Source: Diplonema papillatum (taxonomy: Eukaryota > Euglenozoa > Diplonemea > Diplonemida > Diplonemidae). Taken from it: a stretch of 64,000 bases of DNA. The stretch is from positions 62,001-126,000 of the forward strand of contig JAPJBO010000620.1 of NCBI GenBank assembly GCA_030068145.1. Direction: 5' to 3'. Positions 1-64,000 of the stretch are shown here, one piece after another. Every line of letters begins with the position of its first letter. Positions within the stretch are counted from its first letter, which is position 1. Below the pieces are notes generated by a model. That model did not search any database. It saw nothing but the letters and a program-made list of their open reading frames with translations, and was not told where the DNA came from. The translations under genes and the position numbers were made by a program.

Positions 1-1543
1 TGTTACGGTGCCTAACAAGGTTGAGGAGCCTCGTTCATCGTCTCTAAGCATCGGTGCGCCTTCAGCGGAAGTTCTCCTCTGGCAGGAACCTGGATACCCA
101 GTTTCAACATGGCTTCGGGAAGGGCCACTTCTGTGCCGACGTGCTCGTGGTCATCGTGTTATCGATAGTAGAGTCGTTGTTTTACGCGACACGGCTGCAT
201 GGAATCCCGCTCGACGTCGCGAAACGCTCTGATCGCGTTCCTCAGACTCTGGTACTCGACGCCGTTGAAGCTCTGGCCCCGTTGCGCAACGTTTCAAAGC
301 ACACCTCAGACGTCGTTTCAATGCCCTTAGGAGTAGGCGAATTACAGGTCACGAACGTCCGCCGAGGCTGCTCTAAGTTAGATGCAGCTCGTAGACAGCG
401 CAGGTCCGAAGCGACCGTGGTGGCAGCCAGGCTGGCGGCGTCGCCAGTTAGGCAGCGCACTAGTTTCCACATCAGGCAGACAGATGCGGCCTCCGCACAG
501 AGCGGTGTGTCCTTCTGCGCCTACTCAGCCGGTGGTTTTGTCAACAACTTCGTACTTCGTGCGGCTCTCTCCGCCTGCTTGATACCTCGGACCATTCGAG
601 CTGAAAGCACCCACTGCAGGGCGCATTTGTGCGATCTGCACCCCTGATTGAGGTCTTCTTCAACTCATCCCGCCATGCGCGACATGTCTCTATGGCTTCT
701 ACGTGATAGCTTGAACTGCAAGTGTGGACATGAGGAGGCCAGTTGTTAGGGAGCGCACGTCCACACGTCCACCCTCTCAATGCCCGTGTAGCCTTGCCTT
801 CTGAGCACCACGCTCGGAGTCAGTGTTTCTTTCCCTGAAAGCGTCATGGCCCTTCGAAGGACCGAAAGTCGACGCCGCCCTGCTTCGCCCGCAGGAAGGC
901 AGCGTACTCCTGTTCCTTCTTCCCGGCACACGTACGGAGGTCTCATTTCCTTGAAACTATTTCAGCATCACATTATCCGGTTGAAGATCATCATCGTCGT
1001 CGTCATTGCTTCTGGCGAAAGTCCGCAGTGCTGTCACTCAGCACGTCGGCTGCGGCTAAACCGCGCAACGGAGGATAGGCAGCTTTGCGATCCGATGCTG
1101 GAAAGGACATCGAGTTGCTAGAAAAGATGACCTGTGGCGTGTGATGTATTCCGCAATTCTTGCTGCACAATGGAACACGGAAGGTTTAAAACAGTACCCA
1201 AGACGGATGACACTGCCAGATGTATCTTCCCAACAGCTTTTTTTTTTTAGGAAAAGCTCCCACAGCGTTTAAAAGACGCTGGGATTCGCGGTGGTTCGCG
1301 GAGGCGTGTCCTTGAGCAAGGTGTGGTGGAAAAGGAGTTCGCAAGCTGGTGGAAGACGTTGTTTCACCAGCTATGCTTCCGCGCGCGGCCCGGCCCGCAA
1401 CTGCAGCCTATGGCGGCCACATTCGCCCGTGCCCACACGCCAAGCGCCTCTTCTTTCCATGTGATCTCCGGTCTGCACCTACTTGTGCGTGAGTGGTGGT
1501 GAATTTGAAATAGGCTGTTGCCTTCAGGAATGTGCTTTTTTAG
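1..1543. other. No confident gene; left edge of window
   Basis: Several overlapping ORFs up to 197 codons occur on both strands near 50-650. The longest (54-647, +) opens with GTG, shows no recognisable domain, and overlaps an equally open antisense frame. I see no splice-supported exon. It could hold the 5' part of the gene to which the exon at 1544 belongs. Confidence 0.4.
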
Positions 1544-1688
1544 GTTATTTCTTGGAAAAGGAGCGCACCGCCACCTTTAGTCCTTTATTCAAGAAAATGA
1601 TTTCGTTGGCACCAGAGTTGACTGCAGACGGCTTCCGACGAGCGCTTCAAAACCTGCACGATGACCTAGTAGACCTTGAAGACGAACG
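1544..1688 (+). CDS. Candidate orphan exon, weakly MA3-like helical segment
   Basis: A T-rich tract ending in TTTTTTAG precedes an open stretch that runs to a GT donor (GTGTGC) at 1689. The translated segment contains FLEKERTATFSPLFKKM followed by LTADGFRRALQNLHDDLVDL. It reads as two amphipathic helices spaced like the second half of an MA3 repeat (eIF4G/PDCD4 families). The resemblance is a pattern impression only. No partner exons were found upstream or downstream, so the gene is incomplete or the exon is a relic. The sequence just before the acceptor (about 1500-1540) resembles 34925-34965, so part of the flank is repetitive. Confidence 0.3.
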
Positions 1689-4600
1689 GTGTGCCCCTCT
1701 TTTTTCAACCGACGAGGTGTCATCTTGTTATCATGGTCCCCAGAAAGATGGTTCATGCACTTGAGCTCCTGTTTCTCTTCATCGCTCGGTCGAGGCCCTC
1801 AAGCTTCGCTGTTTGCAGTGCAGTTGCAAGTGCAGCCTGCGTGCTCATCGGCCTCCACTTCTTGGTTGGGCCCTGCCGCGACCGGTCATGCAGCGTAGGC
1901 CTGCGAGAGCTCACCGTTCAACAGTGTCGCCCGCGTTCTTGAGAGGTGTCGCCAGGTTCTGCTCGGAGATCAAGTTCACGTTCGAGGAGACACGCTTTCA
2001 GAAACGTCGATTTCTCTGTCTTCGTTCCAGCTCCCAATTTAGTCATCAAACAGCGCCCTATTTGTTGAAACTGCCCCTCTGGCTCGACACTGCTGCAACA
2101 ACAGGACTTTCGACCGAATTGGAGCAGAATCAACGCGACCTCTTTTCTCGTTTCATCTTCCTGCTAGCCACCGGGTGAGCTTCCTCCTGTTTGGATTCGT
2201 TCCACGTATTTTTTCAAACAAAACGAAGTGAACTTGCACTCTAAAACTACGCACTTCTTTGCGCGTCTTTCCTTCACTGGGCTTCTCCAGACAGGTTTTG
2301 CAACGGTGGAACCGAGGGCAACTCTCCTTGCAGCAGACCTTTCCTCGAATGAGCTCGTGTGGAGTAGCGATTTGGAGGACCTTTTCATCTTGTGTACATG
2401 TACATACACCAGCTGCGCGCACCTTCATTGCGAAGGTTGCTGCTACGGCCGCCAGGGTGGCAGCTGTGTCAGGTCAAGTGGCGCTATGGCACTGTGATGG
2501 CTGAGGGCACACCTAAGCAGGGCCGCATCCTCGCGTTGTCGTGTTGTAGCCGTATGTTGTGCACAAGGCGGCGTGGGGGCCTGGACAACCTCCTCGTCAG
2601 TATAGGACACAACTCTTTCGCGACCGTGATTGGACAACCGGAACAGCCGGGGAGCGGGTCCCCATTCATGAGAGTAGAGAAGAAGAGGCAAAGCGAGCGC
2701 ATCCTGCGCCTGCTGTCTCCGGCTGCAGTTCGACAATTATTTTTTACCATTATGCAGTCTATCGTCACAGATTGTTGCTGCGTATCAAGTTCAAAGCTAC
2801 TACTACTACTCCGGGTATCTCTGTGCAACGTGTCAGTCTAGCTGACGGTTGGCTGTTACTAACAGTTCTGGCAGCGCAGACCCGTCAAAACGCACCACGG
2901 GTCGGAATTCGTATTTCCACGATTTCCATTTTCACGTGGATCCGCGTGATGTGAGGGTCTGCGTACAGAGGCTGTGCCTGTGGACTATCCGAGCGGTATG
3001 AACATCAGCGCGCTGACTGCAAGACCAACACTGTGGTGCACCTCACACGAAACAGCCGACCCGTGCTGCCGCCCCATGGCCGTGCACGCCGCGAAGACGC
3101 AATACTATTCTCACGCACCAAAAATCGACGGTGGCTAAAATTGATACCTACCCTCGGTAAGTAAATAAACCAACAGCGACTCCCGCACTGATGTGACTGC
3201 GGAGACGGCATGCCGGGTGCTGCAAAATCTTGAACTGAAGGTGCAAGCGCGTATGCACGAGCTTCTCGTCAGCCGAGAGAGAAACGATGTGCACGGTATC
3301 TCGCCCGTACCTGAACGAACGCCACGCCGGAGTTAGCCCAGGGGGGAGCTGTAGTCTGAGCTCACACACGCTTCTGATGCGGGCTTGGTGCCTCGTCTCT
3401 TCCATCTGTTGTGTCCTAGCTCGATGGAAGCTGTAGTGAGTTGTCGTGAATTGCTCAGCGCTGCTATTCCTGGCTGTAAAGCTTTGCTGTGACCGACATT
3501 TGCTGAAATGTTTGCATCTTCTTGGGATTTCGTGAACGTACTTGTGTATATAGTAGAAATTAGCAGCTCATTCACATGCACCAATGCAGTTCGCACTTGC
3601 CCGAGTCCTGCTCGCATGTGAACCGATGACGAAAAGAGGTGTCCGTCCGCTGGTTCTCTCTTCTTGTTCTGATGGCCGTGTGCTTCTTGTTCTGATGCCT
3701 CTAGCATTTTAGGCCGTTTCTTGAGAGAAGATAAAGCGACACCCGAACTGGGTAGCAGCAGAAAAGCAGCCACGTTCGCACCAGAATTTGGCCGGATTTC
3801 TTCCGTGTTAGAAGCCGCGTCGCTACCTGCGCTAGTAGACTGCTTTCCCCACAGGTTGTATTCTTCCTCCGTGCGACACGAAACAGAATCGAAGGAAGCT
3901 GCTTTGGTAGAAGTCGCTCCTGCCGGCGCTTGCACGAAATGAGCTGAATTGAACGCCCATAAAATGAACAAACCTACGCAAATCTTCTCAGAACTGCCGC
4001 GCCACCGTTGTACAAATGAGTACGTGTAGCAGTGCTCCCAGAATTCTGCTCACACGTCAGCGCGAAGATAACATGGTTGCGCACTTCTGTATGTTCTTGC
4101 AGACTAGCAGAAACGTGGTGTTTTGTCGTAACAGTGGTGACATTGATAGGTGCAGCATTCCAAGGAGACAGAACCAGAAAGAGAACAATTTCAGGAAGAA
4201 AAAAAAGGGATAGCAAACACCGGCAATGTCGAATCCGGACACCGAAGAGCGCGTGAGACCAAGGTATATCACCTTTTCCATTTGCTACTGGGCAGACGGA
4301 ATTCTCCAGGCAAGGTTCGAAACCGCGATGCCGTGAGATTCTGCATATCCAAACGAGGACTTCGTAACCCCCCGTTTCTTTTTTGCGATAACCAGTAGTC
4401 ACCTTCTTAGAGAGCATACTTGTTACAGCTAAGGAACGTTCGCAGCGGTTTAACCTGAACGCATACAGGTCAAATCGCACAAACAGATTCGAGAAGACGC
4501 GTCTTGAATCCCGGCGCCATCATTTGGAGCTGTTCTCAAAAACTCCGAATCCCGATGCAAGGTCTCCCTCCATCACTAAACTAAGATTTCTGTTACAAAA

Positions 4601-5107
4601 GCTTTAACTCTAAAAACAGCTCGTCGAGCTCTGTATCCTCCAGAGGAAACGTGCGACCGACAAGTCCCACTGGACTTCGAGGGGTATGAGAAGACATCTT
4701 TTTTCAGCAGAAATGAGGAAGGGTGCGGTGCGACCGCCCGTACACGGTCCAGTCGACTGCAGCACGACTCGGATCGTTCGAAGATGTGGTCGCGCGTCTG
4801 GAAGCGCACTGAGACGCGTGCAGGGAAACGGCGAGACTGATATTTTCATGCATGATAAAAGGGCGTGTCCACCGTATGGGCCGACCACCGATCACTATTC
4901 AGCGCGTTCGCCGACTTTTCTTAGTGTTGAAATTGCATTGGCAGCGCAACTGAAACTTGCCGAAGCAGGTGTATTATTCGTACCAACAATTCTTTCACCC
5001 AAAGAAGTCTTCACCATTAACGTTTCAACAACGAACAGGCGGTGTACCCGGGTGTTGTATCTGCAGCTGTCGAAGGCCAGGTGGTCCCAGCCGAGTTGCT
5101 CGGGCAG
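1689..5107. other. Intergenic or intronic DNA without a supported gene
   Basis: The longest ORF is 212 codons on the minus strand (3333-3971). It opens with TTG, has no recognisable domain and is not flanked by convincing splice sites. A SINE-like copy lies near 4270-4490. No RNA gene was recognised. Confidence 0.5.
4270..4490 (-). repeat. tRNA-derived SINE-like repeat, family A
   Basis: Read on the minus strand, this block ends in GGTTATCGCAAAAAA-like sequence and carries a B-box-like GGTTTCGAACC. Its + strand segment with GCGATAACCAGT, GAGAGCATACTTGTT and CAGCGGTTTAACCTGAA recurs at 21740-21850. The second copy also has a GCTCAGTTGGTAAGG motif that resembles a tRNA A box. The family assignment is inferred from these boxes only. 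Confidence 0.45.
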
Positions 5108-6721
5108 ATGTACCCGCAGCAAGCAAAGAAAGAACTGGGGCAGCCCGTCATCACTTTGGAGGGCATTGTGAAGCATTACAAGATGAAAGGCAGAGACGAC
5201 ACGGTGAAGGCGCTCACCGACGTCACGCTGGCAGACCGCTCGGGCTGCTTCGGCCCTGTCCGCGCGGGCGAGTTCCTGATGATCCGCGGGCCTAGCGGTG
5301 GCGGAAAGACTACGCTTCTCAACCTGATCGGTGTGGCTTGCGTTCATGCGAGAGCTTTCACTCAGGGGATGCAAACGCCCAGGGAATGCGTTTACATGCA
5401 GATTCAGACCGATGGTCTACATCTGCACCGGGGTGGCATCCGAATACTGCGTGTTCAACCAAAAGAACGCCGTCCCAGGCAACTGCCTGAACGAATGTCG
5501 CCGGAAACACAACTTCTTGGAAAAGCACAAAAAGGTCACCCGGAGACGTTAGCATCCCGGATTTTCAAGTGAACTCTCAAAAACGGCGTTGAAGCCAAAA
5601 TAGATGGGTATCCAGCAATGCGTTGCACTTGCATTCACTTAGATTATTGGACCGTCCGCATGCATTTTCTCACCTCATTCGAGGCGTGGTCTGGCTGCCG
5701 CAGGACTTTTTGCGTGTGCTTTTGCGCCAATCCTCTCCCCGTCTCCCACCGTAAATGTGATCCGCAATGGAAACATGTTCACAAGAGAAGACTCAATATG
5801 CGATCACCTCGGTGCTCGTCGACGTATGTGGGGTAACATCCGCTCTTCCGGAGCGCGTTCCCGTGTGATACAAGCCGTGGATACTGCACAAAGTTGCGGA
5901 GGTGGGTTAGCTCCGTCTCGAGCACCCGAAAACCGGCGAAAACAGCGCCGAGACGGCAGCGTAAACGGTCAACACTCAGCACCCCAAAATGACCTTCTAC
6001 AAAGATCTGTAGACCAGGAAACTCTGGACCAATACCCTCGGGTGCTGGAGGTTCTTTACGCAAATCCTCCAATCGCGCAGGAACGCTCGACAAGCCTACC
6101 GCGGGCACCATCAACATTTTGGGGGATGAGGTTACGGACAAGTCGACGGATGCGTTCCTCGCGAAGCTGCGGCTGAGCAAGATCGGGTTTGTGTTCCAGA
6201 CGTTCAACCTGATCTCGACGATGAGCGCGATCGAGAATATCGAGCTGCCGATGATTCTGGCGGGGAGCCTGCCCAAGAAGGAGGTGAGGCACCGTGCGAA
6301 GGTGCTTCTGCGCACGGTTGGCCTGCGAGACAGGGGCGCCCACTTGCCCAGCGAGTTGTCTGGAGGTGAGCAGCAGCGGGTGACCATCGCGCGGGCCCTG
6401 GCCAATAATCCGACGATCCTGCTGCTAGACGAGCCCACCGGTGACTTGGACACGGCGAATACGGTCGAGATCATGGATTTGCTGCTCAAGATCAACCTCG
6501 AAGCCCGGTGCACGTGCGTGATGGTCACCCACAACAAAGACGTCGAGTGCTACGCCGACCGGATTCTGTACGTGCAGGACGGCGTCTTCAAGAAGCAGGT
6601 CTTCAACTCCAGCCAGTCACGCCTGCACCTGCCGTACTACCTCGCGCATCTCGCCGCCGCTGCCAACGATTCCGTCCCCGTGTCCACCCGCCCGTGCTCC
6701 GCCGTAAGCTGCCAAGCCTAA
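5108..6721 (+). CDS. ABC transporter ATP-binding protein, LolD/MJ0796 type
   Basis: This is a single nucleotide-binding domain with no membrane segments. Two exons join as 5108-5330 and 6081-6721 (287 residues from the first in-frame ATG), removing a 750-base GT-AG intron inside the strongly conserved stretch after Walker A. Visible motifs in order are Walker A GPSGGGKTT, Q-loop VFQTFNL, signature LSGGEQQR, Walker B LLLDEPTGDLD and H-loop VTHN. Stand-alone ATPases of this type power lipoprotein or macrolide export in bacteria, and many protists carry similar ones (class H); the substrate cannot be told here. The frame is open upstream back to 5021, so an extra 5' exon is possible, with an acceptor such as AACAG at 5038. 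No permease gene is nearby. Confidence 0.9.
5331..6080 (+). other. Intron of the ABC ATPase gene
   Basis: GTGTGG donor and CGCAG acceptor; the exons join in phase 1 to give an uninterrupted ABC fold (NLIGTLDKPTAGTI). No nested feature was recognised. Confidence 0.85.
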
Positions 6722-9541
6722 AACCGCGCTGCCTTTGTGTCAACAACCAGGGCGGGCGACCGCCTTGGATCGTGCTCCTGTCAACTGCTGCAACGCATGA
6801 CTGACACCATAAAGTCCTCGTGGACACGGCGCTGATTATGATTTCTTTTGCTGCTCAAATTGACGCTGAGTCGCGGCATGCCGTGCACCACAAAGGACGT
6901 CAGCTCTTCCGGACTGTCACCCGGCTTGCTATTCAAAGAGCAGGCTGGAAACCAGCTCGCAGGAGCACGCTGTCACCGCCTGATTGTCCTCGCATCCACC
7001 TGCTGTTTCTGTGCTATATGCTGCCGAACGTAAGCCTCAGGTTTACGGGTCCCCAACAGTCACCTCCAATGTGCATTGCGCTCGCTGAGCTTACCTGCAC
7101 GAGTTTCCGTCACCATTTCCTCCTTTAGCCATACTTCAACCTCCTTGCTGTACTTGCGCAGAAGCGAAACCCCTGGCTTGCTTTTTGCCGTGGAATGGAG
7201 ATGGTTCTTTCGACTCCGCCTCCGCCCCCCAATGACAGTACCGACTGCTTTTTGATGGAGAGTCCCTTCTTCCTAGCCTCTTCTCAAAAGTCAGGATCCT
7301 ACCCCTCCCTGTGTATCATGATTTCAAGGATGTCGGCGCGTTGGAAGCTCAAACACCAAGGATTCACTTTTTGACTGAACACACGCAGATGCCCTGTCCA
7401 ATGCGCAACAATCCAACCAACTCTTCTCTCTTTCACCCGTCTGCCGCCCGCGCGCTATCCCACACCCGAAAGCAGTGTGGGCTTTTCGTCCAAGCCAATG
7501 ACCGTTGGTCGGAGTGTCTGACCAATCTGTTGGAAGGGTTCGTGACAGATCGGCGCTTCTGAACAAAGAGGCCAAGTGCCAGGCAGCACGTCCAGCTACG
7601 TGACGGGTAGCCCTTGAACACGCCACTCACAGCACCTTCAATCGAGCCCGAACCTGAATCCGTTGGGATCCCGCATGTCCTCAAAGCTAATTCTCTTTCC
7701 AAAGTTCCCACATTGACCTACCTGCTGTGACGAACGGCCTGGTGCACGAGAATGGCGTCGCGCTGCAGTGTGCAGTGCTAACTGGCACAAGCATCTTCAC
7801 CAAAGAACACCCCGGAAACGCCGCTGTGACCCGGATTAGCGCGAGCGTCGACGGAGGTAGGAAGAAAATAAAAGAAAACGAGGGGAAGGACTAATTGACA
7901 ACGGAGGACACCTAAAACCCGTCACACCGCTCTCCGGTAGAGCCCCGCGCTAATCTGTTTTGCAGTGCACGCCGCGAGGGCGACCCTGAATCGCCAGTTG
8001 GTACTCATGCATGTTGCACGCGCGGTTTGCGGTTTCTACCTGTCGTGCAGTCGAAACTAACTAGAGTCAATCTGCATTATCGAGGTCGTTCAGCATTTCT
8101 TTCAGCCGCACTTCTTTTGTAGTGTGCCTGACACAACACACAGAGAGGAGTGACGAGGGCGTTGCTGACACAAGGTACACAGCAATCATTATCACTGTAT
8201 CGACACGCCATGTGACACCTAAACCCCCCAAACATGCTGCGGCGGCGAAACATGAGTGAAGTGTCCGTGTCCTTTCAGCTGCGTCTTCGTTAACGGTTCC
8301 ACTTATCGACCGTTTTTGTTCGGCCCGCTTCCTCCATTCCGGATAGAAGGGTTCTGAAGGGAGCAACCGCAGCCGCATGCCACAACCCGTCACTAGCCCC
8401 GTCGCTCTCCCCGTTACCCACAATCGCCTATCTTCGTTCTCTCGCCATACGTGCTCTTATTACCTTTCTCTGGTTTGTTGCTCTTGTTTTTCTTCCCATT
8501 CCTTTTGTAGTAGACCCGAAGAGAACGCTGGCAGCGTGTTTGGGAGGAAGAGTCCACGGTCATGTTCGCTTGTCCTCTCCCGGCATGTACGAACAAACAC
8601 CGAGGTATGCTAATAGCTCTATCGAGCCAACCCCACTTTTTAGGGGGTCGGGGGCGAAGCCCGGGGGCACTTTTTCGTAGTGTTTTTCGTAGTGTTTTTT
8701 TGGGTCAGAATTTTTGTCAGCGGCCATAGCTTTTTTTGCCCCTGGAAATTGCCATCGCCGTAACAAAACAAAACAAAAAAATTGGGCAGCAGCCGTGTCA
8801 ACGGCGGGTGAGTAGCGACACCCCCCACTAGCGAGCCGAACACAACGGGCGAAAGGAGAGAAGGCAGAAGAAAGGACTCCAGCAAGGACACAAACCCGCA
8901 CGGCAACCACGCCACTGCAGAGCAGAAAGATGAGTTGCGGCTATACACGGTTTGCATGATCACTTCGCGCTCACAGTACCACACTTACTGCTCTTTCTTC
9001 TTTTCATGCACCGAACACACGCGAAGGTACACACTGAGAGAAATAGAGAAGACAGAAGAAAGGATTCCAGCAAGGACACAAGCCCGCACGACAACCACAC
9101 CACTGCAGAGCAGACAGACGAGTTGCGGCTATACACGGCTTGCATTAACTCTTCGCGCCAAAAGAACCTTTGTTCGCTTCGCTCTTCCTTCTTTTCTCAA
9201 CAACCGAACGCACACACAGCTACAGGAAAACGGGGCCTTTGCCTCGCGGAGACCCCGCCTGACATTAGGGAAGGCCAACCGACACGTCATTCGATTCAAG
9301 AATCATCGTCGGTCGCCTATTTCATTAATGACCAGCGCAGGGGATCCGGACTTTCAACAGGGATGTGCCGGATCGAAAACCGTGTGGAATCCTCAGATGC
9401 AAACTGCGATCTTCCAGAAGTTCGTGCGCGAATGCGGCTTTCACAGCGAACTTGCTTGCCATGTTGTTCTCCTCGGATGTTCCCCGCCCAGTTCGTCAGT
9501 AAGACACGTTCGGCAAAAGGAATGCCTCTCAAACCCCCACC
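6722..9541. other. Intergenic, about 2.8 kb
   Basis: No supported gene. It holds an imperfect direct repeat at 8838-9161 and A/T-rich stretches near 8680-8780. Long-looking ORFs at 8935-9690 lie across the direct repeat in several frames and show no domain. Confidence 0.5.
8838..9161 (+). repeat. Imperfect direct repeat, two units
   Basis: Units at about 8838-8972 and 9011-9161 share long near-identical stretches, for example CCAGCAAGGACACAA, CCACTGCAGAGCAGA and GAGTTGCGGCTATACACGG. They differ by scattered substitutions, so this is an older local duplication. Confidence 0.8.
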
Positions 9542-10630
9542 ATGAATGCGAAACACGCCAGGTCTTTTTACCCACAATCAAATACACAAACACACACGTT
9601 CACCGAACAAGAAATGCTGGCGACGCACCGTCCGACGCAACACAAACACTGGTCGCCCCTTCACTTTGCCGCTCGCCAGGGATCCGATGAAGTGGTGGGT
9701 TGGCTGGTGGCGTGCGGGGCCCGCGTGAATGAGCCGGACGCCCACCGCACGGCCCCGCTGTTCTACGCCGCCGGCGGCGGCCACCTCGAAACGGCGGCCA
9801 GACTGCTGAAGTCCGGCGCCGACGCCGGCGCGAAGAACCGGTTCGGGGCCACCCCCTTGCACTCGGCTGCCCAGCTCGGCAGCCCGCGTATGGTGCACCT
9901 CCTCCTCAGCTCTCCGGGGTGCTGTCCGGATGCAGCCGACGTGTATGGGAGGACGCCGTTGCATTATGCGGCCGCCAAGGGAGCGGACGAAGTGCTGGGC
10001 GAGCTTATCGAAGCGGACGCGGACCTGCACGCGTTGGACACCGACCAGTGCACGGCCCTCCACCTTGCGGTCGCGAACGGAAGGCCCGCCTCGGCGTTGA
10101 TCCTCCTCCACGCCGGGGCTTCGACCGGTCCGTTCGCGGGACGATCGCCTTCACTGCTGCACTCCGCCGCATCGCGGGGATGCGACCAACTCGTCTCCAT
10201 CCTGCTCGGCTGTGGGATGAGCCCATTGGTCGCCGATCCCAAAAACCAGGCGACGCCTTTGCACGCGGCGGCGGTCACCGACAGCGTCCCCGTCGCACAC
10301 CTCTTCCTTTCGCATGGTGTCCCCGTGAACGCCACGGATCGAGCAGGCAAGACAGCACTGCACTACGCTGCTCTCTGCTCTTCGCTACACTACGCTCGAT
10401 GCCTGGTGGAGCAGCCCGGATGCTTGTTGGACGGTGCCGATGCTGAAGGGAAAACAGCGCTGCACTACGCAGTGGGCCGTCGGCAGATCGGCATCGTGCA
10501 GCTGCTGGTGGACGCCGGCGCAGACACAGCCGTGGTAGACGCCAAGGGAGCCACGCCACTCGACGTGGCTGAAGCCCGCGGGTCATCGGATGTGGCCAAC
10601 ATCCTGCTCGCGGCTTCAAAGCGGGCATGA
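9542..10630 (+). CDS. Ankyrin-repeat protein
   Basis: Single-exon ORF of 362 codons. From about residue 36 it consists almost wholly of ten consecutive ankyrin repeats, with hallmarks such as GATPLHSAA, GRTPLHYAA, GKTALHYAV and GATPLDVAE. No other domain, signal peptide or membrane segment is seen. Ankyrin solenoids are protein-binding scaffolds; the partner cannot be inferred. The N-terminal 24 residues are low complexity, and the ATG at 9614 gives a more natural start (338 residues), so the first ATG at 9542 may lie in the 5' UTR. GC-rich codon use here contrasts with the flanks and supports coding. Confidence 0.9.
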   Translation: MNAKHARSFYPQSNTQTHTFTEQEMLATHRPTQHKHWSPLHFAARQGSDEVVGWLVACGARVNEPDAHRTAPLFYAAGGGHLETAARLLKSGADAGAKNRFGATPLHSAAQLGSPRMVHLLLSSPGCCPDAADVYGRTPLHYAAAKGADEVLGELIEADADLHALDTDQCTALHLAVANGRPASALILLHAGASTGPFAGRSPSLLHSAASRGCDQLVSILLGCGMSPLVADPKNQATPLHAAAVTDSVPVAHLFLSHGVPVNATDRAGKTALHYAALCSSLHYARCLVEQPGCLLDGADAEGKTALHYAVGRRQIGIVQLLVDAGADTAVVDAKGATPLDVAEARGSSDVANILLAASKRA

Positions 10631-11884
10631 GACGAGGAGAATCCGGAAAAAAGGCAGGATATAGTTTGGGTTAGAATGCAAATAATCTGTGGCGATAACC
10701 TGCATCGCCGACGGCGTGGTTATCAGGCGCGCGTTTGGTGCCGCGCTTCCCCTTCGATTGCTCGTCCGGATATGGTCTGGCGGGAGACTTTGTCTCCCGT
10801 ACACATAGCACTGGGCTCCAGCTAGAAACCTGTTCAGCTGGGGTGGACGCTTTCAAATGACTAGAGATCGAAAACGACCAACCAAGACCTTTTTCTTGAC
10901 ACTTCGTCAAGTGTATGATATTGTAATCAGAACCGTTATAGACTAGTAATAATAATCTAGCCGCGGAGAGAGAAGCCTCTTCCTCCGGCATGCATTACGG
11001 AGCTGAAGCCCACAGCAATAGCGCAGACTAGTCGGCCGCACAAATGGACGCAGGCTCGGTGTTGTTTGTGTACCTGAACCTGCTGTATTGCAGCTCGGCC
11101 AAAGGCTTGCGCCTACGGATGAACTGCGTGCCGCATCATCAGTGGAAAGCGGTGTCCTTTGATATGCCAACAATGCCCCAAGGGCAACGGGTGCGTTGGA
11201 CTCTGCGGAGTGCGGGCCGTCCACAAAGTGCATCTCGAAAGTCCTTGGACGGAGGATCTTTCGGCACGGCACGTCTGGGGGTCTTAGCAGATCCAGACAG
11301 CCTAGGAACCTCTTTCTCAAGGCTGGTACAGATGCTTTCGCAATGAACCTGCCGCGGAGAAATCATCTATGCGAAGCCATCCCCTCTGTCAACATCTGCT
11401 CTTCAGGTTGTGCGAAACCTGTTGCGTTCCTTGTTGCATATGTTTGTGTCCAGACACCAACACCCTAACAACTTTGCCTCATCCAGTATCTGTTGACATT
11501 TTCAGTCAGAATCTAGAGGGAGACGAGTAATTTTGCACTCAACCCTTTCCACTTAGTAAACGCCCTTTTCGCAATGTCTACTTTCGTATCTCCTGCGAAT
11601 GACTCGCCTTCTACGTGAATGTTTCAAATTGAGGGGTGCCGGCAACGCCTTGCATTCCCATTCTTTCTAAAAATAATGTAGGAGTGCCCAAGGGCGGCAT
11701 CTCTTAGTGCTGGATACCTGTGTCGAGTACTCTTTCTCCGGAATCCTGACCAACGAGCATTACTTTTCATCCCGTTCTGAAGACGCAAAGAGATCTCCTT
11801 TCAGTTTTTGTTTGGTGGGTGGAAAGTGTTACTTGCAAGTACCCATTTTGTTCGTCAGCCTATTCATAGCAGCACGACGAGAAG

Positions 11885-11943
11885 TGAGTGAAACTCCCCG
11901 GAGAGATTGTCCCCGCACTCTAAATGCGTCTCTCTCTTCCTCG
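11885..11943 (+). repeat. Short dispersed repeat preceding a CT tract, copy 1
   Basis: Contains CTCCCCGGAGAGAT and GCACTCTA followed by a CT-rich run. It matches the cores of longer copies at 29702-29790 and 63774-63870 in the same orientation. Confidence 0.6.
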
Positions 11944-13079
11944 CTCTCATCTTCTTGTGCTTGGGTTGGTCCGCCAGGTATGCCATCAACGTCACTTGGC
12001 TAGGCTCCTGCAGAATTTGCTCTACACGAATCAGGTGGGTCTGACACCGCCCCCCGTTTGGCTGCAAAGAGGTCTCTTTCTTCAGTTCGGCGGGCGAAAA
12101 GTAGCTGCTGGCACCAAGACTTCTGGCGCAGCTCTGTTGTTTGATAATTCCTGCTCCTTTGCTCGTCGCGCTTTCAGTCAATCAAGTCGCAGAGGTCGAT
12201 GCACCACCAGAAAGTAGAAACTCAATCCGCTGGGTCGTGCTCCATCTCGGGAATGGAACCCGGCTGATGATTGACACGTGACTTAGTCTCTTGCTATCTT
12301 GCTTCTCCCCTCGGAAGAAGCCGGTGTCGGCAGATGTGTCAAAGAAGGGTCGTGTGAGATCACCTGACACATGCGCAGCGCCAGATGCACCAGAGAGTGC
12401 CTCCGCAGCATCACCCGGCGGCCAAAACTCGAACATTGGCACCCCGTCGCTTCGGACGAAACAACGTGCACCCGCCGAAGTAGCTCGAAGTAGTGAGGCG
12501 ATGGAAAGCTCTCTCGTAGAAATGGTCTCGGCACCTTAGCTCGTCTCTCTCTTCAGATGCTCCCTTCCCTCTCATTTTTCGAGCGTTCATTCGATTCTCC
12601 CTCCCTCTATTAAACCAAGCCCCCTTCCCTCTCTTCCGGACACACGGTAGTGAAATACAACAAAAGGCATTGTAGGAAAGCAACCGGTTGTAGCAATATG
12701 ATCGAGGACAACCCCTTCCATTAGCTGCTGAAGAAAGATTGGAATGCTGCATTCACAGAATCTACATTTTTCTGTGTGTGTGTTTCGCAGGAATCTCTGC
12801 TGAAGATGGAACACGTTTCAATTGCTTGTTTCTATGAACACAGATTCTTCTCCGATGTCCTTCGTTCTGAGAAAGAAAATCGGCGTGCTTTCCTTCCACC
12901 CTTTCCGCGCGCCTCTTTCTCGTCAGAATCAGTAGTTTTAGCTTGCCCTTCTCCATCCGTCGAGCAACAGCTACCAATACGAAGTAGCACCCAGACAAAA
13001 ACGACGAAGCAACTTAACAACAGAGAATGTCATCAATCTATTATTATTATTGGAGCAGTTGGAGGTGGTCAGTTGGAGG

Positions 13080-13114
13080 GGCGTCTCCACACCCCTGATG
13101 GGTGTGGAGACGCC
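13080..13114. repeat. Perfect 15-bp hairpin
   Basis: GGCGTCTCCACACCC and its exact reverse complement are separated by the five bases CTGAT. It lies about 300 bases upstream of the first LamG-mucin gene. It could be a structured 5' RNA element or the tip of a small foldback; no T tract follows it. Confidence 0.8.
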
Positions 13115-13420
13115 GCGTGCCGAGCAACGAAAAGGCAGCCATCCCATCGTCCCATCGTACTCGAAAGAGGCTTGCAAACACGTTCGGAAACAGAACGCGT
13201 GTTTCGCGGTGTAGCTAAAAGTTTCTAGTGGTAGTGTGAACTTGCAGCAACAATCTGTGCGGGTAGTAGTGGGCCTTCAAAACCGGGATCCTCAAGCGAA
13301 CTTCACGTCTACTGAAGTCTCAGTCAAGTGTGTGTAAGGGTTCTCTGCGTACAGTGAGGTCTTGCACCCAAACGTCCATTCAGGTTTAGAAAACGGGGAG
13401 GGGGTGACATAGAGTCACAC

Positions 13421-16400
13421 ATGGGTCAACAGCAACTCGGGCCTGTGTTGTGTGCTGTTGCTGGCTTCGGCTCAGTGTCCGGGGCAAGCCTGGTGACGTA
13501 CTATGGGTTCGAGCAGAGTGTGCGCGACGAGGGAATGCTGGGCACAGGTGTCTCTGAAATTGACACTCACGTGAACTACACGACGGATGCCCCGTGTGGC
13601 ACGGCGCTGATTCTCCGCCGCGACGCGCCTTCGTTCGCGCTGGACAAAGAAGCTGGCGGGTTCCCGATGCACAACGACGCGTTTTCGCTCTCTTTCTGGA
13701 TCAAAACGACTGCTTACGGGTTGATGACGTGGGTCACGTTGGGGGACAACATGCACCCCGAGTCGGTGATTTCAGTCAACCCTTCCGGCCTTCGTGTGGG
13801 GCACACGACCTCCACGACAGCCCTCAATCCGTTGGGGAAGTGGGCGCACTTCTTGCTGACGTGCAACGGGACGCACTACCAGCTGATTGTGCAGGGGGAG
13901 GTGGACGTTACTGTTCCGGTCTTGCTGAATAGGAACAATGCGACGCTTACGTTGGGCTCAGAGGCTTACTTTTTTGCGGACCACCTCATTGACGAGCTGA
14001 AGATATTCGACGGCGTCGTCACCTTCGACGAGTCTTCGGCGTGCGGCAACGCCACACGTCACACGGATGCTCCCCGCCCGCCCACGACGACACCACCATC
14101 AACTCGAGCGCCACATACCTCAGCACCCTCGTCTGTGGCGCCATCCACTCTGGCGCCACCGACTCAAGCCCCACATACCTCAGCACCTCCGACTATTGCA
14201 CCATCAACGCAAGCGCCACCCACCTCAGCGCCACCCACTTTGGCCCCACTGACGGCAGCCCCGCCCACTCAAGTGCCACATACCTCAGCACCTCCGACTA
14301 TTGCATCATCAACTGAAGCGCCACCCACCTCAGCGCCACCCACTTTGGCACCACTGACGGCAGCCCCGCCCACTCAAGTGCCACATACCTCGTCACCCTT
14401 GACTCTGGCACCATCCACTCAACCGCCGCATACCTCAGCACCCCTGACTTTTGCACCATCCACTCTAGCACCACCGACGGCAGTACCATCAACTCGAGCG
14501 CCACATACCTCAGTACCACCGACTGTGGCACCATCCACTCTGGCGCCACCGACACAAGTGCCACTCACCTCAGCGCCATCCACTTTGGCACCAGTGACGG
14601 CAGCCCCGCCCACTCAAGCGCCATACACCTCATCACCGTCGACTATGGCACCATCCACTCAATCGCCACATACCTCAGCACCCCTGACTTTTGCACCATC
14701 CACTCTAGCACCACCGACGGCGGTACCATCAACTCGAGCGCCACATACCTCAGCACCCTCGACTGTGGCACCATCTACTCTGGCACCACCGACACAAGTG
14801 CTACTCACCTCAGCGCCATCCACTTTGGCGCCACTGACCGCAGCCCCGCCCACTCAAGCGCCACATACCTCATCACCGTCGACTATGGCACCATCCACTC
14901 TGGCGCCACCGACACAAGTGCCACATACCTCAGCACCTCCGACTATTGCACCATCAACTCAAGCGCCACTCACCTCAGCGCCACTGACCGCAGCCCCGCC
15001 CACTGAAGCGCCACATACCTCATCACCGTCGACTACGGTACCATCCACTCAATCGCCGCATACCTCAGCACCCCTGACTTTTGCACCATCCACTCTAGTA
15101 CCACCGACGGCGGTACCATCAACTCGAGCGCCACATACCTCAGCACCCTTGTCTGTGGCACCATCCACTCTGGCGCCATCGACTCAAGCGCCACATACCT
15201 CAGCACCTCCGACTATTGCACCATCAACTCAAGCGCCACTCACCTCAGCGCCACTGACCGCAGCCCCGTCCACTCAAGCGCCACATACCTCATCACCGTC
15301 CACTATGGCACCATCCACTCAATCGCCACATACCTCAGCACCTCCGACTATTGCACTATCAACTCAAGCGCCACTCACCTCAGCGCCATCCACTTGGGCA
15401 CCACTGACGGCAGCCCCACCCACTCAAGCACCACATACCTTATCACCCTCGACTATGGCACCATCCACTTTGGTACCAACGACGGCAGCACCGTCTACTC
15501 ATTCACCACCTACCTCAGCACCAGCAACTCAAGCGCCGCCCACCTCAGGACCATTCACTATTGCTCCAGTAACCCAAGTACCACCTACTTCAGCACCATT
15601 TACTGTAGCACCGTCAACTCAAGTGCCACGTACCTTAGCGCCGATCACAGTTGCTCCATCGACCCAAGCGCCACCAACCTCAGCACCCACTGTTGTGCCT
15701 ACCTCTGTACCACTCACGCAAGCGCCACCTTCATTTACTGATGCTCCATCAACTCATGCCCCACCGACCTCAGCACCATACTTCCTGATACCACCTACCC
15801 AAGCACCTAATACCTGGGCACCCCTCTCTCGCGCACCACCGACAGAACGAGCTCCATCACATACTTTTGCACCAGCATCGTTCACATTTGCGCCACCGAC
15901 CGCATCAACACCCACCACAGCACAACTCAGCACGGAGCCGCTGCCCCCCACAGTGGCACCCCTAATACCACTGGTACCGACCCCTGTGCCTGTGGCTGTG
16001 GCTGTGCCTGTGCCTGTGCCTGGCGGCCCGTCGCAGGGCGTTGGGGCAGTGAGGGGAGACAGGCCTGTTTTTCGCCCAGTGACACACAGTACAGCGCTGG
16101 AGACCATCAGCTTCGCCATCGCAGTGGCCTCGGTCGTATCCCTGTCGTCCCCTGCACCCGCGGCCCGGCTGGCACTGGTGACGCAGACGTGCTCTCGCTC
16201 CTTACATGGCGATGAAAGGTATCCAGTTTAATACTGAAGCACGGTTGCTAAACGGCCGTATCTCCTTACGTTGTGCAATCTTTTGCGACTCGCCGAAACG
16301 AACTTAGCGCTCCCTGCTCCTTGCTCACGTCCCGTTTGGTTGTTGTTTCTTTTCCTTCAGTGTGCAGCAAGAGCCAGCTGCCGACGGTTTTCGTGGGGTC

Positions 16401-18054
16401 GCTACAGAGATCCATGGCGCTTCAGGGCAGGTAGTGTATCCGACAAGTGCCTGCACTGCAAGTACAGAAGCGAAGCATCTTCAGAAACTGCGCTGGGGGT
16501 AGTTCACTCACTGTCAGTCTTTTCCGACACATAAATCCCACCCAATGCAGGGCGTATCCGCGCGTAGTGCATCCGACGCACTACCGCGTCCACGGTTCAG
16601 CAGATGCTGGCGTCGTGGTGTACAACACTGTGATCGCGGTTGGGTTCCTCGTCGTGTCGTTCTTTGCAGTCAGCGCTGTGCGCGGCGTGGCCGACGTCCT
16701 GCCGTGCCGCCCCCGCGGCCACTTCTTGTTCCCGGCCCTGCCCCTCTTCGTGTGGCAGCTCCTCTTCCTCGGCACCTGCTTCGGCGCCGCCAGACTGCTC
16801 CTGTTCCCCCAGTTCCCCGGCTCGGCCCCCCTCGGCGCTGTTTTTCTCGTTCCCTGCGCAGTTCTGCCTGCCCTGGCCTGGTACAAAGTGCGCCGCGGCG
16901 TCCCTTCCAACGCAGTGTACCAACCCATCGCAGTTGCACTGCCGCCAAATCAACCAGCCGAAAACAACGCGAACTCCAAGAGCTGGGATTCTGTAGCAGG
17001 CCCCGACGCTGCCATCTGTTTTTCCGAAGCGTTGCTAGACTGTGACGGCAAGCAGGGGAGGTGCTCGCAGAGCCGCCGGTCCCAGGCAGGGATGCTGTGG
17101 ATGCTCGGCCCCGGCGAGTGGGTAAACACCGCCGAGGACGACTTCGACTGGGTCGGCCGGTACGGCTGCTTAGTCAACAGCTACAAGCAGGAATTTGCTT
17201 GGTTTGCTGCTGCCGAGTTCCTGACGAGTCTGTGCGTTGGATTCATCGTCGCGTTTGAGCCTTCGCATGACGCGGAGTGCGGGCACATCCGGTTAAGTTG
17301 CTGCATGGTGTACGTGATCCGGTGCGTCGTCGAAATTCAGGGTCGGCCGTATGCAAAGGAGATGAACGCGTGGTTTTCCCCAATAGCACACGGGCTCATT
17401 GGGCTTGGTTTGCTGGCGCTGGCGGCGGATGCTTATGGCTTCATGGGTAGAGGCGGATGGCTGTTGAGTGTCGGTGATGTGGCGATTGTGGGGGCTGTGG
17501 GGGTGTTGGCGGTCAGAGTGTTGTTGGAGATAGTAGGCGAGGGAGTCGTGTTGCTGCGAAGCCAGAAAGCGTGCGGGGATGTAGGGGAACCACGCCAGCG
17601 CGAGGTTTCGAGCGAGAGTGATACGGAAAGCTCGGGTTTGATATCGCCGCTCTTACTTTCAGAGCCTGCGATTGCGATTGCGACTGCCGTGCCGCCGGCG
17701 GCGCGAGCTCGCCCTGCGTATGCTGGGCCCCCGTTGGTGGCTGTCAGTCGGTTGCAGCAACGCCGGCTGCCCGACTGCGACGTGTCCCTTTGCGGCTCGC
17801 CTCTGTCCACGTCCTCTTCCCCGCCAGCCATCCCTGCCACCAACCCGCTGTCTCTGCTTGTATCGCCACGGCGCGGTCAATCCCCTATCCTCCGCACTGT
17901 ACTCTTTTCTGTCACCGACGGCCGCGTGGACCGTGCGGCTACCCCCGGCGCTTCTTCTCCTGCAAGCACCAGGCTCATGACCGACTTGCGTGTTGGCTTT
18001 GCGTCCCCTATACAGCCATGTTCCGACATGACGCGAATTCGTGGTAGTGCCTGA
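13421..18054 (+). CDS. LamG-like, mucin-stalk, multipass membrane surface protein 1
   Basis: Exons 13421-16218 and 16551-18054 join to 1433 residues. The order is: a short hydrophobic signal-like start; a LamG/concanavalin-like jelly roll (about 25-210) with FSLSFWIKTT and HLIDELKIFDGVV; a Thr/Pro/Ala/Ser stalk (about 215-840) of TSAPPTLAP-like units, a probable O-glycosylation platform; then a conserved SPAPAARLALVTQTC segment and about seven membrane helices. Between helices 3 and 4 is a cytosolic or lumenal loop with GPGEWV and WVGRYGC. The 332-base GT-AG intron was placed by comparison with the paralogue at 23780, which reads straight through. The C-terminal layout recalls kinetoplastid DGF-1-like surface proteins, but that is from memory. 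Function unknown; cell-surface recognition is plausible. Confidence 0.88.
14090..15960 (+). repeat. Coding tandem repeats of the mucin stalk, gene 1
   Basis: Short Thr-X-Ala-Pro units combine into higher-order blocks. For example, the block beginning ACCTCAGCACCCCTGACTTT recurs near 14430, 14670 and 15060 with few changes. This points to recent unequal exchange or conversion inside the exon. Confidence 0.9.
16219..16550 (+). other. Intron of LamG-mucin gene 1, absent from gene 2
   Basis: Donor GTATCC follows AAAG; acceptor AATGCAG is followed by G. Splicing joins GDER to AYPRVVHPTH, collinear with the paralogue's unbroken YSYAIHPTQ region. Reading through instead meets a stop within 12 bases. 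Confidence 0.85.
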
Positions 18055-18294
18055 AAGCCAACATTCGTCGTGGTAGTGCCTGTTAGTGCCATGCCAAAAC
18101 CTGGATGTGACCTTCTTGTGGACGTGACAACAGCTCTGTCTCGCGACGAAAGGGAACCAAATCGCAGGTACTGTTGGAGCGATAGGGACCCCCGTCGGCT
18201 TGTCAGCGGGCCTCGCGCGCAGCGGGCCTCACAAAGTGCGTACTGCCTCTGACGCCGCGCATCGTACGTGATGACTGAAGAGAAGCCGTGTTCA

Positions 18295-18400
18295 CTGCTG
18301 CTGCAATTCTCCTTTTTACCCGCTTTGTTGGAAATACTCGAGGAGGCCACCAGTTGCAGAATGCAAATGCATTCTGTGGTACTCATTAGCGTGCGAATGA
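18295..18400 (+). repeat. SINE-like repeat, family B fragment
   Basis: Carries ACTCGAGGAGGCCACCAGTTGC, the core shared in diverged form by 19850-20010 and 45690-45850. A small hairpin (CAGAATGC, AAAT loop) is inside. Confidence 0.4.
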
Positions 18401-19849
18401 CTCCTATTGCAAAGAAAGAAATGAAACAAAATGACCCATCTGCAGTCGTACTGCTTCTTCTTCTCTAGCTTCTGTCGAAAAAAGCACCACCCACACCCTC
18501 CTTCCATGTGCCAACCTGAAGTCGTGTGCCCAAAGCTTAACGCAACGCGCAGAGGAAAGCAAGGCGTGTCTGGGAGGAACGTAAAGGAGGGTCTTTTGAC
18601 AAGCACCTGGGTTGCAGAAAATACTCGAGGAGCCGCCGTTTCGAGTTCGAAAAATATTAAAGGTGTCTTACGAGTTCAACGAAAGCCCGAGCCTCGTGTA
18701 GTTCTACCCCCCTCCCAACCAGACACACCGCTGTCCTGATGTGTCTGCAGACAATCAGGTTCCGCGTTGATGATGGCTGATAGGTCCCAAACACAAAGCA
18801 GATAAGACCGGTGCGGTGTTGTACTCCTCCGCTTCTACAAGAGTACAGGGCCTCCTTCGAGTCCAGCCCTCAAAACCGCACAAGAAAGTCATCTGACAGC
18901 TTACAGCACGTGAGCTGGGTGTCCCCGGGGGAAGGCAAAGGCGTCCACTGCCCAGGTAGTTTCAAACAACCTGTCAACTACAAGCTAGCAAGTTGATTAC
19001 AACCTAAACATTTACCCGCAAAAGCAACCAACTATTCGAAGCAATCAACCGCACTCACACACACGCACACACTGGGCTATATTCCGCGACAGGGGTTACC
19101 CATAATTGAATTCCACACGCACACACCCACATCTTAATTTAACCAACAAGCTACAAAGTAGCGCCATCGCCCGCGCCCAATTGGTTCTTTGGCCTTACGT
19201 TTCTTTCAACCAAGTCCAGCCCGCGCGTCAACCGCCACGTTGAACGCGAGGGGGAATAGGAAAAGGATAAATGCGAACGAAAATCATGTACTAGTAGACT
19301 CCAGCGACACGTTTTCTTCGAGTCACGCTCCCCCCAGGCGTGAAGGTGGTTATGCGGATGCGGTGAACTCAGCACCCACTCAGTGGCTAAGTGGCGCTTC
19401 TGGCTGCATTTGGGGGATTTGATCCATGATCTTAAGCCCGGACATGCGGCGTTGATTGCAGCTGTTCTTTGAAAAAGCTGAAACAACATGTTGCAGCATG
19501 ATGGACTGTGTCGATATTGAGCAAGGTCAACCAGCTCTCTGCTGACACACTTGCCAGTTTCTAGGCTGGCCGCAGACGTCTGCCGGCTCGTCATCCACCT
19601 TCACGCAACACACGCCGCTCACAGTTTCACTTCAAGAGTTAATGAAGCGTGGACAGGGGGGCTGGAGTGAAGAAAAGGAGCCAATAGTTGTTGGCGGACA
19701 CAGCGTGGCTGTCAGCCCGCGTGTTGGCCGCTGGTTTCAGTCGGGGGAAAAAGAAGTTTTACTCAAATACACCCCTGATCCTCGCCCTGTCTCCCCCTCC
19801 CAGGGATCAAACCCCGGGATCCTAGGCACTTTGCGATCCACTAAAAAGC

Positions 19850-20010
19850 TTAGTTTTTTTGTATAAGCACTTGCTTTGTAGGAATTGCTTGAGGAGACTG
19901 CCAGTTGCGATAGATCAAAGGAGGTAAATGTGCTGTAGCCCACACGAAACACAGGTAAATCTGCGTTTAGTGGCGGGCGTAAGCCCTCCTTCGAAATGAG
20001 CACAAGGCAG
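19850..20010 (+). repeat. SINE-like repeat, family B
   Basis: Begins with a T tract, then ATAAGCACTTGCTTTGTAGG, which resembles a tRNA anticodon arm. It continues with GAGGAGACTGCCAGTTGCGA and GGCGGGCGTAAGC, shared with the other family copies. Confidence 0.5.
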
Positions 20011-21424
20011 TCCCTCGAGTATTTTGTGTCACTAGTCCAAGGACGCGACCGGGACCGTTGGCTCAGCTTATTCATTCACGAGTGCGTGAGTCAACTCCCC
20101 GCGGAAGTACAGAACGAATCTAATCTTGGTCTATCTGTCTGTACGAAAATGATGTGTTTTGAAGTGAATCGAGGCATCGGGCAAAGAAGACACACGCGAC
20201 AACGCATGTCACGTATGGATGGAGGCTGACTTCTGTTTGGTTATGATTATAATACTGCAGCTGCCGCCCGCAGTTCGAGAGGACTATTGGCGGAACCAGC
20301 GGGTATTACAAGGTGATGACTTTCACACCTGATCTCCAGGCAATGGGAAGACCGGGCTGTGGTGAAGCGACGACGATGCGACGAACGAATAACCGGAGTT
20401 GATCTTCGCGTTCTTCTTTTTGGTTATGCCGACGGCGTCGGTTCCTTTTGTTTTTTTCTTGGTTTCCTCTATTTGCCAGACTAACTTGCGGGCCCCTTTC
20501 TAAAGAAATAACGCTAGAAATAGCGGGTGCCCCGGTTTTGTATTCCACACCTACGTGATGCCCATAAACCGCAGGGCGAGCGAGTACGAATCGGGATGGA
20601 ATAAGAAGTCCGGACTGCAGGGCGTCACTGTGACCGGAGAGGAGTGTTTTGCAACCGTGATTCTCAAGGCAGAAAAGACACCGAACTCGAAGAGTGGATA
20701 CAAGTCCGCGGTTGTACTGTGAACCTGAACTTTGTAAAAGCACCTTGCGGGGTATAAAGAGTACTCGGTAAGATTGACAGCTAAAAGGGTATTGAGCGTT
20801 CCCACCAGCACAGAGACCATCTACGGCTGCACGAACGAAGAAGGACCCTTTTCTAGGTGTAATTGTGTCTTTATTTGTTGCACCTCTTCCTTCGACCACG
20901 AACACGAAAGAAATTGAATACCAAATAGCATTACGTTCCGAAGCTCGAGGTACAGCAGCGGATAACTGGTTCTTGAAAGTTTTTTCCACTCCAGATCCTG
21001 GGAGTGCTAACATATGGTGTAGCTGCTGGCTAGCCTATGTATCAGCACTCTGCAGTACATGCAGTTGGTGGCGAGCCACTCGCGAACCTCTTAGGTTTTC
21101 ACGTGGCAAGAGTCACGCCCAACGGTGCTCTATCGGACGTGCATTGTTGACGACCTGAGAGTCGGGTGAGGGCCTTTAGTGGCGCGCTGAGCTCGTGCGA
21201 GAACGTTTTGCCAAATAATAGTTTGTAGCTTGCTGGGGTTTTCAGCTCCCTTATTCATATTGCCAAGGATCGGTTGCCTGATGATCATTCGTCGGTAGCA
21301 CGGCGGTTTTACTTCTCTTTTAATTCTGCACCTGCTGTGTAGCATGGCTGTGCTATGGCGGGAGCAACAACAAGTTTTGGCCTGTGCCGTTGTGTCTTTC
21401 CTCCTCGCGTTTCCTTGCATTACT

Positions 21425-21560
21425 TTTTTTGAATAAGCTCCTGCCTTGTAGGAAAAATAGTGACCATACAAATCAAAGGTGACAGGTTCTGGGTTCACCG
21501 CCGGGTGTAAGCGTTCAACAAAAAATATACTTGTATTGTTTCTCCATCTCATCTGTCGCA
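21425..21560 (+). repeat. SINE-like repeat, family B
   Basis: T tract, AATAAGCTCCTGCCTTGTAGG, a B-box-like GGTTCTGGGTTCACCGCC, then GTGTAAGCGTTCAACAA. The tail matches 45690-45850 and 48260-48430. tRNA ancestry is inferred from the box spacing. Confidence 0.55.
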
Positions 21561-21739
21561 AGATGCACCGGACGGCCGAGTATGTTCTTGAAGTATGCAA
21601 ATCCTGCAGGCTGTAGCTGACTTCACACGAACCTGAAGTACGAATACGGAAGGTAGGACCAGCGGTTGAAGGCAAGCCTGTGCAGTGTGTGTAGGTAGAA
21701 AAGCAAACCTACACATTGTTTTGGACACGATGTCTGATT

Positions 21740-21850
21740 TTTGCGATAACCAGTCCTGAGAGAGCATACTTGTTGCAGCCGAGAAGCAACGTTGCCACCT
21801 TACCAACTGAGCAGCGGTTTAACCTGAATGCAAATAGGTCAAATCACACA
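21740..21850 (-). repeat. SINE-like repeat, family A
   Basis: Minus-strand copy related to 4270-4490. It carries GCTCAGTTGGTAAGG (A-box-like) and ends toward GGTTATCGCAAAAA. Confidence 0.5.
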
Positions 21851-22275
21851 GACAAACACGCAAAGAAAAAGAGAATTTTAGTTCTGAAAGATACCACCTA
21901 TAAACCGCTGAACAACACAAGGGCGTCAGAAACACGAAAAGGGGGATGGACCTACTATCACTGCCTTTGGAGTAAATTTTGTTGAGTTCTTGGAAGTGGA
22001 GGTGGACTTATCCAACCTTGCTGTGTGAGTGGAAGCAACCTTGTTCTTCGATTTATGATGCCAGGGAAAGCAGACATTCCCACTTGAAACACAGGATTTC
22101 AAAACGGCCTTGAACCCACCACGAGCCGATTCTGCACCTGCGCCGAAGGCGCGAAGAAAAAAAACACCTCGCGCCCTAGGAATTTCTAATCACCACTGAT
22201 TTCTTTTTCCGCGAAAACCCCGGGAAAAAATAGGGACAACAGGTCCGCCCCTTTTAACAGCTATCCATCTAGATG

Positions 22276-22718
22276 GCAGGGGACTTCAGAACTAGTTTCC
22301 GGTTTTAAACCCCGGAAAGACAATGCAAAACAATGAGAAGAGGAAGAAATTGAAATATTTCAGATCTCCAGCTTTTTCCCCCGATGCAAGTCGAGTGAAA
22401 AAACTGGAAGGAGTCCGGAAGTAAGGCGTTGGTGCGCACAGTGCCATGCACGTCCGAACCATCTTTGTCTTGGTGAACACACCCAGGCAGAGTAGTTTGA
22501 CCACAATTATTAAGTAAGTTGTTAGGTAGTTTAGACCAAGCTATCATTTTCGCTCGGTTATCATCAGCTTCACTGGTTCTGCCCATTGTTTTACTGTATG
22601 CGCAGCCTCTCGACACGAGCGACAAACTTGAAATTTAACTGGCACCAATGCTCAAACCGGGGTTTTTGGCTGGAAACCGGATTCTGGCTCAGCAATCCAA
22701 ACTAGTGAAGTCCCCTGC
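22276..22718. mobile_element. MITE-like element, 443 bp
   Basis: The left end starts GCAGGGGACTTC then AACTAGTTT. The right end, read inward on the other strand, starts GCAGGGGACTTC then ACTAGTTT. Flanks AGATG and ACATG could be a decayed target duplication. No coding capacity is seen inside, so it is probably non-autonomous. Confidence 0.7.
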
Positions 22719-23779
22719 ACATGACACCTCTAATCAAGAATATGTCAACAACGACCCAGTAAAATTACAAAGCGTGTTTCTTCCACTTGAGAAACACGAC
22801 TAGGCCTCCTAGGGAAGAGCTGCTTACGATCTTGCGGCAACCCGTGACACCTTTTTGAGATGGGAAAATCTTAGCTGAGGAACCGCATTCAGCCTTTTGG
22901 ATATTCGGTTCCATATGTGCGTGCACATCTCAGCTCGTTTCCCTTCCTCGCCCCCCGCCGCACTTCCCCGTTTTTCCCCCACTCGGGGGGGGATTTCTTG
23001 CAGGGGCTTCTGAGTGAAGAAATCCATCTTTCCCCTATCGGGGGCTGAGAATAGAACTCCCTGTCATTTCTACCATCCCCCGATTGGGGCTACACGTGGG
23101 ATGTGGATAACACCCGGTCGACAAGAAAAGCCGACAAGCAAAAAAGGCAACCAAGCAACAATCAACGGGGACCCGCCAGTTTCCGCCCGAGCGGATGTTG
23201 ACCTTTTCTCCCTCCCCAACTGAATTAATTTTCTAAGTTTCTCGAGCGTCAATCCATGTGATCAGCGCACAAAACTACGTTCATTTTTGCTTTCCATTCG
23301 GGCACGGCTAGAGCACACGACGCGTGTGGTGGCCAATTCGGGTGCACCGCAGCGCTACCCAGAAATGTAGTCTGCCCACAGCAACAGCGAGCGAGCAGGT
23401 TACCGTCTGGTATACTTTCCTGAGACGCGCACGCGCTTCTGAGACTGACAGCATGCGGAAAGCGAGCCAAACAGGTGGCAGGAAGTTGCTGCGGGCACTT
23501 GATTCTCTCGACGACGACGTTACTAGACCACAGCAGTTGAACGTTTTGTGCAGGTAGCAGCCCGTGGAGAAAGAACCGAAAGGAAGCTGCGAGCGGATGC
23601 GAGGTTCTCCGAGCGACCCGAAACGTGCCGGTGGGTGACTTGGTGTCTCGCTGGTAGCGGCTACCAAATAAGAGCAAAGGATTCAATGGTTCAAAGCAAC
23701 AACCAAACAAGAGCAGGTTGGGCTCGCGAGGCGGGTGGAGGGGGGCCCTCAGGGGAACGGTAGTAGGTACGACCACCTG

Positions 23780-26700
23780 ATGGTCAACCTACTGATTACG
23801 AGCCCGGTTGTCAAGTCGGGTGTGATTGCCGTATGCCTGGTTGCCCCCACGTGGGCTGCCGTGATGGACTATTTCCCGTTTGAGGGTAATGTTCACGACT
23901 TGGGCTCAGAGGGTAGCACCACTCTTGAGCCCTTTCATGACACCCAAACGTACACAACGGGCCAATGTGGAAGCAACGCTGCAGTCGTGACGAGCGGACA
24001 AAACTACACTGTCGTCACTCACATTCAGAACAATCTTCCAGTTGGGTTTGCGCCATACTCGCTGTCAATTTGGTTCAAAGTCCTCCGAGCCGGCCCGCAC
24101 AACGCGGGGCTAGTGCTGGCGGGAACGCCTACGGTTTTCGATAATTTTACGATAGTGTGGCCCAACTCCTATCATTTCAATGGCGCCGCATCGGATCCGA
24201 TGGCCATCCCGTTGGACACGTGGACGCACTTGTTCGTAACGAGCGATCATGTGCACCAGCAGGTGTACATCGACGGCAGCATCATTCTTGCAGACTTGGC
24301 AGTCGAAGCTGGAACGACAGGCACGCGCATGATACGTCTTGGCGCATTGACCCTCCCCGTAACACTACAAGACGCTGGTGAGTTCGCCATCGATGAGTTC
24401 AAAATATTTGACTCGGTTGTAACCTACGCGGAAGCGTCGATGTGCGGCCTGCCCACCCTGGCCCCGACTATTTCTCCGGCAACGAATGCTCCAGCCACCG
24501 ATGCTCCACCTACAAACGCACCCTCAAGTTCCCCAGAGACGAGTGCACCACCTACTATGGCTCCGACGACGAATGCACCGCCTACAAATGCTCCAGCCAC
24601 CGATGCTCCACTTACAAACGCACCCCTCACAAGTTCCCCGAAGACGAGTGCACCACTTACTAATGCTCCAATGACGAATGCACCACCTACGAATGCTCCA
24701 GCCACTGATGCTCCACCTACAAACGCACCTTTCACAAGCTCTCCAGAGACGAGTGCACCACCTACTGTTGCTCCATTGACGAATGCACCACCTACGAATG
24801 CTCCAGCCACCGATACTCCACTTACAACCGCACCTCTCACAAGTTCCCCGAAGACGAGTGCACCACTTACTAATGCTCCAATGACGAATGCACCACCTAC
24901 GAATGCTCCAGCCACTGATGCTCCAGCCACAGATGCTCCACCTACAAATGCACCTTTCACAAGTTCCCCAGCGACAAGCGCACCCCTTACTAATGCTCCA
25001 ATGACGAATGCACCGCCTACGAATGCTCCAGCCACTGATGCTCCACCTACAAACGCACCTTTCACAAGCTCTCCAGAGACGAGTGCACCACCTACTGTTG
25101 CTCCATTGACGAATGCACCACCTACGAATGCTCCAGCCACCGATGCTCCACTTACAACCGCACCTCTCACAAGTTCCCCGAAGACGAGTGCACCACTTAC
25201 TAATGCTCCAATGACGAATGCACCACCTACGAATGCTCCAGCCACTGATGCTCCAGCCACAGATGCTCCACCTACAAATGCACCTTTCACAAGTTCCCCA
25301 GCGACGAGCGCACCGCCTACGAATGCTCCAGCCACTGATGCTCCACCTATAAACGCACCTTTCACAAGCTCTCCAGAGACGAGTGCACCACCTACTGTTG
25401 TTCCATTGACGAATGCACCACCTACGAATGCTCCAGCCACTGATGCTTCTTCCACAAATTCTCCGGCGACGAGTGCACCATCTACTATTGCACCAGTGAC
25501 GAATTCACCAGCTACGAATGCTCCATCCACTGATGCTCCAGCCACCGATGCTCCACCTACAAACGCACCTTTCACAAGTTCCCCAGCGACGAGTTCACCA
25601 CTTACTTTTGCTCCAATGACGAATGCGCCGCCTACGAATGCTCCAGCCACTGATGCACCACCTACCAACGCACCTTTCACAAGCTCCCCAGAGACGAGTG
25701 CACCACCTACTATTGCTCCGACGACAGATGCACCGCCTACGATTGCTCCAGCCACAAACGCCCCTCCCACAAGTTCTCCGGCGACGAGCGCACCACCTAC
25801 TACTGCTCCAACGACGAATGCACCGCGAACACTTTCCCCACCGAGTGCACCACCTACTATTGCTCCGACGGACTTTCCAGCAACGACGAAGCCTCCGACA
25901 AATGCGCCAGCTACGAACGCACCGCTTACAAATGTTCCCGCTACAATTGCGCCATCTACGAGTGCTCCCGCTACGAACGCACCATTAACCAATGTCCCAG
26001 CTACGATTGCACCATTTACCACAGCTACGATTGCACCACCCACAACTGTACCAGCAACAAATACGCCACTTACAGGTGTTCCAGCGACAGTTGCACCACC
26101 TACAAGTTTACCAGCGACAAATACACCGCTTTCCAATGTTCCAGCGACGATAGTACCTCCCACAACTGCTCCAGCGACAGCTGCACGAACGACCTCACCT
26201 CAGACGAATGTTCCACCTACGAGCGCTCCAACCACGAATGCACCGATAATCACTTCTTCGACGAATGTACCGCCTACAGATGCTCCGGAGGCAAACCCCA
26301 CAACGAGTGTTCCAGCGACGGCCGATCCACCGGCAGCAACGAATGCGCCATACACATACACAGATGCCCCATTTACAAACGCCCCGGCCACAAGTGCTTC
26401 GGCGACGAATGCGCCACCTACAATCGCGCCGTCTGCACGTGCTCCGGCAACAAATGCCCCAACCACTTCCGCGACAATTGCGCCACCCACGAATGCTCCG
26501 AAACGTGCACCTACCAAACTCCCGTCATCGAACGCACCCCTCACGAATGCTGCCTTCTCAAGTGCAGCGCCTACAATTGGATCCGCGGTCACATTACCGC
26601 CGTTGCCGACTACGAAACCGTCGACAGAAGGTAATGAACAGGTAGCCGGTACCGAAGGGCCCAGTCAGGGTGCGGAAGATGGCAACCAGCGACCCGCGGC

Positions 26701-28567
26701 ACCGACGAGCAACCTGAAAATGATGGAAGGCACAGGCGCGGCGGTGGGTGTCGTGTCGGTGGCAACCTTCGCGTCCCCAACATCAGCGATGCGGCTCTCG
26801 CTCATCACCCAGACTTGCGCGCTGGGCGCCGACAACGCGCGGTCGGGGCGGGACTACTCGTACGCTATACACCCTACGCAGACCAGTATTGCTGGGCATG
26901 TTGACATCGCCGTCGTTCTTTTCAACCTACTCATCGCGACCGGTGTCCTCCTCTGCATGCTCGCCGTTGCCGCCATCGCCCGCCTCTCCGGCCTACTCCC
27001 CAGCCAGAACCTCGACGCGAGGGGATTCGTGTGCTTTCCTTCGATCCCCCTCTGCATCTGGCAAGTCCTGTACTTGGGCACCTGCTACGGCGCGGCGAAA
27101 CTGATCTACTACCCTCATTTTGAAAAGTCGGAGTACGTCGGTGCCACGTTTCTTGTGATATTCTTGGGGCTGCCAATGTTTGCCTTGCGAAAGGTCCGCG
27201 CTGGCGTGCCCTACCGTGCTCTTTACGTGAACGTTGGCTCATCAGATCTGTCCAGTCGGCTTTGGGCCGGTCAGGAGGAGCCGCCTGGCTACTCTCGCAA
27301 GCAGGGGCGCTTGTCGTTGCGAAGAGGGTTTGCCTTGGAGCCTGTGCAGGCAGGCGAGGCGCTGGCGTCTGGCTTAGTACAAAAGGACAGTTCAGAGTCT
27401 GGAAAAGGGGAGGCGCAAAGAGAGAAAGGTGCGCCGCCACTGGATGATTGTCGCGGATGCACAGCACGTGCTGTAGCATGGATTAATGGCCCCGGTGAGT
27501 GGGTGAGCCTACAGCGAGAATGTGACTGGGTGAGGCGGTACGGTTGTTTCCTGAAGCCATTCCGGCAGTCGGCTGCTTGGTTCGTAGCCGTCGACTACTT
27601 GACTAGCTTCCTCTTGGCGTGCGTTGTTGCGCTGGAGCCGGGGTCCGACATTGAGTGTGGCCACATTCGATTGATTAGCGCAGGTATATATGCAGTTCGC
27701 ACGGGGCTGGACGTGTACTTCGTCCCCTCGGCTAAACCGGTGAACGCGGTCCTCGAGCCCTTTTCGCACGCGTTGCAGGGCTGCGGTTTGCTGCTGGGCG
27801 CGTTATCTGCGTACACACACGGGATTGTAGGTCCTGGCTTCGGGGAAGGTGCATTGATCAGTGCAATGGTCGTTGTCGGTGTGCAAGCCTTCGTCGAGAT
27901 TCTCAGTGAAATAATCATAGCCTTGAATCATAGGCGGGACGATTTGCAGGAGCGTGTATTCAAATTATTCAACGGAGAAGAAGACGACAGTGATGCAGAG
28001 AGTGCGGATATTGTTGCCTTTGTCGGTAACCTGAGCCAGGTGCCCTCGCCATTCACGCGTTCAGTCAGCGGATGCTTGCCTTCCGACTCGCACATCATGA
28101 TCCACCACGACTTCTCTCAGGAAGACTTGTCCAATGAAACGACACCAAAAACCCCTTTACTCCCCTGCATCAGCACCAACGCTTCTCTGCAAAACCCGTT
28201 GTTGTCACCCACCCCCTGTAGCAAAAGCCTACGGGCCCGCTCCGTCACACGGTCCCCGTTGACCCCTCTGTCGTTGACTTCCTTCGAAGATGGAAGCAAC
28301 TCGTTCCTGTTGTCACCGCCTTGCGTCGCCCCCCGCCCCCCGCCGTATGCCTGCTTGTCCCCCACTGACGTCCCTGTCAGACCCAAACGCGCACGCGGGG
28401 ACACCATCCGCGTCCCGATCATCCGCTCTGCGTCTATCAGTCGGCAACCGTCTCAGCTTCGGACCCCCCGCACCCCTCTTCGCACAACAGCGTTCCGCGA
28501 CTGGCAGGTCGACTTAGACAGCACGTCGGGCTCCAACTGCGACGTTGCCAGACTCATCGTAACTTGA
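23780..28567 (+). CDS. LamG-like, mucin-stalk, multipass membrane surface protein 2
   Basis: One uninterrupted exon of 1595 residues from the ATG at 23780. The frame is open upstream, but only a GTG precedes it, and this ATG opens a good signal peptide (GVIAVCLVAPTWA). A LamG-like jelly roll (about 27-220; YSLSIWFKV, FAIDEFKIFDSVV) precedes a stalk of NAPATDAPPTNAP-like units to about residue 960. A conserved ALGADNA region and about seven membrane helices follow. The loop motifs GPGEWV and RRYGCF, and ECGHIRL before helix 5, match gene 1. The C-terminal 250 residues are a Ser/Pro-rich tail, predicted intrinsically disordered. It is a tandem paralogue of the gene at 13421, without that gene's intron. 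Function unknown; surface adhesion or sensing is plausible. Confidence 0.9.
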   Translation: MVNLLITSPVVKSGVIAVCLVAPTWAAVMDYFPFEGNVHDLGSEGSTTLEPFHDTQTYTTGQCGSNAAVVTSGQNYTVVTHIQNNLPVGFAPYSLSIWFKVLRAGPHNAGLVLAGTPTVFDNFTIVWPNSYHFNGAASDPMAIPLDTWTHLFVTSDHVHQQVYIDGSIILADLAVEAGTTGTRMIRLGALTLPVTLQDAGEFAIDEFKIFDSVVTYAEASMCGLPTLAPTISPATNAPATDAPPTNAPSSSPETSAPPTMAPTTNAPPTNAPATDAPLTNAPLTSSPKTSAPLTNAPMTNAPPTNAPATDAPPTNAPFTSSPETSAPPTVAPLTNAPPTNAPATDTPLTTAPLTSSPKTSAPLTNAPMTNAPPTNAPATDAPATDAPPTNAPFTSSPATSAPLTNAPMTNAPPTNAPATDAPPTNAPFTSSPETSAPPTVAPLTNAPPTNAPATDAPLTTAPLTSSPKTSAPLTNAPMTNAPPTNAPATDAPATDAPPTNAPFTSSPATSAPPTNAPATDAPPINAPFTSSPETSAPPTVVPLTNAPPTNAPATDASSTNSPATSAPSTIAPVTNSPATNAPSTDAPATDAPPTNAPFTSSPATSSPLTFAPMTNAPPTNAPATDAPPTNAPFTSSPETSAPPTIAPTTDAPPTIAPATNAPPTSSPATSAPPTTAPTTNAPRTLSPPSAPPTIAPTDFPATTKPPTNAPATNAPLTNVPATIAPSTSAPATNAPLTNVPATIAPFTTATIAPPTTVPATNTPLTGVPATVAPPTSLPATNTPLSNVPATIVPPTTAPATAARTTSPQTNVPPTSAPTTNAPIITSSTNVPPTDAPEANPTTSVPATADPPAATNAPYTYTDAPFTNAPATSASATNAPPTIAPSARAPATNAPTTSATIAPPTNAPKRAPTKLPSSNAPLTNAAFSSAAPTIGSAVTLPPLPTTKPSTEGNEQVAGTEGPSQGAEDGNQRPAAPTSNLKMMEGTGAAVGVVSVATFASPTSAMRLSLITQTCALGADNARSGRDYSYAIHPTQTSIAGHVDIAVVLFNLLIATGVLLCMLAVAAIARLSGLLPSQNLDARGFVCFPSIPLCIWQVLYLGTCYGAAKLIYYPHFEKSEYVGATFLVIFLGLPMFALRKVRAGVPYRALYVNVGSSDLSSRLWAGQEEPPGYSRKQGRLSLRRGFALEPVQAGEALASGLVQKDSSESGKGEAQREKGAPPLDDCRGCTARAVAWINGPGEWVSLQRECDWVRRYGCFLKPFRQSAAWFVAVDYLTSFLLACVVALEPGSDIECGHIRLISAGIYAVRTGLDVYFVPSAKPVNAVLEPFSHALQGCGLLLGALSAYTHGIVGPGFGEGALISAMVVVGVQAFVEILSEIIIALNHRRDDLQERVFKLFNGEEDDSDAESADIVAFVGNLSQVPSPFTRSVSGCLPSDSHIMIHHDFSQEDLSNETTPKTPLLPCISTNASLQNPLLSPTPCSKSLRARSVTRSPLTPLSLTSFEDGSNSFLLSPPCVAPRPPPYACLSPTDVPVRPKRARGDTIRVPIIRSASISRQPSQLRTPRTPLRTTAFRDWQVDLDSTSGSNCDVARLIVT
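24450..26590 (+). repeat. Coding tandem repeats of the mucin stalk, gene 2
   Basis: Units of roughly 15-18 bases encode Thr-Asn-Ala-Pro and variants. Higher-order blocks of about 0.3 kb (for example starting near 24690, 25010 and 25320) are nearly identical, showing recent homogenisation. The 3' third is more diverged. Confidence 0.9.
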
Positions 28568-31489
28568 ATGAACCCGAAGGGCGGTTCGTTCCATGACATT
28601 CTCGAGAAGGGGAAAGAAGAAGGTACAGCATATTTGGTGCTGCAAATAAGGGCGGGAGTGGTCGTCCGCCGAAGTTCATCAAAGTGGGATCCGGAATGGA
28701 TTGTCGGGAAGCCGTGAGGTTCTGTGTACTTGTTACCTTCCTGACCCTCTCTCGCACCGACCCGACCCTCTCTCGCACCGATTCCGCGTCTCTACGTGCA
28801 CCACACCAACTACCGAGGACGCTCGGTGCCCCTGCGGACTTCCTTGCACGATGGAGCCAGCCTCGGAAGCTGGTGTTAATGTTGGTGTGCCCGAGTCTCA
28901 CCGACCGAAAACGTGCGTAAATGTACGAAAAGCGAGCGGGTTGGACACCGGCTTTTTTTAGCTTCTGCTTCTGCGGCTCGACCGCACCGTGTACACACAG
29001 TGCTGCACTCTACTGGACGAAAGCTATCACTTGACCCCCAACCCGTGAGCGAGATTTGAATATCCCACAATTTCCTCTCATGTTTGCCCCTGTCCCTCCT
29101 ACCTCGAACAATGTCTTCCTCCGTAGCTGATGATCGCGGCGACGGCAGTCCTCTCCCTGAAACGATTTCCCAGTGCTCCCGAAGCATGGGAGCTACTGCC
29201 TAGGCCGACCAGTGCAGGACCGAAACACGATGCGACAAAAGGTTACGTACGCCAAAGCACGTTTTTGACAAACAATATCGCTAGACAACGACACGACATC
29301 CGGTCTCAGTACGGCTGCGAGGGCGTGCGAAGTGTGCCCTTTTTCCGAATTCAAGTAAAAGGAATGCTGTGTTCGCCAAAGTTCATCACGAGAGAGGAAG
29401 ATTGTCTCTTATCCCCTCTCTAAAGCTCAGTTTAACATACATACGAACGATGCCGTGTCTGAATATCCGCGACGTATCCTTTGTTCAGTGGGAGTTGAGA
29501 TCTCCGTCAAGATGCTAGCCGCCGCCATAGGGCGTGCTATTGCCAAAAGGAGGAGAGCCCGCGAAACAACGTGTCAACACACGCCTGCCAGGCGGTCTCG
29601 TCCGTCAGTCAGAACGCCCCCGGCTGCGCCACCATCGGTGCAACAATCATCTTTGACCGGGCCGCGGCTCGCTCCGCGCCCACGACGTAACGACTTACGC
29701 CCGCCGTTGTAATACGGGACAGTAGTGGGGCGACCGGATACTCCCCGGAGAGATGGTCCCTGCACTCTACTCGTCTCTCTCTCTCTCTCTACATATCGTT
29801 GCCGCCTTGTTCCTCCTCCCGCTCAAGTAATAATTAATGACGCCTTCAACTTCAATGCAATCAACTAACGTGCCTGCCTTTTCTGCAATACGTGTTTTCG
29901 TTTCGTGTTTCTTGGAGGAAACAGAAACGAAATCCACCTCCGCCTCAACTGTCTAACGGACTTGAAAACACGGCTGAAACACGGAACAGATTAGAAAAAA
30001 GAAAGAAATGGGGCAGCGATGCCCCGGCGGCGCGCTCTCGCTAGTTGTCTGTCGCAACACGCAACCTCACAACGCAAAAAGCAGCACCTTCCATTCCGCT
30101 GGACGAGTGGCGCGCAACCCTTCTTCGTGAGCTGCGTCGAGTAGCTGTCCTGGGGCGTGGAGAGGGTTGCATTCAAGACAAGGTGAGGCGCGCATCTCCA
30201 CCCCGAGTTTGAGAACGTGTTCACTACGTGCTACCCGAAGGGAGTGGCAGGTAAGAACTGGTCAAGCATACTTACAAACACAATTGCACACTTACACACG
30301 AGGTATCCGATCATTTTCGCTGACTGGGTTCCCTCTCTGAACTCCCCGGCTGTTCCCTCTTTACAAGCATCAAACCACAAACAACATGATTCATTTCTGA
30401 TTTCAAACCTTCAACCCAAAAGATAAGTCGTCGCCTCAGTTATTTGTGCGACCTTCAAATGCTCAGGTGGTTCCTTGCGTGAAGGTGGGCGCCAGAAAAG
30501 CGCACCATCAACGAGCTGCACCCACTGGCAACTCGGAAAGAAAGGTGCGAGAGCTGACTTCGGAAAAACGCAGGAAATCGCCCAGTTTGATTTACTATCA
30601 CGCTGTCTAAGGGTGTTCACTGCGCTCATCTTTTTGGTTCTCCGCCGTTATCAAGAGATATCGAGGCAAACGGAGTGTCCTGCAAGTTCTTACGTGTTCG
30701 GTGGTACTGTCACGAGCCTGGAGATCAAGTCGCCTTCCCGAACATGAGCAGCAAGGCGTGGAGTACTTGGGGCTTGGCGCTTGCGCAGCTGCCTAGCGAC
30801 ATCAGCCGAAGGTTGTTCGAGCTTCTTTTCCTTCTCCTGGCAACCAATATCGCCATATTCTAAGAAAACAGGTGTTTTCTGCCATTCTGGCCTCCTATGT
30901 GCGAACACAACAATGCTATTCTTACGTGGATGGATTACTGAAGAGTGTTCGGTCCCATCGGGTGCAGTGCACGCATGTTCCTTGCCTGGTCCAAAGAGGC
31001 AGATTTTAAGTCGGAACGTCTGCACAAGGCACAATACGCTTCCCTCTAACATCCCTGGACGCTGTCGCCCAGCCATTGCCGGAACCTTTCAAGCTCCTTT
31101 ACCATCTCCACAGTAATGCTTTTGACCGCAAATAACTAAGAAATTGCGAGGATTTGTGTTCCTCGACCTCGACTGCTGTCCCTGGTGGCCTTTCCTCTTT
31201 GACCCGTCCGCCGCCGGACCAGCAAAGGGAGCAAAGAGGGTGCCGTTGCGTTGCAGCTCAGTGAATGCTCTGTTCTTGATGGAAAGCAGCTCTTGAGTTT
31301 GATCCAGTGGGTGAACTGATTATCTATCCAGACCCCCTACTTGTTTCTGAAGCTCTTGAGTCCTTCCCAACAACTTTGGCAGCCAATTTGGAAAAGAGTA
31401 CTTGTGGGCCACAAGGTATTCTACCAGAATTTCTTCGTCAGACACAACGAAAGAGAATGCCATCATTTGCCTCGGTTTGAGTTATTAAC
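28568..31489. other. Intergenic, about 2.9 kb
   Basis: No supported gene. It contains a 19-base direct repeat (CCCTCTCTCGCACCGA, twice near 28745-28783) and the dispersed CT-tract repeat at 29702-29790. Confidence 0.5.
29702..29790 (+). repeat. Short dispersed repeat preceding a CT tract, copy 2
   Basis: Starts CGCCGTTGTAATACGGGAC, continues to CTCCCCGGAGAGATGGTCCC and ends in a run of CT dinucleotides. It aligns over its full length with 63774-63870. Confidence 0.75.
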
Positions 31490-34400
31490 ATGAGCGCTCT
31501 GAACGAGAAAGAAACCAAGCTCAGAAGAAAAGGGGTGTGGGAGGGGTGCTTGCAAACGAAGACAGAGCTACACAGGAAGATGGAGCTGGATGCGGCCATG
31601 AGTGACTCGTCCGCGGAGGAGGAGTCGAGGATTGGAGGGCAGCCCGCCCACGCGTACGTCAGCGGCCTGTTCAGCGACGTGATCGGCGCGCTTCACGCCG
31701 CTAACCAGATGCCGCAAGGTGACGACTACGAGTTTTACAGGTCGTTCCGCGGATTTCCGAAGGAAATGACGAACTACACGGCGGCCCTAACAGGCATGCT
31801 CGACGAGGTCGCTGCAGCGTGCACGAAAGGCCTCGCGACAGACGGCACACCCACCGAAGCCGTATCCGAACTCGTCGAGAGCCTCTTCGAGAACATCGAC
31901 GACGACTTGGACATCGTCCGGGCAGAGGCGGGCGGCAGGAAGCGTTCGGCGGAAGAGCAGATCCGCAGGAAGCAGCTGCTGCGTGCCGCTTCGCAGACGA
32001 CGAGGCCGCAGAACAGCTTCCGGCGGCAGCTAGACAACAGCACGGCGCCGTTCCGGCCGTTCACCCACGTCGACGCCGACAACATCCGCTGCGCGCCGCC
32101 CGGCACGTGGCCCTACGAAAACGAAATAAAGACGCACCGCGTCGCGGACTGGCAGCTGCTGTTGCCGAACCCTGCGACGCCGTCGTTCGTGCCTGCCGAC
32201 CCCGCCACGTTGACGTACATCGACAAGCCGGCGCAGCTGGAGAAGCTGCGGTCGGTGTTGCTCGCCGAAAAGGAATTTGCCGTCGACTTGGAGCACCACA
32301 ACCTGCACTCCTTTCAGGGCTTCACGTGCCTCATGCAAGTCTCGACGAGGACGGCGGACTTTGTTGTCGACTGCCTCGCGCTGCGGCACCATATGTACGT
32401 GCTCCTTCCCGCGTTCATCAACCCGAACATTATGAAGGTCTTCCACGGAGCAGGGTCCGATATCGAGTGGCTCCAGCGCGACTTCGGCATCTACATCGTC
32501 AACCTCTTCGACACTGGCATTGCTGCGCGTCAGCTGAACATCCCAGCCGGACTGGTCTGCTCCCCTCCCTCTTCCCACAGTGTCTTCGTGGCCACACAGT
32601 TTCTGGCAGGTTTTGGTGGTGCTTCAGCGGCCACTGCGGCGTCTATCCTCGACGGGTCTCGGAACCAGTCCTGCAGTAAGTTTGCGCCACTCAGCGCAGC
32701 ATACCAACATACAGGCCACTGAGTTCTTTTCTCATTTCCATTAGACTTATTTAGTACACGAAAAGCCCAACGAAATCAGCGAAGAAGTGCCATTCGATAC
32801 AGGACATGCCCTCCAAAGAGAGGTTCGTTACAAAAGAAACATGTACACGCGAAGAACCAGATTGTTTAACCTAAAAAAGAGGCAGACGTGCTCCGGGTGA
32901 GACCGTTCGTCTGTTCGAGTTAGTCCTTTTGTGCCGTTCAGAGATAAGGTATATTAAACGATGAGGAGACTGCGACGGGTATGGTTCGTCGGTCCTCCTT
33001 GTGACGTTCATAGTCCAAAAAAAGAACGAAATTATTACACATCACTCAACACAGGGTAAACTGCTCGCTAGCTTCGGGATCAACGTGGACAAGAAGTACC
33101 AGACGGCGGACTGGCGACAAAGGCCCCTGTCAGTTGAGATGCTGAAGTACGCACGAGAGGACACGCACTACTTGCTCCCGCTGGCGGACCATTTGCGCAC
33201 CAAGCTGCTGCAGCAGGAGGGTAAAGGTGCGGTGGTGAACCCTCTGCAGCATGTTTACGACGAGTCGCGGGCGTTGTGTTTGAGACGATACGTCAAGCCT
33301 TCGTTGGAGGACGACGAATTCCGTATGATGGGCCGCATCGACGAAGGCGTGCGCAAGCGACATAGCGCTGCCCTCCACACCATCCTCCGTTGGAGAGACT
33401 TCGTGGCCCGCCAAGAAGACGAAAGCTACCCGGCCATTCTCCCGCACGCCACGTGTATCTCTCTCGCCCAGGAACTTGCTTCCATCGACATCTCGCGCGG
33501 GGTGTGTGCCTTTATCTGTGTAGAAATGACTGTCCCTCGGCCAGCCGTGCTCGTGCTGTGGGAAAGATCGCAGCACTGGTCCAGTACGAAACGGCGCATG
33601 GTACCGACTCCATAATGTACCGGATAAGATATGGCATAGAATATTGTCACTGAAGGGCGCCCGTCAGTATTAAACCCCTGGAGTTTCAATCAGAAAGAAT
33701 AAACCGCGCCTCCCACTCCGATAGGTGCGGGCGTTCAGCTGAATGGGAAGTCAGATGGTGTTTGCCTTCTTCACAACGTTGCTTCAGCTTGCTTGCGCAA
33801 GCATGGTTCTATCTTAGGTCCTGGGTGTTCCCATAGGGTCACTGCCTTGCCAACCCAATCAACAACACAGAGCATTTGTAGACTTTTTACGCCAGTCCCG
33901 CGATTTCTGCAGAAGCACATCGGGCACTTAGTGACAATGCTGCAGCAGGATAAGGTTGGGCCGGTATGCACCCATGTTTTCCCTGGTACGTGGGGCACAG
34001 GCTGCGAGGGTTTTTGCTGCTGCCTCGCCTCTTCTACAATACTGCAGTCATGAAGCGAATCGGCATGTCGTAGGGTAAGTGCGCCGACCGTTAGGGTTTT
34101 GGCTGAGCTAGTAAACGGTAGCTTGGGTCAGACTGCAAAGAATCTGTGGCGATACTCTGCACTTTACTTTTTTAGCGTCGGAAACGCATCGCCATCCTGT
34201 CAAGCTTTGCGCGCGAGATTCCCGAAGCGCGTGCTGAGTCGTCTCCCGGCGCAGTCGTTACTACGATTGCCAGAGCATCTTGGCAAAGCCCCAAAACCGC
34301 AAAACACACAGGTTACTACGGCCCCGGCACCCGTGCAACCGGTCAAGGAGTCGAGGACAACAGCGGAGTTAATCGAAGAGGTTGAGTGGGTATGCCACCA

Positions 34401-36297
34401 TGCCCCCCTTTCACTTTATTTCACTTTAAGAGTTTGCCTGAGCTACTGCTGTCGAAGAATGCAAGAGTTTGTTCCCTGTCTGGATGCCGCCCGTCCTATT
34501 CAATCTAACCTTAAGCTCGCCGGCACACACGACACGTAGGATAACACGAACGGGTTTGCGCCGTATCAGACACAGGACACTAGCTTTTTTTTTCCAAAAC
34601 CCGTCACGAAATCGGTGAATGGGAAAGGAAAGTAAACAGAAGCGCAAACAACAGCCCTCAGTGAAAAGGTCGTGTGGGGTCCAGTGGAGGCGTGGGTCAG
34701 GCCGCTGTGTCAGGAAGTGGCTGGCGGTGAGGGCTGGGCCGGGTGGTCGCCGCTGGGCATGGTGAGCTGGCAGAGGTTTGGGACTGCCGCGGGGGCTGGC
34801 CGAGAGTGAGAGTCGAGAGCATCAGAAATAGCCCCTGATTTCTTGGCATTATATCCGAGTTACAAGTGTCTTGTTCTGTGTGATCTCCGTTAGCATCTAA
34901 TGCTTTCCCAGGCAGTTGACATCCGAGTGGGATGAAGTTGAAAAGGGTTGTTGCCATTCAGGAATGCGCACCTGGGGCCAGGTCCAGGTGGCAAGCAGTG
35001 CCACCAGTATGTTGGTAGATACATTCAACGCGACAAACAGACCGAGAAGTGCAAACTTGGTCTCCGCCTGAATGTATCAAACAGTACGGAATGAAGAATG
35101 CGGGGTGCACCGTCAGGCTTCTCGGTCTCAGAACCGGGGGAAGAATTGGAGACGGACTTGGGAAAGTGAAGCAAAATTAAACTAGTACCCTGCTAGCAGC
35201 AGTGCAACATAACAAACGAAAACAGGATGTGGAGAATGACGACAACGACTTGTGGGCAGTGGACAATGCACTCGTGCAGGTCGTCCGCAACGAGCCTTCT
35301 GCGCTGTACCAGGCTTTGACTTCGTACGTTGACAGGAACAGCAAAGACACCATCGTCAAGCACTTCGCGAGACAACGCGCCGAGGTACGTTACCTTCACC
35401 ACGGCGAATTCCGTTGCATTTCAGCTTCTCGTGTGCGTCGATTTTTGTTATGCCCAGCGCAGCGATACATCAGGTTGTCAGGGCAAGTCAGGTTGTCAGG
35501 TCCCCTAGTCAAGACGATCTCTGCAACTTACCACATCGAACTACAGCTTCAACCACCTTCTTTTCGTTGTAAGTTGCTACCAGATTCTCAAGCACGAGTG
35601 CCCATCCAGAGCAAAACGATACAGGCAGAGTAGCCCGGCGAATGGCAATGTCAGGAATCTTTAATGTGAAAGGTTAAAGGCGACTTTCCCAGCACACGTT
35701 TTCTTGGTAGTGTCCGTTGGTAGGGTCTTCCAAGAACCAGTTCACTCCAGCAACCCGGACACACAGGTGACCGCCAAGAGAGAGGCGAAGCGGAAGCTCA
35801 ACGAAGAAGCTGTGGCGACACTCGCAACGCAGGCAGCCCCGCAGCCCCAAGTGGCCCCTGTAATGAGCAATGTGGAAGGGTTGGGACAGACTTTGGCTAC
35901 TGGCGGAGGCGACTTTGTCAATTTGCAAAGCGGGAAAGCCAGCAAGGTGAAAGCCACCCCGGCACAAACGTCGTCGCATCCAGTCGCCGGGAGCAAGGAC
36001 GCTGTGGCATCAGGCGTTGTGGCGGCAGGTGACAACGAGGGCGACATGCTCAGCCTCAGCGCGAGGAAGCAGAAGGAGAAGAAGCAGAAGCGCGCCGCCG
36101 ACAAGAGCGAGAAGGCCGCTAAGGAGGCAGCCGCTACTGGAAGCGCTGGATCGTCCGCCGGCTCGACAGGCGAGCCTGCCGTCAAGGCCAGCAGAAAGGC
36201 CCGCAAGAGTGAGAAGCGGCCGCCGCTGCCGCACGAAGAGCACGCATCCATGCCCGACGCCGCCGGTAACCAGTTCCTCCAAAACATTGGCTGGGAG
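31490..36297 (+). CDS. RRP6: Exosome 3'-5' exoribonuclease RRP6/EXOSC10
   Basis: Nuclear exosome-associated DEDD-family RNase that trims rRNA, snoRNA and aberrant RNA. Supported exons are 31490-32554, 33055-33501, 35226-35384 and 35767-36297; a further exon near 34176-34350 is likely (RRKRIAILSSF reading completes the HRDC domain). Residues about 50-110 form the PMC2NT N-terminal domain (QGDDYEFYRSFRGFP). The catalytic core shows FAVDLEHHN (about 265), HGAGSDIEWLQRDFG (about 322) and YAREDTHYLL (about 385), giving D-E-D-D plus the Tyr of the DEDDy subgroup. HRDC begins at LRWRDFVARQEDESYP. The later exons give a Lys/Glu- and Ala-rich tail ending in NQFLQNIGWE before a GT donor, so at least one more exon must exist. 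The first donor is GTCTGC, a weak consensus, but the junction restores the family alignment. Confidence 0.85.
34176..34350 (+). CDS. RRP6: Probable additional RRP6 exon (HRDC end)
   Basis: A T-rich tract and TTTAG acceptor are followed by an open phase-0 reading (ILSSFAREIPEARAES). It fits the end of the HRDC domain, where the preceding exon stops. The 3' donor is not resolved. The alternative frame is also open, so the call is tentative. Confidence 0.45.
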
Positions 36298-38070
36298 GTG
36301 TGTGACCTGTATTATATTAGAAACCTACCTACAGAGAAGGGTGAGGCCTCTTGAGTTCTTGAACGCTTTCGTAGGTCTTTTAGGTGAAAGGCAGCCATGA
36401 GATATCGTCTCCGGTATTTTTGTTCGTTTCCAGCGACAACGTGCTTCGGCTAACAGATTCTTTATGGAAACACCAGTCAGGTCGAAAGTTAGGCTGGGGT
36501 GGCACATCTGTTATATGGTACGATGCCAAAAGGGGGGGGGGGCAGTGCTGATACTAAGCCTGAGACCCAAAACGAAGTTGCTAACCCTGGGTGGGGGTGG
36601 GTACCCCCCCCCCCCCCCTACCCCCCCTCCCCCCCCCCCCCCTCCTGGTGCAACCCACTGTGGACCTACTGTGGGACCCACCTTAGCTAAATTCTCTAAG
36701 GTGAAATGGTGGAAAAAGTGGGTCAAATCTTTTTTTTTTCGAGTGCTTTTTTGGGAGGATTTGGGCCAAAAATTTTTTTTTTTCTTGGTCGGTGCTGAGG
36801 AAACCACCTTAGAGCGGGCACCACCCTGCTGCACACAGGCCCTGCAAGGGGGGGGGGGGGGGGGTAGGGGGGGTCAAAAGCTGTCAAAATAGGTCATTTT
36901 TTTTGGAACCACATAGGGGCTCCTGAAAGGCAATAAAATTTGGTAAACCGCCCCAGAACCGTATAGAAATGCCTAAAACATGCTTTTTGGCTGCTGAAGT
37001 GCCCCGAAAAGGCCTTTTTACGAGTGCCCAATTTTTGGACTCAGGGTGGACACCGTTTGGTACCGGTGTTCTTCTTTTTAGGTGACAACCCCAAAAATAG
37101 TGACAGCATGAACCGAAGAAGGAAAACAACACTGCCCAAACCTATGTATTTTTACTCAAAAGACTTTCCTGAGAGTTGGGGATGGTGGGGCTTCGTAGGA
37201 GGCATCGACAAGCGACTCAATGAGGTACGGCTTCGTAACGTGCCGCCCCCTCGAGTCCTTGACGTCAGCGCCAGCTTTCGTAGTGGCCTGTGTCGTGTAG
37301 CGTGCTACCGCAAGCTGCAGATACCCTGCCCTGAGCTGCTATGTCGTGGCAGCCCTATGAATCCACCGCCGAACCTTTTCGTTCAAGTCCAGTTTTCTAT
37401 TTTTGTTCAAGCTCAACGTGCGTTGGGGTTAGGTACCAGATACACCCCGGTGACCAGTATTGTCTTCCGTGCGTGTGCAATGCGACCCTTTCGGGGTGGT
37501 GTACGAAAGGCGAACTTGAATAAAAGACACTGTCGCGTGCATCCCTTCAACAAAAACGTTGGGATCTGGAAAATCCCACTACGGATGAGAGCATCTCATT
37601 GTTTTTCTCGGAAAGACATCGAACTTTGTGAATATCGCCCCAGCAGCAGTTCGGGGAAGAGCTGCTGCCTGCGGTGTCAACAACACCTCAGCTTGCGCAA
37701 GACTCAGAGAGCCTTTTGGGACGTTGTTAACCATCCAGACGAGCAACGTTCATAGCTGCCTTCCTCCTGGGTGTCGTTTGCCCTTTTGTTGCTTCCATTT
37801 GTGGCTGCCTGCACGTGATTGTAGCCTCATCTTTGCATGGTATGAACAGTGAAGCACACACACAGGCAGCTAGCCGGTACCAAACGGTGTCCACCCTAAA
37901 ACCATCAACTAATACACCCCCCCCTGGGCCATTTTCCATGAAACTTTCCCCAAAAACACGTTTCCGGGCATTTCTGAGGCGGGTTGCATGTTTTTTTAGC
38001 CTTAAACTGCCGTTAAGTCTACAGGCTGAAAATGTCACCATTTTGACGCAAAAAAAGACCTTTTGACCCC

Positions 38071-39622
38071 CCCTAGGGCTATGTAGGATGGAAACGTTGG
38101 AAACGTTTCCGTTTCCGTTTCCGTTTCCTTCTTCTTTGGCGGTGGATGGAAACGCCGTTTCTTTTCAAAAGAAACGGCTGGTATGCCACTAGTATACTGG
38201 CTGAAGGTCCGACCGGAAATGTGTTCCGAACGGCGGACCCCGCAATCCAGTGGACAAGGAGGCTCCGAAAAGAGGGAGGAAGACAGAAAGAAGAAATGAA
38301 AAAGGCCGTTCCTGGTCCAGGAACGTGACGGTCAACCACAGCTTGCAAAGCTTGAGTCGAGGCAGCACAGTGCCACAACCCCGTCCGCTTTGCCCTGTGG
38401 CTGACCGCCTCGACGAGCTTGTGTTCAGCGCGAGCGCCAAGCCCCAAGGTGCGCCAAGCCTTGATGCTTTAGTTTGGGAAATCGGTGGCCGCTTGGCCCG
38501 TGGCTCTGCAGTACCGCCGAACACGTGAAGCTTGGCTCCCGTGTAGCAGGTTTTCCCTGGTACCTAAAGAGGGAGGAAAGAAGCATAAGAGTTGCGACCG
38601 CGTGGAGCAGACGCAACCACACGCATCCGGTTGTGCTGACTTTTGAGGTCTGCAGCTCTTTACACCAATGGCTGTTGTGGCGACGATGCTCTGTTATGCG
38701 AGGCTGTTGGCCAACGCGCTGAAGACGATCGGGAAAGCACATCCGCTCCAATAAACTACTATAATAGACTCTACAGATACGATCGTTCAGCGCCACAGGC
38801 TACAAGACGGGTCTTTCGGCGGTGTAAGACAAAGAGTGAGTGCAATCAGCATCAGGAGGTGAGAAGGGCACACGTATGCCGGGGCAATGTTGAACCCGCC
38901 AGAAAAGCGATGGCCACGCAGTAACGTGTGCGTTAAACATCGCTTGCCACAGTGCACCTTGCATACGACGACGGGTGGCAACCGTCACCGGAAGGGGCGG
39001 TGTTGTCGGAGCATAGACAACGACGGCAGGAAGAACCCACCAACAGTGCAGAAGAGGACGGCAGATTCAAAAAGCCCCACTCACATGAGAACGTGGGTTG
39101 GAAGCATCAGAAGACGAAGTGGTAGGCACAGAAGAGTGGAATCTGGTGTCAGAAAACATCCACATGTGACGACATTCTGCATCATTAGCTTGTGGTTACC
39201 TATTTGCTCGTGTCGGATCGCCGACGAAAGAAAGCGGTGAGCACCGGCGACTGCTCTGCACAAACGAGACCGCGACGACACACAAGAAGGGGCCGAGCCA
39301 AGTCGAAGAACAGCCCAGGAAGGGCCCTGAAGAGTCAGAGAGCCCGCCAGAAGACGGAGGAAGAGAAGTGCCCGCTGGTAGATCAAAAGAAGAAGGTGAT
39401 CCCGCCCTCTGAAAGGAAAGCCAAAAATTGGCTGGAAACGGACACCCGACGGACACACAGAAGGACCCGCGAAGTGGTATCTTATAGGACCCCTCAGCAT
39501 GAAGAGCCTTCCGGCGTTTCTTTTAAAAGAAACGGAAACGTTTCCGTTTCCGTTTCCGTTTCCGTTTCCTTATTTCGAAAAAACTAAAAGAAACGGCGTT
39601 TCCATCCAACTTAGCCCTAGGG
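38071..39622. repeat. Inner inverted repeat with GTTTCC hexamer arrays
   Basis: The left arm begins CCCTAGGGCTATGTAGGATGG and contains four-plus GTTTCC hexamers (38096-38127). The right arm (39500-39622) is its inverted copy with a similar array at 39537-39569. The roughly 1.3 kb between the arms has only unrecognised ORFs. Confidence 0.75.
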
Positions 39623-40302
39623 GGGGGGGGGGGGGGGGGGGGGGGGTTTGGGGGGGGGGGGGTACCCACCCACCCCTCGTTGCCGTCCGGCTGACAACGA
39701 TGCCGAGTTTAGGGGCCTTAGCATCAGCACTGGGGGGGGGGGGTTTGGGCAGATGTTTTATGGCATAGTAAGATACTGGGCATGTGGGGTATGGGACCCA
39801 TATCCCCCCAGAAACCTTTTTTTCGGGCCGGTTTTGGGGCCAAATGCCCTCGGAGAGCCTTCTTTCTGAGCGCAAAACTCTGTTTCTGTGGGTTTCGAGG
39901 CCCCGCACGGTGCACTCCAGCATCGCGTGGGGGTGTTAACTGTGCGGCCAAAGTGTTGGGCGTGGGCACACCTGCTAGATCCAGTGTGCCACACCCGCAA
40001 ATCCAGCGTGAAATCCACTGACACCCAAAAATCCAGTGCGGAATCCAGTGTGACACCCGCAAATCCAGTGTGAAACCCACTGTACACCAGCTAAAACAGT
40101 TCCCCAAGTTGGATCGAGTCACCTGTCGTCCAACGCAAATCAATCATCAAGGAGGCGAGGCCCCTGGTTGTTAAAAAAGCTGACCCCAGGTTCTTCTGGC
40201 AGTATTGGCAACTTTTATTGGCAGAAATCGGCTTGTCGGATCGAAAGAAGTGAGTTTGCTGCTGGTAACCTCACGAAGGCGATGGTTAATCGTGTTCCCT
40301 TC

Positions 40303-40518
40303 TGCAGGTGTCGCACACGTCCGGCCAGGTGTTCGAACCGGGCACCACGTAGCTGGCGGTACGTGGTGTACGACACCTTTGCCGTTAGTTGGCCTTCTTC
40401 GTCCACCAGCCTGTGCTAGAAGGATTTGTGCGACGAACGTCTTGTGCACGACAGCTTTTCCGTGACCCACGACGTCGGTGGTTGCCTCCACGAGATCGTC
40501 GAATGCCTGCTGCCTCAT
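40303..40518 (-). CDS. Candidate coding fragment inside the element nest
   Basis: On the minus strand an ATG at 40518 opens MRQQAFDDLVEATTDVV. A second open stretch in another frame contains VDEEGQLTAKVSYTTYRQL. A small CTAG/CACAG acceptor between them would allow a spliced join. The composition looks protein-like, but no family is recognised. It may be an element gene remnant or a captured host exon. Confidence 0.25.
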
Positions 40519-41254
40519 GGGTCACCTTTGTCGGTCGCCCTCTGTACAGAGACCCCGGGGTCAACTCCTGCAGCTTTCATCAGAAAGGCTCTCGTCGCTC
40601 TAAAGTGTCTCCGCATGGAGCCCTGTGACCTATCGTACTTCGTGTGCGTCTTGCCTTGCAAATTTTTGAGCCAATTCTTCGAACGAAACGCATTTACGAG
40701 TCACGCATTCTGAGAACAGAGTTAAGTTCCTGTTCTGGGTGGGTGCTGCCGCCGTAGCCATTGTACAGTCGTAACCCCACCTGGGGCCTCAAAGTCCACA
40801 ACAACTGAGTTTTGCGCTCAGAAAAAGGTTCTCCGAGGGCATTGGACCCCAAAATCGGCCCGAAAACATGGTTTCTGGGGGGGTATGGGTCCTATACCCC
40901 ACATGCCCAGTATCTGACTATACCAGAAAACATCTGCCCAACCCCCCCCCCCCCCCTTTTGGCATCGTCTCATATACATTAACGCAGTGTCCAAAGGCAA
41001 ACTCGGCGGGAACAGAAACCTCGTGAAGAGTACGGAGCTGCCCATAAACGGCCGCCTGCCACTGTCCAGAGTGCTCTGCAAAAGGAAGATGGTCAGGTCC
41101 GCCAGCGGTGTGCAATGCCAAGTGACCGCTGCCCTTCTACGCGCCTGTGTGTGCGTAGTGCTGTTGTGCGTTTGTTTTGCGGACTCCTTCTCTTTCGTGC
41201 CCATTTTTTACCACACCAACCAAAAGAAGAAACCAACACCCGCCCCCCGCGCAG

Positions 41255-41388
41255 ATGGTGCTAGAAGACGTGCCGCAGCAGCAGGCCCACGCACTCGTCC
41301 ACGTGAAGCGGGGAAGCAAAAGCAAGGGCCAGCCGCAGGCACCGCAGCAGCAGCAGCAACAGCTGTTGCCCGCTCCCATGCAGCCGTC

Positions 41389-41439
<51 letters not shown>

Positions 41440-42016
41440 AGGGCAGGCGCAAGGGTTGGCGGGAGCCGCGGGACCTTCGGCACCGCACGTAGTATTCCAC
41501 ACGCCGCACGCGCAGCACGGGGCACACGCCGCTGTCGTTGCCGGGTCTGCGCCAACGCCCTATTCGCCGCACTTCCCGATGCCGACAGCGACGCACACGA
41601 CACCGACTCTGCACCCCCACCACCCCCAGCCTCACGCAACGCAGCAGCAACACGTGCACCACGCACACCACCACCACCAACACCACCACCAGCACCACCA
41701 CCAGGCCCCGACCCACCACACCCACCACCTGCCCCAGGGGCCCGCGCAGTCCGCCTTCGATCCGCAGCAGCAGCTGCCCCAATTCAATTGGTGCCCCTCC
41801 AACATCATCCCGTACCCGTCTCCTTACCTCGCCCAGCAGCAGGTGCCTCCCGTTAGCACCAACCTCGCACAAGTCTGCCCGGTGGGCCAGGTAGGACAGG
41901 TCAGCCCAGTCAATCCTGTGAGCCAGGTGAGCCAGGTCTCCCAGCAAGTCGGCTCTGTCGGTCAGGTGAACCTCTCCAACATGGAGCACCACTACCCTCG
42001 CAGAACAACCATGTAA
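41255..42016 (+). CDS. Gln/His-rich low-complexity protein (or terminal RRP6 exon)
   Basis: A CGCGCAG acceptor lies immediately before an ATG that opens 253 residues: MVLEDVPQQQ..., a near-pure polyglutamine run (CAG/CAA, 41389-41440), a His-rich HHAHHHHQHHHQHHH stretch, and a C-terminal tract of repeated GQV/SQV units, ending at TAA. No folded domain is visible. It is either a separate gene or the last exon of RRP6, because NQFLQNIGWE at 36297 ends in phase 0 and this block starts in phase 0. Transcripts are needed to choose. Overlapping Ala-rich and Leu-rich frames on both strands are shadows of the CAG run. Confidence 0.6.
41389..41440 (+). repeat. CAG trinucleotide repeat
   Basis: About 17 consecutive CAG/CAA codons encoding polyglutamine. 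Nearly pure CAG, so length instability is expected. Confidence 0.9.
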
Positions 42017-43386
42017 GCGACACGCATGCAGTTGTGCCAGTCCGCTTCAGTTGTTCATTGCAGAAGTAGATGTGGCTGCCGCTATTTCAGTCGGTAAGCG
42101 TGGTTTCCGCATGTTTGCTTCGTGAAAATGACGAATCATCGACGTTCGCCTCACGAACCACAGCGTTTTCAGATAAGCGAATTCGAGCGGTGATCGCGCG
42201 AATAGTCTTTATCGACCGGCGCAGTGCAGAGGTCTGCTCCTGCGAGCCTGTTGCCCTTGCGCACCAGCGTTTCGCTTGTGCCCTCACGCAACGCATGGCC
42301 GGTGACGAATATCCACCAACAAAGAGAAGTCCGGCTCCTCAATACAAAACAGTCTATTGTCCGCGTCCCGCCGTCCTTCACTTGCCTTCCCGCCAGCCTT
42401 AACACATGGAGTGCGCCGTGCTCTTTCCTGCAGGGAAAGCCGCATATTCTTCAAGTGGCAAGTTCTATTGGCACGGATCCTAGGATGCCAACTCTTTGTC
42501 ATCTGACATCAGACATCAAAAGCAGAAAAAGAAGCGGTGAAGGAATACCCCCAATTCGAACTCGACGAGTCTCTCTCTTGGGCATCTGGTTCAACCTGCT
42601 GCAGTTGAGCTGGATCTCGCAAGCAACACCGGGGGCGAAGCTGGCTCGCACCTTTTAATCTAACCTCCTGCATTCCCCTTTTTCTTTTTCCGTTGGAGAC
42701 AAATGTGGGGGGAAACGAGAACGCGTGTGAGAAGGCCACTTTCAGCGCGTGCTCTACTGTTCTTGTTTCCTTCTTTGTTTCCTTCTTGAAGTATCATCAG
42801 CAAAAAGACAAGTTCAACCCCTCAGAGGAGCGCCAGCTGCAACATGAGGAATTCCCGAAGCTGGCAATCCCCGGCCACTGGGAGAAGCGGGTCGAAGATT
42901 TGTTCTCAAAGAACACACGCTCCTCTTTGGCCGGGTCTTCGATCTGGCGATCTGAGGTTGCTACCACAAGTCCGGAGGTTCGTATTAAGGCCTTCGGATT
43001 CCTGCCACCATTTTGTCGAGACACCCGGCGGGAAGTATTCACCGCTACTCAGCGCTCGCCAAACGAAGCTATGAATAGATCATGTGGTTTGTCCCAGAAA
43101 ATGGAAATATTTGGTAGATTGTCAAAAAAAAGACAGCAGACAACACCTGCGACCGCTGGCAGATCGTCGGTTCGGGTCGCCTGACCTGCGCACTGCAAAA
43201 GCAGATCAGCTACGCTTTCCTGTCGTCTTTTTTCCCTCATTTTTTTGTCACCTTTCCGCGTTCAAAATGAAGTTCTGAGCAGAACAAGGGACAGAAGAAA
43301 GGAGTAAAATATCTGTCGCTTCGTTCGTTCTCTGATTGCTGCTTTTTTTTTCAAATGGCGCGTGCGGCTGCCGTTTGCAGTCTTGA
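42017..43386. other. Intergenic, about 1.4 kb
   Basis: No supported gene, RNA or repeat was recognised. ORFs up to 163 codons (42693-43184) lack domains. Confidence 0.5.
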
Positions 43387-43821
43387 TATGAGATGATGCC
43401 AAACCCCCCCCCCCAGTGCTGATGCTAAGGCCCCTAAACTCGGCATCGTTGTCAGCCGGACGGCAACGAGGGGTGGGTGGGTACCCCCCCCCCCTAAACA
43501 CCCCCCCCCCCCCTCCTGCAGGGCCTGTGTGCAGCAGGGTGGTGACCGCTCTAAGGTGGTTTCCTCAGCAGCGACCAAGAAAAAAAAAATTTTTTTTTGG
43601 CCCAAATCCTCCCAAAAAAGCACTCGAAAAAAAAATTTTTTGACCCACTTTTTCCACCATTTCACCTTAGAGAATTTAGCTAAGGTGGGTCCCACAGTAG
43701 GTCCACAGTGGGTTGCACCAGGAGGGGGGGGGGGGGGGGGGGTCACCCCACCCAGGGTTAGCAACTTCGTTTTGGGTCTCAGGCTTAGTATCAGCACTGC
43801 CCCCCCCCCCCCCCCCCCCCC

Positions 43822-44263
43822 TTGCACTAATAAATCTTTTTTGACGTCACCCTATACTGGCCCCGAACCCCCATCTGTGTGGCCCAAAACGGGTCCCAAA
43901 CGGTTTTTGACGGGCTGAGTCGAGGTAAAGGGGTCTCCGAAGGCCCACGAATGGGCCCAGGTGGGCCCAGGTGGGCCCCGGAGCGGGCACTCAGTGCGAG
44001 GGGGGGTGCCCCCAAAATGGGGTCATTTTCAAAGCCTCGCCACTTCTCAAGCTAGTCAAACTCCTTCTGGCCTCCAGCGGGAAACCCAGACTACACAACG
44101 ACAAGATCGGCTGTGTTCCGCTGTAGATAGCCACCAGCGGGTCCTCTTGAAGCCGAAGAGTGTTCTCAGGGGTCACAGATAGCCCTGCAGCGCCAGCGTG
44201 GGCAGGCACACCTTGTAAATAGAGTGGGTGCAGCAGGTGCACCCTGCCTAGAATCCGGCTTTA
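43822..44263 (+). repeat. Left arm of large inverted repeat
   Basis: About 440 bases, the inverted partner of 44803-45249. Shared landmarks include TGCACTAATAAA, GGGTCCCAAACGGTTTTTGA, GGGCCCAGGTGGGCCC and AGATAGCCACCAGCGGGT, with a few substitutions and small indels. Confidence 0.9.
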
Positions 44264-44802
44264 CCAGCAATACTAATTAAGAAAACAGATTGACCCAGGG
44301 AAACGGAAACTAAGAGAGGGGAAAATGCCAAAGATCACGGGTCTGGAGTTCGTGGAGTCATCGGTGAGAGCAATGCAGAAGTTGTCGCCGTTTCATGAGG
44401 AAACGAGACGTGGTCAGTCCATGCAGAGACGACTCGTAGCCAGCAGGACCTTTTGCGAAAAGGTCTCTGGTGAGGACCTGATCGGTTTATTTCTTCTTCG
44501 CCCTAATGACAGAGAGGGAGAAGGTTGACATCTGGAAGCGCCTTTTTGGTAGGCTTTCAGAAGCCTTCAACAGCCTTGACGACGAGGCGAGCCGGTGACG
44601 CATCGTGAGTGGTTTGGACTGGGCACGTGCCCGGTACAGGGCTGTTGGAATGGTCGTGGGTGACAATCTCAGGAAGAACCGGGGAAAGGCTGCCGAGATT
44701 GGCGTTGGCGGGAGGCCCACAGTCGTCATCTTGGCTCTTTTGCATTTTTCCACCCTATATATTCTGCGTTTTCCTGGTAAGCACTGTGTTCTCAAAAGCG
44801 GG

Positions 44803-45249
44803 TGAAGCCAGATTCTAGGCAGGGTGCACTTGCATACCACACATTCTGAGCGTGTGCCTGCCCACTGCTGGCGCTGCACACATGGGGCTAACTGTGACCC
44901 CCGAGAGCATTCTTCGGCTTCAAGAGAACCCGCTGGTGGCTATCTACAGCGGAACACAGCCGATCTTGTCGTTTTGAAGTCTGGGTTTTCCGCTGGAGGC
45001 CAGAAAAGTGTTTGACTAGCTTGAGTAGTGGCGAGGCCCGAAAATGACCCCATTTTGGGGGCTCTCACCCTCGCACTGAGAGCCCGCTCCGGGGCCCACC
45101 TGGGCCCACCTGGGCCCATTCGTGGGCCTTCGGAGACCCCTTTACCTCGACTCAGCCCGTCAAAAACCGTTTGGGACCCGTTTTGGGCCACACAGATGGG
45201 GGTTCGGGGCCAGTATGGGGTGACATCAATTTTTTTTTATTAGTGCAAA
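44803..45249 (-). repeat. Right arm of large inverted repeat
   Basis: Inverted copy of 43822-44263. The arms are close enough in sequence to fold into a long hairpin or to act as terminal inverted repeats of an internal 1.4-kb element nested in the larger one. Confidence 0.9.
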
Positions 45250-45689
45250 GGGGGGGGGGGTTTGGCATCGTACCATATACTGGCTTGAGAGCTTGAGAGC
45301 TTGAGCGGTGGACACCGCGATGAAGTGCTTTCAATCGAGGCGCTTTCCACCTTGTTGCCTTGTTAGGATTTGGAAAGCTCAGTATCGCGTCCGGATTGGC
45401 AAATACCGCTGCATTCAACCCGTGCCAGTTCTCTCGGTAGAGCCGTCGAGATCTCCGGCCGCATGAAGTTCAGCAGTTCAAACGAGTTGTTGCAGGGGCG
45501 GAGGGTGTGGGGGTGCGCACCGGAGGTTTAGGGAGCAGAAGGAAAGGGAAGTGGGCACGCACACGATGAAGCGGCGGCGTGAAGAAGCTACGGGCTGCGA
45601 GAAGCGGAAGCGAGTTTCTTTCGGGGTATGACCAGCTTTGTCTCGTTCTGCCTCGGCAACTCCCCGAAGCCTCATTTTGATTTGAGCTA

Positions 45690-45850
45690 TAGCACCGCTC
45701 TGTGGGAATTTTTCAAGGAGGCCGCCACCTGCAAATCGCAAAGAGGAATGTGCTGCTAATATGAAACGCAGCAATTCTGGGTTTGTCGGGTGTAGGCGTT
45801 CAACAAGAAATGTTCCGTGTTATTTCTCCCCCTCAGGGCTCCGTTGAAAT
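45690..45850 (+). repeat. SINE-like repeat, family B
   Basis: Contains CAAGGAGGCCGCCACCTGC, TCTGGGTTTGTCGGGTGTAG and GCGTTCAACAAGAAATG. It matches the tails of the copies at 21425 and 48260. Confidence 0.5.
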
Positions 45851-46018
45851 ATGCATCCCTCGCGTATTGAACAGCTGTGCTTCCAGAGCTTGTATTCATC
45901 AGCAAAACCAAGCCCTCGAGTACTATTGAATGTTTCGCCCGTTTCGGGGTGTTTTTAGTGTTGACAACAATTGTGTCTTGTGAAACGGGCTGTGACAACA
46001 CTCTCTGTGTCGACCGTC

Positions 46019-48914
46019 ATGCCCAACCAAGAAATCCAGAGAAAGCTCGAACACACACTTAATAGCCCGGAAGTGAAGCGCCCCGGCCACGGGGAAGGAC
46101 CATCGCCGCAGAAACTGCAGGCTACACTGATTGACATGAATGCCCAGTCACCCCAGAGAGCCTTCGCAAGTCGTGTGTTGATGGCGGGAGCCTCGATGAG
46201 TTCACGCTTGGCATAACGTTTGGAGCGTCGCCTTGTACGAGAGTGTGACTCCGAGGCGGGTGCAGTGGTGACAGGCAGTGATCGGCTAGTGCCGAACTCC
46301 GGTGCGTCTATCGAAGACGGACACTGGTTAAAAAGGCCTCGCGCCTGACAACCTTCGAGATTAAAACTGCCCAAAGAAAAATCTTTCTTAAAAAGGGCCG
46401 CCGGCTCAAAGCGAACACCGGCCGACAGAAAAAAAACACAAACGCAGCAAGACGAAGAGGCAAACGACGAAGAAGAGGAGACGAACGCTAAGGTCACTGA
46501 AGCGCGACTCCAGCGGCAACAGGCGCGGCAGGCAAAGGACGAGGACGACGTGCCTGTGAGCGCGGTGTGCGAGCCGCTTGGGGGCGACGATAACCCGACG
46601 CCGAACGTCAAGCGTGACGCGTACAACGAGTTCATGGGCGGCGAAATGACATCGTTCAACTTGAAGGAGCTTGAGGAAGAAGGGAAGTTTGACGCCAGCG
46701 GCAACTTCGAAAACAAGGCATGCCTGTTTGAATTTACGAAGGAAGTCTTCCGGTTCGATGGTTCTGTTTTGGATGTGACTTCTATCAGGTTTCTGTCCTC
46801 GTGGCGTTTGCATTTTAAGCTCGAAACTCAACAGTGTCCATTAGACACAATTTCCACGCCTGGGGGAATATAATGCAGGTGAAGCGAGACGCGTGGCTTT
46901 ACGAGCTCGATGAAGTGCGGGAAAAGGAGCAAATGGAAGGCGTCAGCGTTTCGGAATCGCGGGCTCTCGCGTCGCTGGCGGGAAAGCAGATCCGGAAGGA
47001 GAAAGAGGAGATTGATCCTGACGCTACGAAGCTTGACGCTCTGCGCACAATTGAGGCGGCAATGGAACCCGACGAAACAGTCAAGCAAGCCATCAGGCGG
47101 CTCAGCGGTCCCACCGCTAGCGAGGCAGCTCGCAAGAACCGAGCAAAGATGCGAAAGGTATGAATGAAAACGTTGTTTATTCCATTCATTCTTGTCACTG
47201 AAGAAAAGTCAGACTGGCACATGACCGATGCATTTTGCATTCCCTCCATTTCTTTCGAGGTTGTGGTATGTTACAGGCCTTGCGTTCCGCATGCGGAACG
47301 TACGGAATTCCGCACGTGAATAAATTGTGATTTTCCGTACGTGCGGAATTCCGTACGTGTTTTCGCACGTGTTTTCCGCACGTGTTTCCGCACGTATTAA
47401 AATTGGGACTCACATGTGTGTAAGGTCAGCCACCTACTATCATTGGTTTGTCACAGTCGGGATTTCCGTCCAGACGTTGGACCGAAGGGTGGGTCCGTCC
47501 TGCATCCGAGTCGGGCAACAATCCATCGACTGATTGTGTGGACCATTTACACACACAAACGCAAAGTGGACGTTCTTGAGGTTCTTGTAAGAAATCTTGC
47601 TCTCATTTACTCATTCACTTAGAACACGAAGGAAAAAGTGCGTAGTTGTTGCAACGCATACTTGTTTTCCGCCAAGGAGTGGGCAGGACGTTTCAAAGGG
47701 GGAAAGAGGAACAAAGCACATGATTGCTTCTTGGGAAAATAGTAGGTGGGACGTTCTTGATTAGAGTGAAAGTTCGTAATTATTATCACACTGCTCGATG
47801 GTCGCTTCACACTGCCGCACATCAACCTGCTCATCCTCCTTGGCTGTCAGCTGAGGCCTCTGCCCTTTGCTTCATTGATGCAGAAGGTCCGCAACAAGCC
47901 GTAGATCCCGTGGGACCAAGCCAACTGCACAAATCCACGAAGCCCGCAAAGTGATGCTGATGTGGACTTGGTGTCCCAAATGTGGCAAGTTGGGGCAGCC
48001 GCTCCCTACCAGACTACACCCTGGAACCTTTTCTGGAGCTTGTACCCCTCCTGCATGAAACTCGGAAAAGTTTTTTTTTATACCTTTTTGGATCATTTCC
48101 GCACGTTCCGCATGTGAATTAAATTTGAGCCGAAAAGCATCGGAAGCCATGGGTATGTATGTCATTCGTACTTATTCTAATAAGCATCTATCTCCTTGAA
48201 TCGCGAACGATTCTTTGCATGGAATGTTAACTCCGCCGTTTGAGATTAGCGAGGCGAGGTCATGTCACTGTGATTAGCGTTCTTGCCTTACGAATGCGGC
48301 TATTCAATGCCTGTCTCTTCATGAAATGTGCTAAAGCCCGCAGCATTCACAGGTGCTTCTGGGTTAGTCGAACATAAGCGTTCAAAAATCTGTAGTTACC
48401 GGGGCCCTCCGAGTATTTCAATAGCATGAATTTCCTATTCCTTTAACGTATACTAGATTAGTATATCATGTTTGAGACCATGATAGGTACTTCTTCGAAA
48501 GTGAAAGCGGGTGCGCTCTTGTTTTACAGCACTACCCATAAACTAACGATGCAACAGGACAAGGCCGAAGCCGAGGCAGCCGAACCTCAAGAGAAGACAC
48601 TGCCCGACCCGCGGCTGGACAAGTTGACGCAGGCAGCGGCTCGGCTTGTCGCAATGGGTGAGTTTACAATACACAACATGACGAAGCGGCAAGTTGAAGC
48701 GCTGATTCAGGACGAACACGAGGAGGTTGCGAAGGACAAGCGGTGGGAGCTGAAGTGGGACGGCAAAGAAGAAGTGCACGGCCCGTTCACTTGGGAGCAC
48801 ATTGAAGCGTGGAAGACGGCTGGTTGCCTGGCCCTCGCATCCGTACGCCTAGTGCACGACAATCCTCAAGCAGAGGCAGAGCCCTGGCAGCAGGGATCCG
48901 ATGTCGCCCTGTAA
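46019..48914 (+). CDS. CD2BP2: CD2BP2/Lin1-type U5 snRNP protein with GYF domain
   Basis: Spliceosome assembly factor family (human U5-52K, yeast Lin1). Clear exons are about 46349-46717, 46879-47157 and 48558-48914. The first carries the conserved MTSFNLKELEEEGKFDASGN motif. The second has VKRDAWLYEL and DETVKQAIRRL, matching the family middle region. The third has RLDKLTQAAARLVAMGEF and the GYF domain, WELKWDGKEEVHGPFTWEHI then WKTAGCL, ending at TAA 48914; the classic GYF tyrosine-phenylalanine is CL here. Intron 46718-46878 uses a GC donor. Intron 47158-48557 is 1.4 kb with CTAAC near its acceptor. The 5' end is unresolved: the ATG at 46019 is in frame, but two stops (46214, 46346) must be removed by an intron. 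Confidence 0.82.
46718..46878 (+). other. GC-AG intron in the CD2BP2/Lin1 gene
   Basis: Exon ends AACAAG, intron begins GCATGC and ends ATAATGCAG. Joining gives FENKVKRDAWL, which fits the family alignment, whereas the nearby GT donor creates a stop. Confidence 0.65.
47280..48125. repeat. Palindrome-rich insertion in the large Lin1 intron
   Basis: The left edge has the perfect palindrome GTTCCGCATGCGGAAC, then repeated TTCCGCACGTG-type sites to about 47400. The right edge (48100-48125) has TTCCGCACGTTCCGCATGTG in inverted relation. This suggests a small TIR element whose ends are built of short palindromes. Confidence 0.5.
48260..48430 (+). repeat. SINE-like repeat, family B
   Basis: GTGATTAGCGTTCTTGCCTTACGAAT looks like a diverged tRNA 5' half; TTCTGGGTTAGTCGAACATAAG and GCGTTCAA match the family tail. 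It lies inside the last Lin1 intron. Confidence 0.5.
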
Positions 48915-50350
48915 AGGAACCGCCCTGTGAAGAAACGGGGAGTGCTTCTGTATCATGTCGTCAGAAATGTGTCACCAATGGAGGGGCGATGCTTGCGAGT
49001 GGGCAGCTCCTTTATTCTTTGCTAAGCTTGCAGTGCCGCAAAAAGACATTGGTCCAGGCTACGTGCTGAACATTTATTTAGGACACTGACCCACATGCCT
49101 ACGAATGGCACTCGTGCCCGCCTGTAGCGCAAGATGCGAGCCGGAGTCGTAAGGAGTCAACAGGCCTGAGCCGCCGAGCGCAGCTTTATTGCGAACCATT
49201 TTGTCACCACTGGGGGAGCTGAATATTCTTCGACATGCTTTTTTGCCTTGTGCGTCATGAGGTGCAGCAGGCGAAGGAGTCTGTTTGGCTCCTTACGGCG
49301 CTGTGTGGTGTAAGTCAGTCGTCGCCAACTGTTTCGTTCTCGGGAGCGGCAGCGGGCTGCGTCCGATGACACAAGCGCTTCTCAACACTATGAAAGGCAA
49401 CAAAGCGGTCCAGGCCCATCTCGCGCCTCTCTCTCGCATACCGTTTCTAGCTTTCGTTCCCCTCTCTGTGCCCGGCGCGTTTTCGTCTAGCCCATTTTTA
49501 CTCAGCGGTGTGGCTGACGAAGACAGGAGCGTTGCTTGCTTCCTGCAGCCTACCGATCACCGGCTTCTGTGTCGTTACCTAACGCGGTTTAGAGACTATT
49601 CTTGAACTTACCCTTTACAACGTGTTCAACGGGGCGAATGGACTGCTCTTGATTCGCGCAGACAAAGATATCACATCGTAAAGAGCCTCAAAGAGTCATC
49701 GAAACAACGATGGCCTGTTCTTCGGGCGCGAAGAATTCTCACTTCCGATGTATTGCTCTTTCTCACCATTGCCATCCTTGGCACCTCAAGCACATCTCGA
49801 GCGCTAGCCTCTTGAAGGTAGTGGCTCGTTGTTTTCCTTTGGTTATCCCGTCAAACCTTCGTGCGCAGAAGAGGATCATCAGACGTTCGCACAAAAGGGT
49901 GGTGTCAGCACGGCGGCCGTGTCACGAGAGAAGGACGGACACTCCTCCCCATCGTGAAAATGGCACCACGCCCGAAGTAACCGTGCAGCTCGTCTGGCAG
50001 GGCTTTGTTAAGGTGTGGCTTCCCTGCTTCTCGAGGATGTTTCTTTATACACGACACGATGGACGGGCTTGCGAACACCTCTGATGAAGCTCGAAGGAGC
50101 ACCACACGTTTCGGAAGAAGAGGTGCGCATTCATGCTGCAGTTTATGTGCGGCAAGCAATGCCATCACAACTACACTATGACTTGTCACTAACCGATGAA
50201 CAACTCCGCTGTATGCAGAAGCATTAGGGTCGACCATGAAAGTAGGTTCCTAGCTCCTCGACCTTGCGCCTGCCATTTCGATGCAGCAACCTGCAAACTA
50301 CTCACTGTGGGCAGAAACAGGACTACAAATAGAAAGTTCAACTCCCTCAG
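48915..50350. other. Intergenic or 5' non-coding, about 1.4 kb
   Basis: No supported gene. Missing 5' exons of the retropepsin-like gene may lie here; none could be recognised. Confidence 0.4.
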
Positions 50351-50398
50351 CATCACTACATCACTACATCACTACATCACTACATCACTACATCACCA
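50351..50398 (+). repeat. ACTACATC microsatellite next to a splice acceptor
   Basis: Five to six copies of an 8-base unit, ending five bases before AACAG at 50404. The array is open in several frames and sits in the position of a polypyrimidine tract. Confidence 0.9.
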
Positions 50399-50404
50399 CA
50401 ACAG

Positions 50405-52207
50405 GCGTTGCCCGGCTTGAGGCTGATCGCTGAAGGGAAGCAGAGCAAATGGATCGTCGACACAGCGGCGAGCCACTCGTGCATAACGCCGGCAGGGGAA
50501 AAGAAGCTGGCCTGCAGCGAACTGCTGCGAACAAAGGCCAACGCGCCGCGGCTGGTGTACTCGGCCAGGGGCATTGCGGCGATAACCGGAAGCCGGTCGG
50601 TTGAGCTTCCGCGCAACTGCACCGTCGAGTGCGCGCACCCGCCCACCCCGTCGCGGCAGCATTCACTGCTGATGCCGCGGATGGTGCGGGCGGCCGGGGC
50701 ACACGTGCTGAAGTTGCCCTGCGGCACGAGCGGCGTGCTGGGGGCTGACTTTCTGGGCGGTTTCGGTGCCGTTGCGTTCCGGTGGTCGCTGCGCCACCTT
50801 TCGTTCCTGCACGGCAGCCCTGCGTCGCCCATCGCCGAGGCGGAGCGTTTTGCGAACGAAAGCAGCGAAGTCGCCTCCGGACCCCTCGCTCGCGTTTCGA
50901 TCGCGAATCGGTTCAAGGGTTTGGTGACCATCACAGTCGTCCTCAACGGCCCTTCAGGCTGCGTCGAAGCAGCGGCGATTGTAGACACTGGGTGCCCTTT
51001 CACTGTTGTCCTGCCGTGGCTTGCGCAGAAGCTAGGCGTTGTTGTCGGTGCCTCGTCTGTCTCCGGTTCCTGGTTTACGTCCGCAGCCCGAGACTCCGCA
51101 TTCAGAACACAACAACGCGGGGCGAGCGCAACTGACCGGAAGCCTCCGCTACCCGAGGAGCCCGCTACAACGAAGCTGCAACCGCCGCCGCTCTCACCCG
51201 TGCAGCCGACGGCACGTCCTGTGCCCGGTGCGCCGGCGAGAGCGGGCACGCCAGTTTGCATCGAGCCGCCACTCGGGGTCAGCCTATCACCTTCCGATGT
51301 TCGTGTCGCGCGCGGGAAGAAATATGGCTGCGCAGACCTTATTTTAGCTGCTGACCAGGTGCAAGAGAACAGAACGCACGATGGCAAGCATCGAACGGTC
51401 GAAGGGCTGGACGACGAAGATCATGCCGGCGGGGCACCGGATATACCCGAGGTGCTGTCTTTCTCTGATGCACCTGGTGCACTTTGTACCGACACATCGA
51501 TGGAGGCGTTGTCAGGCCAAGGCGTTGACGCACCCGCGTGCAGGGAGGCTGTCACCAGTCGCCTGGCCGAGCTCTCGTCCTTGCACCGCTCGGGCACGCG
51601 GCCTTCATCAGAATGCCGCCTTGCTTTTGATGCCGTCTCGTGCACAGTGCCAGCCGGGCGGGTATCAAAAAGGCATCTCCGTCTTGGGCCCGCGAGCCAT
51701 CCGGCCGTTGTTCGGTGCGAGTGTCCTGCGACGGAAGCTGGAACGGATGAGCCCCGTGACGGTGAGCTTCATGCGTGCGGTACTGACAGTTCGATTCGAC
51801 TGGTGTCGCATAGGTCACATCCAAAACGCCAGGGCTCGACTGGCCTTGTAAGCGAGGCGCAGCTGGGCTGTGCCCCGATAGCAAACGACGGGTCCAGAGA
51901 GCCCGACTGCATTGAGGACAGTGTTGCTGTGAACGAGAGCGTCGTGAGTCCTGCGTTGCAAGCAACCGACGAGGGTGATGCGGGCAACACGGATGTGGAC
52001 GTAGTCATTATGTCGGAAACGGAGCTCGCTGAGAGTGGGTCAAAAACACTACTGCTCGAATCCGTCGCATGCTGCGCGCTGCAGCTGGCAGTGCTTTCTC
52101 ACCACGAGCGACGGCTCGGCATGCCGGTCATCCTCCTCGGGCTCAACGCGTTGACAAAACGGCACAGCCTGTGCATTGCACCACACCTGCGAAAAGTGTG
52201 GCTGTAG
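50405..52207 (+). CDS. Two-domain retropepsin-like aspartyl protease
   Basis: The exon begins after a CAACAG acceptor and ends at TAG 52207 (600 residues). No in-frame ATG lies near its start, so an upstream exon is missing. The first retropepsin-like fold has KWIVDTAASHSCI (about 15-27) and the closing GVLGADFLGGFGAVAFRW (about 113-130). A second begins GLVTITVVLNG with AAAIVDTGCPFTVVLPWLA (about 190-208). Its closing psi-loop half, PVILLGLNALTKRHSLC, appears only about 340 residues later, after a long acidic, low-complexity insertion. Retropepsins work as dimers, so two domains in one chain could pair internally. The first active site is DTA rather than DTG/DSG, which may weaken catalysis. 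It reads as a cellular protease; no reverse transcriptase, integrase or LTR is nearby. Confidence 0.72.
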   Translation, partial: ALPGLRLIAEGKQSKWIVDTAASHSCITPAGEKKLACSELLRTKANAPRLVYSARGIAAITGSRSVELPRNCTVECAHPPTPSRQHSLLMPRMVRAAGAHVLKLPCGTSGVLGADFLGGFGAVAFRWSLRHLSFLHGSPASPIAEAERFANESSEVASGPLARVSIANRFKGLVTITVVLNGPSGCVEAAAIVDTGCPFTVVLPWLAQKLGVVVGASSVSGSWFTSAARDSAFRTQQRGASATDRKPPLPEEPATTKLQPPPLSPVQPTARPVPGAPARAGTPVCIEPPLGVSLSPSDVRVARGKKYGCADLILAADQVQENRTHDGKHRTVEGLDDEDHAGGAPDIPEVLSFSDAPGALCTDTSMEALSGQGVDAPACREAVTSRLAELSSLHRSGTRPSSECRLAFDAVSCTVPAGRVSKRHLRLGPASHPAVVRCECPATEAGTDEPRDGELHACGTDSSIRLVSHRSHPKRQGSTGLVSEAQLGCAPIANDGSREPDCIEDSVAVNESVVSPALQATDEGDAGNTDVDVVIMSETELAESGSKTLLLESVACCALQLAVLSHHERRLGMPVILLGLNALTKRHSLCIAPHLRKVWL

Positions 52208-52554
52208 TCCTTTCCTCTCACCTATACACACTGAAAGAATACGATGCCAATCCAGCTACTCCCGAGCGTCTCGTCAACGCACTTTCGTGCTTGTGTCCCG
52301 GGTGTTCTTGTTCTAGCTGACTCAGGCTCACGCCACAGGCTTTTTCTCCCTTTCTTCTCACACGAACGTTGCAGAATTAATCGCATCGAGAGGGAGCATG
52401 TGCTACCTAGTTGACCAAAACGAGTGCGAACTTGAATTCACTTCACATCTAGTGTGCCTGGAGGAACCCTCGTGTCTCGTGTATTTCGCGCTTCGATCTG
52501 AGCTGAAAAGAACAACGACAGGTGTCAGTGGGGCGGGTGAGTTAAAGAGGCATT
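52208..52554. other. Short intergenic gap
   Basis: About 350 bases between the retropepsin-like and aldo-keto-reductase-like genes; the latter starts at the ATG at 52555. Nothing recognised. Confidence 0.5.
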
Positions 52555-53532
52555 ATGCCTCTGGCGTTGTTCCCGTTTAACCGGGGTCTCGCGCAGGTGG
52601 CCCCAGACAAGGTCATGATGACTTTGAAGATGCGACGCACTCACGCAAGCATCCCCATGCTGGGGTTGTCTTTGGCGGGCATGCTCCCGGGCGAAGCTGG
52701 AGAAGCAGTTGAGTCAGCTTTGCAGATTGGCTACCGGTGCTTTGACATCTGCGCACGGGATGCGAACCTGGCAGCCGTTGGCACCGTTTTCCGGAAGCAC
52801 TTTCTCGAAAACCAGACATTGCCGCGAAAGGACGTGTGGATCACCGTTAAAACGAAGCACGTGCCGGAACACAACGTCATAGACGATGCTTCCGCGATCG
52901 TGTCCACCCTGAACTGCGGGTATGTCGACCTGATCATGCCAGATTGGATGGTCGCCGAGGGTGCCACTGCATACCACCACCCGTCTTTCATGGCTCTGTG
53001 GAGAGCACACGAAAAGCTGATACCTCCTCATAACCGACTGTCTCGGCATATCGGCGTTGCCAACGTCAGCCGAAGTAAGCTTGAGGGTTTACTGCTACGC
53101 GATTGCAAGGTGATACCCGATGCGATACAGAACGAAGTTCACCTGCGCCTGCAGATGCGTGGCCTGGCGCACTCCTGTCAAATGTTTGATGTCCCGTTAC
53201 TGGCTGCGCACATTTGCCCTGAGTCGGTGTGTGACACGTCGCTGGTGAAGCAGGCGTGCCACCGCAAGAAGCTGACCCCTTTGCAGTTGTCTGTTAAGTG
53301 GTGCATACGACGGAAGCTGCCTTGCGTCGTCAATACCTCGGACCCAACAGTTCTGCAGCAAGCTTTTGATGCAGCAGTTGTACACGTTTCCGACGGTAGC
53401 CAGCGCGAAGATGCGCTGGGCGGCAGGTTCCTGCTGCTGTCGCAAGCAGAGGTCGACGCCCTGTCGCTTGTCGACAGGGGCCCGCCGGGTCGTTTGATTG
53501 GAGCCGAACTAAGCGACTACTGGGACACCTGA
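52555..53532 (+). CDS. Aldo-keto reductase-fold protein, probably catalytically dead
   Basis: Single exon, 325 residues, near the usual AKR length. Fold landmarks are present: an N-terminal LGLSLAG, ALQIGYRCFDICARDANLAA (the beta-2/alpha-2 site), VWITVKTKH, YVDLIMPDW, LSRHIGVANVSRSKLEGLL, AIQNEVHLRLQMR and LQLSVKWCIRRKLPCVVNTS. Of the catalytic tetrad Asp-Tyr-Lys-His, Asp (FDIC) and Lys (VKTK) remain. The Tyr of the usual IDTAxxYG is replaced within ARDA, and the His of the usual YLIHWP is replaced by Asp (MPDW). The nucleotide-binding IPKS motif is also changed. It is therefore likely a non-enzymatic member, such as a binding or scaffold protein, unless it has a new active site. The start ATG is the first in frame and is preceded by a stop. 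Confidence 0.8.
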   Translation: MPLALFPFNRGLAQVAPDKVMMTLKMRRTHASIPMLGLSLAGMLPGEAGEAVESALQIGYRCFDICARDANLAAVGTVFRKHFLENQTLPRKDVWITVKTKHVPEHNVIDDASAIVSTLNCGYVDLIMPDWMVAEGATAYHHPSFMALWRAHEKLIPPHNRLSRHIGVANVSRSKLEGLLLRDCKVIPDAIQNEVHLRLQMRGLAHSCQMFDVPLLAAHICPESVCDTSLVKQACHRKKLTPLQLSVKWCIRRKLPCVVNTSDPTVLQQAFDAAVVHVSDGSQREDALGGRFLLLSQAEVDALSLVDRGPPGRLIGAELSDYWDT

Positions 53533-54707
53533 GGCTAAACCTACTGCCCGAGCGGTTACCGCCCTCGGATAGTGGAGAGCAACAGCGCACGTGCCTTTGC
53601 TTTCGAAGTGCTTTTGCGCCTGCGTACACAGTGGCTTCACACTTGTTTCATCGGCGCCGAAACGAGTAACTACTGAAACCTGCCAATGCCACTCGTATGT
53701 AGTGACGGGACACGGGCATTGGACTTCGAATGCTTTTTTTCCTGCGCTTGCTCGTTGACTCTTGCTCCAAAATTCTGACAGCTGTGGTATTAGACTTCAC
53801 ACATTGTTTCGTGAAGTGGATCGCGGTTTTTGAGTCGCTTTGAGTAGTTGTGTTAGCCTGAATACAACGCCCTGGGCTGTATCGTCTCCAATTCGCGCAC
53901 AAGTACTGCGCCCAAGATGCAACATCGTGTTCAGTGCATACTGGCGCTTGACACCCATAAATCTGTTGCCGTGGTGTTCGCGTGGTACCCTTTCTGCTGC
54001 CCGCGGACATTCTTCTTCTTCGACGGAAGGAAGAGCAACGATTTTTAGCACCCAGCGCATGTCTCGCGTATGAATGGGCAAACAATCCCAACCTTCAGAT
54101 TCTACGCTCGCTGGAGCTGGCGAAAGCACTTGCTTCCTTGAGCTCTGTTGCCCCGGGCAGCAGCGGGTATAAGGATACCACCGAATGATTCCTCGACGCT
54201 GTCATTACATTTGTCGATGCGACGATTTCAGCAAAAGGTTTACTGGCCTGAAGTCGTTATGTTGTTTTCCTATTGGAAAAGGGAGCAACGGCGCGGCTCG
54301 TGCTGTCGTCACATCTCAAAGGAAATAGATCTTCGTACGTCCCTCTTATTTTATCCGAAGAAATACTGCGAGTCTCGAATCTGCAGTGGCATTGCGAGTA
54401 TCTGTTGCTTGAAATGTGATTCAGTTTTACAAGGCAGACGCGTGCAGGCTTCTGTTTGCACTACTTCCACGCAGAAGTACGGCAATATTGTTGACGAGTC
54501 GCGCGTGACCCGTGCCAAAGCTACAAGCACGAAGGTCGTCAGACTCCAGCTTGGTGTCTAGCGCACCTTTTGAGCCTCATTTCTGGCCTTTCAGCAGAAA
54601 ATACGTGCCACACAAAGGAGGAGGGATGGAGAGGTAGAAGAGAGGTAACGAAAGAAAGGAAAATAGCTCCCTTGTTTGGGAGTTGCGAGGATTTTTCTCG
54701 CTAATAC
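53533..54707. other. Intergenic, about 1.2 kb
   Basis: No supported gene. Minus-strand ORFs of 110-147 codons overlap one another in different frames near 53650-54130 and show no domain. Confidence 0.5.
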
Positions 54708-57700
54708 ATGGACACGATTGCGCTTCAGGATGAGGTGCTGTACGATACAGGGAGCGAGTCATCGGACAAGATAGCGGAAAAGGAAGAGCAGGACATCGAG
54801 CCTTACGACGATACGCACTGGGTGGATGGACCACCAACGAAGGCAATCGAAGCGGCGATGGAGTTAGTGTCGCAGTGCTGGAGCCCTGAGTACATGATGG
54901 CTGAGTTTTTGACCCAAAGCGAGATTCACGGTGAAGTAGCGGAGGGCAGCCGCCCACTGCAAAAATCGTCGATTGACCAGCTGCTAGAGTCGCTGAACGG
55001 GTATCGACAATCGCACGATGCTGCGCGGCAAACTTTCCAACGGGTCTTCCCGCAGTCTCAAGATGCAACACGATCCTCCTTCCACCGTGTCTTCTCCAAC
55101 TCGTCGAGCACCGTCTCCACCAATTTACGAGCCCTGTGCGCTGCTGCCATCGGTCTGCTGTTTCACATATCTATTCGCAGTTCCTTATATTCGAATAAGA
55201 CACATCCATTCAGATGTCGAGAAGCTTTCACTCCCTCTGCATTTCTTCTTAGTTTTTACCGCTACAGGGTGGAAATGAGCGCCAGATGCTCTGGTGCCCG
55301 TGGTGTTGAGCACATATCCATTCCACCCCACCCAGGAACCCAAAACCACAACAGGCTTCGGTTGCAACAGCGCCCAAGAATGGCGCGCTAAGGCCATCGA
55401 GCTGGGTAGGAAAAATGCGCTGCCGCTGTTTTTAAAAGCATTCACGGATCTGTGTGACCTCATCTTGCCGGCAGCGCGGCACATCTTCCAGACCCTCAGC
55501 GTCTTCGAAGAGATTGTCAAGCCGACAGGTACGTGTCTTCATCACAGGGTTTCTATTTCGCGGCTCAGTTCAAAGAATTAGCAGACAACAGGAAAACCTG
55601 TTTGTTCTTCACGCTTCACCATAGGTATTGTTGCGCTATTAGAGTACGCTGGGTTCGACTTCTTGAGCATTGCTGATTGCGGTAGCTGGGGAGTACGCAC
55701 ATTTCAAAGAAAAAAGACACACACACAGAAACGACAGCGCCCCTTTCGCTTGCGTTGCGTGCCGTGCTGAATGGCATTGCTGGAATCCTTCTGGGAACGG
55801 GTTTGGGCGAGCCGCACAATCTGAACAGAAGCAACGAACACGCGTATCTGATCGACCAGATCAATGCACACGACGCCTCTGCGGATACCGACTGCTTCAC
55901 GTTGGTGGTAACCCTCATCCGTGACTGCCCAGCGGCGCCGTCATTACTGCCTGGCAAGAAGTTGGTCCTTCTGGCGCACATTCTTGTCTCTGCCACATGC
56001 GGCCCGGTTGACATTAAACCCGCCGTCTGGCAGCCCGGATACAAGCGGTATGCAAGGCTTGCTGCAGTAGACAAACATGAACGGGACTGTCCAAAGCCTG
56101 GTGCCCGGTTGAGCACTTCAAACGTGACCCAAACAAATTTTGAAACTGTCGCATACTCATGGTTGTCCATCGTTTTCTGCAAGCTGGGTCAGCTCCCCAG
56201 CAAGGGGAGGGGTTCTGGATCGGACCACCTTTTCAAGATCAACAAGAGGGGTCCCATCCCAGAGTCCATTATTCTCGCAAAAAGCGCTTGAAACAAATAA
56301 ATGGTTGAAGCTGCTACACGCAAACAGATCATCGCGATGGATCGGCGACGGGGTGGCGGAGCAATACATCACCTCGGTACTGCACTCTTCTGGAAGCTGC
56401 AGTAGAATGCGATTTCTTACTGCCGACCTCCTGCGTGCGTGTCACTATCATTACTTGCAGAAGGGGTTGGCGGCACTGAAGCGCGACAGCTCGGCAACGA
56501 TAAGCGGAACTAGCCTCGCGGACGAAGAGTCAAATTTTAGGGGCATTCCCCGCCCTATTCGAGAAGGCCTAGCCGTGCTGGCGGCCCACTTAGCGGAGGC
56601 GATGATGAAACGGAAAAACGGCGACCTTGTCAGCATGGACGATGTCGACAAGACCGCGGCCGTGAGTTGCGCTGTCCTTCAGCACTGCGATGACGACAAA
56701 GTCCCCAGCTTGCCCGACCTGGTATGCTTCCGTAATGTTCACTGCTGCATTTTAGTCTTTTGCAGATGTGCAAGGAAAACCCGGGCAATTTCATTCTCTT
56801 TCATTCATCTAGCCTTCTAAGAATGGGGTGGACTGGCCTGTTTTTTTTCAGTTTGCACAATAATTTTCACGCCTCTCGCAGTACATTGCTGACCCTCGTG
56901 AAGCGCTGTCGCTGGTGCCAGAGTTTCCTCCTCGGGAAGATGAACACTTGCAGCCACCGCAATCTATGTGCACGGGGACGCCTCCGCCATCAGAATGGCA
57001 TGCCGCAAAGAATCCTTCCAGGGGAGCGAGAGAAGACGAACCTACCAACGAGCCGGTTGAACTCCTGTTCCGCAGGCTCCGTCCGATACTGGCTGGGGTC
57101 ATCGTCGGGCTCTTCAAGCTGTTCCTCGCTTCTCTCCCGGGAGAAAACGAAAGCAACAACAAAGCGCACACGGCGCTTCCGGAGCACGAGGCTGCTTCGT
57201 ACGGCGCGTCGAACGCGTCGGAAATCACTCGGCTGCGTAACACGACGATCAAGTGCGTGACTGGTTTTCTTTTGCACATCATCAAGCTGTTCTCTCTGCA
57301 CTCCCCGATGCAGGCGGAGGTCGTCCTGCAGAACATGGCGGATAGTAACGGTCTGCTGCTGCTGCTGAAGTACTTGCACCAAAATAGTGTGCACCTGCTC
57401 ACTGGTGTGCCAGGGGTCGGCGAGACTGGCTGGGACGAAGCTATCGAAGTACCGTGCCCGTTGCCTCTGCACGACGGCGCGCATGTGCCGTGGGGCTCTG
57501 CCCCAAATATTCAAGAGACTCTCCCAAATATGTGTCGGTGTATCTTAGTCCTGGACGTCGACCAGGGAGTCATTCAGTGCGACGCGCGGAACCTGGTGTG
57601 CCTTGCCCTCCCTCCTCCTTCCTTCTTTTTGCACCGTACTCGAAGAGCCGCCACTTCCAGAATCTCGAAGGAGGAATGCGCTCCAGCTTATGATGAAATC

Positions 57701-58603
57701 CCAGAGATCTGAAGAGTGGCGACACGTTGACGATCCTGTTATTCATGTCCACAGGCCCCGAAATATGTAATCGTCTCTTCTTGAAGGAAGGCTTGACCCT
57801 TCGTGCAACAATAGCAATCCGTGGTCTAGTTTTTACTAGCCAAGGAGAAAAAAGATGCTGATCTCGTATATGTGCCAGATCGGGACAGGTGATTAACAAT
57901 CTCCTATTTTTGGGCGTCCAGAATCCTGGATGTATTGAGAAGTTTGAAGCCTTGAGTCCTAGCTTGTGCTCGCAGTGGAAGGGCCACCAACGTTGCACGC
58001 TGAGGTGATCGACTTGTCGCTGTCAATAATTGCGTGCTAGTCTCGTATCTAATTTCGTCTACAGCTCACGTGTGCAACGGTCCTGCACTTGATCCGGAAG
58101 CTTGTTCGTCGCCACCCTAGTCGGTTAGCCTTGATGCTGTTCTACAAGGTATTGCATCCACCCAGCTTCTTTATTCTGTGTTGTCAAATTATTGCCTCTA
58201 TGACCTGTCTCTCTCTCCCCTCCGAGATGACCCGCCCCGCCCCTCCCCACCCGGTAGCACACCAACTTGACACTTGACACAGATGCACATACTCGTGCGG
58301 CGAAAGTTGCGTGTGATCCATCCGTTGATGACTCTGTACGGCCTGAAGCTGCTGAGTGATCTAAACCCCCACATGGGTCGAAAGTGGCGTACACAGAACA
58401 TCAAAGCACTGAGTCAGCTTTACCGCTATGTCACGCCGGCCATCCCTGACACATGCGCTGCCTCGTTCGCGAACATCGAGCCGTACGACCCTTCGACAGA
58501 GCTTCCTGTGCACCCCGAGCAGAAGGACATTGAGTCTCACATTCACCACGTTGTGCACGAGTTCTGTAACATCGAGTACCCGTCTCTTCGTTCGGGGTGG
58601 TGA
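54708..58603 (+). CDS. STRIP: STRIP1/2 - Far11 homologue, STRIPAK complex subunit
   Basis: Core scaffold of the striatin-interacting phosphatase and kinase (PP2A-GCKIII) complex, with N1221-like and DUF3402 regions. Exons: 54708 to about 55085; about 55344-55528; 55625-55681; 55738 to about 56291; 56461-56721; 56882 to about 57550; 58065-58148; 58283-58603 (TGA). Family matches include QEWRAKAIELGRKNALPLFL, GIPRPIREGLAVL (human GLPRPIHES), RRLRPILAGVIVGLFKLFLA, LLLLLKYLHQNSVH and MGRKWRTQNIKALSQLYRYV with SFANIEPYD. Intron 55682-55737 is only 56 bases. The junctions near 55085, 56291 and 57550 are approximate. The N terminus (Asp/Glu-rich, then PPTKAIEAAMELVSQCW) fits the family start. STRIPAK controls cell growth, cytoskeleton and Hippo-type signalling in animals and fungi. 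Confidence 0.88.
55682..55737 (+). other. 56-base intron in STRIP
   Basis: Donor GTAGCT and acceptor ACGACAG in phase 1. Joining gives SIADCAPLSLALRAVLNGI, aligning with the STRIP helix before IMYLIVE; read-through carries an insertion and then a stop. Confidence 0.7.
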
Positions 58604-59957
58604 ACATTGCGTCCACGCGTTCCGGTGCCGTGATCTTGATGAGGTCGCTGTTCTCATTTGCAGCAGTGCGTTACATAGACTGTCGCGTTCACTATACAGG
58701 CAATTTGTTCGGTGTCAGTGAATTCACATGCGTGTTACGCGTTAAGCCGGTCCACGTTACCCGCTGCTGCAGAGTGTGAAACCCCTAGCTGAGAGAATCC
58801 GGTCGTGTGCACACCGACCCAACAGGGCGAGTTAGTAGTGCTTTCGTCCAGAAGTTGCTCCAGTGGGGAATGGCTGGGGCTCTTGACTCGGAAATCTGCC
58901 ACGCTGGTTGGAAGCTTCAACCATTCGGCATGCGGAGCCCGCCTTTCGGCGAATTTTAGTGTCTACCCTAATACCTCCGGACCTGCAAGGTAGTGGATGC
59001 CTGCAAGGCTCAGAACTGCAGTCTCGACTATCCCGCCGCCCGTACTTGCTGTTAGAAAACGTAAGCTGCGTTTTTAAACTGGCGGGGTAGTAGAAGCGAC
59101 TCTACCTTGAACTCTGCTGGTGTGCCTCGGTGTCGTACTCTGAAGAGTGTTGTCGATGAACTCTATCCCTGTTTGTGGCCTGTTGTTGCTGCGCGTCGTC
59201 GACTATCCAATTGATGAGGTGGGGGATGTAGTAGGGAGGCATAATCCCCTCCGTTTGTATCTGCAAGTCCCTTCTTTCCGCTCTTTAGCTCGACTGGATG
59301 CACCTGTATAGTTAAGAGCTGCGACACAACCATTGTTCTATCGGTACCGTTCTTCGAATAGGCACCAAGCTACGATGAGCGAATCTGACCGTCCCATTCC
59401 TGGTCCTACTTATCCTGGCTGCTCCTTCCCACCAGCAATCAGCATCCGAGAGAAAACTTCCCACCAGCAATCAGCATCCGAGAGAAAAGATTCTCATTAC
59501 CGACACCCAACACCCATTCCCAACTCAATCGAGGTAGTGTACATCAGCCAGACCTTTCACCCGAGTTTACTACTTTTGTTCGACGAGTTAGGAGGCTCAC
59601 CCAACCGCCTACATCCATGCTGCATAATGCCGTGAAACCGGTGCTTGATTTAGTATTCTCCCAAGACAAGGCTCGTCCGCCCGCCGGTCCATTCGGACTC
59701 GAAAATATCTGAATATAGAGTCTAGATGTGAACAACGAAACTGCTCTTCGCCCGATATACCCGATGTATTGGCCGAGAACGGAGGGTTCACACGGTATAG
59801 TGCTTCCGAAGCAACTGTGAAAAGGTCATCTTCGCGTATGCAGAAGACCAGTCAAACTCTGTTGTCACAAGGCATATACGCACGGGCGGGGTGAATAGAA
59901 GGCTAAGAAGAAAAGAAAAAGGTCGCAGCATCCCTGCGGGGTTTTGTCCGACCGCGG
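58604..59957. other. Intergenic, about 1.35 kb
   Basis: No supported gene. A 30-base tandem duplication (CACCAGCAATCAGCATCCGA, twice) lies at about 59430-59490. Confidence 0.5.
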
Positions 59958-61103
59958 ATGAGCAGTTCGATCAATGCCTCAATGGCTTCGGACACGGCTG
60001 CGCCAGCCACGCCGGCGCCACCGGAGACTCTGTGCGCTTCGCAGGTAGAGAGTAATGACTGCGTGCGATACGCTGCGTGCACTTGGAACGGAGCTGCGTG
60101 TTCAGTGTCAACCCCCGAAGAAGAGGAAGATGGCGATGATGGAAGCGTGCTGTACATCATCATCATCGTAGTGTTGTCGCTGGGGTGTTTGATGATGCTC
60201 GGGCTCCTCGTGTACTGCACGAAGCAAAGCGAGAAACAAAAGGAGAAGGACCGGAAGCTGTACGAAAAGGAGCAGGAGCTCCTCAAAAGGGCCGACCAGC
60301 AGATGCAGGACGAAATGAAGAACCTTGAGCACGCGCACGTGGCTCTCGAGGCAAAGGACAAGGAAGCCACCGCGTTGCGTGAAGAAGTCTCTCAGCGGAA
60401 CAACTACATAGCAGAACAAGCCGAAATCATGCAGACCAACAATCGTGTCAAGTGGGAAGCAGAAGAGGCCCTGCGCAACTACGTGTGGCTGGAAGATCAA
60501 AAAATGATTGCAGCCGCATCCACTTCGCCGGAAGAAGTGGTCATCAGTCAACAGTCGAGGCAGAGCCTCACGAACAGTGAATCTGCCTTCACTGAGGCAA
60601 GCATGGCAAGCGAAGCTTTCGCCGGCAAAGTGCAGCTACGGAGGCCAAGCCGCACACCGCTGATGACGGCCGCCTCACCTCCGCCTTTCAACAACAGATC
60701 GATGCAGTCACCCCCGCCTTTCAACAACAGATCGATGCAGTCACCTCCACCTTTCAACAACAGATCATTGCAGTCACCTCCACCTTTCAGCAACAGATCG
60801 ATGCAGTCGATGCCGTCAATGCAGTCGATGCTTGCTGGTCAATCTCCGACAAACCCGCGTGTCCACAAACGGCACCGTGACGACCCCATCGGCTTAGCTC
60901 CTCCCCAAGCTTCCATTGCAGAGGATCTCACAGCATTCCCCAGTGCCCCGACACTGGCCCGCAGGTTTACCCCGACTTCTCTCCAAAGCGGTGCGCTATC
61001 ACTGAGCCCCCCGAATCCGCCAAGAAGCTGGCCGTCGTCCTCGTCGAGACAACAACAGCCCGGCTTGAAACCTTTAGAGCAAGTTCTCCACGGCTCTTTA
61101 TGA
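59958..61103 (+). CDS. Single-pass membrane protein with four-Cys ectodomain and coiled coil
   Basis: Single exon of 381 residues. There is no cleavable signal peptide. Residues 1-62 hold four cysteines (26, 35, 41, 48) in CASQVESNDCVRYAACTWNG, which looks like a small PSI-type knot. An acidic stretch is followed by one membrane helix (64-87, VLYIIIIVVLSLGCLMMLGL). A charged coiled coil spans about 90-185 (KLYEKEQELLKRADQQM). The tail has four 11-residue repeats of SPPPFNNRSMQ (241-285) and a Ser/Pro-rich end. The likely topology is N-terminus outside and coiled coil in the cytosol, by the positive-inside rule (KQSEKQKEK after the helix). Function unknown; oligomeric surface or endomembrane anchor. 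Confidence 0.8.
   Translation: MSSSINASMASDTAAPATPAPPETLCASQVESNDCVRYAACTWNGAACSVSTPEEEEDGDDGSVLYIIIIVVLSLGCLMMLGLLVYCTKQSEKQKEKDRKLYEKEQELLKRADQQMQDEMKNLEHAHVALEAKDKEATALREEVSQRNNYIAEQAEIMQTNNRVKWEAEEALRNYVWLEDQKMIAAASTSPEEVVISQQSRQSLTNSESAFTEASMASEAFAGKVQLRRPSRTPLMTAASPPPFNNRSMQSPPPFNNRSMQSPPPFNNRSLQSPPPFSNRSMQSMPSMQSMLAGQSPTNPRVHKRHRDDPIGLAPPQASIAEDLTAFPSAPTLARRFTPTSLQSGALSLSPPNPPRSWPSSSSRQQQPGLKPLEQVLHGSL
60678..60812 (+). repeat. 33-base coding tandem repeat, four copies
   Basis: Units read CACCTCCACCTTTCAACAAC plus AGATCGATGCAGT, with one or two changes each. They encode the SPPPFNNRSMQ repeats of the coiled-coil membrane protein. Confidence 0.9.
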
Positions 61104-62681
61104 AAAATACCTCCCCCACGTGTTGATACGAACGAAAGTTGACAGCGGATTCTTCCTGACATAGTAAGGTGCAGTCTCAAACGCGACGTTGCAGGAATGA
61201 CGAGGAACAGGACGACAGACGAGTCTCATTCCAGTAAGGTGAACTCTCAATCGCACCGAGCAGGAAAAAAGAGGAACATGACGACAGACGAATCTCCTCC
61301 TTCCTTGGTTCCAAGGCCGCACCGCCGAGCACGCAAGATATCCCTGGAAATGAGTCCCGTGAACAAGTTGATCGTTTTTAATTTCTGTCTTCCCAAGCAG
61401 CAATGATGCGCGCAAAGTCGAGTGGTCCACTTCAGCACTGCGATCGACCTGCCAGATGATAGCACAGAAACTGCACAGCGCACGACCACCGTTCCAAACC
61501 CGTTAACGTTTCTGTTTTCACATTTCTTTCTCAAGCAGCTACTCCCTTTCGCCTGGGAAGGGCCCGCATGGACACCCCAGCTTCTTGCGAGCACGAGTAC
61601 CGGGGAAAGCTGCGGGCCGAAATCTGCTCGCACGTGCGAAGTACACTACACGTGTTTTGCAGAGTCGCGGATGGCCAAAGCGTTTATGCTGTTGCGGCTG
61701 CGCTCATTAAGAAGGAGCTGAGATGGCTTGGTGCTGGCCTAAAGCTCTTCCCAAAGCTGTGATCTTCTTCGCACGGCATTGACCAAGTGACAGTCCACGC
61801 CTTTACTTCACACGAGACTACGGGGTACGTAGTGTCGCCACATGGTGAACTGCACGCCCCAATCTTCCTTTACCAGAACACACTTTGCTGCAGAGAAATC
61901 TGCCTCCGCGGGCAACGTAAGCGTTGCGACACGGATGCTACCCAAGCCCCCCTTTTTGGGAGGGTATTTTTGGTCTTTAGACCGAAAGATTTTTCACACA
62001 GCTTGACCAACAAACTACACAATCAAAAAGAAGCAAACTTGTTTCTCCATCACATCGAGAGGTATCAAGCCAAAAGTCATTCTGCCCGTACTTCTTGAAG
62101 TAATCGCGCTCTCAGGCCAAGTCTCACTGACCAACGACACCCACTGCACGTGTCCGACCGTGTCCTACGACCGTAAAGGGATCTAGCCGCCGGACACGTA
62201 CATCCTGAACCTAAATCAATCTTAACGAACATCATACAAAAGGAGGGGCGGCGGCGGAATGGAGAGCGAACCTGAAAAGTGTCTGTCTGCGGGCGCTTTC
62301 TACCAATTAAGTTCGTCCCCTTACTGCCGGGCCTTAGTCTTTTCTTTTTTGGATAAGCACCTGCTTTGCAGTCTTCTGCGGCACGAATGTGTACGCGTGT
62401 GGAGACGCACCCCAGTAACGTTGAGTCCTAGTGCACTGCTCGGAAAGCCGCGTGACACCGGCCTACTCATGCTCCAAACAATCGTTTGCAAATCATGTGT
62501 TGTCGTGCGCGCTTTTTCACTAGCTGGCTGCTGCTGCAGGCCTGGAATAGGGCTAGCGATGACTGAACACGGTTGGCAGGATTGCTTGCCAGCGTGCGCG
62601 TTTGGAAGCGCATTTTGGGGGTTGTCACTCTTGTTTCTCTCACTTTCCGTGGGTATGTCCCGGATTTTATACTTTAGCAGC
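61104..62681. other. Mostly non-coding; one small candidate ORF
   Basis: A short imperfect direct repeat (GAACATGACGACAGACGA and variant) lies at 61200-61290. A SINE-like tRNA-arm motif (GGATAAGCACCTGCTTTGCA) is at 62353. The 174-codon ORF at 62259-62783 runs through both this motif and the tandem repeat at 62682, so it is probably not a gene. Confidence 0.4.
61568..61762 (+). CDS. Small ORF of unknown function
   Basis: 64 residues from an ATG preceded by a T-rich tract and CAAGCAG acceptor-like sequence. The sequence (EYRGKLRAEICSHVRSTLH then VAAALIKKELRWLG) predicts two amphipathic helices. No family was recognised. It could be a complete small gene or a chance ORF. Confidence 0.3.
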   Translation: MDTPASCEHEYRGKLRAEICSHVRSTLHVFCRVADGQSVYAVAAALIKKELRWLGAGLKLFPKL

Positions 62682-63019
62682 TTGCCCTCTTACGCGTACT
62701 GTTCTCTCCGCTCACCTCCGGTTTCTTCCCTAATGCCATGGGGTACACTGCAAGAAAGGGCGCTCATGCCGCTTCTTGCGTAGGGTCAAGCTGGATTCCG
62801 CACGCTGCGATCGGGCTCTCCATATTCCTAAGCCCCAGACTGTCAAGTGTTGCCCTCTTATGCGTACTGTTCTCTCCGCTCACCTCCGGTTTCTTCCCTA
62901 ATGCCATGGGGTACGAAAGGGCGCTCCGCTTCTTGCGTAGGGTCAAGCTGGATTCCGCACGCTGCGATCGGGCTCTCCATAATATGTTATTCTTTACCTA
63001 AGCCCCAGACTGTCAAGTG
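62682..63019 (+). repeat. 168/170-base tandem duplication
   Basis: Two adjacent units (62682-62849 and 62850-63019) are nearly identical, sharing ACTGTTCTCTCCGCTCACCT and GGGTCAAGCTGGATTCCGCA. They differ by small indels and a few substitutions, so the duplication is recent. Confidence 0.9.
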
Positions 63020-63773
63020 GACCTTAATCGGCCGGCCGGAGCAGGCTGAGGACTCGGAAGTAAGTGGGGTTTAGTGTAGCGTCTCACCGGCTGCTCTCTT
63101 CAACCCGGATCGTTGGGCAAAATCAGAAAGGGGAGGAGCTCTCAAAACCAAATCAACTCGAGTAAGTATAAAGTGTTACCAACCAAGTCAGAAACACCAG
63201 CTGCCATTTCAAGCCGCATTCGCCTTCTGTGTGAGCATATTCGACTGTTTCTGGCCATCAGCGTCTTGCCACTGTCCTTCAGTATTACGACCTTCCTTTT
63301 CGGATGGCATTCGACGTTTTTACTAGCGTCGCACGTACCTAAACGAGTTCAGGAGTCTCGTTGCGATGGCGAGTCTCAAATCACAGTCACACCGAGCTTC
63401 CGAATGCATGTGATGCGTGATGCGTTGCAATGAGCCGGGTACAGGAAGCCTTCAGAACGCCACCTGCAAACCCCTCTCTTGCGCACTCGCCGCATGATTT
63501 CAGCCTTTTCCTCGTGGTTCTCTGTGAGTTGACCCTGGCAGCCTTTTACGTGGGAGGAGGAAGTCTTTGATCTACAGTGGTTTCGTTCCGCGATCGCCGC
63601 ATGCAACTAACCTCATGAGAATGGTTTAATAAATCGAGTTAATGGGCTGCCGAAGATGTGCACTGTCGGGGGTCCATACACCTGGAATACCCCAGCCAGC
63701 CTTTCGACAACAACACCGACCACACGTGCACTTTCCAGTTAATATTTGAAGATGCAACACATGACATCACGCC

Positions 63774-63870
63774 CGCCGTAGTAGAACGGGTCATTAGTGA
63801 GGATACGAAACGATAATCCCCGGAGAGATGTCCTCTGCACTCCAACTCTCTCTCTCTCTCTCTCGCTCTC
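63774..63870 (+). repeat. Short dispersed repeat preceding a CT tract, copy 3
   Basis: CGCCGTAGTAGAACGGGTCA, then ATCCCCGGAGAGATG and a long CT run. It aligns along its length with 29702-29790. Confidence 0.75.
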
Positions 63871-64000
63871 TCTTCTGTGCCTCTCTCTCTCGCTCTTTCT
63901 CTGTTTCTTGCTCCGTCTCAAAACTGAATATCACAGTCTTCCATACCTCGAACGACCCTCCTCTCCACACTGCCTGCGTCAGGAGGTACTGAGTTCGTGT

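Follow-up and report, generated by a model that had tools for sequence, protein, structure and literature searches.

The window, meaning the whole stretch of 64,000 nucleotides analysed here, comes from Diplonema papillatum and holds two transposable elements with a common terminus, each interrupted by other units (Table 1). We refer to the outer elements and their kind as class I, and to the nested units as class II. All the G or C runs of at least nine bases in the window (14 of 14) lie inside these two elements. Rfam and tRNA searches of the window returned 0 and 0 matches. The terminus match in the window places element 1 at the coordinates that an earlier sequence-only reading had given. 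That reading was also right about the end of element 2 at 45279, and its left start of 43387 has to be moved to 43385. This left terminus, GATATGAGATGATGCCAAA, has two bases unlike the motif shared by the other ends. The shared terminus is real, although it consists of 19 letters and not of 18. Likewise, the poly-G borders proposed for both elements are found in element 1, where G is read inward; in element 2 the base read inward is C.

Table 1. Features of the two nested elements, in positions of the window
Feature	Position	Strand	Evidence
Outer class I element 1, B-type ends, GT left, AG right	36512..40976	+	end motifs
GT terminus TATATGGTACGATGCCAAAA	36512..36531	+	terminus motif
G11, left part of class I end run, interrupted by nested unit	36532..36542	+	
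Nested CAGTG-family hAT-like unit, A end left, orientation expected for a G run	36543..39732	+	
C-rich run inside CAGTG unit, C15-TA-C7-T-C14	36604..36642	+	
TAGGG-ended 1.2-kb unit, third layer, entered from G17 run	36865..38075	+	genome ends, flanks
Companion unit TAGGGCTATG...TTAGCCCTA, joined to TAGGG unit; then G27-TTT-G13	38074..39619	+	
G11, right part of class I end run	39733..39743	+	
Decayed class I-type transposase pieces, body of element 1	40243..40646	-	tblastn, 35-55% to TnpA, TnpB or TnpC
C15 (= G15 inward from right end)	40942..40956	+	
AG terminus TATATGAGACGATGCCAAAA	40957..40976	-	terminus motif
Class I element 2, C type, AG left, GT right	43385..45279	+	end motifs
C10, left part of class I end run	43404..43413	+	
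CAGTG miniature unit of 386 bp, nested, G end left, orientation expected in a C run	43414..43799	+	
C22, right part of class I end run	43800..43821	+	
Remnant, first part of TnpC-type transposase gene, two frames	44328..44739	+	tblastn
G11 (C11 inward) and GT terminus of element 2	45250..45279	-	

The terminus is common in the rest of the genome. Exact matches to the 19-letter motif number 266 forward and 260 reverse (526 in total) in 271 Mb, and its reversed control gives 0 and 0. The sequence-only reading had counted on further genomic copies, with their absence as the ground for giving the element up; such an absence did not occur. Looser patterns, with the end followed by nine G or nine C within four bases, gave 460 forward matches in the genome for G (forward control, 4) and 345 for C (forward control, 5). 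Their reverse counts, 1680 (G) and 1292 (C), are inflated by sliding matches. We estimate a genome total of about 900 G-type and 700 C-type ends.

The structure of class I ends was studied in 40 stretches, which cover the first 48 of 100 places listed out of the 526 matches. Each end starts with TATATG and has 19 bp. One end of an element is of the GT or AT kind, and the other is an AG end. Among 29 paired elements, both window elements included, 25 combine GT with AG and four combine AT with AG; one of the 25 (L045) joins ends from two nested elements. It means that the two bases described as variable in the sequence-only reading are not random. About 20 bp inside each end lies a run of G or C, of some 9-17 bases, with the base set by the family. 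The run begins after CCAAA(A). In family A it consists of G and is followed by TTTGGGCGG. Family B also has a G run, followed by TTTGGGCAGATG, and family C has a C run, followed by TTTGCACTAATAAA. Some elements, such as L018, present mixed-type ends.

There were 74 ends with the class I core motif, a count that omits the left end of element 2 in the window, an occupied end that the pattern missed. Of these, 57 are unoccupied and classifiable (25 A/B, 30 C and 2 other), 11 hold a class II end, and the other 6 are unclassified. The spacing from CCAAA to the next box, extra A bases included, has a median of 15 in A/B ends (IQR 14-16) and of 13 in C ends (IQR 11-15). The runs are pure in 23 of the 25 A/B ends and in 21 of the 30 C ends, and most impure C-type ends have the form C8-T-C4. 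Slippage would fit with the variable lengths of these runs.

The run could itself be a working part of class I ends, in line with the idea of the sequence-only reading that it might mark the termini for a transposase or form quadruplexes. More precisely, it might form a quadruplex or another non-B structure that the outer transposase needs and that class II units exploit. Almost every class I end has a run, in three families with transposases 50-65% identical, and a G run (A/B) would amount to the same as a C run (C) if it is the double strand that counts. However, interrupted runs of similar total length occur in 9 of 30 C-type and 2 of 25 A/B ends, which a rule on length fits equally well. 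Hairpin folding at three class I ends also showed nothing, none being better than shuffles to any degree. We consider a structural role of this kind unlikely.

The insertion site of class I can be read from unoccupied relatives. The joined flanks of L042 match L024 (91% over 184 columns). L024 has a single TATA between the flanks, and in the occupied L042 site a TATA stands at either side of the element. L041 and L025 agree in length, L020 and L048 are off by one or two bases, and the relatives of the L022 site (76-78% identical) are compatible, but gapped. The duplication is thus read from one exact unoccupied relative (L024) and one length agreement (L041). On the AG side, TAT always adjoins the element, and the fourth base is variable (in end orientation, 33 of 33 ATAT). 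Because TAT is constant there and the fourth base variable, the duplication corresponds to TA or TAT. Class I appears to insert at TAT or TA with a duplication of 2-3 bp, 2 and 3 being indistinguishable. The sequence-only reading had proposed a search for TATA-like duplications. A small one of TA/TAT is found, and a 4-bp TATA is rejected, since the fourth base on the AG side is not constant. Insertion of class I without any target duplication is ruled out by the unoccupied relative in L024. We also discarded L045 as a clean site of class I within class I, since sequence is missing at the junction.

Some class I copies carry long open reading frames, of 774 aa (L023, L036), 641 aa (L034) and 621 aa (L045). 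The trimmed proteins of L034 and L045 are 50% and 65% identical, respectively, to that of L023. The A gene sits between A ends and the C gene between C ends. The assignment of the B gene is weaker: the L045 gene adjoins a B end, but the nested copy that holds it is damaged. In the genome search for transposases, 73 of 790 candidates were scored. Full-length matches without stops were 58 of these 73, with 25 of TnpB, 29 of TnpA and 4 of TnpC type. Full-length transposases 99-100% identical to L045 number 25; the 29 TnpA-type copies match at 65% over 594 residues and the 4 TnpC-type copies at 51%, all without stops. The co-mobile transposase anticipated by the sequence-only reading therefore exists, as class I proteins of about 600 aa in many intact, near-identical copies. 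These near-identical copies point to recent activity of class I.

Pfam gave nothing over the cut-off for three class I transposases. Below threshold, DUF7869 appeared in two of the three (E 0.21 in L023 and 0.09 in L045), over the putative catalytic D369-D405 region. DUF6736 (E 0.044, L023 only) and YL1 (E 0.028, L034 only) both score better, also below threshold. The likeness to DUF7869 proteins is thus a match over D369-D405 that stays below the curated cut-off, and the literature search found no paper on DUF7869. The AlphaFold2 model of the transposase, made from three sequences, was poor (pLDDT 38.8). The order of strands and helices in this model puts D289, D369 and D403/D405 at the places of a DDD core. 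With the same poor model, Foldseek gave no match at E 0.001 or better. Its top matches, all weak, were Mos1 (0.003), Argonautes, RNase HI, an integrase and IstA, with Sleeping Beauty lower. The modelled core of the class I transposase is probably RNase-H-like, of the DDD type.

A PDB sequence search with the class I transposase returned nothing relevant. No relatives were confirmed in 124 pattern matches from viral contigs and 59 from prokaryote genomes. Class I resembles Tc1/mariner in its 2-3 bp duplication and in the weak Foldseek matches to Mos1 and Sleeping Beauty; in the search for a Tc1/mariner or PIF/Harbinger transposase, Pfam gave no match to Tc1/mariner families up to E 10. PIF/Harbinger elements have a 3-bp TWA target duplication. 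The likeness of class I to them is the 2-3 bp duplication, and the difference lies in the TAT target and the absence of a Pfam match. Among the papers listed by our searches of open-access literature, we found no report of poly-G transposon ends like those of class I.

The class II units with ends CAGTGCTGAT, CAGCGCTCTTG/CAGGCATCTTG and CAAGGGTACC are found within class I runs, flanked left and right by an identical base. We sampled 20 pairs of CAGTG ends (of 793 ends) and 10 pairs of CAAGGG ends (of 39 ends). The majority flank base is identical on both sides in 30 of 30 pairs. In 25 of the 30, both flanking 8-mers have at least 7 of 8 positions of one base, against a background of 80 in 57,262 8-mers (0.14%) in the rest of the window. 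Pure runs surround 20 of the 30 pairs and are uninformative on the length of the duplication. The other 10 pairs lie in imperfect runs. Four of them (L049, L053, L062 and L079/080) present an exact duplication of 8 bp and of no other length. The remaining six have no exact 8-bp duplication: L064 has a 7-bp match, L050 has matches of 3 to 7 (7/8 bases), and over 8 bp there is a single mismatch in L056, L059 and L060 and there are two in L052. In L037, the CAAGGG ends adjoin GGGGCC and not a long run.

The CAGTG family also shows a polarity. Its ends directly follow G8 or C8 in 516 of 793 cases (230 after G8 and 286 after C8). Among the matches listed, 100 of 100 ends after G8 (of 230) are A ends, and 100 of 100 after C8 (of 286) are G ends. 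Therefore, these units have one orientation along the G strand. The 20 fetched CAGTG pairs are all in the expected orientation. The CAAGGG family has no fixed orientation (5:5 in 10 pairs). Class I runs hold three of the 20 CAGTG pairs, and four are in or beside other class II units; for the other 13, the motif list used recognised no surrounding element. The target of class II is G runs in general, and class I ends are one source of them.

The TAGGG units do not fit cleanly in this model of insertion into G/C runs. This family has 557 ends genome-wide, and many pairs are about 1.2 kb apart among the matches listed. Among 10 fetched pairs, one has runs on both sides and two have no run. Six present a run on one side and a companion unit on the other, and the last one a run and a changed companion. 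The junction between the TAGGG unit and the companion of element 1 recurs in L107/L108.

In element 1 the layers can be separated. The CAGTG unit (36543-39732) sits in the G run of the GT end, and its own right-hand G run holds the TAGGG-ended units (36865-39619). Without the nest, element 1 measures 1,268 bp, and 1252 of 1262 aligned bases (99.2%) equal those of the unoccupied copy L026. A further copy of this outer element, L040, also has this run occupied by a CAGTG unit, and 1193 of 1199 shared bases are equal. Each inner inverted pair is a unit inserted on its own and also occurs at other places in the genome where the outer element is absent. The Russian doll, taken by the sequence-only reading as the design of a single element, results from several insertion events in G/C runs, independent of each other. 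The unoccupied copy of element 1 rules out a nested design of one element.

A single modular family, with G/C runs as recombination joints that swap end and core modules, would be an alternative. Different subterminal sequences share the 19-bp end and the run, some elements have two end types (L018), and TAGGG units form composites. Nevertheless, the nested units show the same base on both sides and 8-bp duplications in imperfect runs, they are found without class I elsewhere, and element 1 minus its nest is an intact class I copy. For the CAGTG and CAAGGG units the modular-end reading is largely refuted, and we consider it improbable as a whole. It could also be argued that the assembler made the runs and the inversions, given that errors are common in homopolymers and that some runs are longer than 25 bases. 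The hundreds of copies on many contigs, the non-homopolymer 8-bp duplications, the fixed orientation and the unoccupied counterpart leave such an artefact with hardly any credibility.

The 386-bp unit of element 2 was compared with seven copies, of which six are 96-99.5% identical to it and L051 is 55% identical. Without this unit, the element is 87.5% identical to L017 and 74-76% to six others. Its TnpC-type remnant matches at 57% over 118 aa and at 89% over 83 aa (tblastn). Element 2 is a C-type derivative.

The ends of class II were compared with those of the hAT superfamily, with terminal bases YARNG. CAGTG, CAGCG, CAAGG and TAGGG fit this pattern, and CAGGC does not. The usual hAT target is nTnnnnAn. 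Class II differs in its target, a G/C homopolymer, and in the fixed orientation of one family. Two CAAGGG-ended copies of 3.5-3.7 kb encode proteins of 811 and 945 aa (L011 and L027). L011 contains the motifs DGASAMSG and CCAHVLNLL, which we take to be hAT-like. Pfam gave no significant hAT profile match for the class II proteins L011 and L027. The former has a sub-threshold match to DUF4371 (E 0.04), behind Rtf2 (E 0.015), and the latter has no hAT match. The L027 protein is related to that of L046 (24%, E 1e-44). A PDB sequence search with L011 and L027 returned nothing relevant, and no coding copy with CAGTG ends was found. One source gives hAT elements an 8-bp target duplication and a size of 2.5-5 kb (PMC3942097). 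Class II shares the 8-bp duplication, and its coding copies of 3.5-3.7 kb fall within that size range. By its duplication and ends, without a significant transposase match, class II would be hAT-like. We name it only hAT-like because there is no significant hAT match and no coding CAGTG copy.

Insertion into (TA)n is already known. In PMC4486113, MuTAnT (a MULE), Micron and TAFT insert into simple repeats, which are proposed as safe havens. These elements target (TA)n and belong to other families, whereas class II is found in G/C runs with an 8-bp duplication. Pfam gave no match to a mudrA-like transposase, of the MuTAnT type, in L011, L027 and L046. A review reports that transposable elements prefer microsatellites with an unusual conformation, for instance A-DNA (PMC12477314). 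Among the papers listed by our searches of open-access literature, we found no report of a hAT element targeting G/C homopolymers, or of a fixed orientation in such targets.

The best explanation, to which we give a probability of about 0.8, consists of two nested guilds of cut-and-paste transposons, with hAT-like class II units inserting into G/C runs, those of class I ends among them. The copy numbers, the ends, the 8-bp duplications in imperfect runs and the unoccupied element 1 carry this explanation, together with the flank statistics and the fixed orientation of the CAGTG family. Class II would integrate into G/C runs with an 8-bp duplication, most likely moved by hAT-like transposases. 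Where the insertion site is a homopolymer, the duplication is invisible, and the run goes on at either side. Class I ends supply G/C runs, so class II units land there; class II units have internal runs, so the process repeats and produces the Russian doll. The run might be recognised at integration by the shape of G-run DNA or by a G-binding domain. The fixed orientation suggests that the two CAGTG ends meet the two strands differently. For class I, the run would best be read as a length-limited spacer that separates two contact boxes and stays homopolymeric through slippage. Runs in transposon ends could be harmless landing sites, as PMC4486113 proposes for MuTAnT, which targets (TA)n.

More tentatively, a hAT-like lineage may have evolved to recognise the G homopolymer, one of its families sensing the polarity of the G strand closely enough to insert in one orientation only. 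It would feed on the runs in the ends of other transposons, including an undescribed superfamily of DDD type with G/C-run ends. We hold this wider proposal as possible, though still doubtful. The transposase of the outer family is covered by no Pfam model and has many intact copies. Nesting explains a G-run structure that could otherwise be dismissed as assembly noise. If the proposal is true, a transposon that reads a homopolymer in a fixed polarity would lend itself naturally to the study of how integration is guided by DNA shape. It would also illustrate clearly that transposon ends can serve as landing pads for other transposons.

Two large proteins in units associated with the G/C runs, from the L027 and L046 stretches of the same genome, form a related pair, with 24% identity. 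The latter also presents a SAP-like stretch, just under the Pfam cut-off (E 6.5e-5). A class I run (class I being the outer, TATATG-ended kind) houses a unit with CAGCG/CAGGC ends. Its ubiquitin hydrolase-like gene matches Pfam UCH with E 7e-24, and is perhaps a captured host gene.

The companion unit of element 1, TAGGGCTA, contains GTTTCC hexamer repeats. It is frequently fused end-to-end with TAGGGGGGGTCAAAAG units, with CCCTAGGG at the joint, both here and in L091-L108. Separately, the palindromic CACTTGT/ACAAGTG repeat of L031 has a class I element in its middle, and the repeat is found again in L022.

Features in the window and in stretches of the same genome (L-handles, own coordinates).
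Feature	Location	Strand	Match
Class I element with palindromic repeat	L031 534-6577; repeat again at L022 1174-1252		
945-aa protein, run-associated unit	L027 1885-4719	+	
>1300-aa protein, run-associated unit	L046 1512-5501	-	
Unit with UCH gene	L014 2410-4068	+	UCH
TAGGGCTA unit	window 38074-39619; L091-L108		
Long ORF, T/A/P-rich repeats	window 13358-16231		Laminin_G_3
Long ORF, T/A/P-rich repeats	window 23672-28567		
ORF	window 50333-52207		Asp_protease_2, E 3.8e-7
RRP6-like gene	window 31481-36354		3'-5' exonuclease, PMC2NT

The Laminin_G_3 result covers the first T/A/P-rich ORF, the one scanned of the two. The aspartyl protease ORF is possibly of retroelement origin. Finally, the RRP6-like gene seems to terminate about 160 bp ahead of element 1 (window 36512-40976). 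Therefore, this element may lie within or close to its 3' UTR.
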